Below, in pieces: positions 1-64,000 of a stretch of 64,000 nucleotides of DNA; the stretch's first letter is position 1, and each line of letters starts with the position of its first letter. The notes under the pieces are model-generated. The model was not told the origin of the DNA. It saw only the letters and a program-made list of their open reading frames with translations, and searched no databases. The stretch comes from Peronospora farinosa (Eukaryota > Oomycota > Peronosporomycetes > Peronosporales > Peronosporaceae): positions 124,001-188,000 of the forward strand of contig CANTFK010000822.1 in assembly GCA_947646735.1 (NCBI GenBank), read 5' to 3'. The translations under genes were made by a program, and so were the position numbers.

Positions 1-2382
1 AGCTGCGACGGTAATTTGTGCTTCGTCGGCGATAACGATCCTTCACCGCGCTCCACCAGGTCGACTTCTTTTCCAGCGTCATCCATGTAATCCACTTCGT
101 CCTCATAAGCTAACCACTGATCGTCGTAGTCCAAATTATCCTCGTCAGACTCGTCAGCGTCATTTTCATCGTCTGACAGACTCTCACCAGGTTCTTCTTC
201 TTCCCACTCATCATCACTGTCTATTGCGTAATCAAACTTTGAATATCGTGTGAACGGCCGGCGGCCGCCACGGAAAAGCCGGCTGCGAGTGCTGAAAGTG
301 CCATAATACGCTGGTCGGTTGTTCTCGTGAAACTGCAGTAACTTCATTACGCCCCACTTTGGGTAACGGTGGCGCCGACCGCTCCAGCCAAGAGCACAAT
401 TCAGGCCAGCATTTGTCCCATTTCGTTTGTGTTTCAGCGACAAGAAAACTGACTGCTGTGGGGAAGCAACAGATCCTGTGGTTAATGCAACCCCGGTGGA
501 ACCCAAGAAATTAATGGTTGCGTCCATGCGAGCAATCTTTGTACTCTTCTTTTCCACAAAGTCAGCAGTCTTCTCTGCATCACTGTCGCCTGTCATATCC
601 ATAATAGAGTCACTGGTTCCAGCGCCATTTGCCGCAAAGAAAGCCTTAAATTTCTTTTGCACCTTAAACGACTCGAGTTTCTTCTCCTCCACTTCGCGAT
701 CACGCTTTCGTTTCTCTTCACTCTTTGCCTCCTGACGCTCTAGATCAAGCCGCTTTTTCTCTTCGGTTGCATCACGCTTTTCTAGTTCCTTCGCCTCTCG
801 ATCTTTCGCCTTTTGTAATTCAGCAGCCACTACTAGCCCGAATTTCCCAACTTTTGCCTCTTCAGCACTCACTTTTGCCTCATCTACAGGCTTCTGATGC
901 AAGAGTTGGACCACCCTGGCCAATGTTTTCAATTGCTGCCCAAGACGCTTGCGATGTTTGCGCATGCGCTTTACGATTTTCTGTGCTTCATCCCCAAAAT
1001 ACTTTTCCAAGCTGCCTACCTCCCACACCCATAATGCAGCGACGCTGGTGTCTTCAAACACATTGGCCTTGGCAGGACGAACACCGTGTGGGATACGTTG
1101 TGCAAGCATCTTAATCTCCATTTCCATCGTCAGCAGTGCCCCACGGTTTACTGTATCTATGTCGAATCCGCTCTTTTCCTCTGTTGCCTTCATATCACCA
1201 TCATCTGCTTTCAAACCTTTCTTGAATGCAGCTAGTAGCTCTTCACACACCACTGATAGACTCGCAGACCGCCCCTGAATACCTTTTACGATCAAACACT
1301 TTATTTCGCGAGGAAATTCGACAATAGCGGGCATTGCAACTGTATTACCAGCGTTCATGGTAGAAAGCGCTTGATCCCGAAGCTTCTGCCACGTTTCATT
1401 CAACGCTTGTTGTGCTTTTTCCAGATCAACCGTGACATTCAAATCGCAATCTAGTCTAGCCCCATATATATCTTGCATGATCACGTCGCTTTTCTTATTC
1501 GAAAGTAAAAGATCTGAATACATTCTTGTCAGCTCGTCAGTCTTTATCTTGTATGTATCAACACGGGCCTGAGCAACTGGATCTAGAAGTGGCTCCACAG
1601 GGACAGGTTTAGCTACCACGGCAGCAGCTGCCGCTGCAGCATTTCCTTTCATCTTTTGCTGCCGACTCGTCGTCATCTTATTTGTCCCTTTACTATTCTT
1701 CGTCACTGGTGATACCACTTTTCTCCGTAACTTCTTCTTGTCATCAGTCTCTTTTGTTGCTTGTGTCACTATATCATTTTTTGGCTTTACTGTAGTTAGA
1801 TCCACAACATCAGTTGCATCTTCTTCTACATTTGAGTCCATTTTTTTCATTCTTGTCGCAGAATTATCATCACTAATATCGACAATCTCATTCTCCAAAA
1901 CAAGAGCATCATCTGAGATCAGAGCTCCAGCAGGAACAAAGTCTCCGCCCGTCTCAAGTTCAGCTCGAGCTCTTTTAGCTTCTGGTGTCTTGAACACGTC
2001 CTCATCATCAAGTTCTTCATCTTCTTCATCATCTCCAGCTACAGCATGAGGAGAGATGAAACGTACGGGCTTCGGCTGCTTCTTTTTTATTGAATCAGAT
2101 GCCTTGGCCTTGAGTTTTTTGGACTTGGGTTTTGTATTGGTTTGAGTTGGGATCGATTTTTTAGGCTCCGTTTTATCCCTGGAATTAACCTCCGAATTAA
2201 CTCGTCGCCTCTTGACCGATTTTGCGTCTGATTCCATCGTCTTGTCATCTGATTCTTGCTCACATTTGGTTGGTGAGAAAAAAGCATTAAGTGTCGCTTG
2301 TTTCGTTCCTTTCTTGGGCTACAAAGACAGCAGTAATTCAATCAAACGTCACTACGAGTAAGATCGGTCTTTTAATGGCCAT
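1..2382 (-). CDS. Chromatin assembly factor 1 large subunit (CAF-1 p150/FAS1-like), 3' end outside window
   Basis: This is the large subunit of the histone chaperone that deposits H3-H4 behind the replication fork. The strongest evidence is near the left edge (about 140-350), where the minus strand reads KLLQFHENNRPAYYGT, then SDDEWEEEEPGESLSDDE; this matches the conserved CAF-1 A domain and its acidic follow-on. Upstream lies a Lys/Glu/Arg-rich stretch (about 650-850) typical of the p150 KER region. Near the N terminus QATLNAFF (about 2277-2300) is a perfect PIP box for PCNA binding. The main frame meets a stop at 2319-2321 that coincides with a good acceptor (tttgtag), so I infer a first exon at 2356-2382 (start ATG 2382) and a 37-bp intron 2319-2355; that is short even for oomycetes, so the start is the least certain part. 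The gene continues past position 1. Confidence 0.88.
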
Positions 2383-3077
2383 GACGCACGTAATTGACCA
2401 CACTAAAAGACGTAAAGAATATAAAATAAAGATAAGACGAACCTCTGTCATATTAACCACACGTTGGGATGATGACGCCGTGAGAAACGAGCACGCGTTG
2501 CAACGATTCAAACGAATTGTTTGTTTGGTGCGTTATGTTGGCGTTTTTTATTACTTTGCAAAAGAGTGACTTGTATTTTATAAGAGTGACGTATAGTTTA
2601 CGATACCGTAAAACCTCGGTACGGTACTTCTCGATTTAACATCTAAGATTGTCCGTCTTTTATTGTCTCGTTTTGACCATTTCATGCTTTAAAACTTTAG
2701 TATCAGCTTCGCTTTGGGCACATGATTTCAACTTGGAGGTCGCCACTTTCCATCTTGTGATTCGCCACCTCATGGAATAAAAGAAACGAGAATTTTTGTC
2801 GTTGTTTGCCACAGATTTCGGTAGTGTCGTCAATGCAGAGAGAAACCCACACACGTTAATTTGAGACGGAAGAGGTCTCACCAGAATTGCCTCAGTCGTC
2901 TATTGATGCAGTGTCACCGTTTAGCAAAAAGTCTTCCAACTGCAGGTGCTGCCTGCCGGTTGGTTTTGGGGTGAAATTTGGGTGGGATCTCTGTAATTTC
3001 AAAAAACTTGGTGTCCAGCACCCTGCAACATGGGTGCAGCATTGCGCCAAATGGCTGTCCCCAATCGACTCTTTAAG
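2383..3077. other. Intergenic, CAF-1 to PHD gene
   Basis: About 0.7 kb between two minus-strand genes. It should hold the CAF-1 promoter and the 3' UTR of the PHD gene. I see no convincing gene. Confidence 0.5.
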
Positions 3078-6000
3078 TTATGAGTGTTTTAAAGAGAGAG
3101 TGGCTGCGATCCAGTGGCTGGTGTGTTTCAAGCTTCGCCTTACACGCTGCTGCAAGAGTTGTGAATGGTACAGAGAGTACGGGAACTGATGTACGTGCTG
3201 CAACGGGTTCAGCGGGTTGGAGTCGAGAGCATTGCTGGGGATGCAACAGGTGCAGTTGGAGCTGCTACGGATGCTGTTGGAGCTGCTGCGGGGGCTGCTG
3301 AAGCTGCTGCGGGGGCTGCTGAAGCTGCTGCGGGGGCTGCTGAAGCTGCTGCGGGGGCTGTTGGAGCTGCTGCGGGGGCTGTTGGAGCTGCTGCGGGGGC
3401 TGTTGGAGCTGCTGCGGGAGTTGTTGGTGTTGCTATGGGGGCTGTTACGAAAGCTATTGGGGCTGCCACGGAGGCTGTGGGGGCTACTAGGGGGGCTGTG
3501 GGGGCTGTTGGGTTTGCTACGGGGGCCGTTGGGGTTGCTACGGGGGCTGTTGGGGCTGCCATGGGCGCTGGTGGAGCTGCCATGGGTGCTGATAAAGCTG
3601 CCATGGAGGCTGCGACGGGGGCATCTACGGGGGCTGGGTGTTGGGGCTGCTATGGGTGATGTTGGGGCTGTCGCGGGATTTTGTAAAGCAATGATCGCTG
3701 GAGCTATGACCGTGGTTGGGGCGCGCGGCGAAGACTGGCCTGTTAAAACGCTTGCAGCGCTGGCACCACTCTGTATAAAAGACTTCGACATTGCATCCGA
3801 CTGCTCAGCAATGATTGTCTGCTCCGCTTCTGCCTGCGCTTTTCTAGCTTCGGCCACCTTCTTCGCTTCGAGTGCCTTTTCTCGTTCCAGTTGCTGCAAT
3901 CGTGCCTCCTCTTTGATGTAATATTCCTCAACCTCAGCCATCTGCGCTTCAAATTCCTCCCGTGACACGAAGCCCCGTGAATAAAGGCGCCGCTTCTCAT
4001 CGTCGCGAAGTTCCTCCGCAATGCGTTTCGTGACCTCAACATAAGAAGCGTCAATGTCAGCTGTAGCGTCTCCAATAAACTCTTTCCACCTTTTTCCAGC
4101 GGCTTTTGCGCTACTCTCTTCTGGCAATGGGTGGCTATCATCTTCGCCTGCAGTAGAGCTTGCCGTTTCAACGTCTTCCTCTGCTGAATCTTGATCACCC
4201 TCTTGGTTTTTATCGTCAGCGAATATCTCTTTTTCAGCAACTTCACCATCTTCTAGTGAGCTCCGCAGCGCCTTCAAATACGCTAAATACTCATTGTTAT
4301 GTTTGGCGTGTTCTTCATCTAGCTCGCTGTCATCAATCATCGAGCCAAGCTCGCAATTCCAGCAAATATTCTCATTACCGTTTTCCCTCGCACATTTCTT
4401 GTGGTAGTATTTTGTGCAAGTTGGACAGCGTATTAATCTGGAAGAAATGACCTTTTCCTCACACAGCTCACACATAATCCTCTCCGCATGTGTTCGTTTG
4501 CGCTCACTATCAAACGTCGGAACGTGCCACGTTCCTTTTCCTGATACATTTGCAGTTGTGTAGACTATAGTTTGACCATCAAATCGAGCTTGCTCATTAG
4601 AAAGTAAAGCACCTCGCTGGACTTCTCCCTTCGGCCCTGTGATGCGCTGGGTCGACGAAGGAGAGCCTACGCCACTATCTTCCGACTCACTCAAATTTGT
4701 GAGATCCACCACATCCAGCAAATTCAACTGTGAACGGCTCCCTTCGTCAGGATCACCCTCTTCATCGCCGTCATCATCTCCACACTCGCGCATAAATTCT
4801 AAAAACTCTGGACTGCAGTATCCCAAGACAGGCTGCTCCACAGGAGTTATTTCACGAGGTGCTGACTTGACCTTGACGAATCGAATTTCATCTGCATCAA
4901 AGGAAACAGTCGCCCCAGAAGGTGATGGCTTTTGACACTGCTGCAACTCACCTGATCGCCGAACTTCTTCAGGATGCTTCTTTTTTGGTATTAGCACATG
5001 AGCACAACCTGAATGTGTCGCAGGGGCACAAGACACCTTTAAGTTTGCAACAGTTGTAGACTGTGGTGTAACTGTTGCAAGAACTGCTGTTTTTGCTGTT
5101 AGCGCTGTTGTCGGTGTTGCCTTTATAGCCGAAGGTACATTTACCGCTGGCTTCTGCTTTACTGCTGGAGAACTTTTTGCTGACGTTACAGACTGAACGT
5201 TCAAACTTGATGTTTGACTTGGTAGCGACGATATTTCAGTAAATGCAACTGCCGGTACCTGGACAGGTGGTTTCACCGCTATAGGTGGCAGCTTTGCTGG
5301 TGCAGGTGGCAGTGCTGCTGACGCCACAGGTGCTTTTGATGGTGGGTAAGGTACGCTCGCACTTGGGGCTGCGGGTGGCAATTTTGCAGGTATTGTCATT
5401 GCGGGCGTTATCGACGATTTGGCAGGTGTTGTAATTGCAGGCATGGTCGAAGATGTTGCAGGTATTACTTCTGCATGCGTCGAAGGCGGCACCTTTGAGA
5501 CCGCAGACTCCAATGGCAATAAGACTGTGGGTTTTGTCGCAGATATGGTAATCGTGGCTGCGCTAAGAGCAGCAGATTTAGTTGTCGACAATGTAACCGT
5601 TGTCGCTTTTACTGGTTCCGCCACGTCATCTGCGTCATAATCTTCATATTTTGTTGCTACAATTGCTTCCGCAGACGTTAAAGATGCTTCAGTAGACGTA
5701 ATAGTTTTCGCTTTTACTGGTTCCACCACGTCATTTGCGTCATAATCTCCAGACTTCGCTGCTACAGTTGCTGCCGCAGACGTCAAAGATGCTCTAGTAG
5801 ACGTTATAGTTTTCGAAATCGGCGGGTGACTCCGTCTAGCCACCGCCAATCCATCAAAAGCAGTGACAAAATCCGATGCTCGGAATTCAATCGGGTCGAA
5901 TACTCGCGACTGAAATAGTGAGTCCTTTAGCATCAATTCGTCTTGCTCAGCCTCTTTCTCTTCCATCAATGTACCAGCAGCAGTATCCGACTCCATTGCA

Positions 6001-6761
6001 TCATTTGTCGTTACTGCGTCAAAAGTTGTATCCTCTGATATTATTTCCGGCATCGTCGTCAATAATGTTTCAATCTCTTTACCCTCCACAGTTGGTGGAA
6101 ATGTCGACTTTGCAGCTGTCTCCTCTGTTGGCCCAAATACCACCAATGTCGGTTCTGAAGCTATACCTTGATCACTTGTTGACGTGGCGTTAGCAGCATC
6201 TGTATCACCAGTAATTTCAGTAACTGTACGTCCTTTTTTTGCCGCTTGTTTCCTCATTTTGGCTACAGCATTCACCGATGGGAAATCATTGTCCACAAAT
6301 GTCACGAAAGGGAAAACACGACTTTGGAAGAGACTTTTGCTCTCTTCTTCGTGTTCATTATCAATTGATCTTGAGCAATTGTCCTCTTCTTGTCCTTGTC
6401 GCTTGTCTTGCTTGGAAACCTCGTCCACGTCGTCATTATCGTCGTCGTCGTCGTCATCATCGTCTGAAATTAAATCTATAATATCTGGCTTCTCATTGGT
6501 CATAATCTGATTATGCTTGAGTCTTTTATTAGAGGCATTTTTCGTCTTGTGGTGCCTCCTTTTCTTGCCTACTTGAATCTCATTTGATCTAGCACTTGAG
6601 GGTCCCAAAACGTAGCCATTTGTACTGCCTACTCGACGATGTGTCGTTGGATAAAAGCTCAATGACGTCTTGGGACGACATCTATCGCATAAATCATGCT
6701 CGGAATTAAAGTTAAGGCAACCACATTCCCGGCACGTCACACCTCGATCACCTCGAGCCAT
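3078..6761 (-). CDS. PHD-finger protein with Ser-rich heptapeptide-repeat tail, 1227 aa
   Basis: Single open frame starting at ATG 6761. Residues about 10-30 contain a small Cys cluster (CRECGCLNFNSEHDLCDRC) that looks like a zinc ribbon. An acidic D-run follows, then a long Ala/Thr/Ser/Pro-rich, presumably disordered middle. Around residues 757-800 lies a PHD-type zinc finger with the ordered ligands CELC, CPTC, YYHKKC and CWNC, which suggests reading of histone tails. After it comes an acidic segment, a Glu/Lys/Arg-rich helical segment (about residues 910-980) and a tail of SPRSSSN-like repeats. Function is inferred as nuclear and chromatin-linked; no specific orthologue is recognised. In the tail the other frames are also open, so a frameshift there cannot be excluded and the last 60 residues are uncertain. 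Confidence 0.8.
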   Translation of the reverse strand: MARGDRGVTCRECGCLNFNSEHDLCDRCRPKTSLSFYPTTHRRVGSTNGYVLGPSSARSNEIQVGKKRRHHKTKNASNKRLKHNQIMTNEKPDIIDLISDDDDDDDDDNDDVDEVSKQDKRQGQEEDNCSRSIDNEHEEESKSLFQSRVFPFVTFVDNDFPSVNAVAKMRKQAAKKGRTVTEITGDTDAANATSTSDQGIASEPTLVVFGPTEETAAKSTFPPTVEGKEIETLLTTMPEIISEDTTFDAVTTNDAMESDTAAGTLMEEKEAEQDELMLKDSLFQSRVFDPIEFRASDFVTAFDGLAVARRSHPPISKTITSTRASLTSAAATVAAKSGDYDANDVVEPVKAKTITSTEASLTSAEAIVATKYEDYDADDVAEPVKATTVTLSTTKSAALSAATITISATKPTVLLPLESAVSKVPPSTHAEVIPATSSTMPAITTPAKSSITPAMTIPAKLPPAAPSASVPYPPSKAPVASAALPPAPAKLPPIAVKPPVQVPAVAFTEISSLPSQTSSLNVQSVTSAKSSPAVKQKPAVNVPSAIKATPTTALTAKTAVLATVTPQSTTVANLKVSCAPATHSGCAHVLIPKKKHPEEVRRSGELQQCQKPSPSGATVSFDADEIRFVKVKSAPREITPVEQPVLGYCSPEFLEFMRECGDDDGDEEGDPDEGSRSQLNLLDVVDLTNLSESEDSGVGSPSSTQRITGPKGEVQRGALLSNEQARFDGQTIVYTTANVSGKGTWHVPTFDSERKRTHAERIMCELCEEKVISSRLIRCPTCTKYYHKKCARENGNENICWNCELGSMIDDSELDEEHAKHNNEYLAYLKALRSSLEDGEVAEKEIFADDKNQEGDQDSAEEDVETASSTAGEDDSHPLPEESSAKAAGKRWKEFIGDATADIDASYVEVTKRIAEELRDDEKRRLYSRGFVSREEFEAQMAEVEEYYIKEEARLQQLEREKALEAKKVAEARKAQAEAEQTIIAEQSDAMSKSFIQSGASAASVLTGQSSPRAPTTVIAPAIIALQNPATAPTSPIAAPTPSPRRCPRRSLHGSFISTHGSSTSAHGSPNSPRSNPNGPRSKPNSPHSPPSSPHSLRGSPNSFRNSPHSNTNNSRSSSNSPRSSSNSPRSSSNSPRSSFSSPRSSFSSPRSSFSSPRSSSNSIRSSSNCTCCIPSNALDSNPLNPLQHVHQFPYSLYHSQLLQQRVRRSLKHTSHWIAATLSLKHS
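3286..3425 (-). repeat. 21-bp tandem repeat encoding SPRSSSN/SPRSSFS heptapeptides
   Basis: About seven copies of a 21-bp unit (plus-strand core ctgctgcgggggctg followed by aag or ttgga). Because the period is a multiple of three, copy-number change keeps frame. Flanking degenerate copies extend to about 3640. Confidence 0.85.
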
Positions 6762-7777
6762 AAGTCGCTATTGTGAGTGGACGAGGCGATTGTCGAGAGC
6801 ACAACGATGATTGGATTAAAAGAAAGGATATCAATGTAGCCATGTTAACCAGAACTTTTTTTAGTTAGTTATACAGTAACTTCTATTACTTAATATAAAC
6901 TGGAAGGCGCTATTCATCACGACTAACCATCCCCCCGCCAATTTATTAAAATGGTGCTGGTGTTTGGCGACGAGTTCGGTCTGTGTGTTGGCGATATCTG
7001 ATATTGTCGACGTCGTACAGGAGCTTTCAAAGCAGCGGCAACATGCTGAAACTATGATAGAAATCGCTGTGTTAATGTCGTTGGCCGACCACGTGTCTGA
7101 ACTTGCAAGAAAATTGCAAATACAAGACATGGTTAAGCAGACAAGAATGAGACCTTTGATGTCATCGTCTGGAGATAAGAATTCAAGGACATTACTGTCT
7201 TTCTAATTGCCGATCCTTTTGTGTGTTTGATTATAACAACATAACCTTCCTGCTGTGGATGGGCCTTCGTTGCGACGGGCAAATTGCGGAGGTGCTGCTA
7301 AACATTCTGACCATATAAATTCTTAATACATCTTTGGGTGCGTAATGGCTTGCAAAAAGGTGCGTGATGAGTAACGCTTTCCTATAAACTGCGCGTAAAA
7401 TCATTCACTTGACTTTACTTCGATGCTGCTTCCCTCTTCGTTTTTGGCGTCGAAGATCACAAATCGAAAGTTTGATCCCGTACTGCGACTTTGTTGGTTG
7501 CTGATCAGAAAAAAACATTTCTGTAGCGTATGCCACGTGATCTTATTTTATTACATTGAGGAGTACTGCAGCATTATCGTCCTTCTCCGTTTTAGTCCAA
7601 GTCAGATGCTGTCAATATGTAACGATCACTGTAACGGGATTACACGATAACTGATTAATTGTATCCAAGTACATGGTAAAACCATAAATAACGCATATGA
7701 TGCATTACAATTAGTACTGGTCCTATAAAACGGCAGCAAGTGTGGGAGATAATATATAATACTACATGTAGGGTATT
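6762..7777. other. Intergenic, with a possible small coiled-coil exon at 6964-7206 (+)
   Basis: One kilobase between the PHD gene and the retroelement block. A plus-strand frame at 6964-7206 reads as a helical peptide (QELSKQRQHAET, LADHVSELARKLQIQDMV), which looks more protein-like than background. It lacks an in-frame ATG at its start, so it would need an upstream exon. I do not recognise it. The rest shows nothing definable. Confidence 0.3.
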
Positions 7778-8235
7778 TGTAATGGGGCACCCTCCAACTA
7801 TACTGATTACAGTATAGTATACTTTCACTGATTAAAGTGAAAGCAGGTGCCTCAAAACCTCACGTACACGTGAGCAGAGGAAGCTTATCAACTAAACAAC
7901 GCTTAGTTGAGAGGAAAAAGAAAAACTGTATTTAATATAGTTAATTATCTAATAAAACTAATCGGTTATAACCTATGTTAACTATATTAAACTACAACTA
8001 TGTATGTTGACAACTTGTCCTCCACTCATTGCGCGCGTCCATCGGTCATTGGTCAGCGCGTTGGTTGATATAATGGCCCATATCAACCAATGTGAGGGCA
8101 TCTCCAACTTCAAGGAGATCTAGGGACAATATTATAAGAAAAGGTAATATTGTCAAAATATTATTAGTTATAATAATATTTTTATTGACTCTTCATATAA
8201 GTGTCAATATTATGTAACGGGCTCACCCCGTTACA
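7778..8235 (-). repeat. 3' LTR of outer element (458 bp)
   Basis: Near-identical to 27730-28187. It contains a chain of short inverted repeats, for example actatactg/cagtatagt, ctttcact/agtgaaag, ctcacgt/acgtgag and gacaatatta/taatattgtc. Confidence 0.93.
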
Positions 8236-8250
8236 TCACCCCCCCTCAAC
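8236..8250 (-). other. Polypurine tract of outer element
   Basis: On the minus strand GGTTGAGGGGGGTGA lies directly against the 3' LTR, the position and composition expected for priming plus-strand DNA synthesis. Confidence 0.75.
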
Positions 8251-8334
8251 CAACAGTCACATTAGTGACTGTTTAGTGACTATGGGAAAGGAGCACTTGT
8301 TGAAATTTTTTTTATTCCAACATTTTCTCGTTAT

Positions 8335-8555
8335 GACAAAGTCAATGCGCGTCGCTGCTAAGGCAGCTAAGAGCTCGGCTGCACGCCTGTGTGCACCCGC
8401 TACTGAGGCTTCACAGCCTCAGACAGCAGACACTAATGTGTATGATGGAAGTCAACATCAGCCTGCAACGCCTGTTGCAGGTTCACGTAGCGCTTCGCCA
8501 CGTGAAGATGTTGACCCAGAGTTAGTCGTTGACTACTCTGGTGAGTCGGATGACG
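8335..8555 (+). pseudogene. Antisense gene of outer element, 5' part
   Basis: Open frame from ATG 8335, antisense to the element's gag-pol, beginning MTKSMRVAAKAAKS. It has a basic N terminus then Ser/Asp-rich sequence. It is cut at codon SGESDD by the nested element; the frame resumes exactly after the target-site duplication at 20804. I do not recognise the protein. Confidence 0.6.
8552..8555. repeat. Target-site duplication GACG, left copy
   Basis: Matches gacg at 20800-20803 on the other side of the inner element. Removing the element and one copy rejoins the outer antisense frame. Confidence 0.85.
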
Positions 8556-9492
8556 TGTGGTGGAGTGGATTTTCAAACAACGTGAGAGAACCACAAACAC
8601 ACACAGCGCCGGACTGCCGACTTACGGAGGGGGTACCCCGATACCGTGTCGCGTCAACCTTGGGTCTCACCTTGTGTACCCGTCGGCTTGGCTGGTCTTG
8701 CTCCTCGTTAGACGCAGAAGACTTAAAGACTTGGTCTTTGTATAGGACTTGGCCTTGGTGGTCCCCGAGTGGATATACTTCACTTGGGACCGGGTTTCTT
8801 GGGCTCAATCGACTTAGCCGAGAGCGATGCACCTGGTACTATGTACCCCTTTCGTGGCTGACTGTTCTTGGTCCTTGGACCCCTTTGTGTTCTTCCCCGT
8901 AGGGAAACCGCTTCCTGTAGCGGGTCGTAGAGTGTTGACACTTACTTGACACCTCAGGCCAACTATCCTGAGGTTCAACTTGCGTTGCTTGAGTCGTCTA
9001 ACACCTGCTGGACGTCGGGGGGACAAAGGGTATCCCGCCCGGAAGAGGTGAAGCGACGGAGAAGCTTAGGAGGGGCGCTTAAAGTTGCCACGTGTAATGC
9101 AAATTCGAGTGTGTTTATTTACCTTATTCTCTGTATGCTTTTCTTGCCTAACCTTAACCCTTTGATCTAGATAGTGCCACGTGTGGACTCTTGGAAGAAG
9201 AACTGGCTCCATGTTACCTGCACTTTCTGTAATCTTCGATATTCTGTGTACCGATTCTGCACTCTCGGACATTAGGGCTCTGGGCCCCTGGGTCCCTGGG
9301 CCCCTGTACCCCTGGGGCCTGTGCTGACTCCGCACGTATGGGTCCTTATATTCTTAATACGGCGGGGCCTGGTGTATGGTTGTAAATCCGCGAGGCCGGG
9401 TCGTGGTCACTCCCTCGGGGAAGTGACCAGAAGTTCTCTTGCTCTCCGTTCCATCTCCCTTAAACTCCAACTTTCCCTGGCACTTCACCACA
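8556..9492 (-). repeat. 3' LTR of inner element (937 bp)
   Basis: Direct repeat of 19863-20799. It includes a short GC-rich run of gggcccctgg-type units around 9268-9318. On the minus strand the internal sequence next to it (GAGCAGGGGACAGC) is purine-rich and is the candidate polypurine tract. Confidence 0.93.
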
Positions 9493-9590
9493 GCTGTCCC
9501 CTGCTCGCTGGTCTTTCGAACTGCGGTAAGACCACGTGCACCCTTGTCCAAACTCCTCGAATTAACAGTAAGTGATCCTACGTCGCTCGG

Positions 9591-11856
9591 GTGGTTGCGT
9601 TCACCAACTCACACGTCTTGTATCCGTTAGTGACTTCTCGTAATCTTTCCACCGGGTCTCAAGCACCTTACCGTTGGTCTTTTTCGGCACTTCCTGGACC
9701 TAACCCTGACGAGGTCGCCCCGACCGTGGACCTTATTGGGGAGCCCCCCCAATTATCTGGAGGTCTCTCAAGCTTGGGAAGTTTTACGTGGCGCGGTGGA
9801 GCGGGCCCAGGCCATGGAGACCCTCGCTGAGGAACACAGGATCCTCCAACGGGCCTATCAGATGGAACATCGCCGGACCGCGGAATTACAGCGTCGCGTA
9901 GACAACCTCACGGAATTCGAGATGACCCATGCGACCCGGATACAGTCTTGGGTCCGGAATCTGGTCCACGAGCATGAAGTGGACCAGCTGGCCATCGCCG
10001 AGTACCGGGATGCACTCGCCCAACGGGTGGACAATTTTCGGGAAGTGGAAGAATCCCGATCCCAGATCAAGTACTGGAAGGACCAGTACAACGAGGCTGT
10101 CGCAAATTCTTCGGCTGAAATTCGGTCGCTGGAGTCCAAGTTGGATGCACTTCGCAGTCCTCAAGAACTGTCCAAACAAGTGTTGGTACTCCAGAAGGAG
10201 GTTGCCAACTACAAGAGCCGCGTGAAGACCCTCCTCCGGGAACGTGACCAGCTGCAGAAGCAGCTAACGGTTGCTCGAGGCATGGCGGCAAAATCGACCC
10301 CAGCCACGACCAAAGCCCGAAGTTCCAGAACGACGAAAAGGTCACGTTCGCCTTCATCCAAGGCTCGGTCGCCCCTTAAGCCGAAGAAGCGAAAAACCAA
10401 TCGTGCCCCGGGGTCATCTGAGGCCGAGGATAGCAGTAGTGACGACTCGATGTTCGCCGCCATGGCCAGGTCGCGGGCTTCCAGTCGTCGCTCCGGCCCT
10501 GTACCCTCTACGTCAGAGGTCGGCCCCGAGGTCATAGACCTATCGACTAAGGCCAAGTCCAAAGTTCCCACTCCACCTTCACGGCCCCCATCCCCTCGCA
10601 CTTCCCACGCAGCGCCTCGGGCGTCAAAGAACAAGAAGGCTCGAACGACGTACTCCGACGAGTTCTTGGAGATGTTTGGACCAGACTCTGAAACTGAGAG
10701 TGATGAGTCTAGCCATGCTAAGCGTAAGCCACCAGCCAAAAAGTTCCCGCCGCAAGGGCCCCGCCGGCAAGGGTCCATCAGTACCATCCAAGGGTTCCAG
10801 TGGCAAGGGTCCAGTACCATCCAAGGGTTCCCGCGGCAAGGGTCCAGTACCACCCTCCAAGGATTCCAGCGGCAAGGGTCCCGCACCATCGTCCAAGGGT
10901 TCCATCAGCAAGGGTCCCGCACCACCACCCAAAGGTTCCAGCGGCAAGGGTCCAGCACCCCCCTCCAAGGGTTTCAGCGGCAAGGTTCCAGCACCACCCT
11001 CCAAGGGTTCCAGCAGCGAGGATCCTGCACCCACACCTGAGGGTCCTGCCAGCCAGGGTCCCACCCATAATGATTTACCCGACCGTAACATCCACGGCTC
11101 TTCCCTTCCTGGTTATGCGACACCCAGCACGTTCGCCGCAGAAGATGTTGCCCCCTGGTCGATTTCCCAGGTAGGGGCCCTCGTTATCACCCAGCTGACG
11201 CCAGAGGATCTTTGGTCCAAGGTATCGCTTCCATTATCTTGGGTGGGCGCTTTTGAAAACCAGAAGCCCCAAAATTCCCCAATCTGGAGCGAAGCCCTCA
11301 TGAAGGACTCTCAACTTCAGCTTCTGATGGACTCATGTCCTTGGGCCCAGGGGGTCGTGACCGTAACCCCTATTTCTTTTCCAGTGTCCGGCTGGTTCAG
11401 TGACCTCGTGAAGCTCCATGATACGTACGTCGATGCGTCACGCCAGAGTCTATGGGAAGACCGACACCGACTTCCTCTTTTCTCCGAGCTCCGTAAAAGA
11501 GCCAATACGCCTCTCGGCTGTCCAATGCGAGGAAGAAACGGCGGGCCAAGGCGGTGAGGGCTTGGATGGACGTACTTGAGAAGGTCCTGGAGGGGATGAA
11601 GGCCGGTCACTGTGACCTCGACATTCTTCTTGACCCCTACTTCCAGCCCATGATCCCGACCCGTCAGCTGACCGTCTGGTACCCAATCGTCACCACGGAG
11701 GATCCTCAGTTGGACTTGTTGAGGGCTTTGCATACCGCAGACGACACTGACCCCTGGCGCGTGTTCTATCGCAAGAACATTAAGGAACACCCCGCCTTCC
11801 AGGTCCCTCGTCTCTCCGGCAAATTTCGCCCGGCCACCGTTGCATTAAATGTTTAG
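9591..11856 (+). pseudogene. Antisense gene of inner element, about 750 codons, three frameshifts
   Basis: Plus-strand coding between the integrase end and the 3' LTR, antisense to gag-pol. An N-terminal piece (from about 9591) shifts frame at the C7 run near 9745, then a long coiled coil follows (EVLRGAVERAQAM, RTAELQRRVDNLTEFE, VLQKEVANYKSRV), then a basic nuclear-signal-like stretch (KRSRSPSSKARSPLKPKKRK). It shifts near 10740 into SKGSSGKGP repeats and a globular part (PWSISQVGALVITQLTPEDLW, WFSDLVKLHDTYVDASRQ), then shifts near 11540 into DVLEKVLEGMKAGHCDLDIL and ends at 11856. The first ATG is unclear; a gtaagt at about 9570 could be an intron donor. No known family recognised. Confidence 0.6.
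10750..11035 (+). repeat. Degenerate short tandem repeat in inner antisense gene
   Basis: Units of about 24-33 bp of the type caagggttccagcggcaagggtcc, encoding SKGSSGKGP(A/V)P in one frame. Repeat-length changes here probably caused one of the frame shifts. Confidence 0.75.
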
Positions 11857-11904
11857 TCAGCTAGCTTTCTGCTCCAACGCTTTTCCCTAACTTCACGTTC
11901 CTTC

Positions 11905-12005
11905 TCTTTGGCCTGTATCCCTGTATCCCTGGGCTCCTGGGCCCCTGGGCTCCGGGGCCCCTGTACCTCCGGGCCCCTGGGCCCCGGTACCCCGGTGCCC
12001 TAATA
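11905..12005. repeat. GC-rich minisatellite between convergent inner genes
   Basis: Repeated ccctgggctcctgggcccctgg-type units separating the chromodomain stop (12147) from the antisense gene stop (11856). Similar units occur in both inner LTRs (about 9268-9318 and 20575-20625). Confidence 0.75.
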
Positions 12006-12146
12006 CTCTGGGCCTTTCACAATACTTCGCAATCTCTTTTGTGCTGTCGCACTCTCGAATATAATAACTTGACCCCCTTGTAAATGTATGACAAATACCG
12101 CCTCCTTCTTGCATCATCTTGGCCTTCCCAAGATGAACTCTCCCCA

Positions 12147-13939
12147 CTACTCTTCATGAATCTGCATTGCCTCGAATCGGTTCCGAGTAGCCTGCCTGCG
12201 CTCATAGTCCCTAAGCAATCCCCCGCAGTTGAGGTCCACCTCATCCACCCATGACGGGTCAGGATATCCTTTCCATTGTACCAGGTATTCACACTGGATC
12301 CGTCCGTACCGAGTTTTCCTTCCCATACGTCTGTCTAGAATCTTCTCCACTTCGTATTCATCCTCTTCCAGCTCCGCGACCCAACTGTCTTCTGGCAATA
12401 GAGCTTCATCAAAATCCACCCGGTTCGCTTCGTCTACCACCAACACCGTGTCTGGTCTATCCGGGTATTGCCGGACCAGCTTCAATTTTGACACGTGTAC
12501 CAACGGGTATATACGGTAGTCTGTTCCACTGATATCTAAACGAACGGCATAGTCACCCACCAGTTCTCTCACTCGGAACGGCCCGTGCCATAGATGTGCC
12601 ACCTTTCGAGCATACCCCTCCTTGACCCGGTCCAAGTATAACCAAACTTGGGACTCTACCTCAATATGACCATCAACCACCTCCTCATTGTGGGCCTGGG
12701 CTCGACTTTCCATCGCAGATCGTAATAATTCGTTGGCCTGTTCTCTCGCTCTGCGATACTGACGTTGTACGCTATATCGCCATCGACGGGGCTCACATTC
12801 ACGCCGCTTCGTGCTGCCTAACGGTATGGTGGCTTCTAGAGTACTTCGGGCATCCCAGCCATGTACCAAGAAAAATGGAGTTTCCTTTCGGATCCGGTCC
12901 TGGGCTGTATTCAACGCGAAAATGAGCCTTTCTGCATAGGCATCCCAGTCCTTCTGATCTACCTCGAACACATACATTTTGATGGACCGTGTAATGGTCT
13001 GTACCATTCTCTCTGCTGTGCCATTGGCCTGTGGTCGATACGCCATAGTCGCCCGCTGTTTCTGCCCAATGATGCGGTTGAAAGCACGAAAGAAATCTGA
13101 CATGAAACTGGGTTCTCTGTCGTGACGGATCGCCTCACTGGCTTCAAAACCGACGAAATACGCACTCTTCGTAACCTTCTGCCGCGGTTTGGGCCGACCT
13201 CGACGAACTAGCCTTGGCAATCACATATCCCGTAAACAGGTCCACCCAAATCAACAGCTTGGTATGCCCCCTTGAACGACTTGGGCAAAGATGGGATATG
13301 GTCCATCGCGATAACTTGGAACGGGTGGGTAGCTTGAATGTTCCCTGGACTTCTCCCTCGTAAGGTGGGGCCACCTTTTCCAGTCTCGCAGTCTACGCAA
13401 GTGCCAACATAGCGCTGAACACTCCGGAATAAGCCTTTCCAATAGAAATGTTTCCGGATCCGTTGGTATGTACGGCCACTTCCCTGGTGTCCCCCTTTTA
13501 GACTCGTATGGTAGTGGTTTATAAAGTCTTGTTGTAGACTTTCAGGTATAACTAGCCGAATCAACCCATCACGGTCCTCGTCTGCTGTTCCCTGGTAAGG
13601 GCAGTACAGAAGAAGATCGTCATCATCCAAAGCGTAGTTCATCCCAATCTTTCCACACGTAAATGCCACCTCGGCCGATAGACTACCCCAGTTGCCCCGT
13701 AGGTAAATCTTCAAATCACGTATCCACATCTCTTCATCTTGGGCTGCTGCAATTCGTTTGATTCTTATCCGTTGCACCACTTCCTCTTGCACGACTTCCG
13801 TCGGTATTCTGGATAGGGCCCGGGATCTCGTAACAGCTGTAACTTGCAATGCATGGCTCTGGTCCTTGGGTATTAAGAGCTCAGGTAGACGGTTGATCGC
13901 TTCAAGGTCCTTGAACTCTTCTTCCGGCACTATATCGAC
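12147..13939 (-). pseudogene. Inner element integrase with C-terminal chromodomain
   Basis: The HHCC region has GHQGSGRTYQRIRKHFYW and CVDCETGKGG. The DDE core has AMDHIPSL, RHDREPSFMSDFF and PQANGTAERMVQT. The core is broken by frameshifts near 13210-13350, where three frames must be combined. The C terminus reads GPFRVRELVGDYAVRLDI and then a chromodomain (VEKILDRRMGRKTRYG, EYLVQWKGYPDPSWVDE), ending at 12147. Confidence 0.85.
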
Positions 13940-14502
13940 ACCCTGTTGCTGGTGCAAAGCCACGTTAGCAAGTCGGTCTGCACTTTGGTTCCATTCGCGC
14001 TTCATGTGTAGAAACTTGTGAACGGGCCAGGACCTTAGTTTTTCCAGGGCCTTCGCCCGTCGTACTGTCAGGCCCTGCGCCTTACACTCGATTTCTCCTC
14101 GCATCTGTCGCACGACCAGGTTAGAATCTCCACACACTACTAGACGTCTACGCTCCAGGTTCTCCAGTAGAGGAAGCCCAACAATAGGCCTTCATACTCT
14201 GCCTCATTTACTGTCGCTTCAGTCAAATATCGGGAAGCAGCGGCGACTACCGTCCATTCCGGGAGTTGCCACACAATAGCACTGCAGGCTCCTCCCCCAC
14301 GCTTAACTCGTGCAGACCCATCGAAACTGACCACGTACAAGACTTCCTCAGGTTCGACTGTAGGAGGAACCACCGTGATAGCTTGGCGCGGATGTCTCTT
14401 GGGGGCGATTGAAGATAGAATAGAGTCCACATTTTCGCGAGGCGTAATGCTTGCCGCTAATGTCCCCATTATTTCATCTTCGCCCTTCTTGCACTTAACC
14501 AC
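13940..14502 (-). pseudogene. Inner element second RNase H (archaeal-type)
   Basis: A second RNase H follows the first: SFDGSARVKRGGGACSAIVW gives the first Asp, NEAEYEGLLLGF the Glu, CGDSNLVVRQMRGEI the second Asp and NQSADRLANVAL the last Asp. This order and spacing fits the archaeal-like RNase H known from plant Tat elements and, from memory, from some oomycete gypsy elements. A stop splits it near 14140. Confidence 0.72.
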
Positions 14503-14511
14503 TTCTAACGT

Positions 14512-15987
14512 TCATTGAGACAGGAGTGCAGCCCGGTTTCCAAGGCGACCTTGTAGACCCGGTGACCGGACTATCCACGCCAGTGTTGAGTGTCGGGTCA
14601 AGACCTTGATAGGTCGGGTGACCAATGACGTGTAGCAAAGGTCTAGTATTCGCAATAGCTCCAGCACTTCCTTGTCCACCAGCCCATAGTTGATTTTGTT
14701 TGGCTTCAAAGTCCGACTCGTGAAAGTTACCGGCATATACACCCCTTCATATTCCTGCACCAGGGATGCCGAGATGGCCCACTCGCTAGCATAGACAATA
14801 ATGACGGGTTCCCGGTCTGGATCAAAATGGCGGAGGATTGGGGCAGTGGCGATCTTAGTCTTTAACATAGCAAATGCTACCTGCACCCGGGCCCATCGGT
14901 CCTCCTCCTGGTCATCTCCCTGTATGTCCCCAGTCCTGCTTATCCGGTTCGTAATACGTGGTAATATACTCCTTTAGTTCGTACAGGATGGATGCATAAA
15001 TGGCGTAGTCCTCCAGGAACCGACTGTAATAGTTGAGAATCCCGAGAAACGACTACATAGCTTTCAGGGTAGTGGGTAACGGTAAGTCCACCAAGGACTA
15101 TAGGTCTTTAGGGTGGACCTCCAGCCCTTCCGCTGACACTTGGTGGCAAAGGTAATCTACCTTTTGACAGACCCATGAGCTCTTAACCGCGCTGATCGAT
15201 AAGTTCCACTTGTCACACACCTCCAAAAGTCGTTCCACTTTCACGCATAAATCATCCCATGACTCCGAGGTCACCATAATGTCGTCGATTTAGGACCTAC
15301 GTCCTTCTTGAGGTCTCCCTCGGTATGGAACACCTCGAACAGGTCCTCTGGTTTGTCAGAGCCCGGCTCTGAAGAAATCGTAAGAAACCCATATAAAGCA
15401 TTATCCAACAGCGGCTGATAGATCTGCGGCGCATTCTTCAGTCCAAACGGCATTCGTCTCCACTCAAAAAGTCCGAGCGGGGTTACAAACGCCGAGATTA
15501 AACGGGCTCGTTCGGTCATACTGACCACCCAAAAACCGCTAGCCATATCCAGTGAGTACCACAGGGCCTTATCTAGGTCTTCCAACAGCTCATTCACGAG
15601 AGGCATAGGATACACCATAAGCCGCGTTAAATCATTCACCATCCGGTAGTCAATGCACAGCCTTATATCCACCCCATTCTTCTTGACAATAATTACAATT
15701 GGACTGGCCCATGGGGAGGTGGAATGCTGGATTATCTTGGATGACAAGAAACCTTTTATCAGGTCTTCCAGCTTCTCCCTAAATTGAGGGGCCACCTTCC
15801 GTACCCGTTGGGCGATTGGGCGCGCGTTCCCAACATCAATGTCGCACACTGCTCCTCGAGCCGCCGGGGGTAATGCGTTACCTTTTCCCATCAGCAAATG
15901 TCGTTTTCTCCATATAATCTGACGGAGGCGGTCTACCTCCTCCTTTGGAGTATCCCCGGGGTCTGAGATCTGGATGTCTTCCAACAT
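14512..15987 (-). pseudogene. Inner element reverse transcriptase and first (degenerate) RNase H
   Basis: RT is clear: DIRLCIDYRMVNDLT, MPFGLKNAPQIYQ. At the catalytic box (about 15268-15295) the minus strand reads stop-I-D-D-I-M-V in one frame: the Tyr codon expected before IDD is TAA, and the upstream frame is also shifted, so this copy cannot make active RT. Further stops follow in the thumb and connection region. The RNase H at 14512-14886 has VYASEWAISASL and LTRHSTLAW where active enzymes have DAS and TDH, so two catalytic Asp are replaced. Confidence 0.82.
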
Positions 15988-16102
15988 AACTTCGTTCGTG
16001 GATGGGGTGACCTCAGGAATAACAGACCATTTTTTGTCGATATCCTCGGCACATAAGTTTCCACTCTCGTGAACACAGACCTGGTCATCAGGAGTATCTA
16101 CT

Positions 16103-16630
16103 TCAGCCTTGATAATCGGTGGACCCCCCCTCTAGGTGGACCCTCTCCATATCGGTCCTATCCCTCGATGAGACTTCCGTGCCCACACTAGCTCCAGTTG
16201 GTTGACCTCCATCGAGGGCCTCCCTTCTAGACTCCTGATCTGATGGTAATGACTCAGGGTCCCTCATAACAGACTCGTGCACCACGTTAACCACCGGCAC
16301 TTGGGTCCCCATCCGTAGCAACATCTTCTGTGGAGTTGTGTACTGAGGTTTCTCGACCATCGGACCTTGGTACACTTCTTCTTGAGTGGTTTCTGCATCC
16401 TCCTCGTCGGTGGTTGCTTGGTAGGCTAGATTTTTCCATTCAGCGTACCTCCTAGAACCAACTGACACGAACCCTTGGGCCCGGGGAACCCGGTCCTTAG
16501 CCAGCCAAATGCCCAGCTTGGTATCCTCGTGTAGGATCAGGTCCTTGTCACTCACATTGGTGACCCTCAAGAATTGGCGATGTCCATTTCCTTGGATCAT
16601 CGTAGTTACCCATCTGTCTCCACGGGTCAT
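16103..16630 (-). pseudogene. Inner element protease-RT linker
   Basis: Open segment (RGDRWVTTMIQGNGHRQFLR ... KLGIWLAKDRVPRAQGFV) resembling the region between protease and RT in gypsy pol. No catalytic motif of its own. Confidence 0.55.
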
Positions 16631-16674
16631 CCATAATTTCCACTGGTCCGACGTAACCCTCTTCAGCGGAACCT

Positions 16675-17478
16675 CTACATATTTGTCGCAGGTAAACTCA
16701 CGTATTGGCCCAATTTTACCTCAGACATATGGCCACTATACAAGGTCTTGCGACCTGTCAGCTGGATTCGAACTTCGTCTGGCAAGCAAATAGTTCCATC
16801 CGCCATGTCCAAACGAATTCCAGCTGGCACCATAAAGTCCATCCCTAGTAGCACATCCTGGCCGGTCATGGACCCGACCCACACATTGAAGAAGTATACT
16901 AATACACCATTCAGTGTTATCTTGATCTTCGTTCGCCCTTCCGTGGTGTAAACTGCTTCTCCAATGCCCACGCACTCTTGTTTCTCGCTTGTGTTAATCT
17001 GGCAGCCTGCCTTACGAGCAAAGGCGATATACAAAATAGATATCTCGGCACCAGAATCAAACAGTAGATTTGCACGAATATTGTTAACTTTCCCAGAGGC
17101 CTTGGCTTGCTTAAACCACTTCCCTGGGGCATGGTTTTTCCAGTATCCTCTTGACTCTTCCGGCAATAAATCCAATGTCATCATAGTCTCTACTCGGGAA
17201 TAAACATGAGGTATATATGCATTGGCCACAGCAGCAACAGAATTAATGCAAAAGCCCAATGTATTTCCAATCAATTCATCCAACTTATTGACCTTTTCCA
17301 TGGGGTGTTCGTCCACAAATGCACAAATGCAACAATTAGAACGCTCGGCTCGTACCAGATTCAAACCTGGCGAGCGTTCTAATCTAACATCTTCTCCGCC
17401 GCCTCGGGCAGCTGCCCCGCATGCTTGGTCGGGTTGTACCACTGGCGAATCAGATTGTAGAACTCTTCCATCGGGCAC
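16675..17478 (-). pseudogene. Inner element aspartic protease
   Basis: The motif LLFDSGAEISILY gives the DSG catalytic site, followed by DVLLGMDFMVPAGIRLDM, the usual hydrophobic-hydrophobic-Gly motif. The frame is open across the domain. It sits between the zinc knuckles and RT, as in Ty3/gypsy pol. Confidence 0.82.
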
Positions 17479-19862
17479 CAGCCGACGTCATGAACCTTGC
17501 CACAACCGCGACACACAAACAGGCAGTGGTCGGCTGGGTGACCCTTCCTTCCACAGCACTCGCAAACGAGCCGCTTCCAACAGTCCAGATCCCCATGCTT
17601 CCTAGACCCACAATGGGTACACTTTGTCGCGGGTGTCCCTGATACCACCTTTTGTCCAGGTCTCTCTGCCCTGCGTCGACTTCGGTCTGGGTCTGGGTCC
17701 TGATGATCCCGGGGGTCATCTGCGTTCCTCGCCCTGCCAGTGTAGGGCTTACTCGCCGCCGCATAAATCCTTCTGAGGTCACCTTATCCCTCAGACCCAC
17801 TGGAGCTGGACCCTTGGTCATTTTCACTTTCAGAAGTGGATCGGATGACTTGGACGGGTCTCCTCAGCTGACTCTTGGTGTGGCCTGGAGTGGTTGGGGT
17901 CTTCTGACGAAACTTGCTGGACCCGAACAAGACCCTTCCTTGACGCGTCTTCGCTCTCTGACGAGCCTGCAGGACGTTCTCCAGGTCATCTGCATCAGAA
18001 AGTCTGAGCAATGTAAGCTGGTTCGCTAATTCTCGATCATCCAAGGTCTCCACGTAATGATCCACGTGTTCACGCTTTACACTGGGGGGACCACCCTTAA
18101 TATCTAGCTTGGCCCTGAGCCCTGCCACGTTCAAACGGTACAAATATTCTAAGGGTGACTCATCGGCTCTCTTTCTGGCGTGATAATATTGTCGGGCCAC
18201 CGACACCCCCAAGACGCAAAATTGTGCTTGGAACTCTCGCAGAAGCAGCTTCCAATCGACGCGTACCGTTCGACCTAGCTGTCGATACCAATTCTGAGCT
18301 GGACCCGTGAGCAGGGACCCAAAAATGAGACACTTCTCGCTGTCTGGTGCCTGGTCTCGGAGGAAAGCCGTCTTTACCTTAGTGCTCCAGCTTCTGGCAC
18401 GATCTTCATCGTGGTCACTCCCGCTAAATTCCTTCAGATTCGACGAGGCCGATACCCTAATGTGTGGAACAACAGTAGGGGGGTCCTCCTGCCGTAGCCG
18501 CGGCCACAGTCGCTCGCGCTGAGGTCATTGGGAACGCCAAGTCATCTGGGTCGTATTCATCATGGGTTGACCCCACAGATTCCATGTCCACATCAGGGAT
18601 ATCGCCTAGTGGTCCTAGGCGCTCAATTCGCTGGGAGGACCTGGGATGAACTGGTCCTTGACCCTTCGTGGTGTGTCCCCTGTCCACTGCAACTTTTGCG
18701 GAGCCTTGCTCTTCAAGGAACTTGGTCATCGCCTTATCAAAGTACGGCTGGAGTGCGCTAGGTGGAACTGACTCAGCCTTTGTTTCCTGATCCGTTTTTG
18801 TCCCCATCAACCTTGGCTCCACTTTGCACCGGGCTTCCGTCTCCTCCTGTGCTTGGCGCTGGACCCATGGGGTTGCTGTGTCCACATGGCCAGCTTCGCG
18901 AATTCGTGCTTCTAACAACGCTGCACCAGCTGGACCCAGTTGCATTCGGTCCACCGTATCCATCAGGGCCGACATCATAGATGAGGTGGCTGATTTGTAT
19001 TGAGACCTTGGTGACGATTCACCGAGTGACGTAGCAGGAGAGCCCACACCAGGATCCACTACTCCTCCATCTTGACGGGGTACTTCCTTCGGGGGGAACT
19101 CTCCCACTAACGTCTTGAGGTGACCATGCAGGGTCACTAGGGTCTTCTTCAAGGTCTCGAACCCGAAATCGAAGAGGGTATCAGCGGTAAAGTTCCCAGC
19201 ATCCATCCCAGCTTCATGTAGCAGATTCATTACGGCCTTGAGGACCTCCAGGTCTGTGGTCGTGGTGGGAAGAGCGTTATCGGACCGTGAACCTGGTCCA
19301 TAAGCTTGACCTAGAGCGCCTTCATCACCGGGTCCTTTCGGAGAAACTTCTTCAATTTATTCCGATGGTAGGCTTCTTCCAAATCTTCTTCTGTCCAGTC
19401 CTTACTAGCCACGCCTTGGCTCTCTCCCGACTCGTCCGTCGTGTCTCCGCCTCTCGGTGCCTTCAACTTGGTATGCTTCTGCTTCTTTTGCTTGTTCTTG
19501 GGCACCTTTGGCTCTTGAGTGGTAGGTTGGGAGACTTGCTTCGGGGTCCCTTGTTTTTTAGCTTTCGCTGTCAAAATTGGGACCCCTGGACCATAATATT
19601 TATTATGGCCCATGTTATCTTTTTCAACGAAGACATAAGGGGGAGGATTTTGTGGTTTTTCTTCATATTCCACCTTGAACTCAATAGCAGAGCTCCTCCC
19701 CGGGCTCTGCATGTCCTCCGATCCTTCTTCCTTCTTGATCACTGGCGATCCGGTTTCCAGTGTCTTGGTCGTCCCTTGGTCTGTCTTGACCGTTATCTTT
19801 TCTTCTTCGTGGGACTCACGGTAAAATCCCGCTTCTCCCGGAGATCCGGGCACGCGCACCAT
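17379..19862 (-). pseudogene. Inner element gag with three zinc knuckles
   Basis: Begins at ATG 19862 next to the LTR. After an N-terminal charged region and breaks near 19311 and 18457, the gag core is seen at 17784-18450 (RQYYHARKRADESPLEYLYR, HYVETLDDRELANQLTLLRL), which is the retrotransposon-gag fold of gypsy elements. The C-terminal part (17379-17648) has Cys/His clusters CTHCGSRKHGDLDC, CECCGRKGHPADHC and CRGCGKVHDVGWC. Stops and frame changes split it into at least four pieces. Confidence 0.78.
19846..19861 (-). other. Primer-binding site of inner element, overlapping the gag start codon
   Basis: On the minus strand the 5' LTR ends CACCACA and the next bases are ATGGTGCGCGTGCCCGG. 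TGGTGCGCGTGCCCGG is the expected tRNA 3'-end complement. The ATG formed with the preceding A is the first codon of gag (MVRVPGSPGE). Confidence 0.6.
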
Positions 19863-20799
19863 TGTGGTGGAGTGGATTCTCAAACAAAGTGAGAGAACCA
19901 CAAACACACACAGCGCCGGACTGCCGACTTACGGAGGGGGTACCCCGATACCGTGTCGCGTCAACCTTGGGTCTCACCTTGTGTATCCGTCGGCTTGGCT
20001 GGTCTTGCTCCTCGTTAGACGCAGAAGACTTAAAGACTTGGTCTTTGTATAGGACTTGGACTTGGTGGTCCCCGAGTGGATATACTTCACTTGGGACCGG
20101 GTTTCTTGGGCTCAATCGACTTAGCCGAGAGCGATGCACCTGGTACTATGTACCCCTTTCGTGGCTGACTGTTCTTGGTCCTTGGACCCCTTTGTGTTCT
20201 TCCCCGTAGGGAAACCGCTTCCTGTAGCGGGTCGTAGAGTGTTGACACTTACTTGACACCTCAGGCCAACTATCCTGAGGTTCAACTTGCGTTGCTTGAG
20301 TCGTCTAACACCTGCTGGACGTCGGGGGGCCAAAGGGTATCCCGCCCGGAAGAGGTGAAGCGACGGAGAAGCTTAGGAGGGGCGCTTAAAGTTGCCACGT
20401 GTAATGCAAATTCGAGTGTGTTTATTTACCTTATTCTCTGTATGCTTTTCTTGCCTAACCTTAACCCTTTGATCTAGATAGTGCCCCGTGTGGACTCTTG
20501 GAAGAAGAACTGGCTCCATGTTACCTGCACTTTCTGTAATCTTCGATATTCTGTGTACCGATTCTGCACTCTCGGACATTAGGGCTCTGGGCCCCTGGGT
20601 CCCTGGGCCCCTGTACCCCTGGGGCCTGTGCTGACTCCGCACGTATGGGTCCTTATATTCTTAATACGGCGGGGCCTGGTGTGTGGTTGTAAATCCGCGA
20701 GGCCGGGTCGTGGTCACTCCCTCGGGGAAGTGACCAGAAGTTCTCTTGCTCTCCGTTCCATCTCCCTTAAACTCCAACTTTCCCTGGCACTTCACCACA
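19863..20799 (-). repeat. 5' LTR of inner element (937 bp)
   Basis: Direct repeat of 8556-9492 with TG...CA ends inside a 7-bp terminal inverted repeat, TGTGGTG/CACCACA. Confidence 0.93.
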
Positions 20800-20803
20800 G
20801 ACG
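20800..20803. repeat. Target-site duplication GACG, right copy
   Basis: Partner of 8552-8555. Confidence 0.85.
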
Positions 20804-22298
20804 CATCCGGCTCAAAGTCACCTGTTCCACTCCCGGGCTCTCCCCGAGGTGATACCTCGTCGTCGAATCTTAAGAAGTGGGATCGTGGTACATTGAGTGA
20901 ATTAATGTACCGTGAAATGTTCGGGTCGTCTGATTCATCAGACGACTCGCCAAACGAGTCGAAGGATAGTGACTCGGGTGGGGACGGTAAGGGTGATGTC
21001 AGTGCTTCTACTGACATCAATGCTCATAGTGTCGGTACTTCTGTTGACACTAATGCTCGTGGTGTCGGTACTTCTGTTGACACCACGCAGGAGGCTTTAG
21101 ACCGCAACGTATTACGTCTTGCTCCTGATCGCAAGCCATGGATGCTACCTAAGCATCTGCTTGATCGTTGGTCTGGAAAGACCAACGAACGGGTTTCCAT
21201 ACCGTTGTTTGATGCGTCAAAGCTTCACGGCCTTGACGCCAGTGCGAAGGACTTTCGCACTGAGAACGACTATTCCATCGATGTGTTTCTTGAACATCGA
21301 TGGTATGGCCCACACAAGAAGCGTGAGGCTGACGCGTTCCTCTAATCTTGGAACGCTTTTATCACCAACGTTTTAAACGTTGGGAAAGAGGCTTGGTCTC
21401 AAAGACTTTTTGCTAGCCGCAATAAGTTTGAGAAACGAAGTACTTCCGGTGCATGCTATCGTTTGCACCGGTTATCTAGAGAGGCAGGCCTGTTATGCCT
21501 CTCTTGGGGCGACCCATGCCCGGGGTGCCTGAGCACCTCGTCAAGAGCGCCTAAGGAGGCGTACCTCCTTACTGAGCCCTGGTGGAGGGCTCGCATCTCT
21601 TCTGAGATGCGTGAAGGGATTGCTACTTTGCAATCCCTTTACGAGCGCGCTGGGTGCTCGTTTTCCGATGGTCGTTCACCATCGGGTGCCCATTGTCGTA
21701 CTGTTCGACAAGGCCGGGAACGTCGGCCATCAGTTGGGCCCGAGGTTCCCAGCTATCCGCCGAAGGAGGATAGCCACGCCACCGGACGAGATAACTCGTC
21801 CGACGTCCCTTCACCTCTCGGTGCTTTAGTAAGCGTTTCACGAGGAAGCGCTTCCCACCATGGGATTCCACCAGCGGATGCGGTGGTGGAGGAAAAACCC
21901 TGTCCGATTCTTTCATCAAACTTGGCTGCTGAGTTAGACGGGTTTGCCTGTGTAACTCGTGAGCTACATTGTGATGTTGATCACGAACGGGATAAGCGTC
22001 GCCGCTTAGAGGACATTGTGCGACAGCTTGGGTTTGACAATGAGAAGTCTTGGGAAACAATGCTGTCGCACTATTGAAGAATGAACGGCGGCTTCATTCT
22101 CTAAGTAACGAGCTGGCGACAGCTCGTCAGGAGATCGTCCAATTCATGGGACGATCTCATCTCTACACGACCAGGTATCGAATCTGGTTAGTGAAAACAA
22201 GAATCTGAAGGGGATTCTTGAGAGTAATGGCTATCTTCGTCGTTCGAAGAAGCCGCGTACTGAACGTACGGACGAAGACGTCCCACGTAAAACGTAGG
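20804..22298 (+). pseudogene. Antisense gene of outer element, 3' part
   Basis: Continues the frame begun at 8335. It is acidic/Ser-rich, then a compact segment (WMLPKHLLDRW, SIDVFLEHRWYG), then an in-frame TAA at 21343-21345. The same frame continues open to 22077 (NERDKRRRLED-like coiled-coil sequence ending ETMLSHY). After two frame changes it still reads as coiled coil (LLKNERRLHSLSNELATARQ, then NLVSENKNLKGILES) and ends with a basic tail at TAG 22296-22298. Reconstructed length is about 570 residues without the insertion, with one nonsense and two frameshifts. It overlaps the chromodomain on the other strand. Function unknown; a Gag-accessory, Env-like or regulatory role is only conceivable. 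Confidence 0.55.
21623..22060 (-). pseudogene. Outer element chromodomain (pol C terminus)
   Basis: On the minus strand FLVKRLLKHREVKGRR and TSYLVRWRGYPPSADSWEP form a chromodomain, the targeting module of chromoviruses that recognises modified histone tails. It is separated from the integrase end by a stop and frame change. The plus strand of the same interval is also open and continuous with the antisense gene. Confidence 0.8.
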
Positions 22299-23946
22299 AT
22301 GCGTACGCATCCTGCGTGGCAACTCGATCGTGTATGCGTTGCATAGGCGGCGCAATACACGAAACGGGCCGATGTACTTGGGCAACAATTTATTGCTGCC
22401 CACGTTAGTCACTACATGTTTTGGTAGGTTTACTGTTGACAGTAAAACTAAATCACCTTCAATAAATGTCTGAGCATTTGCCCTTCCATTACTGTCTGCG
22501 TTTCGCTTTTGCTTATCCACCGCTTCTGCGATGGAATCTTGCACGAAACGGACTACCGCTTCACGAGTCTGCAGTAAATCCTCAGCTGACTCGTTGCTTT
22601 TGGCTGCAGTGCATTGTGAGTGCACTGCAGAGATATCGGTTACTAATTCAGCGAGAACATTACTGTTCTCACTCGAACGATGCTGACATCTTCAGCATCG
22701 CTATCAGTAAGAGCGTCATCGCTCTTACTTTCTTCCTCTTCACCGAAGTCGAATGGTACGACATCGATTACTTTCGCGTCGACCATAACGTCGTCGCGTG
22801 ATGAGCAAGAGCCAGATTGGTTCTCGCTCGAGCGAGTCCCTCCCCCTCCCATCCCCTTAAATTAGAGTCACCCTCTACTAAGGTGGGGACACGTGGATGG
22901 CGAAGGCCATTCACGTAGAACGGTGTATGCGTCGTGGACGCATGCACGGAGTTGTTGATGGCGAATTCGACCATTGACAAGAACTCACTCCAACTTGTAA
23001 ACGAGTGGACGTATCCTCGAAGAATCTCTTCGAGGACGCAATTGGCGCGTTCAGTCTGACCATCAGTTTCTGGATGGTCAGAAGTAGACATTGTGAGCCG
23101 TGTTCCAAGTGTTTGGAACACGGAACGCCAAAACTCAGCCGTGAACCGGGGGTCTCTATCGGACACAAGTTCACGGGGTAAACCGTGCAATCGAAAGATC
23201 GTATCGATAAACACTCGAGCACAGCAATCTGCTGTGATCGACTCAGATACAGCAACGCGATGTACCATCTTGTCTACAAACACGAGAATACCATTATTCC
23301 TGTGAGCGTCTTTGGGAAACCCAAAGACGAAGTCCATTGATACGGAGTCCCAGCACTCTGCCGGAAAAGGTAGAGGCTGCAATGGTGCACGGAGTGAAGG
23401 ACTTGGCTTCACTCGTTGACACACCTCGCAAGCACGCACGTACTTGCGCGCAAACTTATACTGGCGTGGCCAGTAAAAGTCGCGACTGACCGTGAGGTAA
23501 GTCTTCTCACGGCCGCGATGCCCACTTATTGGTGCATCTTGACATTCAAACATGCACCGTAACCTGATATCATGTTGTGGCGGTACAACGACACGAGGCG
23601 TGTCGTTGTTGACGGATGTGTAGTACAGTAAGCCGTCCCGCTGGGTGTATCGATCGAAAGAAGATCGATACATGGCAGGCAAGCGCTTCTTAGCTTGCGT
23701 GGATGGGTCCTTGAGATACTCCGTCAGGCGCACAAGATCATTATCTTGTGCGCATGCCCTTCTAATGTCGTCGATCTTACTTGACGACAAGACGCTGGTA
23801 CTCAGCGTGGCGACAGTGGTGTTTACATCACTGTCGGATTGCACAGTCGGCTCTAGGTCAGGCCGACGTGAAAGAGCATCGGCGACGACGTTAAGTCGTC
23901 CCGGTTTATACTCCACGGAGAAGTTGTACTCCGCGGAGAACGACAA
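22188..23946 (-). pseudogene. Outer element integrase
   Basis: Contains the HHCC zinc-binding region (ISGHRGREKT ... CEVCQR) and the DDE core: SMDFVFGFP, SDRDPRF and ETDGQTERAN supply D, D and E. The C-terminal part (22188-22625) has the gypsy GPFRVLRRLCNAYTIELP fold and ends about 22188. Frame changes near 22860 and 22640 break it. Nearly the whole region is covered by short inverted repeats. Confidence 0.87.
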
Positions 23947-23954
23947 TCATCTCG

Positions 23955-25349
23955 CTATTCGTTGCGAGAGGTGTGGACTATTTACAGCCGTGCGTAGTGA
24001 CGCATGGTCTGTATATACAATGAACGGTCTATCTCCTAAGCGATAGACGCGAAACTTAGCCAGTGCATACTTCATGGCAAGGAGTTCCTTGTCATGCACC
24101 GGATAATTGCGCTCGGCCGGTTGCAGCTGACGCGATTGATAACAGACGACACGCTATGCGCCGTCTGTATCATATTGTATTAGTACACAGCCGATTGCAA
24201 AATCACTGGCGTCACAGACCACATGAAATGGTCTGTCTTGATCGGCAATCGCCAATACTGGCGATTGCATCAAGCTTTGCTTGATACGTTCAAAGGAACG
24301 CTGACAATCAGCGTTCCAGTTCCACTTCACGTTTTTCTTGAGTAGACAGAAAGATGTACTGTCATTTCGGCGTAAATGCGCGAGTACGCCGCTATCCCAA
24401 GGAAATTCCTTAGTCCCTTGACATCGACTGGCACTGGCCAGTCGGTGATCGCCTTGATCTTCCATGGATCAGGGCGTACGCCGTTCTTTCCGACGATGCA
24501 CCCAAGAAGTGGTATTTCGCTAGCTGCGAATATAAACTTCTTGAGGTTGGCGTACAACTTATGCTCGCGCATAAGTGTAAGAACCTTACGGACGTGGAGT
24601 CTATGTACTTCCACGTCTGTTTTCCCGTCCATAGCTCGACTATGGACGAACACATCATCGAAGTAACTCGGTGCGAATTCGCGCAACGGTCTCAATAGAT
24701 GTGAAACACATCTATTGAATGTGGCTGGTGCATTACTGAGCCCTTGCGGCATCACCAACCATTCCCAGAGCATACCACTGGGAGTGCTTACTGCTGAGTA
24801 CGGGATGTTCCGTTCACGCATTAGGATTTGATAGAAACCATCCATCAGATCCATGGACGAAAAGATGGTACTCTTAGACATACCATCTATGATTACGTCC
24901 TTTCTCGGTATCGGCGTTTGCGCCGGTATCGTTGCAGCGTTCAACTTATTGAACGCGTGTACTATCCGTCACCCTCCTGTGGCCTTGTGCACACAGAAGG
25001 TCGGAGAGCTGTGAGGTGAGGTTGATTCCCTCACATGGCTCGCTGCTAGGCGATCAGCAAAGAACTTGTCGATCGCCTCGACCTGTTCCCGAGGCAGTGG
25101 CCACTGCTTCATGACACAATATTTTGTGCCAGGAACAAGGTCGATCTCGTGTCGAGTGCCTTTATCCTTAGGCAACTCGCACGGAACGGATTCAGGGAAC
25201 ACATCCTTGAATTCGACCAAATCCTTGTACAAAGGATTTGACTTCAGCGACTCCCAGGATTGCGATGTATATCGTTCAATCCGAGTCTTCTCATCAAGGA
25301 CACTCACGTCCTTTTGATGAGCTGCTGAGAACCCGTTCGTTCTCGGCAA
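23955..25349 (-). pseudogene. Outer element reverse transcriptase and RNase H (nonsense codons)
   Basis: RT fingers and palm are clear: FSSMDLMDGFYQILM, MPQGLSNAPATFNRC and the catalytic YFDDVFVHS (about 24640-24660), then RNase H with VVCDASDFAIGCVL and VYTDHASLR. Both polymerase aspartates and the RNase H aspartates are present. The frame is interrupted by TGA where Trp is expected before RIVHAFNKLN (about 24970), TAG after QYDTDGA (about 24154) and TGA for Trp before LSFSAEYNF (about 23950). A frame change between RT and RNase H is also implied. Motifs are intact but this copy cannot make the full enzyme. Confidence 0.85.
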
Positions 25350-25407
25350 AAACTGTTGCTGACCGAATGTCAGTCATGTAATCTTCCTCTGCGACGAGTA
25401 CATAGAT

Positions 25408-26447
25408 CTACTTGACTTTGCCACTACGCAGATAACGCAAGAAACTTTTAGGTTCTAGCGTAGGCAACTGAGTTATCTCCGAATTTAACTTCGGAGGCGC
25501 GATCAGATCAAGCGTATAAGCGCCTACGTTTGATCCGTCATGAACCAAGACGTTCAACGTCTCGGTTACTTCCTGGGGACTTATTCCCTCAGGGCACTGG
25601 GGACTTATTCCCTCAGTGATTATTTTTTGGGGACTTATTCCCGCAGGCTCGATAAAACTTGTTCCATCGACTTCCTCTAGCTGTGGTGGCGCAACCACAG
25701 CGAGATCCTCTACGATCAACTCTCCAGTTGATCTAGGATTACCGTGTTGCCGCTTCTGGGCAACCGGTTTACTCTTCGGTGAATGCTGCCCTCTAGGCGA
25801 GCATTCATGTCCCGGTCCACTCGACTTATTCGAGTGTTGAACCTTCGGCGCTGCCTGTGCTTGTGCACAGCTTCCGGCAGCTTGCTCCACAGCGTGACTG
25901 TCTGTCACGCTGAGTTCTTGTGCAGTCGTACTAACGACCGAACCACAAGTGAGGCCATCACACTCACTCGTAGTACATTCACGCGCTTGTGAACGCTCCA
26001 AGACGTTCATCAGATGGTCTCTGATGAACAAGCGACAGGCATCTTCACGGTTCGATGCTGCCATCTGACCCATGGCTCGTACCTTCTGAGCCATGGTAAT
26101 CCTAACATGACATCAAGTTTGTCATCCAGATCAAGTACGATGAAATCATCATCGTACTTTTTGCCTTCAAGCGTGTAGTGAATTCCCACTACACGTTTCT
26201 TTACTGTTACGGATGCGCCAGTTGCAAGGCGCGCCGTCATCCTCGTTGGAGGGGTCTCGCGCTCAACATATTTGAGCCTACGATCATCTAGCGATTGGCG
26301 TCGAACAAAGTTGTTCGAAGCCCCACAATCAACTAGGGCGCGAAGTGACATGTTCTTTGTCACTTCGATCTTCAATGTGATGAGGGATACCGCATCACTG
26401 GGAGCGGCAACACACAGTGACTTTGTGTTGGGAGCAACCTTCGTCAA
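25408..26447 (-). pseudogene. Outer element protease and linker region
   Basis: The protease segment (26010-26447) carries VDCGASNNFV, the DxG aspartic-protease motif of gypsy elements in its Cys form, followed by VMLGLPWLRRYEP, the usual ILG-like C-terminal motif. The frame then changes and a linker (25408-26094) runs to the RT. The linker contains three GISPQ motifs encoded by a repeated 19-bp unit (tggggacttattccctcag, about 25573-25650). The overlap of the two frames indicates a frameshift, so this copy is probably not translated as one polyprotein. Confidence 0.75.
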
Positions 26448-26497
26448 GAGTCCCGCGAACTCTCTTGACGTTGCTGGATCAGTAGGGCGCTCCGCCC

Positions 26498-27682
26498 CTA
26501 CTGACCCCGACCGTTTTTTGATGGTCCACCACGTTGTTGCGATTTCGCAGCAACGTGAGACCCACGTCTCTGGCCCTTCTTGGCAGACGATCGATCGTCA
26601 CTCCCAGTGTTACGAGACACTGGGCGTGGGGCACTACACTCATAAGCGTAGTGGCCCAACTTCTGACAGCGATTGCACTTTTGCAATCGATTGTACCCTG
26701 GAGAGCGAGGTCGCTCGCTCTCTACATAGGAGAGGTCCATTGGTTCTGAACCTCTGCCCTCCTGTCGTTTCGGTGGACGATAGGATCCCGAGTGGACGTG
26801 AGCCTGTTGTAGGCTAAAGTCCTCCTGTTCCGCTGCAGAGATCGCTTGATCCAGCGATTCTAGTTCCAAGCGGAACAGGTGGGTCTTAACAGGACCATCT
26901 GTCAGACCTTTGATGAACACAGTAACCTGCGTGTGTTCATCGATTGGTTTCAGTACGATACAGCTAACGAGGTATCGTACGTGTTGGGCGTAAGCGTGTA
27001 TATCACGCTTACCCTGCTTCAAATCCAGGAGCTCAGCCCGAGCCCTGAATTCGGCGCAAGGCGGTTCAAAAGTGTGTTTGAGCCGCGCCTTGAAGACGTC
27101 ATACGTTGGGAAAACGTATGGGTCGTGCAGTTTGAGCCCTAAGGCCCAAGCTTTGGCACGTCCTGCCAAGTTCGCCATGCCGAACTTGACCTTCATCGCA
27201 TCGTCATCGATGCGACGAGCCTCAATGGCATCGTCGAGCTCGACGAACCATCTCAACAAGGAGTCGCTTTCGACTGCCTTGTACTTGGAGACATCAATCT
27301 TCAAGTACTCGGGTCGACGCGTATACGTCGACTCGGCAGCAACAACACTCGCCTGCTGTTGTCTCAACACTTCAGACTGTTGAGCACCCTGCTGCATCAA
27401 CAAGTCAGCTTGTTGAGCGCCTTGTTCTCTCAACAGGTCAACCTGTTGAGAACCTTGCTTCTCTAGCAAGGTGAGTTTCTTTACAACTTCGTCAAGTTCA
27501 TGTTGTATGAACTTGGCGATGGTTGCATGTTGGTCGTCTCCGCTAAGAGAGAGCAACATGGCACCAACGGCAGGGTTGCCGATGGTTTCAGCCATACGCT
27601 GAACCGCGTTCCATTCGAGGTCACTCAAATGGCGGAAATCATCACGCGTTGCGTGATGACGTTCATCACCCGCTGATTCCAT
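26498..27682 (-). CDS. Outer element gag with CCHC zinc knuckle
   Basis: Capsid/nucleocapsid polyprotein of the outer retroelement. The frame opens right after the primer-binding site; the first ATG is at 27682. Residues from about 70 hold repeated short Gln-rich units (EKQGSQQVDLLREQGAQQAD), followed by a gag core with LLRWFVELDDAIEARRIDD and WALGLKLHDPYVFPTYDVF, and near the C terminus a CCHC knuckle CNRCQKLGHYAYEC. The frame is intact to its stop at 26498. Pol follows in another frame, so pol is either reached by ribosomal frameshifting or is a broken fusion. Confidence 0.85.
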   Translation of the reverse strand: MESAGDERHHATRDDFRHLSDLEWNAVQRMAETIGNPAVGAMLLSLSGDDQHATIAKFIQHELDEVVKKLTLLEKQGSQQVDLLREQGAQQADLLMQQGAQQSEVLRQQQASVVAAESTYTRRPEYLKIDVSKYKAVESDSLLRWFVELDDAIEARRIDDDAMKVKFGMANLAGRAKAWALGLKLHDPYVFPTYDVFKARLKHTFEPPCAEFRARAELLDLKQGKRDIHAYAQHVRYLVSCIVLKPIDEHTQVTVFIKGLTDGPVKTHLFRLELESLDQAISAAEQEDFSLQQAHVHSGSYRPPKRQEGRGSEPMDLSYVESERPRSPGYNRLQKCNRCQKLGHYAYECSAPRPVSRNTGSDDRSSAKKGQRRGSHVAAKSQQRGGPSKNGRGQ

Positions 27683-27711
27683 AGCGGATGGTGCGGTGGT
27701 CGCTGAACGGA

Positions 27712-27727
27712 CCACGAAGTGCTACCA
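27712..27727 (-). other. Primer-binding site of outer element
   Basis: On the minus strand the 5' LTR ends ...ATTACA, followed by CC and then TGGTAGCACTTCGTGG. A TGG two bases inside the LTR is the usual complement of a tRNA CCA end. The exact tRNA was not identified. Confidence 0.65.
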
Positions 27728-27729
27728 GG

Positions 27730-28187
27730 TGTAATGGGACACCCTCCGACTATACTGATTACAGTATAGTATACTTTCACTGATTAAAGTGAAAGCAGGT
27801 GCCTCAAAACCTCACGTACACGTGAGCAGAGGAAGCTTATCAACTAAACAACGCTTAGTTGAGAGGAAAAAGAAAAACTGTATTTAATATAGTTAATTAT
27901 CTAATAAAACTAATCGGTTATAACCTATGTTAAGTATATTAAACTACAACTATGTATGTCGACAACTTGCCCTCCACTCATTGCGCGCGTCCATCGGTCA
28001 TTGGTCAGCGCGTTGGTTGATATAATGGCCCATATCAACCAATGTGAGGGCATCTCCAACTTCAAGGAGATCTAGGGACAATATTATAAGAAAAGGTAAT
28101 ATTGTCAAAATATTATTAGTTATAATAATATTTTTATTGACTCTTCATATAAGTGTCAATATTATGTAACGGGCTCACCCCGTTACA
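27730..28187 (-). repeat. 5' LTR of outer element (458 bp)
   Basis: Direct repeat of 7778-8235 with the same TGTAA...TTACA termini and the same hairpin chain. Promoter and polyadenylation signals for the element should lie here. Confidence 0.93.
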
Positions 28188-29471
28188 GCTATAGACCAAA
28201 GGGTTGAGGTCCGACCTTTCGGTACCTCGGGACTATGCTACCCATTTGTCCGATAACTCTGATCGTAGGGGTAGCTTCAGAGTCCGCGACATTAGGGCAT
28301 TAAACTACTGATTGGTAAAATGTAAAGATTGGGTAAGCGTCTCGTTAGAAGCGTATCCTTACGTGCGAGCTTTCAATATACTAAAGCTCGCTGATGACGT
28401 CCGTATGAAGCGTCACTATGACGCTAGTCCCAACTGGGCGTCAGCTGCATTTTAAGCTTCATGCGAAAATTAGCTCAAACGCTTGTTAAGAGAGCGAGGC
28501 TGCAACGCCGACGGCTTGTCCGTGTCCCACGAGGTCATCAATCCGTGTGAGATAGTGCTTCAACAAAGTGCAGCTCGCCCCGATTTTGTAAGATGTACTG
28601 TTTCAGCTTGGAGATGAGTTTTGTTTAAAGTGTGCGCCCACCCCAGAAACAATTCTCACTTCAGCAAGATAATTTCGTTTATAAAGATGACCGCGAATGG
28701 CTAAGTAAGTTTTCTTCACGCGAACAACCTTATCTCTTGATCTGGTGTAGTTTGTGCAGGGATCGGATGCTAGCTTTAGTTTTACGGATGGCCAGATCTT
28801 TTCACACACTGCCACTTACTGACATTCATCTTAGCTTCCAAGCATCTGTCCAAAGATTCGTTTGAATGTTGTCCTCGACAATCCACAAATCTCACTTCGT
28901 GTTACGCTGCGACACGTAGCTGCCGTCTGCACTGCCTTGAATCCTGCACTGTCTTTCGAGTTGCGTCTAAGTAGGAGAGGTTACCCGTCACCAAGTTGAG
29001 CATTCCCAACTTTATGCGGTCAAGCTCAAGCCAGTGGGTCAGCTCCCGGTCATTTGCGCAAGCGGCAACGGCTGTCCTTGACGCACCACTGCGTTTCAAG
29101 TAAACGCGATTTCTCAAAGCTCTGCATTATAAAACTTTAATAGGACACGAGACGGACAGCGCAAGGATATGCTTGCACCACACAATGCGCGATCCCTCAC
29201 CAACCTCCCGCAGTGATGTCTAGAGTTATTTTCAGTTCTTACGATGCGCTCTGTCATCAATTGCGCCGCGCCACACCAGTCATGTCTCTTAAGTTAAAGT
29301 ATACAAGACGCGTCACCTTTCTTGCACTCTAGTGGTGCGGCTTTCAATCTCATATTAACCTCTTTTAGTTCCGTGGGCACCTCCAGCCCTCAACTTCTCA
29401 GCGTTGCGCTCGAGTAAGTCCGCTGGATAAGGACCAAAAGCGCCTAGTTATTTTCGTGCACATTTCACTTT

Positions 29472-29558
29472 CCATTGTTTGGCTGTTCTTGCGCTCGAAT
29501 TACAATAAGACGCGCTACGTCTTATTGTAATTCGAACGCAAGAACAGCCAAACAATGG
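29472..29558. repeat. Foldback hairpin A, 41-bp arms
   Basis: Left arm 29472-29512 pairs with 29518-29558 with one mismatch around a 5-nt loop cgcta. The apex reads agacg-cgcta-cgtct. Confidence 0.9.
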
Positions 29559-29561
29559 GAA

Positions 29562-29614
29562 GTAATCGGTAGTTACAATGAGACGCGCTACGTATCATTG
29601 TAAATACCGATTAC
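29562..29614. repeat. Foldback hairpin B, 24-bp arms
   Basis: Left arm 29562-29585 pairs with 29591-29614 with two mismatches. The loop is again cgcta with the same gacg/cgt surround, although the stem differs from hairpin A. Confidence 0.88.
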
Positions 29615-30240
29615 ACACCTAAAAAATGATTATCGCCCGACTTGCTTGCTCAATCCATCCGACTTGCCCGCTCAATCCACCCGACCCCTCCACACATCAG
29701 AAATGAAAAATCAGATCTCGTCACGTCATGAAAGCATAATGAATTTGTAAAGGTATTTGCTGCAGCAAGGAAGAAGCGACGATCGATGTCGATACCCTAA
29801 CTAGAATAATAACATCCAATAACTCTAGTAGGTAAACCAGGAGCGATGAATAATTTGTCACGTCAAAAGGATCGTTACCAGTTTCGATAGGCATCACTAG
29901 TACACATAAGTTGAACAGACGGTATGTGTGGTCGAAAAAAGTTTGGACCAGATATACGAGGCCTGTCTCGAGAAACCTTGTAAACTTCGTCCCAGCGGAT
30001 GGGGTCCTACGTCACATTCATCCACCACATCTCTAACATTTCTGATCATTTTTTCGTGCACACGTCTGGATGCATAGAGTACGCACAACCTCAACAGCCG
30101 ACATCTAACACCCAGCCGGTCTATCCTTCCAGCAATTCTACGATTTGTAATTTGCACATTCTCCGCGATCGCAGCCAATTCATTATTTCCAAAGAGTCTC
30201 GCATTGACAATCAAACTTTTACGACGCTCACCCTAAGTGT

Positions 30241-31467
30241 ATGCTCATGGACAGCAAGGACTCATCGATTCGATTTGATGACATCGATTCTACATCGCAA
30301 ACCATTACGAAACGGCTTCGATCTTCTTTAATCCATGATGACATCAGTGCTGCACTTAATGAAACAAAGAGACCACGAGGAAGACCTCAGATGTCCGACA
30401 AAGCGGCGCTTACCGCTACTCATGAGCTTCGGTTGCTGAGATTGCAAGTAGGATCTATGGAAGAGGAGCTTCGTGGACTGCAATCGAAATGGCATAAACA
30501 TTTACCTGACGCACGCATATTGGCGACAGCAAAGCAATCGGCTCACAAGAAGCGTGCAGTGGCTCAAATTCAGGCAACACAGATGGAATTACAAGAAATG
30601 ATCTTACAGCAGCAACTAATGTTTGCGACGCTACAGACGGCCATCTTTCGTGCACCATTGCACTCAAGTGGTCAGGACATTCTCAAGTCGCTGCATTTCA
30701 ATACACAATTTGGACGCGATACAGTCGAGCGTAGCAAAACACTTATGGTACACAACGAACGGTCGCGCGCAACGGTGCCATCGATGATGAAACGGTTTAC
30801 TACCATGGCAGTAAACAAAGTGCTTGCCCTCCAAGACAAAGACGGCCCTGTAAACCGACCAATGCTACCGATATCTCAAATTGATGTCACTGGTTGCAAG
30901 GATTACACGCTCGTGTCGAGTGTTTTTATGTCAGAGATCCCGCATAGTTCACTCGAAAATGTGTACGCGGCTGCATTAGCATATCATGACGCGATTTCGA
31001 CAATAATGAAACGTCACTTTGGCGTCAATGCAGAGCTCACGAGACTTAACAGCATTGACGCACCAGCAGCTTACTGGCTACTAGACCTCGATGGGGGTGG
31101 GATCCCATCAACCGTAAAACATATCATGTGCTCGGAACTGACTCCATCGCACGGAATGATACACCTGGACGCAGTCATCGATGATCCACTGCATCCAGTA
31201 TCGCAAACTAGCAAATTGAAATTTGGCATCTCTGGGCTTACGTTGACACCAAGAAAAGATCGAACGGGCAAAATTGTGGCTGTTACGCTGCGATGGGTAG
31301 TATTGTACCGCTACAAGATGTTGCCGGATGACCCGGCACTACGGAAGGACTTAGACTTGAACCGTCCTATTCTAAATGGTGATCTAATCACTGCTTCAGT
31401 GTGCACATATCTTCAGCAACTGAAACAACGGCAAAAGTCGGAAGGACATTCCAACAACAGTTCATAG
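30241..31467 (+). CDS. Oomycete coiled-coil family protein, copy 1 (408 aa)
   Basis: Single-exon gene from ATG 30241. N terminus polar/basic (KRPRGRPQ), then a coiled coil (HELRLLRLQVGSMEEELRGL) and a glutamine-rich helix (ELQEMILQQQLMFATLQTA). A conserved globular half follows, with GRDTVERSKTL, LTPSHGMIHLDAVIDDPLHP, TLTPRKDRTGK and a terminal LPDDPALRKDLDLNRPILNG. The same landmarks recur in the genes at 32154-33425 (-) and 35156-36726 (+). Resembles large oomycete-expanded families of uncharacterised proteins, some of which are annotated as M96 mating-specific-like; that link is from memory and unsure. Possibly a regulator with a leucine-zipper-like helix. Confidence 0.75.
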   Translation: MLMDSKDSSIRFDDIDSTSQTITKRLRSSLIHDDISAALNETKRPRGRPQMSDKAALTATHELRLLRLQVGSMEEELRGLQSKWHKHLPDARILATAKQSAHKKRAVAQIQATQMELQEMILQQQLMFATLQTAIFRAPLHSSGQDILKSLHFNTQFGRDTVERSKTLMVHNERSRATVPSMMKRFTTMAVNKVLALQDKDGPVNRPMLPISQIDVTGCKDYTLVSSVFMSEIPHSSLENVYAAALAYHDAISTIMKRHFGVNAELTRLNSIDAPAAYWLLDLDGGGIPSTVKHIMCSELTPSHGMIHLDAVIDDPLHPVSQTSKLKFGISGLTLTPRKDRTGKIVAVTLRWVVLYRYKMLPDDPALRKDLDLNRPILNGDLITASVCTYLQQLKQRQKSEGHSNNSS

Positions 31468-32153
31468 GAGCAAACCGAAGGCTTATGCATGCCTTTTAGA
31501 CAGAGTTGCGAATTGCTGCTGACCAAGTTTTGGTATAATTCTCGATTATTTCCTCTCGGATGCATTAACTATGAAGGAGTAATGAAGACTTTAATGAATA
31601 CTGAAACAATACCACGCATTTAATAATGACTTTATAGCAATGCTGTATTGATCTCAGCTTTCTTCACAACCATTAGTAACCAAGTTCACGAAAATGTTAC
31701 TCACTCTGATTGTTTGAAGGTACTTTTACTGGTAGACCTTTGCAGCTTAGCCTTTGTCCTTTGTATTCTCTATTGCAGCTCTTTTCATCTTAACAGTAGC
31801 ATTTAATCGACATCGAGGTAGTTGTAGATTTTAAAGTTATTTAATTGCAACAGGCGTGTATCATGGCTCAACTGAATCGGGCTCTCAGCCATTAGTGCAA
31901 GACAAAGCTCCTGAGCCAGCCGTATCATTGGCCTAAACTCTAGGTTACATCATATGATAATGAAATAATTGTTATCTGTAGCTCTTGCGCATGCCTACTA
32001 ATCTAGCTGTCAACTTTAGATTCCGCAGCGGAGCCGTCCAGTTCATTGCGCGCACATCACATAGCTGTGAAGATGTCCAGCTGTCGTCACTTGGGACACA
32101 TAGAGACTTCTAAACAGCTCGTTCAACGTCAACATTACACTGCATTTTCTTCT
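31468..32153. other. Convergent intergenic between family copies 1 and 2
   Basis: The 3' regions of two convergent paralogues; no feature seen. Confidence 0.5.
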
Positions 32154-33425
32154 TTACAGAATCCTAGGCCTCTGCTGATGCTGTCGCTCTTGAATGTACC
32201 CGCATATAGTCGCTGTAAGCAGATCACCGTTCAGAATAGGGCGGATGATCTCCAAGTCGTCCTTTAGAGCCGGGTCATCCGGCAGGATGTTGTAATTGTA
32301 TACAACCATCCACCGTAACGTCACCGACATTGTCCGCCCCGTCACAGCTTCTTTACGAGGTGTGAGAGTCAGTCCACAGATTCCATATTTTGATGAAGTA
32401 TTTCTACAAACAGGATGCAGTGGGTCGTCAAGAATCGCATCGATATGTACCATTCCGTGTGACGGTGTCAGCTCGGAGCAAACCACAGTATTCACGATTG
32501 CAGGTAACCCCGCCCCATGAAATGTCGACCGACGGTACATTACGGGCGAGTCAACACTGTTAAGTCGGACACGTTTAGTATTGACATTAAAATGGCGTTT
32601 CATAGCCGTTGGAATATCGTCAAAGTACGCCAATACCGCTGCATGTACTTCCTCCAGTGACGTATGTGGGATCTCGGAAATGAAAATGCTTGAAATAAGC
32701 GTACAATCATTGCATCCTGTAATGTCAATTTGTGACAATGGCATCACCGAGTTGCCATGTTTTTGGCCAGTGTGCTCTGTAGCAACAGCTTTATCAATTG
32801 CCAACTGTGTAAACTTGTTGACAATTGATGGCAATGTTGCAAGAGAACGTTCTTTATGCGCGAAAAGCATTTTTTCTCGCTCATACGAATCACGACCAAG
32901 GTGCGTATCAAAGTGCAAGGCCTTGAACAATGCATGACCATTGGAATGAAGTGGTGCACGCAATACTGCCGTCTGTAATGTAGCAAACAATAATTGTTGC
33001 TCGAGCAGTAGCTGTTGCAGTTCATGTTGCACCGTCTCTGTTCGAAGCGCGCGATGTTTTTCTCGTGCCGAATGTTGCGCCAAACGAAACGTCCGTGGGT
33101 CAGGGAGTTGTGTGGTCCACTTGGTCTGCAACACGCGAAGCTCTTGTTCCATTGCAGCAACTTGGGACCGGAGTAATCGAATCTCGTGCGTGGCAGAGAG
33201 AGATGGAGCCTTTGTTGCGCGAGGGATGGGACATTTCGACCTATTTAGAGAAAACATAAGCTCCTCTCTGTGGTCTCCTTTGAAAGAGAGACGACGGCGT
33301 TTCTTAATGCTGCATCGATTCGAGCTGACGACGAGCTCTGGACTGTTTGAAAATGTGGAGCAGGTACGCAATTTCATGTCAGTTAATGGCGGTAGGATGA
33401 TGACGTTTGTTCGTTGTGCATTCAT
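32154..33425 (-). CDS. Oomycete coiled-coil family protein, copy 2 (423 aa)
   Basis: Single-exon gene starting at ATG 33425. N terminus MNAQRTNVIILPPLTDM, then a basic patch (KKRRRLSFKG), a coiled coil (HEIRLLRSQVAAMEQELRVL), a Gln/Leu helix (ELQQLLLEQQLLFATLQTA), and the family's conserved half (GRDSYEREKML, LTPSHGMVHIDAILDDPLHP, LTLTPRKEAV, LPDDPALKDDLEIIRPILNG). It is the closest relative of copy 1, in inverted orientation 0.7 kb away, so it is a local duplication product. Function unknown. Confidence 0.77.
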   Translation of the reverse strand: MNAQRTNVIILPPLTDMKLRTCSTFSNSPELVVSSNRCSIKKRRRLSFKGDHREELMFSLNRSKCPIPRATKAPSLSATHEIRLLRSQVAAMEQELRVLQTKWTTQLPDPRTFRLAQHSAREKHRALRTETVQHELQQLLLEQQLLFATLQTAVLRAPLHSNGHALFKALHFDTHLGRDSYEREKMLFAHKERSLATLPSIVNKFTQLAIDKAVATEHTGQKHGNSVMPLSQIDITGCNDCTLISSIFISEIPHTSLEEVHAAVLAYFDDIPTAMKRHFNVNTKRVRLNSVDSPVMYRRSTFHGAGLPAIVNTVVCSELTPSHGMVHIDAILDDPLHPVCRNTSSKYGICGLTLTPRKEAVTGRTMSVTLRWMVVYNYNILPDDPALKDDLEIIRPILNGDLLTATICGYIQERQHQQRPRIL

Positions 33426-35155
33426 CGTAGCAATCGAACAATATATTGCGTGAAGTGGATATTATCGTACGGATATTTAATTGATCCAATTGACGAGTGT
33501 TGGATAGAAAGAAAGTTGTAAACTAAAACGAACGTGATTATTGTCGATGGATAAGGAGTAGAGCATGAATCTCCCAGAAGTGATATTACGACAACAAGTC
33601 GGTCGGTCTGCTGGTTTCACATGTTTATGTTGCTTAAATATTTGATATTGATAGAGATATAGTAGGGTGCTCCTTGCCTTAGTTTTGTATACAGACTTGA
33701 ATAAAAACAAAGGACTGAAGACGAGCCTGTAGTTATGAATCTTGATTCTCACAGAAATTTCCTCAGTATGAAATTGTTCCTGACACTAAGAATTAATTTG
33801 ATTACGAAAGTACTGTACAAAGAACAAACCTTTGGTCGTTACGAGCGGTTGCGTATCCTTAACGAAGAGTAAAAACAGTGCAAAGCCTACTTGCGAGTCA
33901 AGAGTACACTTGATTTCGTATGCCTAATGTAAAGTTGGGTAACAGAAGTGAAAGCCGGAGTTATTGCTGTGTCCTTGCTGTCTGCATAGAGACGGTAACA
34001 AGAGAGACTACGGTCTACATGCAGACAGCAAGCACGCAGCATGCTGCATTACGTCCCACAACCACTGAGTATCTCTCGCAACCACAAATACTCGACAGAT
34101 ATATAGTAAGCATTTTATGATTATGCCCCATTTGTTGCAGTATTGTAACTTCCAAAGGTTTTTGCTCATAGTTCAACTCCCAGTCATTCCCATCAGATTA
34201 GTTCGGACTGCGTATGAATATTTCTTTGAGGGAATACTGCATGTCATAAACAATACCACGCCACGTAAAACAACTCCTTGGAACCCTCCACTTTGCATGA
34301 TTTACTTGTTAGCAGTCGTACTCGCAATCAAGTAGCGTGTAATGAACAGATCTGATGATAATTCTTGTGACCGCTTCCAATCGCAAGTCGTCATGCAGAT
34401 CGCGCAATGACTACGAGGAAATGAGCATGTACAATCGAGCCGGCAGTGCCAGACTATCCCTATGAATAACTACTGCACGGGGTGAAGACGAGACCGTAGT
34501 ATGTGAAGCCACTTGTATACTGTACATCCGATGAGACGCTTATTGCGCGAAAACTAATCTGTAGAAAGACCATTAATGTTTACATCGGATAGTTATGCTG
34601 CGATCGATTTAATCCATCACTACGACTGTAGTATCGAATTAATGTATGCAGACGAGTCGATTTGAACCGTTTAGGAAGTGCAGCATATCTGATGATTCCT
34701 AAGCCTCGTTAGTAACGTGTCGTGGGAGTAGGGTGCCTGTTATGAGGGGCTAAGGCTTAAGACTAGTTAAAGCTTGATCATGAAATTATGGGAAGGAATT
34801 AATACAATGAATAATAATGTGTGTGTTTGTAGTGATGTGAACTTGTCTCTAGTTTTGTACATTGATGGCCGGAATCTCGTGTCGATTGTTTAGACGCCTT
34901 CATCCCATCCGTCCGCCTACCCCTCCACACATCGAAACATTACTCATGATAAATTTGACCGCGTGCTTCCCGTCGGCGGTTCTTTGAAAAGAAAAAGCAG
35001 CCAGCGCCATCTCTGCAGGTATATACACTTTGTACTGATATCGACTGGCGGCGACTGGTGGCGACAGACAACAAGACGAAAAGCTTTGTCAGCTGTGTGT
35101 TAAGAAAGACTTGCTGTGAGTAGCTTGGTCTGCTTTTTGCTCACGGTGTCCTTCG
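33426..35155. other. Intergenic between family copies 2 and 3
   Basis: 1.7 kb, AT-rich in parts. I find no convincing coding or repeat structure. Confidence 0.5.
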
Positions 35156-36726
35156 ATGCCTACTATCGTCATCATTTTGCCAATCATCACTCGTCCAACG
35201 GTTTGATCGACGAAACCGCTTTGCAAATTGGGACACGACGTTGATTAATCTGGTGACGACAAGTCGACAGGAAAGACCTGCACGTGCAGCACAAGACCAA
35301 GTGCGAGAACCGTTCATGGTTGGGTCGAGAAAAAACGGCACTAGTAGCCGCAATGTGTCCGGAACATCGGCACGAAAAGCCGCTATTTCTACTTCGGTGC
35401 GATATCTTTCCATTGGAATTTGAATGCACAAATATCTCTAACCTTGTTGATACTTTTAATGGTCGCTGCTGCAGCATGAGGTCAAGGAGTTGCGCAGTGA
35501 AGCTCAACGACTCGACGAGCAGTTTTCAGTACTGTGTGCCAAGTGGAGAGAGGCGCTACCGGAACGTGAGGTGCTGTTAGCGGCCTGCACGGCAGCCACG
35601 CAGAAAGCGGTGACGGGCCGTGTCGAGCAGCTCAATCGTCAACTCAAGGACGAGCTGCTCCAACAACAACTTTACTTTTCAACGCTACAGCAGAGACTCA
35701 CAGAGGCACCACTGTGGTCGAGCTCTGCATTGTGTCAAGAGCTTTTTGACCGCATGCACGGCTACTTGCATTTGGTCGGGGAGGATCTTGAAAGCCGTAA
35801 GAAACAGCTTCAAGCGCGCTTTGAGTTGGGTGTGCGGCTTGCACCGGAGATCGTGGAAAACTTCACTCGCGAGTTTGTTCCACTTGCGTCAAATATGCTG
35901 CCGTTTTCGCGGACCAGCACAGCAGCAACGGCGATTTCGTCCCCGTTTAATACTCAAGGTGGAATAAGCGAGGAAAGTGACGGCAATGGCTGCGGCACAC
36001 TCGTGTCAAACGTGTTCATATGCAAGTTGCCAGCCAGTGTTAACATCTCGCGGATCTTTCAGCATGTGGTTGACAACCTCAAGAACATATCGGTCGAGCT
36101 CGAACACCGTCTTGGGGTGTTGCTTGAAGTAAAGGTATTGATGATAGTGCCTCCGTCAGATGTGGTGGTCGTTATGTCGCTGTCACGCTGGTGTGCTAAC
36201 TGTTCCTGCTTCTATGTTACTGCAGTACGAAGTCGAGATGGGGCCATCTACCTACTACGCCCACGTAGAGAGGCAAGATGGCGAAATGCGCGGAGCCCAT
36301 ACCAATCGAGCGTGGACCGGCAAACTCGTGAGTGACGACTTGGCCGTGATCGTGACGGATTTCGTGGATGAGGACGACGAGGAAGCAATCGATGCAGCTC
36401 GACGAGAAGGGCAGGAAACCCAAGTCGGGAGTGGTGATGCGTCATGGATACCACCTATACCAAAGTCGGGACTTCGCATCGATATATGCATGCTGCTCAC
36501 TATTGCACGTGTGAAAGATCCCGAGACGCAAGAATCTTATGTTCTCATGCGCCGACTGCGCGTGCATCGATACAACCTGCCACCCAGTTCGCCCTTGCTT
36601 CATCATGAGCTGCATAAGCTACTGTCGTATTTCAAGGGTGACTTTCACCTGGCCATGCTCAGTGACGCTGTACGAGTACGAGTAACGACGACAACTCTTT
36701 TCGACGCTGGAAGTGAAAGTGTTTGA
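35156..36726 (+). CDS. Oomycete coiled-coil family protein, copy 3, spliced
   Basis: Divergent third member. I infer exons 35156-35199, 35264-35396, 35475-36134 and 36226-36726. The first exon begins MPTIVIILPIITRP, echoing the N terminus of copy 2. The second junction (tcg/gtgcga...gctgcag/cat) joins ISTS to HEVKELRSEAQRLDEQF, matching the family coiled coil, and the third (aag/gtattg...ctgcag/tac) has a tgctaac branch site. Phases are compatible throughout. The C terminus includes LLHHELHKLLSYFKGDFHLAML, the counterpart of the copies 1 and 2 tail. The acidic segment VDEDDEEAIDAARREGQE is specific to this copy. The first intron is the least sure. Confidence 0.68.
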
Positions 36727-39175
36727 TCTGAAAGAAAGACAAGAAGGTGCTGGAGCAGGATGTAAGAAATGGAAACGACGATGATCGAAGCGCAAAAACC
36801 TGCAAGATGAGTCCTATAAAAGTGCACCAGCATCACGCGCTGCAATGATCGAAACATGAGCTCCCGCGTGTTTTGTTGTTATAGCCTGTAGAAAATGTCC
36901 GATGCTGGAAGGAAGGTCAGGACACCTGTAGCTCCTAAAGAGGTCAAGTAATTTAACGATATTGTTGGTTGTTTCCAAACTCCACAAGGGGAATGTAAAC
37001 AAAGCACTGATTGCCATACGCATGTGTCGTCAACAGAAAATCCATCTCTTGGATGGGAGGGGCTTTGTCGGGCTACGACGTTGCTCGAGTTGACGATATA
37101 AGACTTCCATATAAATGGCTGCTATGTGCACGGAACCCAATTGAGGCGACGTTAAGAGGAGATTCGACTCCAAAAAGAAAAGCTTGTATTTTTAACGGCT
37201 TTGGCGATACATATGAGAGATACGAGTCTAGCCGCGATCGAAAAGGGAAGCGAGAAATCTGCAATGGGTATTGCCGAGTCCGGTGTGGTGCGTGCACTTA
37301 GCGTCATATTGCTCGAGAAGGAAAAGTTGTTGCGGTTGCGAGGATCGTATTAAAGAGCAGTCCGGAAGTTTGTTGGTCTTGCACGAGTTTGAGCTCACAT
37401 GCAATTGGAGTTCTATTGACACGTTCTGAAATTGTGCATAGCTGCATATACAGCACTTTTGAGAGATAGATGCGACTTAAAACCTTGCTATATTAGTTTG
37501 TTTAGTTTGCTGACAAGTGCTGTTTGTGTTGGGCGGACATACTTGGCTTCATACTCGATATTAATACCGCGGCCGGGCAGGAACGACATTGTACGTACAA
37601 GTAAGTCGGAGCCATTGCAGGCTACACGATAGGGTGCGTACAGTCAATTAGGGCTGCAAATTGTAGCCCTAATTGCAGCCTTAATTGACTGTACGCACCC
37701 TATCGTAGTCGGAAAGGGCAAAAGAGCGTGCGCTTATTGCCCAAAAAACAAGGTAAAATACAAAAGATACTCAAACGTTGACGGGGTCATAATTTACCCT
37801 TACAAGAAGATGGTAAAATGTTTCAACATAAGCTACGTCACTTTATCTTCTTGAGCTGACGAATATAGCAAATGTCTTTATTTTTGACATGACCTTTATA
37901 GTAAGCAGACCTCACCATAAAGTTGCCCAGCAGAAACAGCAACACCAAGCTCAACTATACTTCTACGGAGATCAATCGAATGAGTTAATGGTGGTGCTGC
38001 CGAATAAACGAATACACTGGCGAGAAAATGGTAAATGCTACGGCTGCAGCTTTAAAAAGCACCAAGTGAGGTGGTAGAAATGTCCAGTGACGCTTTTGCC
38101 AGATGTGTTAAAGTTTTGAAGAGCCACTTCAATTTTCGTGCAATGTGGAAAAATTTATGTGATTATTCGCGAAAATGAAGACTGAGGTACTGGGAGTTGG
38201 TACGAATTACCACGTGATTATCACCATCTGTCATCGTTAATTTTTACGTCTGCCACTTAACCGTATGCCACCTAAAACGTTGACGCAGACTCTGTGCGTT
38301 TTTAAGCACCAGTGACCCGGCCATTCGTGCGCACCACGCCTGCTCATATCGTTTCTCATGACGACAGATGTAAATCATATCTCACATGCGCCGTGATATG
38401 TCATGAAATGGTACAAATTAATCATGCTCTAATATAATATCCTATAGGCAACGCAGTCGTTCTCTAACCGATAACTTAATTCTTTGCCAACAGCTCCGTC
38501 CCGTTTTAAGTGAATGATTGTAATAGATCAAATTGTTAACTCGTCCGCTATACAAAACAAAAAATGTATTACGTTGGGTGATACGATTATAGTCTTCATG
38601 TGTCCACACATTCTATGTACGCAGCGCGTAAATACACAGAGAATTTTAGGATAAAGCAGGTGACTTTTTTTAGTTAGAGGCGTTGACGTGTATCCCGCTA
38701 GTCCAATGAAAATTGCAATGAATCTCCTGTGTCTTTGTCCTGGTGATGGAGCAGGTGACCAGGCTCATCGACGGCTGCTGGACGGACAGACACCTCGTTC
38801 GCTCTGCACGTTTGCATTTGAGGAGATTCCAGAGCGCTACTAGTTCCAAACACGCCGCTACCACGAAACCTTCTAGCAACATTTTGTGCATTTCACCACA
38901 CCGTAGCTTGCTAGATGCTTCAGTCATTTGATCGAGAAGTAGTAGCTAAGATGCAAAGAGTCGAATAGAGAGATATCCCTTTCATGATGACTTTATACAA
39001 CTGAGTCTATTATGAAGAATACAATGCTTTATACTAAATGTGCTACGTATGTACGTACGCTCGAGAGGTTGAAGCCGACAGCAGCACTTGCCAACCGGAT
39101 TCGACTCAAACAAAAGCTTTACTGCACATCCTTCTCATATAATGTGAGAAAGACGTTTGCTTGGTTTGCTCCGAA
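36727..39175. other. Intergenic with one foldback element
   Basis: 2.4 kb without a recognisable gene. Contains the hairpin at 37626-37706. Confidence 0.5.
37626..37706. repeat. 81-bp foldback/MITE-like element
   Basis: The ends acgatagggtgcgtacagtc and its reverse complement form a stem of at least 25 bp; the centre holds a second short hairpin (agggctgc...gtagccct). Flanking ctac/gtag could include a TA target site of the Tc1/mariner type, which is inference. Confidence 0.8.
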
Positions 39176-39748
39176 CTACTCGAGGATGGCAGAACACAAA
39201 AAGTCGATCTCGTCCGAAGACAAATAACTCTGGTGGCAGCTCGTAGACAGAGGAATGTCATTGAGCTCGACATAGTACAAAGCGGTAACAACAGGAAGAC
39301 CCGTCCACACGCTTTCGTTGAGACTACAGTCTACTGAATCGGGTGTGTACATGACTTCACTTGATGAGTACGACATGGAAGAGGAAGTCGAGTAGGTCGA
39401 CTCAGCCGGAGACACAGCTTCGTTGACGGTGGTGAGACCTGCGAGAGCAGCCATATCCAGCATCGAAATGGAAGTTGGGGACGAGAGGCCACTCAGGCTT
39501 CCGTGATTGTCACGAGCCTTCTTGGTACGAGCCACTTGACGTTTCTGACGGTCAAACTTGCGCTGAATCTTGTTAGCCTTGTCGCGATGGTACAGACAAA
39601 GTTGGTGCTGCTGGCCGTTGCGCTTGCAGGACCGTATGTTGTTGCACTTGCCAGTCTTGTAGCGGCACTTGTTGAGATCGGTGATGGGGGTGTTGGGCAG
39701 TCCCAGTACGGACTCGGACGATTGCGTTGAGGTGGAGATGGCAACCAT
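39176..39748 (-). CDS. Small protein with Cys/His-basic motif (190 aa)
   Basis: I choose ATG 39748; the frame extends further upstream but that sequence is low quality as protein. Residues about 20-70 read CRYKTGKCNNIRSCKRNG and then QLCLYHRDKANKIQRKFDRQ, a Cys/His cluster followed by a strongly basic helix (KRQVARTKKARD). This motif recurs in oomycete nuclear-type proteins as I recall them and looks like a small zinc-binding, nucleic-acid-binding module. The C-terminal half is Ser/Thr-rich and ends acidic (SYLSSDEIDFLCSAILE). Likely a nuclear regulator; function not established. Confidence 0.65.
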   Translation of the reverse strand: MVAISTSTQSSESVLGLPNTPITDLNKCRYKTGKCNNIRSCKRNGQQHQLCLYHRDKANKIQRKFDRQKRQVARTKKARDNHGSLSGLSSPTSISMLDMAALAGLTTVNEAVSPAESTYSTSSSMSYSSSEVMYTPDSVDCSLNESVWTGLPVVTALYYVELNDIPLSTSCHQSYLSSDEIDFLCSAILE

Positions 39749-40878
39749 TGTCAATGCGAAAGATGAAGGGAATCGATTGTTTCTTTGAGCTCTTGTGCTA
39801 GAGGAGTCGAATTTTGAAATGCCAAAGAGTACGAGTTCCGTTGTCGTTTTTGATGGCCATTGCCACGAGCAAGTGACTGACGGACTCACAAGACAGACAG
39901 CGAGTCCTTGGCCCGTCCCTCGCTCTCTCTCAACCTGGCATTGCAAAGACTGCGCACCAGCAGGTCAAGCGTGGACAGGCCGGGTTGAAGGGAGCTGGTG
40001 TGCAAAGGCGACTTGCATTCTTCGGTATGTGGCATGTAGTAGCATTACAACGCCTGGGCTACTACATGTCTCGAATTTTAGACCATCTGTGGTTCGTTAA
40101 AGATAAAGAAGCTGTTGCTGTACTCTCTTTTGAGCATATAGATCACTGCTGAGTGTATTCGTGACCACCCATTAATACTACATATCAAAGCTAAATGGCC
40201 ATTCAGCTTTGGTATGGCACAACTTCAGCTATTATGGAGGCTAGACATCGTCATAGTATGAGGATTGCTCGATAGAGGTACCTGCGGACGTGTGTGCTCA
40301 GCATCGGCTGTCAGTAACATTCCTTCTCCAACAAAAGACACTTGCAGTGCCCTGCTAGTGGCTTGTCAAATAGATTGCTGCAGCGAGACCGATGCTTGAT
40401 ATAGAGTTTTGGTAGCGCCGTGAATCATATGAACCTTTTCCTGGAACCTGCATGTTTCCCTCTACTCTTTGAAATATTCCAATGGAGTTCGAACTATGCA
40501 TACATGAAATTATCAGTCTGCGCAGTGCAACAGACACCTGGCCTTGCTACACCATTGCAGAGCTTATGGATGTGTAAACCTCGTCCGGAGGTCAATAGAT
40601 GGGTGCACTTGTGCACAAAGAGGCCAAAGAGATCTTTTCTGAGCTGTCTGCTTGCCAACGCCTCCTGCAAGATTAGGCGGCTGCGAAGGCCTGGAGCGAA
40701 CTGGATGGTCATCATGCCCGCCAGTTTCGGCGTGTAGCCACTGCATGACGGACATCCAGTCAAAAGGAGTGCAAGTCTTTCTGACGAGACTTTGATACCT
40801 TTAAAGAAGAGCTGGCAACTACAGTCTCTACACGAGTGAAACGTGCGATATCTGCACCAACTATCCTCTCAGTCGTAA

Positions 40879-40939
40879 GGTAAATATGTGCTAAGTCGGC
40901 AATGCCAACGACATTGCCGACTTAGACATATATTCACCT
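40879..40939. repeat. 61-bp foldback element
   Basis: Perfect 14-bp arms ctaagtcggcaatg (40891-40904) and its complement (40912-40925) around a 7-nt loop; imperfect pairing (ggtaaatatgtg with acatatattcacc) extends the stem outward. Confidence 0.8.
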
Positions 40940-41767
40940 AAATGACGCAACCGGAAAAACTGATCAGGATGCATATAGCGCCATCGCAAAATATCTTTCA
41001 ACGTGAATGCCGTGGCTTTGCTGCTTGTTCCGGAAAAACAAATGCTTTCTTCGCACACGCGCTGAGTAGGGATCCTGAAACTTCAAGATTAGCAGCTTGC
41101 TCATCCCGAATCTTCCGGATGTTTTTCCAAACCGGGAAGAGGATGAGCGTCGCAGCCCACAAAAAACATTCAGCTTTATACTGATATCAAGCGACATGCA
41201 TGAGTGTGTTCAAACCCGCTGATTGTTCGACGTTCCGTGCTACTTACAAGAGGCAATGCACCAAACGTAACACTCACTGATCAATGCATGAACGTCTACA
41301 ATACAGCACGTATTATTTACCACTTTGATAGGCATCATGCTTTTGTAGCTTGTACAATCCTTGAGGGACATGGGTGACCTTGATGTGAAGCCATTTGAGC
41401 TTAAGATTCTGACAAGCATCACCGTACATGTACAGTGCATCTAGACTGTCTCTTCATTTTCCGCGGTGAAAGGATACACTTGATCTGCAGCTTTAGAATA
41501 CAAAAACAAGTCTTTTTGCAGTCAAAAAATTGAGATTTGTAGACAGTAGTCATGTGTCACTGCTTCGCATGCAAAAAAACTGTCCATTGAAGCTCTGTGA
41601 ACAGCTCCAGTCGAGCTGCAGCCTGATGAGCTCGTCCATCACTACACCGCGACATTTACAAACCTGCTTCCCGTCAGAAAAATTGACCTGTAAAGATTTG
41701 AGCACAAGGCAAGACTTTATCACCCACATGGGTCACTGATTCACGTATACGTTGTCCCATTTGCTAC

Positions 41768-41965
41768 ATGTCTTTGAACCGCTTCAAGGTTGCTCCGGCT
41801 CCTCACTCCAAGTTGATCCCCATCTCTACCGCTCCAGCCTAAGACGTGAAACTGCTGCAAACCTCGACCGTCATTGGTGCCACTGACTGGATGAATCTAG
41901 AGCCAACTCTTGATCACCGTCTTGAAGTTTCCAGTGCAACATGGGAGGAGCCTATCTCAGGATAA
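41768..41965 (+). pseudogene. Possible broken coding fragment
   Basis: ATG frame reading MSLNRFKVAPAPHSKLIPIS, a TAA after about 24 codons, then open again (VIGATDWMNLEPTLDHRLEV) to a second TAA. It reads more like protein than its surroundings and could be a gene remnant. I do not recognise the family. Confidence 0.3.
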
Positions 41966-42587
41966 TGGACTCTTGTTCTATAATGTCCGTCTCTCTTATC
42001 AGAATAATCCAAGCAGACGCAAAAAAAAGAAGTTTCCACGGACGTGCCACTGCCAGTAGTACTAGACTAGTGTATCCTACAGTTGGGCATGGACAAATGT
42101 AGTAAGGAAGCTTGCGCAAGAGTGGCATATAGCAAAAGGAGTCGGTTGATCTGGTACATGTACAGGTAGTACATACTGTAATTAAGAATGATAACGTCAG
42201 ACGATGCGAGTATCGTAGGAACGGGTGAGTGATTCGAGTAACACGAAACCATTATACATTATGACGGTGAGGTCGTCCTAAAGGTGTAATTAATAGCATA
42301 CTGTAGAATTAATTGAATCACTGGTAACAAATGCAGTCTTTTTAACTAAAACACGGAGATACTTAAGCTTTTCATGTAAACCTAGCCGAGCATATCGACC
42401 CTATAATGAAGTGAAGTGTTACATTCGCACGTCCAGCACTTTGCTTATCACTCTATTTTTGAAGTCGTAAGCGCAACATTAGCAAGGCGTTTGATATAGT
42501 ATTCCGCGACATATACAAATTATGTTGCTCTATCGCATTCGAACCGCAACGTAAGGTTCGTAGCCACCCAATACACGAGATAAAAGC

Positions 42588-44727
42588 ATGCTTACGTTGC
42601 GTCGACGAGCAGCAGTACGCGCGCTTTTTGGGTCTCCTTTGCACTTGCGTCACCTTACTATAGCTTTCAAAAATGTCGCGGAAGATACGGTACTTACACC
42701 AAGGACCGTAGGTTCGTACATGTCAGAGCGACTGGAAGACTTTACGCCGGAATATATCCGCAACTTTAGCATTGTTGCACATATTGATCATGGTAAATCG
42801 GTGCGTTTGACTAGCTAAACAATAATAATTATTATTATTATTGTATGTAAAAATAATATTTTTTTAAATTAATTTAATTCTATTATAGACCTTAGCAGAC
42901 CGACTGCTGGAAACTAGTGGCAATATTTCACGTCAGGAACGAGAGAGTGCTCAATTTCTGGATAATTTACAGGTCGAGAGAGAACGAGGTATTACAGTCA
43001 AAGCTCAAACGGCATCAATGGTCCATCGAGACCTAAAAACGGGGAAAACTTTTATGCTCAATTTGGTAGATACTCCGGGACATGTGGACTTTAGTTACGA
43101 AGTCAATCGCTCCCTCTCGGCCTGTGAAGGAGTGCTACTATTAGTGGACTGCTCTCAAGGAATTCAGGCTCAGACATTGGCAACTTACTATGCTGCAAAA
43201 GAGAGGAATCTACACGTGGTACCAATCTTGACCAAGATCGATATGCCACATGCTGAAATAGACGACAGTATCTTGAGTCTATCGTCTTTACTGGATGTGG
43301 ATCCGGATGAAGTGCTCTTGACGTCGGCAAAGAGTGGAGAAGGTATCGAAGATGTGCTCCCGACAGTGGTGAACAGATTACCACCACCGGTGAAGTGTGA
43401 TCCTAATGCACCGCTCAGGTGCTTGCTCGTAGACTCATACTACGATGACTATCGTGGAACGGTGTGTCTTGTCAAGGTCGTTGATGGCGCTATTTTCCCA
43501 GGAGATAAAATCTATAGTGCACACCAAAAAACAAAGCATGATGTTCAGGAAACGGGTTTGCTGTTACCTGGACGATTCAAGACGAAGGGATTATACGCTG
43601 GTCAGGTGGGATATATCATCGCAGGTATGAAATCTACCACTGAAGCCAAAGTTGGAGACACGTTCTTCCGTGAAAGCGCTGCATCAGCAGATTTGAAGGC
43701 GTTGCCGGGTTTTCAAGAGGCTCGCAGTATGGTTTTTGCAAGCATGTACCCTACTGATGAATGCAGTTTTGATGAATTGCGCGTTGCCATTGAGAAGCTT
43801 ACACTTAACGATGCAAGCGTGACGACCCAGCAGGAAACTAGTGGTGCGCTGGGCATGGGCTTCCGCTGCGGTTTCTTGGGGCTTCTGCATATGGAAGTGT
43901 TTCATCAGCGACTCTCTGATGAGCAGGGAATGCAGGTGTTGGTCACAGCGCCGATGGTGCCGTACACCGTGATCGATTCAAAGGGAGAACAATTTGCTGT
44001 CGAAACCCCGAGCGCGTTTCCTGAATCAACCAAGTATTACGAGATCCTAGAGCCAATGGTAGAGGCATCGATTATCACTCCGGCATCATACTTGGGCCCC
44101 GTGCTGTCACTTGTCAAGGAGAAGCGTGGTGTTCAGACGAACCTGGTCTACCTCGAGGACGGACGTATCATTGTGACCATTAGCATGCCGTGGCAGGAGG
44201 TAGTCACCAACTTTTACAACGAGCTCAAGACAATCTCGTCTGGCTATGGTAGGTTTCTTCCTTGCTTCGAATCATGGTATGAACCGATTTTCTTGATCTA
44301 ACCATGTGCATTATTGGATGCTCTAGCAACGCTCAATTACCGCGAGGTCGAGTCACAAAAGTCAGACATCGTGAAGGTGGACTTGTTGATTAACGGAAAA
44401 GTTCTTGATGCGCTTTCTTTTGTGTGTCATCGAAGCCGAGCCACGCTCGATGGCCGTGCACTATGCCAAAAGCTGAAGCGTGTTATTGATCGACAGCAGT
44501 ACGAAATCTCTATTCAGGCGGCATTAGGTGGCAAGATATTCGCCAAGGAACGGATTGCGCCATACCGCAAGGACGTACTAATCAAGTCCGGCAAAACTGT
44601 TGGTGGAGGTGATAGCACCCGAAAGAAAAAGCTGCTTGCCAAACAAAAGCAAGGCAAACGTCGCATGAAAACGGTATCGAACGTGCAGCTTTCGCAGGAT
44701 GCTTTCTGGTCCGTTCTTTCCAAATAA
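42588..44727 (+). CDS. GUF1: Elongation factor 4 / LepA GTPase, mitochondrial (GUF1-like), 657 aa
   Basis: Ribosome back-translocase GTPase of the LepA/EF4 family. Exons 42588-42800, 42889-44248 and 44327-44727. The first junction completes the P-loop HIDHGKS/TLADR, with donor gtgcgt and acceptor ttatag. The second joins SSGY to ATLNYREVE with a ctaac branch site. Motifs in order: G1 AHIDHGKS, G2 RGITVKAQT, G3 DTPGHVDF, G4 TKID, G5 SAKSGEG, domain II, then LGFRCGFLGLLHMEV-like sequence and the EF4-specific C-terminal domain (RIAPYRKDVLIKSGKTVGGGDSTRKKKLL). The N-terminal 50 residues are Arg/Ala-rich and amphipathic, a mitochondrial presequence. Length matches the family. Confidence 0.95.
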
Positions 44728-44980
44728 TGATGGATCTACGACAGTTGTTTTGCTCGAGTGTTTGACAATTTTATATGGAAGTAGAAGTGGTGACAGCGCT
44801 CCTTATTGTCCAAAGTATAGCCTTTGCAACCTTGTCGGCACAGTCACGGGACGTGCCTCATTATCAATCATCTACCAGCGGGCTTATCAAAACAAAGCAT
44901 GAGACTCACACATGTGCGCAAACAGCATGTATGCACAAGTAACATATTCGGACGCCTTAACTACAAAACGCAAGGATGCC

Positions 44981-47083
44981 CTACCATGAAAGATCCTTCG
45001 ACGCGCCTGCTACTGCTGACGTAGGAACCTCCTCCTTAGTCGAGCAACCACTGCTGCTGCAGCTGTCCTTGTTGGCCACAGGGTCTTGTACTGCCACACG
45101 GAAAAGACGATTGCCAAACTTCTTGTACAGCGGCATGATACCTCCTCCAGCAAGCAGACGTTCCTCAAATAGCGACATATTGAAGCGAAAAGTCTCTCCA
45201 CCCACTTCAATCGTGCGTCCATTCATGTTCACAGTAATGTCAGCATTTTCCTTGGCCAGTTCGTAAAAGCGGTCATCGTCAAGCTGAATGCCCAACAGAC
45301 TGAAGTTCTGGTAGTTACGCGAAAAGATGTATCCGAACGAGCGAGCAATCAGAGCTTTCACACCAGCGCCCTTCATAGCGGTAACGGCCTGCTCACGCGA
45401 GGAACCGCAGCCAAAGCCATGACCGGCAACAACAACGTCTTGACCCTGCTTCACCTTGTCACGAAAGTCCGGGTTTGTGTGGAGGAAGGCGACCTTACCC
45501 AAAGCCTCGACGTCGTTTTCGCACAGGAACTCACCCGGAAGAATCGCGTCCGTGTCAATGTTGTCACCAAACACCTGAACGCGACCCTTGATTGAGCCAG
45601 AGAACGTCGCCAGTGAAGCAGCAGCCTCCGCATCAGCTTTGCCTTCGCCTCCGGCCGAAGCAGACAATATCTCCGGGTTCACTTCAGCAACCGTGATGGG
45701 CACCGCTGGCCGCTTGGGCACAGCAGAGTTGAACTTTTTGACGTCAATTAGCTTGAGGAAAGGGGTGGGGTCAGTCACCTCCATTGTGAAACTCGAAGCA
45801 GCAACCGTGATGGCTGAAGCAAGGTTAGCAATCGAGCCCTTGCCCATACGATTGCGGTAGTTACGGTTTTGACTACTAAGCCACACCTCGTTCTCCCCAG
45901 CAACATCAGCAGCAATACCTAGGCAGAAACTGCAGCCTGGAGCGCCAACAACAAAGCCAGCCTTCTCGTACACGTCGATCAAACCATGCTTTTTTAGGTT
46001 GTCCACGATAATTTGACTACCAGGGGTCACACGGCGCTGGCCGTGAGCCACAGGCTTCATGCCTTGTTTCAGACAGGCCTCGAGCACGAGAGCGCCAAGC
46101 ACCAAGTCCTCCTCTGCAGTAGTACACGCACCAATAAAGCAGCCATCGAGCTTCATGCCCACAACTTCTGACACAGGCTTGACATTGTCTGGCGATGGGA
46201 ACAACGCCACCTGCGGTTCAAGGTTGTCCAGTTTGATCTGGAACTTCTCAGCGTACTGAGCATCCTTGTCAGCACGAAAGTAGAGTGCGTCCTGGTTGTG
46301 ATCCGGGCGTTTGGAAATGTAGGCAGCAGTGCATTCATCAGCAGGAAAGACACCAGCAATCCCACCAAACTCAGCCGTCATGTTACTAATAGCAAATCGA
46401 GCATCACACGACAGTGCCGAGATGTTGCCACCCCACTCCACACACCGACCAATAGCCACAGTGTTGCACTTGAGCTGACCCAGTGTATACAGCATGACAT
46501 CCTTTCCACCCATTCCCGTAGGAGGTGTGCCAACAAACTCGATCAGTACCGTCTCAGGTACTTTAATCCATGTCTCTCCCGTCACAAGAGGCATGACGAC
46601 ATCTGCAGCTCCAAGACCGATTGCAAAAGCTCCCAACCCTCCAGTACTGCATGAGTGGGAGTCAGCACCGACTACAATTTGACCAGGTTGCGCACGTTGG
46701 CGGTAGAATTCCGTGTGTAAGATGGTCGTATTGGGTGGCTGGAAATTCGTGAGCTGTGCCTCTTTGGCAAAATCTTCGGACGCCTTGATCATCATTTGCT
46801 GACGTGGTTGATGATTAACACGTGGATCCACCGTGTGGTCCACAGCCAACCAAAAGCGGTCATTGCGCCATATACGAGGGCGTCCCATGTCCTGATACGT
46901 CTTGTCCATCGACTTCCACGTAATTTCACATGCAAGCGTCCACTGTGCTTTGACACAAAGCATTTGACCAGGAGATACTTCAGGTTTTGTCAGACCTACA
47001 GCCCAATGGGTTAAAATCTTTTCTGGTAAAGTAAGTGGTCGACATGAAGAGGTCAAAGAAGAAGAAGTCGAGAGAGACGTCAT
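44981..47083 (-). CDS. Aconitase-superfamily hydro-lyase, LeuC-LeuD-like single-chain fusion (700 aa)
   Basis: An Fe-S dehydratase in which the large catalytic and the small swivel domain are one chain. Start chosen at ATG 47083; the upstream eight codons lack an ATG. Large-domain landmarks: VVGADSHSCSTGGLGAFAIG, the first cluster cysteine in GACTTAEEDL, and the CxxC pair in APGCSFCLG, giving the three [4Fe-4S] ligands. The small domain (from about residue 510) has GRVQVFGDNIDTDAILPGEF and HGFGCGSSREQAV, the substrate-binding Ser/Arg loop. It is more like isopropylmalate isomerase/homoaconitase than citrate aconitase; the substrate is not decided. The gene converges on LepA (254 bp apart) and diverges from the HAD gene, so a shared promoter is likely. 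Confidence 0.9.
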   Translation of the reverse strand: MTSLSTSSSLTSSCRPLTLPEKILTHWAVGLTKPEVSPGQMLCVKAQWTLACEITWKSMDKTYQDMGRPRIWRNDRFWLAVDHTVDPRVNHQPRQQMMIKASEDFAKEAQLTNFQPPNTTILHTEFYRQRAQPGQIVVGADSHSCSTGGLGAFAIGLGAADVVMPLVTGETWIKVPETVLIEFVGTPPTGMGGKDVMLYTLGQLKCNTVAIGRCVEWGGNISALSCDARFAISNMTAEFGGIAGVFPADECTAAYISKRPDHNQDALYFRADKDAQYAEKFQIKLDNLEPQVALFPSPDNVKPVSEVVGMKLDGCFIGACTTAEEDLVLGALVLEACLKQGMKPVAHGQRRVTPGSQIIVDNLKKHGLIDVYEKAGFVVGAPGCSFCLGIAADVAGENEVWLSSQNRNYRNRMGKGSIANLASAITVAASSFTMEVTDPTPFLKLIDVKKFNSAVPKRPAVPITVAEVNPEILSASAGGEGKADAEAAASLATFSGSIKGRVQVFGDNIDTDAILPGEFLCENDVEALGKVAFLHTNPDFRDKVKQGQDVVVAGHGFGCGSSREQAVTAMKGAGVKALIARSFGYIFSRNYQNFSLLGIQLDDDRFYELAKENADITVNMNGRTIEVGGETFRFNMSLFEERLLAGGGIMPLYKKFGNRLFRVAVQDPVANKDSCSSSGCSTKEEVPTSAVAGASKDLSW

Positions 47084-47277
47084 TTTATTTGTGAATAAGA
47101 GACGCAATGGGTACTAGAGAGTAAATTGTAAAATGAGAGGTAGAGATAGAGGAGTGGGGTAGAGGATGGACGAGTGACTAGCAAGTTTGCGCAATGTGCG
47201 ACCTTCACGCAACACCGCATGGCTCCCACGACCGACCACATCACATTTACACCGCTCACGCGTCGTCACCAGTGAAC

Positions 47278-48342
47278 ATGAACGTCCTGTCTGCAGTCAT
47301 CCGCTCTCGTCGTAATACTTTATCGACCCACATTCGCTTCTCCTCGACCTTTGGAATTGTATTTGATGTGGATGGTGTGTTATTACGTGGCAAATCGCCA
47401 CTTCCTGGGGCTCGAGATGTGCTACTCGAGTTACAAGCGACCAACATTCCGTATGCCATTATGACGAATGGTGGTGGCTACAGTGAGGAGAAAAAGGCGC
47501 GTCAATTGGAACAGATACTGGGTCATGGGGTCTCCATTCCTACTGAACTCATGTGCATGAGTCATACGCCAATGCGGGAGCTCGTAGCGAAACATGGTGA
47601 CGAACTGGTGCTGGCAGTAGGTAAAGATTGTGCCGAGTTGAGACAAGTGATGGCGAAGTACGGCTTTAAACACGTTGTGACGGTCGATCAATTGCATCGA
47701 CATTTTCCAACCATGTACCCAGACGTTAAAGTGACTGATTTGCTGGTCCATGATGGACGCTTTGACTCGCAGCCATTTGCGGCGGTCTTTGTGCTCATTG
47801 ATCCCATTTATTGGGGTCGAGAGCTACAGATTGTGATGGATGTGTTATGCGCACCCAATGGACTTTTGGGACGACGAACGGTTGAAGGAGATGGTAAAGG
47901 AGATCGTCAACATATTCCTTTGTACTCGGCGTGCTCGGACTTTCAATATGTGGGTGAGTTCCATCTTCCCCGATATGGTGCTGGAGCTTTTCATGCCATG
48001 TTGGAAAATCTATTTACACACACGACGGGACACACATTGGAAAAGACGCTGTTTGGTAAACCACAACGCACATCATTTGAGTTTGCTGAGACGCTCATTG
48101 ACGCGCAACGTGAAGATGTTGAACGCATTTATATGGTGGGAGACAACCCGAAGACGGACATTCATGGCGCTAATGAGGCTGGTGGCAGATGGAAGTCGTT
48201 GCTTACGTTGACAGGCATGCATAGTGGACCAAATAATCATGATGAGCATCCGGCGTATGAAGTTGTGGAGGATGTGGCACAGGCGCTCGCCTTCATTAAG
48301 CAGGACTTTGCAAAATTACAGGCAGAGAAGTCGACAACGTAA
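47278..48342 (+). CDS. HAD-superfamily class IIA hydrolase, CECR5/HDHD5-like
   Basis: Phosphatase-fold protein of the CECR5 type, usually mitochondrial. Motif I FDVDGVLLRG (two Asp), motif II as MTNGGGYSEEKK, and motif III/IV GDNPKTDIHGAN are all present, so the active site looks complete. I prefer ATG 47278, which gives MNVLSAVIRSRRNTLSTHIR, a good mitochondrial presequence; an in-frame ATG at 47194 would add 28 residues that look unlike a presequence. The start is about 195 bp from the divergent aconitase-family gene. The natural substrate of the family is unknown. Confidence 0.88.
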   Translation: MNVLSAVIRSRRNTLSTHIRFSSTFGIVFDVDGVLLRGKSPLPGARDVLLELQATNIPYAIMTNGGGYSEEKKARQLEQILGHGVSIPTELMCMSHTPMRELVAKHGDELVLAVGKDCAELRQVMAKYGFKHVVTVDQLHRHFPTMYPDVKVTDLLVHDGRFDSQPFAAVFVLIDPIYWGRELQIVMDVLCAPNGLLGRRTVEGDGKGDRQHIPLYSACSDFQYVGEFHLPRYGAGAFHAMLENLFTHTTGHTLEKTLFGKPQRTSFEFAETLIDAQREDVERIYMVGDNPKTDIHGANEAGGRWKSLLTLTGMHSGPNNHDEHPAYEVVEDVAQALAFIKQDFAKLQAEKSTT

Positions 48343-48656
48343 ACACGTCTCAATAATGTTGGTTTAGACAGCGTCAAGAGGTTCGTGTCTGTCGCTTTGC
48401 GTGTCATACATTGAGGCTAGTTCGCAGGTATTGTTGTAGCCAATGTGTTGTAGTAACAAATGGTATACTGAATGCTAGTTTATGAATGATGCTGTTGAAT
48501 CTCTCTAGCCTTGTCAATACATATATATATGTATTGACATATATATAAACGAAACCTAGCGAGCTGAACATACATCTTGCGACTTTGTTCTCTATCATTC
48601 CATTATGCAATATTTGTTTCATCAACCTTTCATGTATCTAGCACCTTGTCTGTAAA
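48343..48656. other. Convergent intergenic with 26-bp perfect palindrome
   Basis: The 3' ends of the HAD and adenylate kinase genes. The palindrome gtcaatacatat/atatatgtattgac occupies 48513-48538; it could act in termination, which is a guess. Confidence 0.5.
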
Positions 48657-49394
48657 TTAGCTCTCCGCTTGCTGCGTCATCCAGTGCTGCACCCACATGA
48701 GCACACGTTCAATGTTGCTATCCATGTCCTCCACCGTTCGACTAGGTAGCTCCTGCACAATCTCTTGCGCGTAACTTTCACGAGCTTCTTGCAGTACCAC
48801 TTCCATGATCTCACACTCGACGTTTTCAGCAATTTTCTTGTCCGAGTACCCACGCTTCTGCAACCGGTCAAACAGCGTCGTATTGTCCACACGCAGCACG
48901 ACCACAAGGTCAAACCAGCGCTCAGGGAAGAAGTCACACGTGTGAAAGTCCACCAGTTTACCACCTTCAGCCATCAAGTCCTCCATCTCATCACAGACTT
49001 TATCCTCATCCAGCACGAAACAGTCGAACTCTTCGTCGCGACCACGATGTAACCCGCGTTCCTTCACCTACAGCGACCCCACATTGCAGTAAGTACAACA
49101 GTCATTAACCTCATTTCAAAAGGTTATCGTAGGCAATGAACTCCTTCTAGAAAGAAAGTAAAACATACCAAATCGCCGACATTCAAATGCGAAAGGAATT
49201 GCGAACGTTCCTAAGGGAATTTCAGACGTTGTAGGCAACGGTAGAAGGTCAAAAAGGTGTGACAAGATGTGCAAGACATTGGACTAGATGGTCGTATAAA
49301 GGTGCTAGGAAAAACGCACCGTAAGCTGCTGGCACATGGACGTCTTGCCCGTGCCAGGGGTACCAGTTACGAGAATATTCGGACCACGAGTCAT
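48657..49394 (-). CDS. AK6: Adenylate kinase isoenzyme 6 (Fap7/hCINAP-like), three exons
   Basis: A nuclear adenylate kinase/ATPase needed in 18S rRNA maturation. Exons 49320-49394, 49169-49210 (42 bp) and 48657-49067. The first exon gives MTRGPNILVTGTPGTGKTSM with the P-loop GTPGTGKT. The second gives ERSQFLSHLNVGDL, the counterpart of the family's HLNVGDL. The third starts VKERGLHRGRDEEFD and has LDEDKV, VDFHTCDFFPERWFDLVVVL, LQKRGYSDKKIAENVECEIM and a C-terminal helix. Splice sites are gtgcgt...cttag and gtatgt...tgtag; phases are all zero. Total 175 residues, as expected. The tiny middle exon is easily missed by automatic annotation. Confidence 0.93.
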
Positions 49395-49867
49395 TTTTTA
49401 CTGGAGTTTAGTGGTAAGTAAAATATCATTGGTTTAAACGTAACAACAATAATACTACCATTGTTAAAAAAACATAAAACCCATTCCCGTTCCAAGTTTT
49501 ATAGCTACATCGTTTGAACATTTATCAGTAAAACCGGCTAAAATCTGTATGGAAATGCAAATGTTGTAGCTTTTAGTCCACATAATGACAACTAACATAA
49601 ACATAGCAGCGCATAGCTAACGAGATGCATTCATGCAATCGAAATTGTAGCAGTCAACGATGAAGATGGCAAAAAATACGTCTAAAAGTATGTGCTGCTC
49701 ATTCAAATAAGGCAAAAGAAGGTAATCGAGCATGATGGTTTAGAATGTACCACCGCTGTCTCCACAATTTCTTGAACTAATGCACTGGTCACACTTGGTC
49801 GTTGAGAGCAGCAGCCACTTGATATCATCAATTTGCCAGCAGTAAAAGTCCACTGAGGTTCGTCTCT
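49395..49867. other. Intergenic
   Basis: AT-rich 0.47 kb holding the adenylate kinase promoter and the 3' end of the transporter gene. Nothing else seen. Confidence 0.5.
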
Positions 49868-51514
49868 CTAATTTGTGGGAGACAAGAATGACGCGAGGGT
49901 GCCAAAAACCATCAAGATGAGGGAAAGTCCAGCCAGTCCCGCATTGAACGCAATCTCGCCCTTTGACAAGCTGCAAGAAAAGAGCTTGAGATAGCAGATG
50001 CACGGCAAGAACACGGAGACCAGCATCGCAAAGAAAGCCCCGAGAAATGATGTGACACGGGCAAAGTGGGGCACAAAAAGCGCACAGCACAATGCAGTGA
50101 TGCCAAGTATCGTACGGATGAAGGCTCGATAGAACACGAGGGTCTTGCTTGCTTTGTTTCGTGCAGCAGCACGCTTCTGGCTCGGCGAAAGCAAAAACTC
50201 TTCCAGCGCCAGCGCAATCGGATGCAGCGTTATTGCGATCTTGCTCATAGGGTTGAGCGCGATTGTCCAAACCACCATCTGTGTGAGTATCCCCGGATAC
50301 GTCGCAATCAAATTGAGCGTGATCTCTTTCTGAGTAGCAACGCCGTACATGAGATAGCCAGCTAGCTCGATCGAGGCATACACGATCCCCACAATCACGT
50401 ACGATAAGTCGAGCATACGCGGATAGTCCTTCTTGTTCGCCATGGAGCTGCAAATGGATGGAAAGACCGAGTGACCACCAAACGCCACCATCGTGAGTCC
50501 AATGGCAAGCGGAATACGATCGACGTCCCCTATCATTTGCAGAGGCTGCGGGTGCAACAAACTACCCATTTCATATCCAGGTGCTTTGGTGTCTATCGCA
50601 AACCCGACGTAAAAAATAGTGTAGAGGCAGAAGAAGGACGAGAATATGCCCAAAATGCTAAGATTCGACAACATGGACATACGTGTTGTCCAGACGGACG
50701 GCATAATAAGTAAAAACGCCATAACCGTCAACTGTGTCTCCGTAAATGACGGAATCAAGGCCGCTAACGTATCACCAACTGCACAACATCAAAGCAAAAA
50801 AAACGTCTTAGACCTTGCCATCCTACACAAAAAAGAAGCTCAACGTACTAAGCACGTAAAACATTGCACAAGCCGTAAAGAGCTCGGCAAAGAACGTGAT
50901 TCCAATGATCACTCGTCCTCGAGTGCCAAAAGCTGCTTCTCCGATGTCCGGATACGTTGTCATGCCTTCCTGGTAGTCCAGACACTTGCCCAGCAATTTG
51001 GCCGTATGATTTGTCACGAGAGTGAAGAAAAGGAGAAGTGGCATACCAATGAGCCACCCACTAGAACGTAATGAAAAGGGACTGGAGAGTACACCCACAC
51101 CCAATAGCACATTAATGGCATTAAACACAGCGTCTTTAAAGCTGCTAGTGCCTTGAGTAGAAATGACGCCACCACTGCTCACTGGAGATAAGAATCCTTC
51201 TCTCTGCTGCTGTTGATGTAGAAATCTCTGTCTCTCATTGTGTGGACTGCTCTGGAAAGAAAGAAGACGTGGAGTCACGGACATGGGCGATGCCATTCTA
51301 CAATGTAGTATATAAAACACCAAAAAAGGAATTAGTAGAGTATACGATAGAATTCAAGTGATTCTAAGCAGTGACATTACCGAGCTTCAAGTCCTTCTTC
51401 AAAAGTCGCAGGCCATGAAGGAGATTCAAGTGGGTGATTAAAAGGACGTGTATGGGCTCCACAGGGAGAGTAAGAAGGTAAAAGAGGTTGATGCTCGCGT
51501 CCTGCTGATCCCAT
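49868..51514 (-). CDS. Vacuolar-type amino acid transporter (AAAP/AVT family), three exons, 497 aa
   Basis: Multi-pass amino acid permease of the AAAP family. Exons 51381-51514, 50849-51297 and 49868-50778, with phases consistent (2, then 1). The first exon encodes a cytosolic tail with the dileucine-like EHQPLLPSY. The second carries the family opening FKDAVFNAINVLLGVGVLSS (TM1). The third continues MFYVL-IGDTLAALIPSF and has MVAFGGHSVFPSI and LNPMSKIAITLHPIALALEE, both typical of AVT proteins, ending after the last helix (ILMVFGTLASFL). About 11 membrane segments in all. The LL motif suggests sorting to vacuole or lysosome, which is inference. Confidence 0.9.
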
Positions 51515-52199
51515 GGTAGTACGTATTATCTATGGACTGAAAATTTGGTAGAATTAGAAATTGACTGGTTAAGTGACGGGTAAAATGGTCTCTGGTGAAT
51601 CTATTGTTATAGCAAGGTGACCGACAGGGTTGCGACAATTAGAATGTAGAACGTCTTTTAACCAATCATATTTGGCTTGTCTTGCAATTTCTAAGAGCCA
51701 GAAGACTTGGCTCGTCTGGCAATTTCTGACTTGATGAGGGAGTATAGATTGTTGTTCGATTGTGAAAGGACGTATAATTACGGCAGATCTATTCCTGTTT
51801 ATGAATGATGACGCTATTTATAAAAGCTACAATCATACAGGTTTTCAGTATGATGTGCTGCAATCAATGAAGGTATTTGCCAGCTGGGATGCAACACATT
51901 ATCAAAATAGCTATCAGCTGGGATAAAATTGCTTAAAATAAACAACAATTGACGATCTTGCACACTGTATATATATTACACATACGACTAGACGAATGTT
52001 TTTGCAACCGAATGAAATTTACACAACATGTTTGTAAATGTAGTAAGTGGATACAAAAAACAAGACAAAACACGTCATTACGGTATAAAACGAGTTTTAA
52101 CGAGCCCTTTTAACCAAAGTAAAACCATTTGTCCATTTATTCAATATGGTTTTATTCCATAGAACTTACAGATATGTGAGATCAAAGCTGAGGAGGACA
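51515..52199. other. Intergenic
   Basis: About 0.7 kb, AT-rich; promoter of the transporter and 3' flank of the NIPA gene. No gene seen. Confidence 0.5.
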
Positions 52200-54326
52200 C
52201 TAGATCGAATTCCTAGGTGATGCATCCTTATCCTTCTTGTCCCTTAATGAAGCAGGTCTCACATTCGATACTGGTTTGAATATCAACTCGCGTGAAATGG
52301 CGTCACGTGTAGTAGCTGGTAATCCCACCTCAATATCGTCAACGCTTCGACAAATCGGTCGTCGTGAGGGGCTGTCAACCATGAACAACATCAATACTCA
52401 CGTCAGTTGGTTTAGTCATATAAAATACCAAGGCAAATATACTCACCGACTTGACATGCGTCTGCTCTCTTGCGAGCGCTGAAAGCCCAAACTGCCTAGA
52501 AATTCTGATAGACCCACAGTCGTGGACATGTCCAGATAATTGTCAATTGCCTGGCGATTAACGTGTGTTGAAACTTCGTTTCCACTGCGCCGGTCACGAC
52601 CGCTATCGTCGCCGTCCGAATCGGTTGCGCTTTCTTCATTTAGAGCTTCAATGATGTACGAGAGCATATCCCGGGAGGTATTCGTACGTCTTGTTTCTTC
52701 CTGCTCCACAACAGCAGCATCGGCAGAGACGCCATCGGAGACGCGTGATGAGGTTGAATCCAAGCCCTTCGGGGGCTCTAATAACATTGTAAAGCTAAAA
52801 CCACGTTCTATCTCGCCCTTGCTGGTTACAGTTGATGGGGCGTGTTTGCGACGCGAGAGAAGAATGACGCCAAAAATGCTAATGGCGATTCCCAGTACAA
52901 ACATGACTACTTGCAAGACCGAGAAAGTGCGAATCTCCTGGAAGTAGATAACACCGCCAAGCACGCCGCTAATAACCCAGTAGGCTTGATAGATGGGAAC
53001 CATCGACAGTGCATCGTAATGAACCAACCCACCATTCAAATACTTGATCTGCAGACATAGACACACAATCAGTGCCAGCGCAATGAGGTACGACTGATAA
53101 TGCCCGAAGCAGCTGGCATCGCCGTGCAATACGCCCTTCAGCAGCTCAGCCAACGACTTGGCAAAGAGCACTGACTGGCCTCCTAAGATGCCAGCGAGAC
53201 CAGCATAGCCAACAAGACGTATAGTCGCCCATCTGGCTGGTGTGCCTACTTGAATAATCCGGTGTCGTCTGCTCATCAAGCATAATCCATCAACAATCTT
53301 GATAGCCACAAAGTTGGCAACTATCGCTAGAAAGACCACGCAAAAGTAGATGATGGTGACTGGGTCTTTGTATAGTTGCATGAGCATGTCGAGGTTGTAT
53401 GACGGAGACGTGTGGGACGCAAAGACGACCGAAATGGTAGCTCCCGCAAAAATAATCAACGTCGACATGATATCTTTCTTGCTGAGTTTTTCTTTGTTGA
53501 AACAGGGTGCAAGTACCATATTCCACACGAGCGTCAACGCTGCCAATGGGGCCAATAAACTCTGCGGTGCCAGCCCAAAAGCTACAAAGTCCAATACGGA
53601 CCCGACCACACAAAGCACGAATCCGAGCGTCCACAACGGTAATCGATACGCTGGTTTTGGTTTGGCCACGAGCTCGTTCTGCTTCAACGCCTTCTTTTGC
53701 AAATTGATACCGACACTTGCTAGAAAAGAAAAGACCACTGCAATACTGAATCCAATGACCCAAATGGTTTTTTCCGGTCCAGTATCATCCACATCAAAAC
53801 ATTTTCCTTGGTCACTCACACCTTTTAGTGGCTCCTTTTCATTACCACAAGCTGCTTCCTGTACAGTTTCCAGTATTAACGTCGAGGTGCAGTCCATTTC
53901 GATTGCTTGTGTACAGCTATTGAGACATAAAGTCTCAGGTGTTCCCATTTCACAGACATTAAAGACTCCAAGACATTGAGTCCTTTTTAGTGTTGTCTCA
54001 CAATAACTGTCGATATTTTTGGTCTTGTTTACCACGTGATCATACTGTTTCTTCGCAATCGTATCCTATATTCATTTAAACGAATTAAAACAAATTAATC
54101 GTTTAGTCATTTTCAAAAAAGAATTCTTCTAAAAATTACATATTTCTAAATTCTATTTTAAGTTCCAAACCATTTCTTTCCAAGAACTACCCGAGCGACA
54201 GGCCGAATATGTAACGAAGACAGAGCAAAAGCTTAGCGCCTCAGCTTCCGGTACATCACAGGACAAACAAGAGGATGTGGTCAGAGGAATGGACGAGGCT
54301 GCAAATAGACCCAATAGACGCAACAT
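52200..54326 (-). CDS. NIPA-type magnesium transporter with signal peptide and Cys-rich ectodomain, 648 aa
   Basis: Exons 54171-54326, 52447-54065 and 52200-52371. The first gives MLRLLGLFAASSIPLTTSSC, a signal peptide, and starts a Cys-rich luminal region that continues in exon 2 (about 10 Cys before residue 150). The NIPA membrane core follows: VFSFLASVGINLQKKAL, LAPQSLLAPLAALTLVWN, KYLNGGLVHYDALSMVPIYQ and YFQEIRTF, with nine or so helices; the family carries Mg2+. The cytosolic tail is Ser/Asp-rich. The donor gtgagt at 52446 lies just before a stop in the unspliced frame and joins in phase to a final 57-codon exon. The first intron's donor (gtttgg) is weak, so exon 1 is inferred from phase, signal peptide and Cys pattern. 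Confidence 0.85.
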
Positions 54327-54635
54327 GATTCTGCAGCAGCAACAAAAGGACGGACCGAGGGATTACTAAAAAATAATTATGACAGCGCTCTATTAAAGTA
54401 TGTATGACTCAGAATTCTAAATTAGAACAGAAACAGGGCGACGTATATATTTCTATTTGAAATATATACTTGTTAGAAACACGCTAGTACGAATGAAAAA
54501 TTACGTCGTTATATATATATATCGTTTTATAAATACCTTAAATCAGTACCTTCTCCTCCTTTCAAACTCACTCTTCTCATCTATCCATCCTCCACTCACT
54601 ACGGAATCAGAAATAACTATAGTATATATTCTCTA
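54327..54635. promoter_or_regulatory. Divergent promoter region, NIPA and acyltransferase genes
   Basis: A 309-bp gap between divergent starts, AT-rich, with an atatatatat run near 54511-54520. No defined factor site recognised. Confidence 0.4.
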
Positions 54636-57413
54636 ATGTTTAAGGGGAAGAAGCACATGCCGTATCACCATCACTCACGTATTGATGAATGGTATCATCG
54701 TCCATCTGATTCCATTGGATTAAAAGTACCTCTTCCTTTACGTCCTTTTTTAATCCCACCCAATGGAGCAGCCATGAGATTTCAATTACGGTATCAGAAG
54801 TATCAGGAAAAAGTTTGTTTACTCTTAAAAAAAACGGACGTGACGCAATCACAAGAAGAGACAATCAAAGCTCATGGACGTGTACTAACGTCGTCTAGTT
54901 TGGCATTTATTGTGGCTGTAAAAGCTTGTAAAAAGGAGAAGGAACTGGAGCTGATGGAGCCGATGAAACACGATACAAAAGTGCCTTTTCAGTTTCCACC
55001 TGTAGAAATTTATACGGAAAAAGAGAATTGTTCTCGTTCTTTGGAAATAAATTGGAGAACAAGGAAAAATGTGGATGAAAAAGTGGTGAAAAGCCATGAG
55101 GAGAAGAAGAACGAGCTAGAGAAAGAGAGGATGGAGAAGAGAAGGATCGAGAAAGAGTTAAATGGACCAGTAGAGGATAATAATGAGCATTTGATGCTGT
55201 TTAATGAAGATAAACAAGGGATGGATAAACGAGAGCATGGATTTGTAAACGTCATGGAGTCGTCGTGGTTGTTGGCGTCTATGGAGCAACGAGGTGCAGA
55301 AACGACGAGTTCAAGTGGATGGAGGAAACAGCAGCCAAGTCTATTGCAGCAATTGATGGACGTACGATTAGCGCTACTGGATTTCGTCTTTATTGCTCGA
55401 TCAGGAGTTGGAGTGAATTTGCTGGGTCGACCACCATCGTCGGTGGACACGCACTGTCGGAATCTCATTGATCGGATCAAAGAAACAGCAGCAAAGCAGG
55501 ACGGCAAGGAGCTTACTCGTGCGGACTGTGAACGGATCAAATGCATTTTTGAAAGTCTCAAGTCCGATATGGTTATGCCGGCTGTGCGATGTTTGGGCTG
55601 GCTGTTGACCAAGACATGGCGTCTGCTCTTTCACGGACTTCATGTAGACTTGGAGTCGCTCCATCGCGTTCGTCGTGTGCTGGAGGCTTCTGAAGGCGAC
55701 GTTAGTGTTGTGTTTGCACCTACGCACAAGAGTCACTTGGACTACTTGATCCTCAGCTACTTGTGCTTTGCGTATGGCATCCCGCTGCCGCGCATTGCTG
55801 CAGGTAACAACTTGGACTTACCGCTTGTGGGCTCCTTCCTGCGTGCTAACGGTAGTTTTTTCATCCGCCGATCGTTCCGGAACGACCATCTCTACAAGGA
55901 GGTGTTGGAGCAGTATGTGCACGAGCTTTTGCAGGATGGAAACCCCGTCGAGGTGTTCGTTGAGGGTGGCCGATCGCGTCATGGCCGTGTATGTAAGCCC
56001 CGCTTGGGTTTCATGTCAATGTTCCTGAATTATGTGAAAGGGGGGCCGCGCTCTGCATTGAACGATGATGCCGTCGAAAATGACGTGAGCACGAAGAAGA
56101 CGGTTTTGGTCGTTCCGATCTCGCTGGACTACGACAAAGTGTACGAGGTCGATGGATACGCGAATCAGCTATTGGGCAAACCCAAGGAAAAAGAGAGCCT
56201 TGCCGTCTTGTTCCGTTCAGTTCGGGACATGTTCTTCCTGAGACTCGGTCACTCGTACGTACGTTTTGGTGAGCCAGTGTCTTTGACCGAGACTTCATCG
56301 CTTCAGGATTCGTCCGAGCTCGTGGCCGAGCGTATGCAAACCTCAGGCACCATCACCTCGACTGCAATTGTGTCTGCGCTGCTCATGTGGAAGCGCGCAT
56401 ATGTGACTGAGAAAATTCTGGAGACTCGCACCGTGTGGCTCGTTGAAGAACTAGAGAAACGCGGTGCGACTGTAGCTCATGTGGAAAACAACAATATAGC
56501 TGCTCATGCGCTATTGATCTTAAAGGTAGATACGAAATTCAACTGCGTTGTTGATCCTCAACTGCAGTACCCGGTGCGAGCACTCGAGTTGGGATTTTAC
56601 CGGAATCACCTGCTACACATCTTCCTGCCGGAGATGGCCGTGATTGGTGCTCTGGATGCTGCTCTGCGCCAGCGTTCTAACTGCAAAGAAGACCATTCGA
56701 CTCAACACAAAGTGGACATTTGGGCAGTGCAGCAGCAGGCACAGAAGATCTGGCACTTTTTGCGCCATATATGTCGCCACGAAGCTATCGACATCCAAGC
56801 CCGCTTCACCCGATTCCTTGCTGAGGCTACCGCGTGTGACGTTGACGCGTCTTCAGACACAGTGCTCATCGATGTGAATCGCTGGAATACCGGAAAGCTC
56901 ACGAGCTTCGTTTTGTCGCTAAACTGGTCCTTTATGGACTCATTGTGGCTTACCACCCAGGGTCTCTGGTGCCTTCTTCCTACCGATGAGGGTGACGATG
57001 TTGAGCACACTGATTGCGATGTTGTGCGACGCGTACAGGTGTTAGCAAAAGAGCTATTCCTTCGTCAGCAACTCTTCCACGCCGAAGCGCTGTGCAGTGA
57101 GAGTATCAAGCAATCGCTGGATTTCTTGGTCGAAAATGGCGTGGTGAGCTCTGAGCGATCGCATGATGGCAAGTCGCGCGTGATGCGTCTCTGTTCGAAC
57201 TCGACCGATCGAGTGCGCGAACTCAACGATCTCACACGTGAGATCAATGCACGTCGAAAACCGCGTTCGTTCCTTTGGCGTGAAGATGAGCTGCCACGCA
57301 ATTTGACTCGTGAGGAAGCATTAGAGCTCATGGAAGGTGCTCAAGGCTCCCAAAGTATCTACGCCAAGTGGATGGCCCCACCGGCTTCGACATTAACTAC
57401 CGATTCGCAATGA
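54636..57413 (+). CDS. Glycerol-3-phosphate / dihydroxyacetone-phosphate acyltransferase (PlsB/GNPAT family), 925 aa
   Basis: Transfers an acyl chain to the sn-1 position of glycerol-3-phosphate or DHAP, the first step of glycerolipid or ether-lipid synthesis. Single exon from ATG 54636. Residues 1-230 are a family-foreign, Lys/Glu-rich N terminus (EKKNELEKERMEKRRIEKEL). The acyltransferase core has motif I APTHKSHLDYL (HX4D), motif II GSFFIRRSF, motif III VFVEGGRSRHGR and motif IV VVPISLDYDKVYE. The long C-terminal half matches PlsB-type enzymes. GNPAT versus bacterial-type GPAT cannot be decided; the last residues DSQ do not form a PTS1 peroxisomal signal. It is 925 residues, longer than human GNPAT because of the N terminus. 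Confidence 0.9.
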   Translation: MFKGKKHMPYHHHSRIDEWYHRPSDSIGLKVPLPLRPFLIPPNGAAMRFQLRYQKYQEKVCLLLKKTDVTQSQEETIKAHGRVLTSSSLAFIVAVKACKKEKELELMEPMKHDTKVPFQFPPVEIYTEKENCSRSLEINWRTRKNVDEKVVKSHEEKKNELEKERMEKRRIEKELNGPVEDNNEHLMLFNEDKQGMDKREHGFVNVMESSWLLASMEQRGAETTSSSGWRKQQPSLLQQLMDVRLALLDFVFIARSGVGVNLLGRPPSSVDTHCRNLIDRIKETAAKQDGKELTRADCERIKCIFESLKSDMVMPAVRCLGWLLTKTWRLLFHGLHVDLESLHRVRRVLEASEGDVSVVFAPTHKSHLDYLILSYLCFAYGIPLPRIAAGNNLDLPLVGSFLRANGSFFIRRSFRNDHLYKEVLEQYVHELLQDGNPVEVFVEGGRSRHGRVCKPRLGFMSMFLNYVKGGPRSALNDDAVENDVSTKKTVLVVPISLDYDKVYEVDGYANQLLGKPKEKESLAVLFRSVRDMFFLRLGHSYVRFGEPVSLTETSSLQDSSELVAERMQTSGTITSTAIVSALLMWKRAYVTEKILETRTVWLVEELEKRGATVAHVENNNIAAHALLILKVDTKFNCVVDPQLQYPVRALELGFYRNHLLHIFLPEMAVIGALDAALRQRSNCKEDHSTQHKVDIWAVQQQAQKIWHFLRHICRHEAIDIQARFTRFLAEATACDVDASSDTVLIDVNRWNTGKLTSFVLSLNWSFMDSLWLTTQGLWCLLPTDEGDDVEHTDCDVVRRVQVLAKELFLRQQLFHAEALCSESIKQSLDFLVENGVVSSERSHDGKSRVMRLCSNSTDRVRELNDLTREINARRKPRSFLWREDELPRNLTREEALELMEGAQGSQSIYAKWMAPPASTLTTDSQ

Positions 57414-57599
57414 GTTGAGCGAAATATCGCGTCGACGAGCAAAGGAACGTCCGCCAATGTCACAAAAAAGTATCTTGTTGTTGAACGTCGGACCAAGTTA
57501 CGACCACCGAGGAGAACCATCTGTCACTCATATATCCCCTTTCAAAAGTAATAACGGAGACCAAAACGACTGGCTGTCGCTGCAAACAAACCGACGACA

Positions 57600-58935
57600 A
57601 TGTGGCGTCACGTTCCTCACTTTATTCTGCAGCCTTCGCGTCACGTCTTTTCTTGGTCGTTATCACGTGCTGTTGTACCTTGTGCAAACGTTAGTACCAA
57701 TTGTGGAGAAAGAGATGGCTTTGATTGTCCCGTTCACGTCCCCGTTCTGCTACGTGAGACTCTCGCTGCGTTTTCACGAAAGCGTTTCGATACTGGTGGA
57801 CCTCGTCATTTCGTAGATGGTACTGCAGGCTTTGGAGGTCACTCACGAGCCATGTTACAACACTTTCCCGACGTGAAATTGCTTTGTGTGGACCGAGATC
57901 CTGAAGTTTTAAGGATTGCTCAAACCAATTTGGCTGACTTCCAGGACCGCGTGAGGTTTTCCAATGGATCGTACAATGACTTAGAGATGCACTTGAAAAT
58001 GGCTGGGTTCCCGAAGGAAGTGGATGGAATATTGGTTGATTTGGGAGCCAATAGCTTTCATTTTGATACGGCAAGACGTGGGTTTAGTGTGCTTCATGAC
58101 GGACCATTGGACATGAGGTTCAATCAGCAAGATGCACAAGCTCAAACGGCAGCAAATGCAGTGAATACGTTGTCTGAAGTCCAGCTGACAAAGATTTTCA
58201 GGGACTTTGGAGAGGAGAAACTGGCAAAGGAGTTTGCCAAAGCAATTGTACGTGAACGCGAGGAACGAGGCAAAGTGTTTGAGACAACTAGGGATTTACG
58301 TGAATCCATTGAACGCATTGCTAATATGTGGAAGTCCGTGAAGAAGGGCAAGAACAAGAAGAAGAAGAAGAAGGGCAATCGTGCTAGCAAAGCTGGAAGT
58401 ACACATCCAGCTACACGTTGTTTTCAAGCATTGCGGATTCACGTGAACGACGAGCTCAATCACGTGGAAAGTGGCGTCAAGAAACTTGTGAACCACTTAG
58501 CTCCAAATGGACGACTCGGTACGATGCTGTTGCGCTCTGGACAATAGCTGGATTGGGGACTAACAATAAGTGTGGTATGCTAGTGACAATTGCGTTCCAT
58601 TCGTTAGAGGATCGACCGATTAAGGATTTCTTTCGTGAACTGGTACGTAGCATGGTACAGGATGTCGTCCATGTGCTCTTCTTGCTGATGTCTGTTTTGG
58701 TGCATGCTAGGACAAGCACGGCAGGATTGAAGCGGATGAGGATGAAGATGATGAGTGGGATGATGAAGACAGCGACGATGAAGACGAGGTTGAATCAGAG
58801 GAAGACGCCAATCCACTCAGCAAAAAGCGCTTCCGCCTACAACGGCGAAAAGCTACCAAGGCTAGTGCTGAAGAGGTTGCGACCAACTCACGCTCGCGTA
58901 GTGCACGCCTGCGCTGTCTTGAACGTATCGGGTAA
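57600..58935 (+). CDS. rRNA (cytosine-N4-)-methyltransferase RsmH/METTL15-like, 400 aa
   Basis: SAM-dependent enzyme methylating small-subunit rRNA, presumably in mitochondria. Exons 57600-58518, 58584-58642 and 58711-58935. The N terminus MWRHVPHFILQPSRHVFSWS looks like a presequence. Then VPVLLRETL, the SAM loop FVDGTAGFGGHSRAM, VDGILVDLGANSFHFD, GPLDMRFNQQ and FQALRIHVNDEL. The first junction restores NGRL-VTIAFHSLEDR, and the second joins FFREL to an acidic segment and then the family's C-terminal NSRSRSARLRCLERIG. Intron 1 has an actaac branch site. Two insertions are unusual: a poly-Lys tract (GKNKKKKKKGN, about residue 250) and an Asp/Glu run near residue 330. Confidence 0.92.
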
Positions 58936-59023
58936 TCAATGGTTTGTGCGATGCAAAAGGTCATAACTTTGCTAGAGAAACATTGATTCTGCATGCTGGA
59001 CTCCTGGTAGCTTAGCAACAGGT

Positions 59024-61419
59024 TCATATGTTCTTGCGTATTTGGTCTGATAATAGAGCACATGATGCAATTTGGCCATCAAACTCCTCCAGATTATACA
59101 CGCGACGCCAATCCACTGATCGGTGACCCGGCAGGCCGAGGAAGTCCACCACGTTGCACAAAATGCCTCGAGAATACGCACGATTGAGATTTTCATTCTT
59201 CACAACCTCATTTGTCGTAAGGGCCGCGCACATCAAGTAGAGGTGGAAAAGAAGCATGTAGGCGATCCATACAATCTGCACGACGTCCAGAAGCATGACA
59301 CAAAACAGTACTGGTTCAAAATGTGCGACGCTCCAAAGCCAGTCAATCAAGCCAGGGGGTGTATTGGTGGCAGTGTTGCTTGTGCCCAAGAGTAAATTCC
59401 ACAAAGACCACTTCCAATTCCACACTTGCCACTGAACTGTGAAGTCTCCCACAAGCTTCGGTTGCGCGCGTGCAAAGCGCATGCAAGCTATCAGCTCCAG
59501 CCCGATTGAAAGCACGGCCGAAAAGAGGAACCCCAAGAAGGCTGCATGGTTCTGTGCGCCAATAGCATTTACCACAAAAGGGCAATAGTGATCAAACTTG
59601 GCAATGCACGAATTGAGCTCGGCGCAATGCTTCCCACGAAGCGGTCTCTTGTGCAAACATGTGAGACACAATTTAGTTGCGCTCGGCAGCTTTGACTCGA
59701 CCAGGCAGCGGATATTCTACAAGTACAAGCAGGAATTAAACAGAGGACATGTAACATCCGATTAGCTAGTGCCTTCCAGGTGGGAAACACAACCGCACAA
59801 ATTAACTTGCATGCAGCTTCTCATCGTAAGATGTGAACACCTCGCCCGGGTCCGAAGTAGCTGTTTTGTACAATGTGACCCCAATCACAGCAAACGAGAA
59901 AGTTGCAAATGTGCAAAATGCAGTGCTGCTGTAGCCACTGAATTGAGGAAAACTGGCAACAAGATATCCAATGGATGCGACGTTGATCCCGAACATCAAT
60001 GGTGCTGCCTTGCGTTTGTCACCGTAGGAGCCACGCTGTAGCAATTTAAGCACCAGTATCGCTCCGACCAATAGAACGGAAAGCGATAGCATGATTAAAC
60101 GCCACCCATTTACGGCTACTACCACGTAGCATGCAAGAGGAAACACCACCCATGGTACGAAAAATGCGAGCTTGTACAGGTTGTCCTCAAGAGTTTGTTT
60201 CTGCCATAAACCGCAAATTAGCTTGTACTTGAACATCAACTAATGGCAACCTACGTACCGGAATCGAAGTCCATCGTGAAAGATGCTGCAGCTGTTCATC
60301 TTCCTTAAGAAGATGACGCACTGACGAATCTGGCCGAAGTCTCAAAGTTGCAATTTCCAAGGCCGTCAAACCCTTCTTATTCACAATATTTGTATCGGCT
60401 CTTACATCAAGTAGCATCCGCACAGCCATAGCAATATTATTCATGGCCGCATGATGAAGGGCTGCGACACACAATACATTTGTACATCAAACACGTTAGC
60501 AATACACAGAATTCCTTGTCAACTGGAACAAACAAAAAATCATCACGAAAAAAAAGATGATACCAGTATTGCCATCAATGTCCTGTGCATCCACAATAGC
60601 TTGAAGACTTAAGACCATTCGAAATGTATCCAAGTGAAATTGTTGCGGCTGACAAAGCAGCATTAACGCCGTTATTTGACTTTTATCTGCTTTAATAGAA
60701 CATAAAATCACCGAAATAATAAAGTAAAAGCGTTAATATCAACATAAAAATAAAACTCCTCTTTGCACGCACCTTGTACGCGTTGATTCACATCAGTGCC
60801 CTTGGCTATTAAATATGCTGCGGTTATGGGGAAACAGCGTTGAATTGCTAGTAAAAACGGCGTAAAACCCATTTCATCGCTGAAATTTGGGTCGGCCCCG
60901 TTTCGTAAAAGCAATTCTACCGCATAGATTTGGTTATAAGAAACTGCCCAGTACAGTGGTGTCGTCTGCATAGTTCCTCCAAGAGCTTCTATTTGTACGT
61001 TAGCTCGCAGTTCGTTCTCTCCAAGTAAAAACCTAAAAAAACGCCCATATAACCGTTTAAACTGTTAAAACCATTTCACGTATAAATGTGTTTTAACATC
61101 TAAACGTACTCCAGCACACCCATTTTACCACTGATTGCTGCATGATGTAAAAGCGTTGCTTGATTTTCGTCGACAGTATTCACGTCAAAAGTCGGGTTCT
61201 ACATAAATGTTAAAAATAATAAAACCGTTATAACATGACGATATACTGCTTTTATGCTTTTACTTTGACCTGCTTTATTAGATCTTGCAGCTCCGGAAGT
61301 AGCCCGAGTTTCGCACAGTCAAAGGCAGTGGGTGTCCTAAGCTTTTGCGCACACTTGGCACACGATGGACCGACGTCAACAATGCTGCAGGACGCACACA
61401 CGAGACGTAGTGCCGACAT
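59024..61419 (-). CDS. Ankyrin-repeat DHYC palmitoyltransferase (Akr1/HIP14-like), seven exons, 648 aa
   Basis: S-acyltransferase that attaches palmitate to protein cysteines. Exons 61270-61419, 61110-61198, 60773-61032, 60564-60686, 60259-60461, 59811-60239 and 59024-59716; phases agree throughout. The first 250 residues are ankyrin repeats (QATLLHHAAISGKMGVLE, MQTTPLYWAVSYNQIYAVEL, NTALHHAAMNNIAMAVRML), after an N-terminal Cys cluster. Membrane helices and SDPGEVF follow, then the cysteine-rich domain with CLTCLHKRPLRGKHC and the active site as FDHYCPFV, i.e. DHYC instead of DHHC, as in yeast Akr1. Two more helices and the TTNE motif (LTTNEVVKNENL) complete it. The last intron (59717-59810) appears to start with GCAAGT, a GC-AG intron. 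Confidence 0.9.
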
Positions 61420-61740
61420 GACGCTAACACCTTAATTAATGCTGCGATTAAAGTGCTTTATTCGTATGTACTTATTTTCATAATATATATCCTATAATAT
61501 TGCTTATATCAGTACATAATAAACAGATCTTATATCAGTACATAATAAACAGATCTTTTACTAATAAAAAAGATCCGCGCTTAGGGTTTTGTGACGAAAA
61601 AAAAGCCGAGCTTCTAGGACTGAATGTTGCTCGAGTAAAAGACATGCATTTTAAGCCTAAAACCAGTCAACTCTTTGCTTAAAATGCTGCAAATGTAGGA
61701 ATAAAACTGACATGTCTTCGAGTAGCGCCATTCTCAGGAA
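61420..61740. other. Intergenic with a 2 x 26-bp tandem duplication
   Basis: Promoter of the palmitoyltransferase gene and 3' flank of the next gene. Two perfect 26-bp copies beginning tatatcagtacataataaac lie at 61505-61530 and 61531-61556. Confidence 0.6.
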
Positions 61741-63237
61741 TTAGTCGTCCGATGCCGTGTAAAATCGTAGAAACACCTGTAGCAAACTCCATGCAAATGT
61801 ATTCACTTCGTCGTCCTTTTTCTCCATTGCATTCGCTTTTTCCATCTTGAAAAACTTTCGTGGTTTGTACGCATCAAACGCGTCGATACTTGAAAAATAC
61901 AGACGCACATTGTTGGTAAATGCACTGGCAACAATCGATAGATTAGCAAGAGGAATTTGCATTGCCATGCACGTCGTAGAGCAAGCGGTACTGCCACAAA
62001 ACGTGATCTTAGTAGGCCACTTGCTCGTCTTGACTGCTCCTTTCGGCTGCTCCTTGTAGTCGACACCAATACCCTGTCCAAAAGCCGGGTATGCCGGGTT
62101 TCGAGTCTGCACGATCTGCGCAATTGAATGTGCCTGGAGCAGCTTTGAATGATGACCTTGTTCGTGAAAGAGGTCAGTGTAGAGCTTGTGCATATCTTTT
62201 CCAGTGGATAAGAGTCCATCGAGACGATTCACACGTCCCTCGTAGATAGCGCAGGATCCAGTGCTCATGTGATGCAAGTGTTTCTCATCGACAACCTTTG
62301 ATCTACTTGAGCTGTTACTGTTGCTATTGACAGCGATATCACTGCCATTTAGCTGACGAGGAGCGTAGAATTGCACGTACTGGTCCACCTGAGCATGGCG
62401 AACATCAATAGCTCCATGAAATGGGTCAAACGTCGTGAGTGTCAAGCCCAAAGGTTGAAAAATGTGCTGCTGTAAGTACTCTTGCATGGTCAATTGACTC
62501 AGCTTTTCCACCATGTACGCCAACAAGACGTAGTTCTCATTGGAAAACTTGTAGTTTGTCCCTGGTTTAAACGCCAGTGGTTTGTCAAGAAACGTCCCAA
62601 TCTGTACACCATAAGCTCCCATGGTTTCCAGCATATCCGTATCTTCACTACCAATTCCTGACCCCATGTACAACAAGTGGTCGAATGTCACGACTTGACA
62701 GTCCGATTCCGTCTCAAGTGTCGGACACCACGTCGTCCGATTCGTCTCGAGCTGAAATGCCAGCCAGTCTTCTTCGGTCCAATGCTCACTCACCGACCTC
62801 GTAAGGTCTACAAGTCCTTTCTCCTGTAACTGATGCAATGCTACTGCTATAAGTAGTTGCATGTGTGCCCCCATGGGGAAGACACTATGCTCCTCCATTG
62901 GCTGTTTGAATGGCACATTGGCTAACCCCATGGCCTGTTGCAATTGCTTCTCTCCATTGCGACTTAAACGCACAACACCCGAAAAGTTTTTGGCGTGTTC
63001 GTACGCGTCCAATAGCGTATGCAGCTCCAATGCCCGTTCATTGTGCTGTGCTGGCCACGACAGGGTGACGAGCAGTAGCGTGAGCAGCGAGGCAGCTAGA
63101 AAACCCACGGCAGCACGTCCTACAGTCCTAGCGCGGTGATGATGTTGCTGACGTGTACGTTGACGCTCGTGATAGCTTGAAAGCTGCTGCTGAAGGGAAG
63201 CATTTACTAAGGGGAGCTCCTCGTTGGTTTGAGGCAT
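61741..63237 (-). CDS. LACTB/beta-lactamase-fold serine hydrolase homologue lacking catalytic residues, 498 aa
   Basis: Single exon from ATG 63237. A cytosolic N terminus of about 43 residues (Gln/His/Arg-rich) precedes one membrane anchor (VGFLAASLLTLLLVTLSW), so it is a type II membrane protein. The rest has the class C beta-lactamase/LACTB fold: VFPMGAHMQLLIAVALHQL, then HLLYMGSGIG, FKPGTNYKFSNENYVLLAYM and LQQHIFQPLGLTLTTFDP. In active members the first segment reads GS-x-x-K; here it is GAHMQ, so both the Ser nucleophile and the Lys are missing, and YxN is FSN. Probably a pseudoenzyme. It diverges from the next gene over 113 bp. Confidence 0.85.
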   Translation of the reverse strand: MPQTNEELPLVNASLQQQLSSYHERQRTRQQHHHRARTVGRAAVGFLAASLLTLLLVTLSWPAQHNERALELHTLLDAYEHAKNFSGVVRLSRNGEKQLQQAMGLANVPFKQPMEEHSVFPMGAHMQLLIAVALHQLQEKGLVDLTRSVSEHWTEEDWLAFQLETNRTTWCPTLETESDCQVVTFDHLLYMGSGIGSEDTDMLETMGAYGVQIGTFLDKPLAFKPGTNYKFSNENYVLLAYMVEKLSQLTMQEYLQQHIFQPLGLTLTTFDPFHGAIDVRHAQVDQYVQFYAPRQLNGSDIAVNSNSNSSSRSKVVDEKHLHHMSTGSCAIYEGRVNRLDGLLSTGKDMHKLYTDLFHEQGHHSKLLQAHSIAQIVQTRNPAYPAFGQGIGVDYKEQPKGAVKTSKWPTKITFCGSTACSTTCMAMQIPLANLSIVASAFTNNVRLYFSSIDAFDAYKPRKFFKMEKANAMEKKDDEVNTFAWSLLQVFLRFYTASDD

Positions 63238-63350
63238 GATATCTCGTGGAATTCTTCAAGACCTTGAGACCTGAGTAGTGTATGTGACATGTGCATACTT
63301 GATGTTTGTAAGTGGATAGGGTGGAGCTCTGGAATTACGTGCGACAAGGA

Positions 63351-64000
63351 ATGGCGTTGTGTCACGCCTTGGAAAAGTTAAGGACAGAGGATGCGCAGAG
63401 TGACGACGTGGCATTGATACAAAGAAATGATCAAGACAAGGTGGACGTTTCATATAGGCAAGTATATCAATGGCAACAGGAATTGCGAGAAGTGTTGTGT
63501 CTTGACGGTGGAGCGGACGAAGGGGTGGTAGCAATCAACTTGATGCCGTTTTCGATTGAAGAGACAGCGACAATGCTATTGATGGCAGAGCAGAGACATT
63601 GGACGTATGTGCCGGTAGATATACAGCTTCCAATTGCTAGACAACTTTCGTTGTTGCAAAGTGCAGGAGTACGACGTCTTGTGACGACAGTAAGGAGTGA
63701 ACTGGTCAAAGCTCTGGTAGTGGATGAGGATCCGAAGGTGGCAACCATCAAGTCATGGACACTTGACTCTACGATGAGTCCTTTTCAATCTGTGCAAGTA
63801 GTTGCGCTCCCGAGCAACTACTTTCAAGCAGAAGGTAATTGGAAGTGGCAAAGAAAACTGAGAGTCGGTCAAGACTTTGTAGCGCCATTGTATGTGCTTT
63901 TCACATCAGGGACGACAGGAAAAGCTAGAGGAGTATTAGGGACACGACAGGGAGCATGGACTCGACTGGAATGGATGTCGAAGACGTATTCATTTATTAC
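63351..64000 (+). CDS. AMP-binding acyl-activating enzyme, AASDH-like (5' part only)
   Basis: Start ATG 63351, open to the window end. The N-terminal part reads as an adenylation domain (VVAINLMPFSIEETATMLLM, YVPVDIQLPIARQLSLLQSA), followed by the P-loop LFTSGTTGKARGVLGTRQG and then RLEWMSKTYSF. The GT..G...RLEWM segment after the P-loop resembles the AASDH/ACSF4 group, which activates small acids, rather than fatty acyl-CoA synthetases; this subgroup call is from memory. Possible divergent promoter with the gene at 63237. Confidence 0.8.
   Translation, partial: MALCHALEKLRTEDAQSDDVALIQRNDQDKVDVSYRQVYQWQQELREVLCLDGGADEGVVAINLMPFSIEETATMLLMAEQRHWTYVPVDIQLPIARQLSLLQSAGVRRLVTTVRSELVKALVVDEDPKVATIKSWTLDSTMSPFQSVQVVALPSNYFQAEGNWKWQRKLRVGQDFVAPLYVLFTSGTTGKARGVLGTRQGAWTRLEWMSKTYSFI

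Follow-up and report, generated by a model that had tools for sequence, protein, structure and literature searches.

Within a window of 64,000 nucleotides of Peronospora farinosa DNA, to which all coordinates below refer, the initial annotation had described a retrotransposon whose coding sequence is tiled with consecutive short perfect inverted repeats, and had proposed either a selected RNA or DNA architecture or template switching as the cause. The locus raises the question of whether this tiling exceeds what composition and codon usage allow, how far it reaches and which process accounts for it.

Architecture of the outer element

The tiled element is a Ty3/gypsy LTR retrotransposon with an LTR pair, gag, protease, reverse transcriptase, integrase, primer-binding site and polypurine tract. 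It spans 7778–8555 and 20801–28187 and is interrupted by an inner LTR element (8556–20800, minus strand), which is untiled and served as a control; the LTRs of the latter (8556–9493 and 19863–20800) are 99.25% identical. The outer element runs on the minus strand, with its 5' LTR at 27730–28187 and its 3' LTR at 7778–8235 (98.9% identity), and the insertion divides its internal region into a right side (20801–27729) and a left side (8236–8555). By eye, a putative primer-binding site, TGGTAGCA, lies two bases past the 5' LTR, and the G-rich tract that adjoins and precedes the 3' LTR is the polypurine tract. Inspection of 12 bases per side revealed no identical five-base repeat at the two ends of the element.

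Pfam matches on the minus strand define frames for gag (26498–27715; Retrotrans_gag, 2e-11), protease (26010–26447; RVP_2, 1.6e-08), reverse transcriptase (24327–24944; RVT_1, 6.7e-22), integrase (22768–23946; Integrase_H2C2, 5.5e-16, with rve under the cut-off) and a Tf2-1-like SH3 domain (22188–22625; SH3_Tf2-1, 1.9e-15). A chromodomain had been placed in this element, but it is absent from the nine ORFs scanned, in which the SH3 domain was found instead; the Pfam Chromo match is located in the inner element. The remnant of an antisense gene (20801–22077, plus strand) comprises ORFs at 20746–21345, starting inside the inner LTR, and at 21463–22077. Among four copies of the element examined, the antisense ORF is open for 588 amino acids from a methionine in L009, L010 and L011 and is broken in L014. 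No Rfam family matched the window at gathering scores. The domains and LTR pair are shared with Peronospora Ty3/gypsy elements, the nearest named proteins to the integrase frame being those of P. effusa (91–92%); for relatives in P. effusa and in P. matthiolae, the comparison covers proteins.

Hairpin density and folding

Perfect hairpins (arms of at least 8 bp, loops of 3–15 nt) occur at 10.4 per kb in the outer element, against 0.49 per kb in the inner element and 0.26 and 0.34 per kb in the flanks. Between 20801 and 27800 there are 97 hairpins with arms of at least 7 bp and 70 with arms of at least 8 bp, compared with 5.6 and 1.1 in 20 dinucleotide shuffles; the right side of the internal region (20801–27729) accounts for 95 and 68 of them. 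All eight of the example hairpins that were checked stand where they had been placed. In the dense stretch at 21478–21804, non-overlapping perfect hairpins number 11, nine and seven for arms of at least 5, 6 and 7 bp, slightly below the 13 (at least 5 bp) and about eight (at least 7 bp) first counted at 21479–21802; the accompanying expectation of well under one by chance for the longer arms agrees with 500 base shuffles, which gave 2.98, 0.96 and 0.24, respectively. The region originally delimited (20804–27729) is indeed tiled, yet the tiling is wider, taking in both LTRs and 8236–8555.

Neither of the outcomes that the initial annotation had named as refuting the tiling occurred: codon permutation abolishes the signal, and hairpins are few in the inner element and flanks. 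For arms of at least 8 bp, copy L011 contains 41 hairpins in the pol frame (1.21 after permutation), 19 in gag (0.51), 14 in a third frame (0.49) and 26 in the antisense ORF (0.94), and its LTR has seven against 0.11 in base shuffles. LTR density is 15.2 per kb. Regions without and with the antisense gene are equally dense (12.1 and 15.6 per kb), and stretches with a gene on a single strand are likewise rich in hairpins.

In L011, 121 stems of at least eight pairs span 44% of the 6.95 kb internal region. The arms are perfect Watson–Crick, strand-symmetric and poor in G.U pairs, and reach no more than 12 perfect bp. The excess is confined to loops of up to about 15 nt, with a maximum at 4 nt (28 of 109 in L011), and loops of 0–2 nt are rarer than those of 3–5 nt (11 versus 44), in keeping with the demands of a physical hairpin. 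Neither loop bases nor closing pairs nor special tetraloops revealed a clear strand bias. A strict periodicity was considered: hairpin centres cluster about 28–40 nt apart, but because the best period exceeded the 95% point of a null of randomly placed rods in only four of 14 tests, none is claimed.

Predicted folding follows the same pattern in the pol region of L011, which folds 44.9% above codon-permuted controls (12 windows, range 32–61%; z about −6 in 150 nt windows), its antisense strand folding equally strongly at 47.1%. Under the same control, the integrase region of the window has an excess of 36.2% (three windows) and three host genes have −2.5 to 2.1%. The minus strand of 21479–21778 gives z = −8.7 folded as RNA and −10.5 folded as DNA. 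The related families C, D and E have excesses of 8.8, 9.0 and 10.3% (z = −1.0, −0.7 and −1.8), so that C and D, rich in perfect hairpins, fold no better than E, which is untiled.

Variants, families and the origin of the hairpins

All DNA compared here belongs to the window's own genome; two scans of viral contigs and two of bacterial and archaeal contigs found no DNA relative among the contigs scanned. The outer element belongs to family A, and tiling is present in all 14 other near-full copies of this family that were aligned. Families C and D, represented like E by best-scoring matches rather than random picks, are also tiled at lower density; E, as well as the inner element, is near background. 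The 14 near-full copies of the main alignment come from 20 regions, the other six of which supplied 11 fragments that were added for the shared-variant tests; shorter cut-outs (L001–L008) stand outside the variant and alignment counts. For the pair-breaking test and the re-analyses, fragments of the same locus were treated as one copy, including an L020 fragment that belongs to a neighbouring element. Family comparisons exclude gapped hairpins (3–20 per comparison).

Variation among family A copies is dominated by singletons and is equal at paired and unpaired sites (0.0123 and 0.0134); copies decay neutrally once inserted. Shared variants comprise 32 G.U-forming and 12 A.C-forming changes in arms compared with 89 and 82 outside them (odds ratio 2.46, p = 0.017), and singletons 76 and 85. 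Among shared variants, pair-breaking changes are depleted in arms (odds ratio 0.58, p = 0.013) and G.U-forming changes show no depletion (odds ratio 0.90). In 18 re-analyses the direction was always kept, with p < 0.05 in nine for the G.U bias and in 15 for the pair-breaking depletion. Transversions are not significantly depleted in arms (odds ratio 0.81, p = 0.57).

Between families C and D, hairpins are conserved in excess of a null model in which proteins and codon exchanges are held constant: 131 of 211 pairs of C are retained in D (110.1 expected) and 158 of 267 pairs of D in C (138.0 expected), both with p < 0.001. Pairings of A are mostly unconserved in C, D and E; under the same null their retention is not significant in D or E and is weak in C (p = 0.012, one among nine comparisons). 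The compensatory changes that had been suggested as a check are scarce within family A, with one Watson–Crick double change in 456 changed pair cells; double changes do occur between C and D, but on long branches.

The depletion of pair-breaking variants with sparing of G.U-forming ones, together with the retention between C and D, favours selection on RNA pairing, the first of the two causes originally proposed. With a probability of about one half, we therefore propose that the element carries a genome-scale ordered RNA structure (GORS) maintained by selection on the folding of its genomic RNA. This proposal draws on the observed hairpin density and its controls, the spread among families, the decay of copies, the variant statistics and the C–D retention; the predicted folding excess of L011 pol and the scarcity of the shortest loops also speak for it. 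The genomic RNA, coding sequence and LTRs alike, would be selected to fold locally into a row of short hairpins of about 25 nt each, with at most 12 perfect bp. It would mainly be the pairedness of the RNA that is kept, and less so the identity of the pairing bases: most hairpins differ among families and, in the replicating lineage, stem-breaking changes are under-represented and G.U-forming changes tolerated. We infer that the RNA folds in this way in the cell and that the likely benefit is a shielding from single-strand-specific or sequence-specific attack, for example by host RNA silencing; stems this short would be poor Dicer substrates. Mismatches fixed in L011 stems (eight G.T, 16 A.C and 17 other) have no G.U excess, which speaks against selection on the sense RNA, since such selection predicts one. 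Also counting against the proposal are the equal folding of the antisense strand, the lack of a clear strand bias in loop bases, the lack of significant transversion depletion, the G.U bias that misses p = 0.05 in nine of the 18 re-analyses, the folding of C and D at the level of E and the weak or non-significant retention of A hairpins in the other families.

The signs of template switching, the other cause proposed at the outset, are mixed. Arm changes specific to family A are more one-sided than a control of randomly placed positions (p = 0.022, n = 22; p = 0.028, n = 52), as in a case where CGTCCATAG is retained in C and the partner arm is replaced, and A arms more often carry a replacement at residues that C, D and E have in common (19 of 83 versus 37 of 335, p = 0.007). 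However, C versus D has no one-sided excess (p = 0.97 and 0.96), multi-step replacements are not enriched in arms (five of 19 versus 14 of 37) and the replacement excess gives p = 0.098 when the reference is restricted to C and D and p = 0.19 and 1.0 when the focal family is C or D. A rather unlikely combination, in which template switching makes hairpins stepwise and selection on RNA folding then retains them, would cover the one-sided changes and replacements of A as well as the purging of pair-breaking variants, but its switching component stands at p = 0.007–0.03 in one family and is not seen in C and D.

We consider it distinctly unlikely that mutation acts alone, with local template switching by the reverse transcriptase of the element or during DNA replication repeatedly rewriting an arm as its partner's reverse complement and so making and perfecting hairpins, the proteins acting as a filter and the hairpins having no function. 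Such a process, for which a mechanism that creates and maintains RNA hairpins is on record in the available text of PMC8794818, fits the perfect and strand-symmetric arms with few G.U pairs, the A-specific changes and the tiling of the noncoding LTR, and the element shares with template-switch hairpins their perfect reverse-complement arms, short loops (4 nt being the commonest) and, between C and D, compensatory pairs. It is opposed by the C–D comparison, the unenriched multi-step replacements, the reference-dependent replacement excess, the near absence of Watson–Crick doubles and arms that end at 12 bp; it does not predict the sparing of G.U-forming shared variants, and block overwriting is not clearly seen.

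If selection instead targeted both strands, or single-stranded cDNA, in place of the genomic RNA, for instance to hinder annealing of sense and antisense transcripts or to shape cDNA synthesis, this would agree with the equal folding of the strands, the symmetry of mismatches and loops and the reality of the antisense gene family; such a reading is made very improbable by shared variants that favour genomic-strand pairing and by tiling that is equally dense without the antisense gene. That base composition, codon usage or overlapping frames produce the signal artefactually, for which no supporting point was found, is ruled out for practical purposes by the loss of signal in dinucleotide, codon and base shuffles and by the density of the LTRs and of stretches where only one strand carries a gene.

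Structured RNA genomes compared

Genome-scale ordered RNA structure of this kind is expected to be specific to the genomic strand, a specificity that is absent in the pol region of L011. As the available texts of PMC7642675 and PMC3950689 describe it, GORS of positive-strand RNA viruses consists, like the outer element, of numerous short-range stem-loops that follow one another through the coding regions, with folding above that of shuffled controls along the genome (here, all 12 pol windows of L011 exceed 32%). Duplexes there rarely pass 14 bp, comparable to the limit of 12 perfect bp here, and pairings are poorly conserved between relatives; here, those of A are mostly not conserved in C, D and E, and those of C and D are conserved above the null. 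Paired sites of GORS change less, and here shared pair-breaking variants are depleted.

The differences concern strength, host and symmetry. Genome-mean folding excesses of GORS viruses are 7.5–23.4%, the upper value being the highest quoted for vertebrate RNA viruses (PMC7642675), with local peaks above 50% (PMC7642675, PMC3950689); the mean here is 45%, measured against codon permutation rather than the shuffling of that paper. GORS carriers are persistent positive-strand RNA viruses, whereas the present carrier is an oomycete LTR retrotransposon with gag-pol domains, the stems of which are almost wholly Watson–Crick and both strands of which fold equally. Yeast Ty3, another Ty3 element with folded RNA, has by SHAPE a core, comprising about 20% of its genomic RNA, that is well folded, and the available text of PMC11381356 does not mention a tiling of its coding sequence by perfect hairpins. 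Judged by title and the start of the abstract, and with subscription papers outside the scope, none of the literature matches listed describes a hairpin-tiled retrotransposon. The initial remark that no description was known thus holds for retrotransposons among those matches; a closely similar trait has been described in RNA viruses under the name of GORS.

Since both strands fold equally and an antisense gene exists, annealing of sense and antisense transcripts is perhaps avoided, and self-folding of both strands may serve to prevent it. We tentatively suggest, as a possible though doubtful extension of selection on RNA folding, that about a hundred hairpins of sub-Dicer length, running through LTRs and genes on both strands, form a passive shield against silencing in which each strand is self-folded against annealing. 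The element would then exemplify GORS in a carrier other than an RNA virus, its mean strength exceeding the quoted viral genome means and its hairpins being largely different across several families of one genome.

The P. farinosa retrotransposon thus presents an extreme form of an RNA-virus trait, the purpose of which is not proven. Under either reading, the demands of protein and pairing are jointly met over some 7 kb. If the mutational alternative were true, palindromes would be introduced into coding sequence at genome scale as the element replicates. If selection shapes retrotransposon RNA into hairpins, folding would be a general way for parasitic genomes to coexist with RNA surveillance, beyond RNA viruses. 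The presence of tiled and untiled Ty3 families in one genome constitutes a natural experiment in which small-RNA load, copy number and age are directly comparable.

Hairpin tiling in the outer element and its surroundings

The outer element, a Ty3/gypsy LTR retrotransposon, lies on the minus strand of the window (C220:124001-188000; assembly of 46.85 Mb in 274 contigs). It has gag, protease, RT, integrase and SH3 domains, an antisense gene and LTRs at 7778-8235 and 27730-28187 (-; 98.9% identical), and is interrupted by the inner LTR element at 8556-20800 (LTRs 99.25% identical). Among the best 120 of 3,575 matches, the closest named proteins belong to Peronospora effusa (91-92%) and P. matthiolae, which makes the host a downy-mildew relative. 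In copy L011, the gag, pol and third (SH3) reading frames, 407, 1280 and 413 codons long from stop to stop, overlap while each uses a different frame (window 22188-27715, minus strand), an arrangement that suggests two putative frameshift junctions. An integrase filed under Aeromonas veronii (P0113, from a 1,189-base contig) is 62% identical to the outer element and probably reflects contamination of a bacterial assembly with oomycete DNA.

With arms of at least 8 and loops of 3-15, the outer element has 85 perfect inverted repeats in 8,165 bases (10.4 per kb) versus 6 in 12,245 for the inner element (0.49 per kb), a comparison that the initial annotation had proposed; the flanks hold 2 in 7,777 bases (0.26 per kb) and 12 in 35,813 (0.34 per kb). 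In host genes, also named there for comparison, six reading frames hold one hairpin in total versus 2.2 under codon permutation (arms ≥8). Host genes in the window include aconitase (44981-47107, -) and glycerol-3-phosphate acyltransferase (54636-57413, +). Between 20801 and 27800, 70 hairpins (arms ≥8) compare with 1.1 after dinucleotide shuffles. With arms of at least 7, the excess is concentrated at short loops and is small above 15: 11 versus 1.1 in the control for loops of 0-2, 44 versus 1.0 for 3-5, 36 versus 2.2 for 6-10 and 13 versus 2.0 for 11-15. All eight of the previously listed example hairpins that were checked are in place, and the row described as 13 hairpins in 324 bp is indeed dense, although 11 are counted with arms of at least 5. 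The tiling of the outer element with short perfect hairpins stands as an observation.

Outside the element, a palindrome with 18-bp perfect arms (29495-29535) and a similar imperfect one next to it (29573-29603) are perhaps a small inverted-repeat transposon. An inverted pair (30608-31385 and 32221-33001, 65% identity) spans ORFs at 30241-31467 (+) and 32154-33425 (-) with no Pfam match, and short internal tandem repeats (78-86% identity) occur at 5593-5815 and 10753-11066.

Copies, related families and predicted folding

The genome holds at least 40 copies of the outer element (family A): all 40 scored, out of 1,126 first-look candidates and including the window copy, are at least 94% identical. 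The 15 near-full copies carry 68-89 hairpins each (arms ≥8), with 68 in the window copy and 85-89 in L009, L010 and L011, the copies that sit closest to the middle of a star-like pattern of divergence; 75 of 101 distinct hairpins are found in at least 12 of the 15. Variation per column in these copies is 0.0123 in arms and about the same, 0.0134, elsewhere, and inserted copies therefore simply decay.

From the genome that holds these copies, 15 loci (L029-L043) chosen as best-scoring matches fall, by DNA similarity, into families C (seven loci), D (seven) and E (one); identity over 895 shared residues is 57-60% between A and each of the other three, and 78% between C and D. Fourteen loci are in excess (6 to 16 hairpins per locus, arms ≥8, versus 0.4-0.83 in shuffles), the exception being L038 (1 versus 0.53). 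Under codon permutation (arms ≥8), a control proposed in the initial annotation, C has 19 hairpins versus 1.48, D 23 versus 1.49 and E 0 versus 0.48. Since C and D but not E exceed this control, the trait varies between related families of one genome. Family E is a recent burst, without perfect hairpins yet folding 10% above control. The LTRs of L046, an untiled member of E, are 99.8% identical, and its 40 scored copies are all at 95-100% identity.

Against codon-permuted controls in 300-nt windows, folding of the L011 pol frame is stronger by 44.9% (range 32-61% over 12 windows) and that of its antisense strand by 47.1%; the excess is 36.2% in the window-copy integrase (three windows), 8.8% in C, 9.0% in D, 10.3% in E (antisense 16.5%) and -2.5 to 2.1% in three host genes. 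With dinucleotide controls in 150-nt windows, z-scores are -6.1 and -5.6 for L011, -4.6 and -4.6 for the window copy, -1.0 for C, -0.7 for D and -1.8 for E. By both controls, C and D, though full of perfect hairpins, fold no more strongly than E. PMC7642675, whose shuffling differs from ours, gives excesses of ∼15% for SARS-CoV-2, 7.5-10.7% for HCV and 23.4% for the top vertebrate RNA virus, with local peaks above 50%.

Proposed selection on pairing and possible template switching

Variants of family A were compared in 26 rows (the 15 near-full copies, plus 11 fragments of six additional loci). Singletons in arms are unbiased (76 G.U-forming, 85 A.C-forming), whereas variants common to at least two rows comprise 32 G.U-forming and 12 A.C-forming changes in arms versus 89 and 82 outside (OR 2.46, p 0.017). 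With copies as the counting unit, shared variants are depleted of pair-breaking changes (OR 0.58, p 0.013) and of A.C changes alone (OR 0.42, p 0.008); transversions alone are not significantly depleted (OR 0.81, p 0.57), nor are G.U-forming changes depleted (OR 0.90). All 18 re-analyses have the same direction, with p < 0.05 in nine for the G.U bias and 15 for the pair-breaking depletion. The shared-variant pattern points to selection on genomic-RNA pairing in transposing lineages.

Pairing is also retained between families C and D. Under a null holding protein and codon exchange pattern fixed, D keeps 131 of 211 pairs of C hairpins (110.1 expected; fully paired 5/27 versus 0.26) and C keeps 158 of 267 pairs of D hairpins (138.0 expected; 7/33 versus 0.34), both at p<0.001; GTTCTTGG/CCAAGAAC to GTTCCTGG/CCAGGAAC exemplifies double compensation. 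Among the remaining seven family comparisons, only A in C nominally exceeds the null (p 0.012).

Template switching, in which one arm is overwritten from its partner, could also write hairpins, and its support is mixed. Changes specific to family A are one-sided between arms (p 0.022 and 0.028), but those in C and D arms are spread evenly. Where C, D and E agree on a residue, family A carries a replacement more often within its arms than elsewhere (19/83 versus 37/335, p 0.007); however, p is 0.098 with only C and D as reference, and 0.19 and 1.0 with C or D as the focal family. Multi-step replacements are not enriched in arms, and one Watson-Crick double change occurs among 456 changed cells.

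Strand symmetry and likeness to viral genomes

Fixed mismatches in L011 stems (G.T 8, A.C 16, other 17), together with the equal folding of both strands, contradict the prediction of selection on sense RNA alone. A need to keep sense and antisense transcripts from annealing could explain the symmetry: the antisense gene opposite gag-pol (588 aa; L011:508-2274, +; remains at window 20801-22077, +) is open in three of four copies examined, but the tiling extends beyond it. Its two window pieces have no Pfam match; relatives of the protein occur in P. effusa (79-93%) and, among the best 120 of 194 matches, many in P. matthiolae.

Our literature search found no account of such hairpin tiling in any retrotransposon. 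The trait resembles the genome-scale ordered RNA structure (GORS) of RNA viruses, but the carrier, a retrotransposon, lies outside the GORS definition, and the strand difference expected of GORS is absent. We give roughly even odds that the outer element behaves like a genome-scale ordered RNA structure kept by selection on RNA folding. By analogy with GORS viruses, as described in PMC3950689, and judging from stem length, the hairpins may act as a shield of the RNA.
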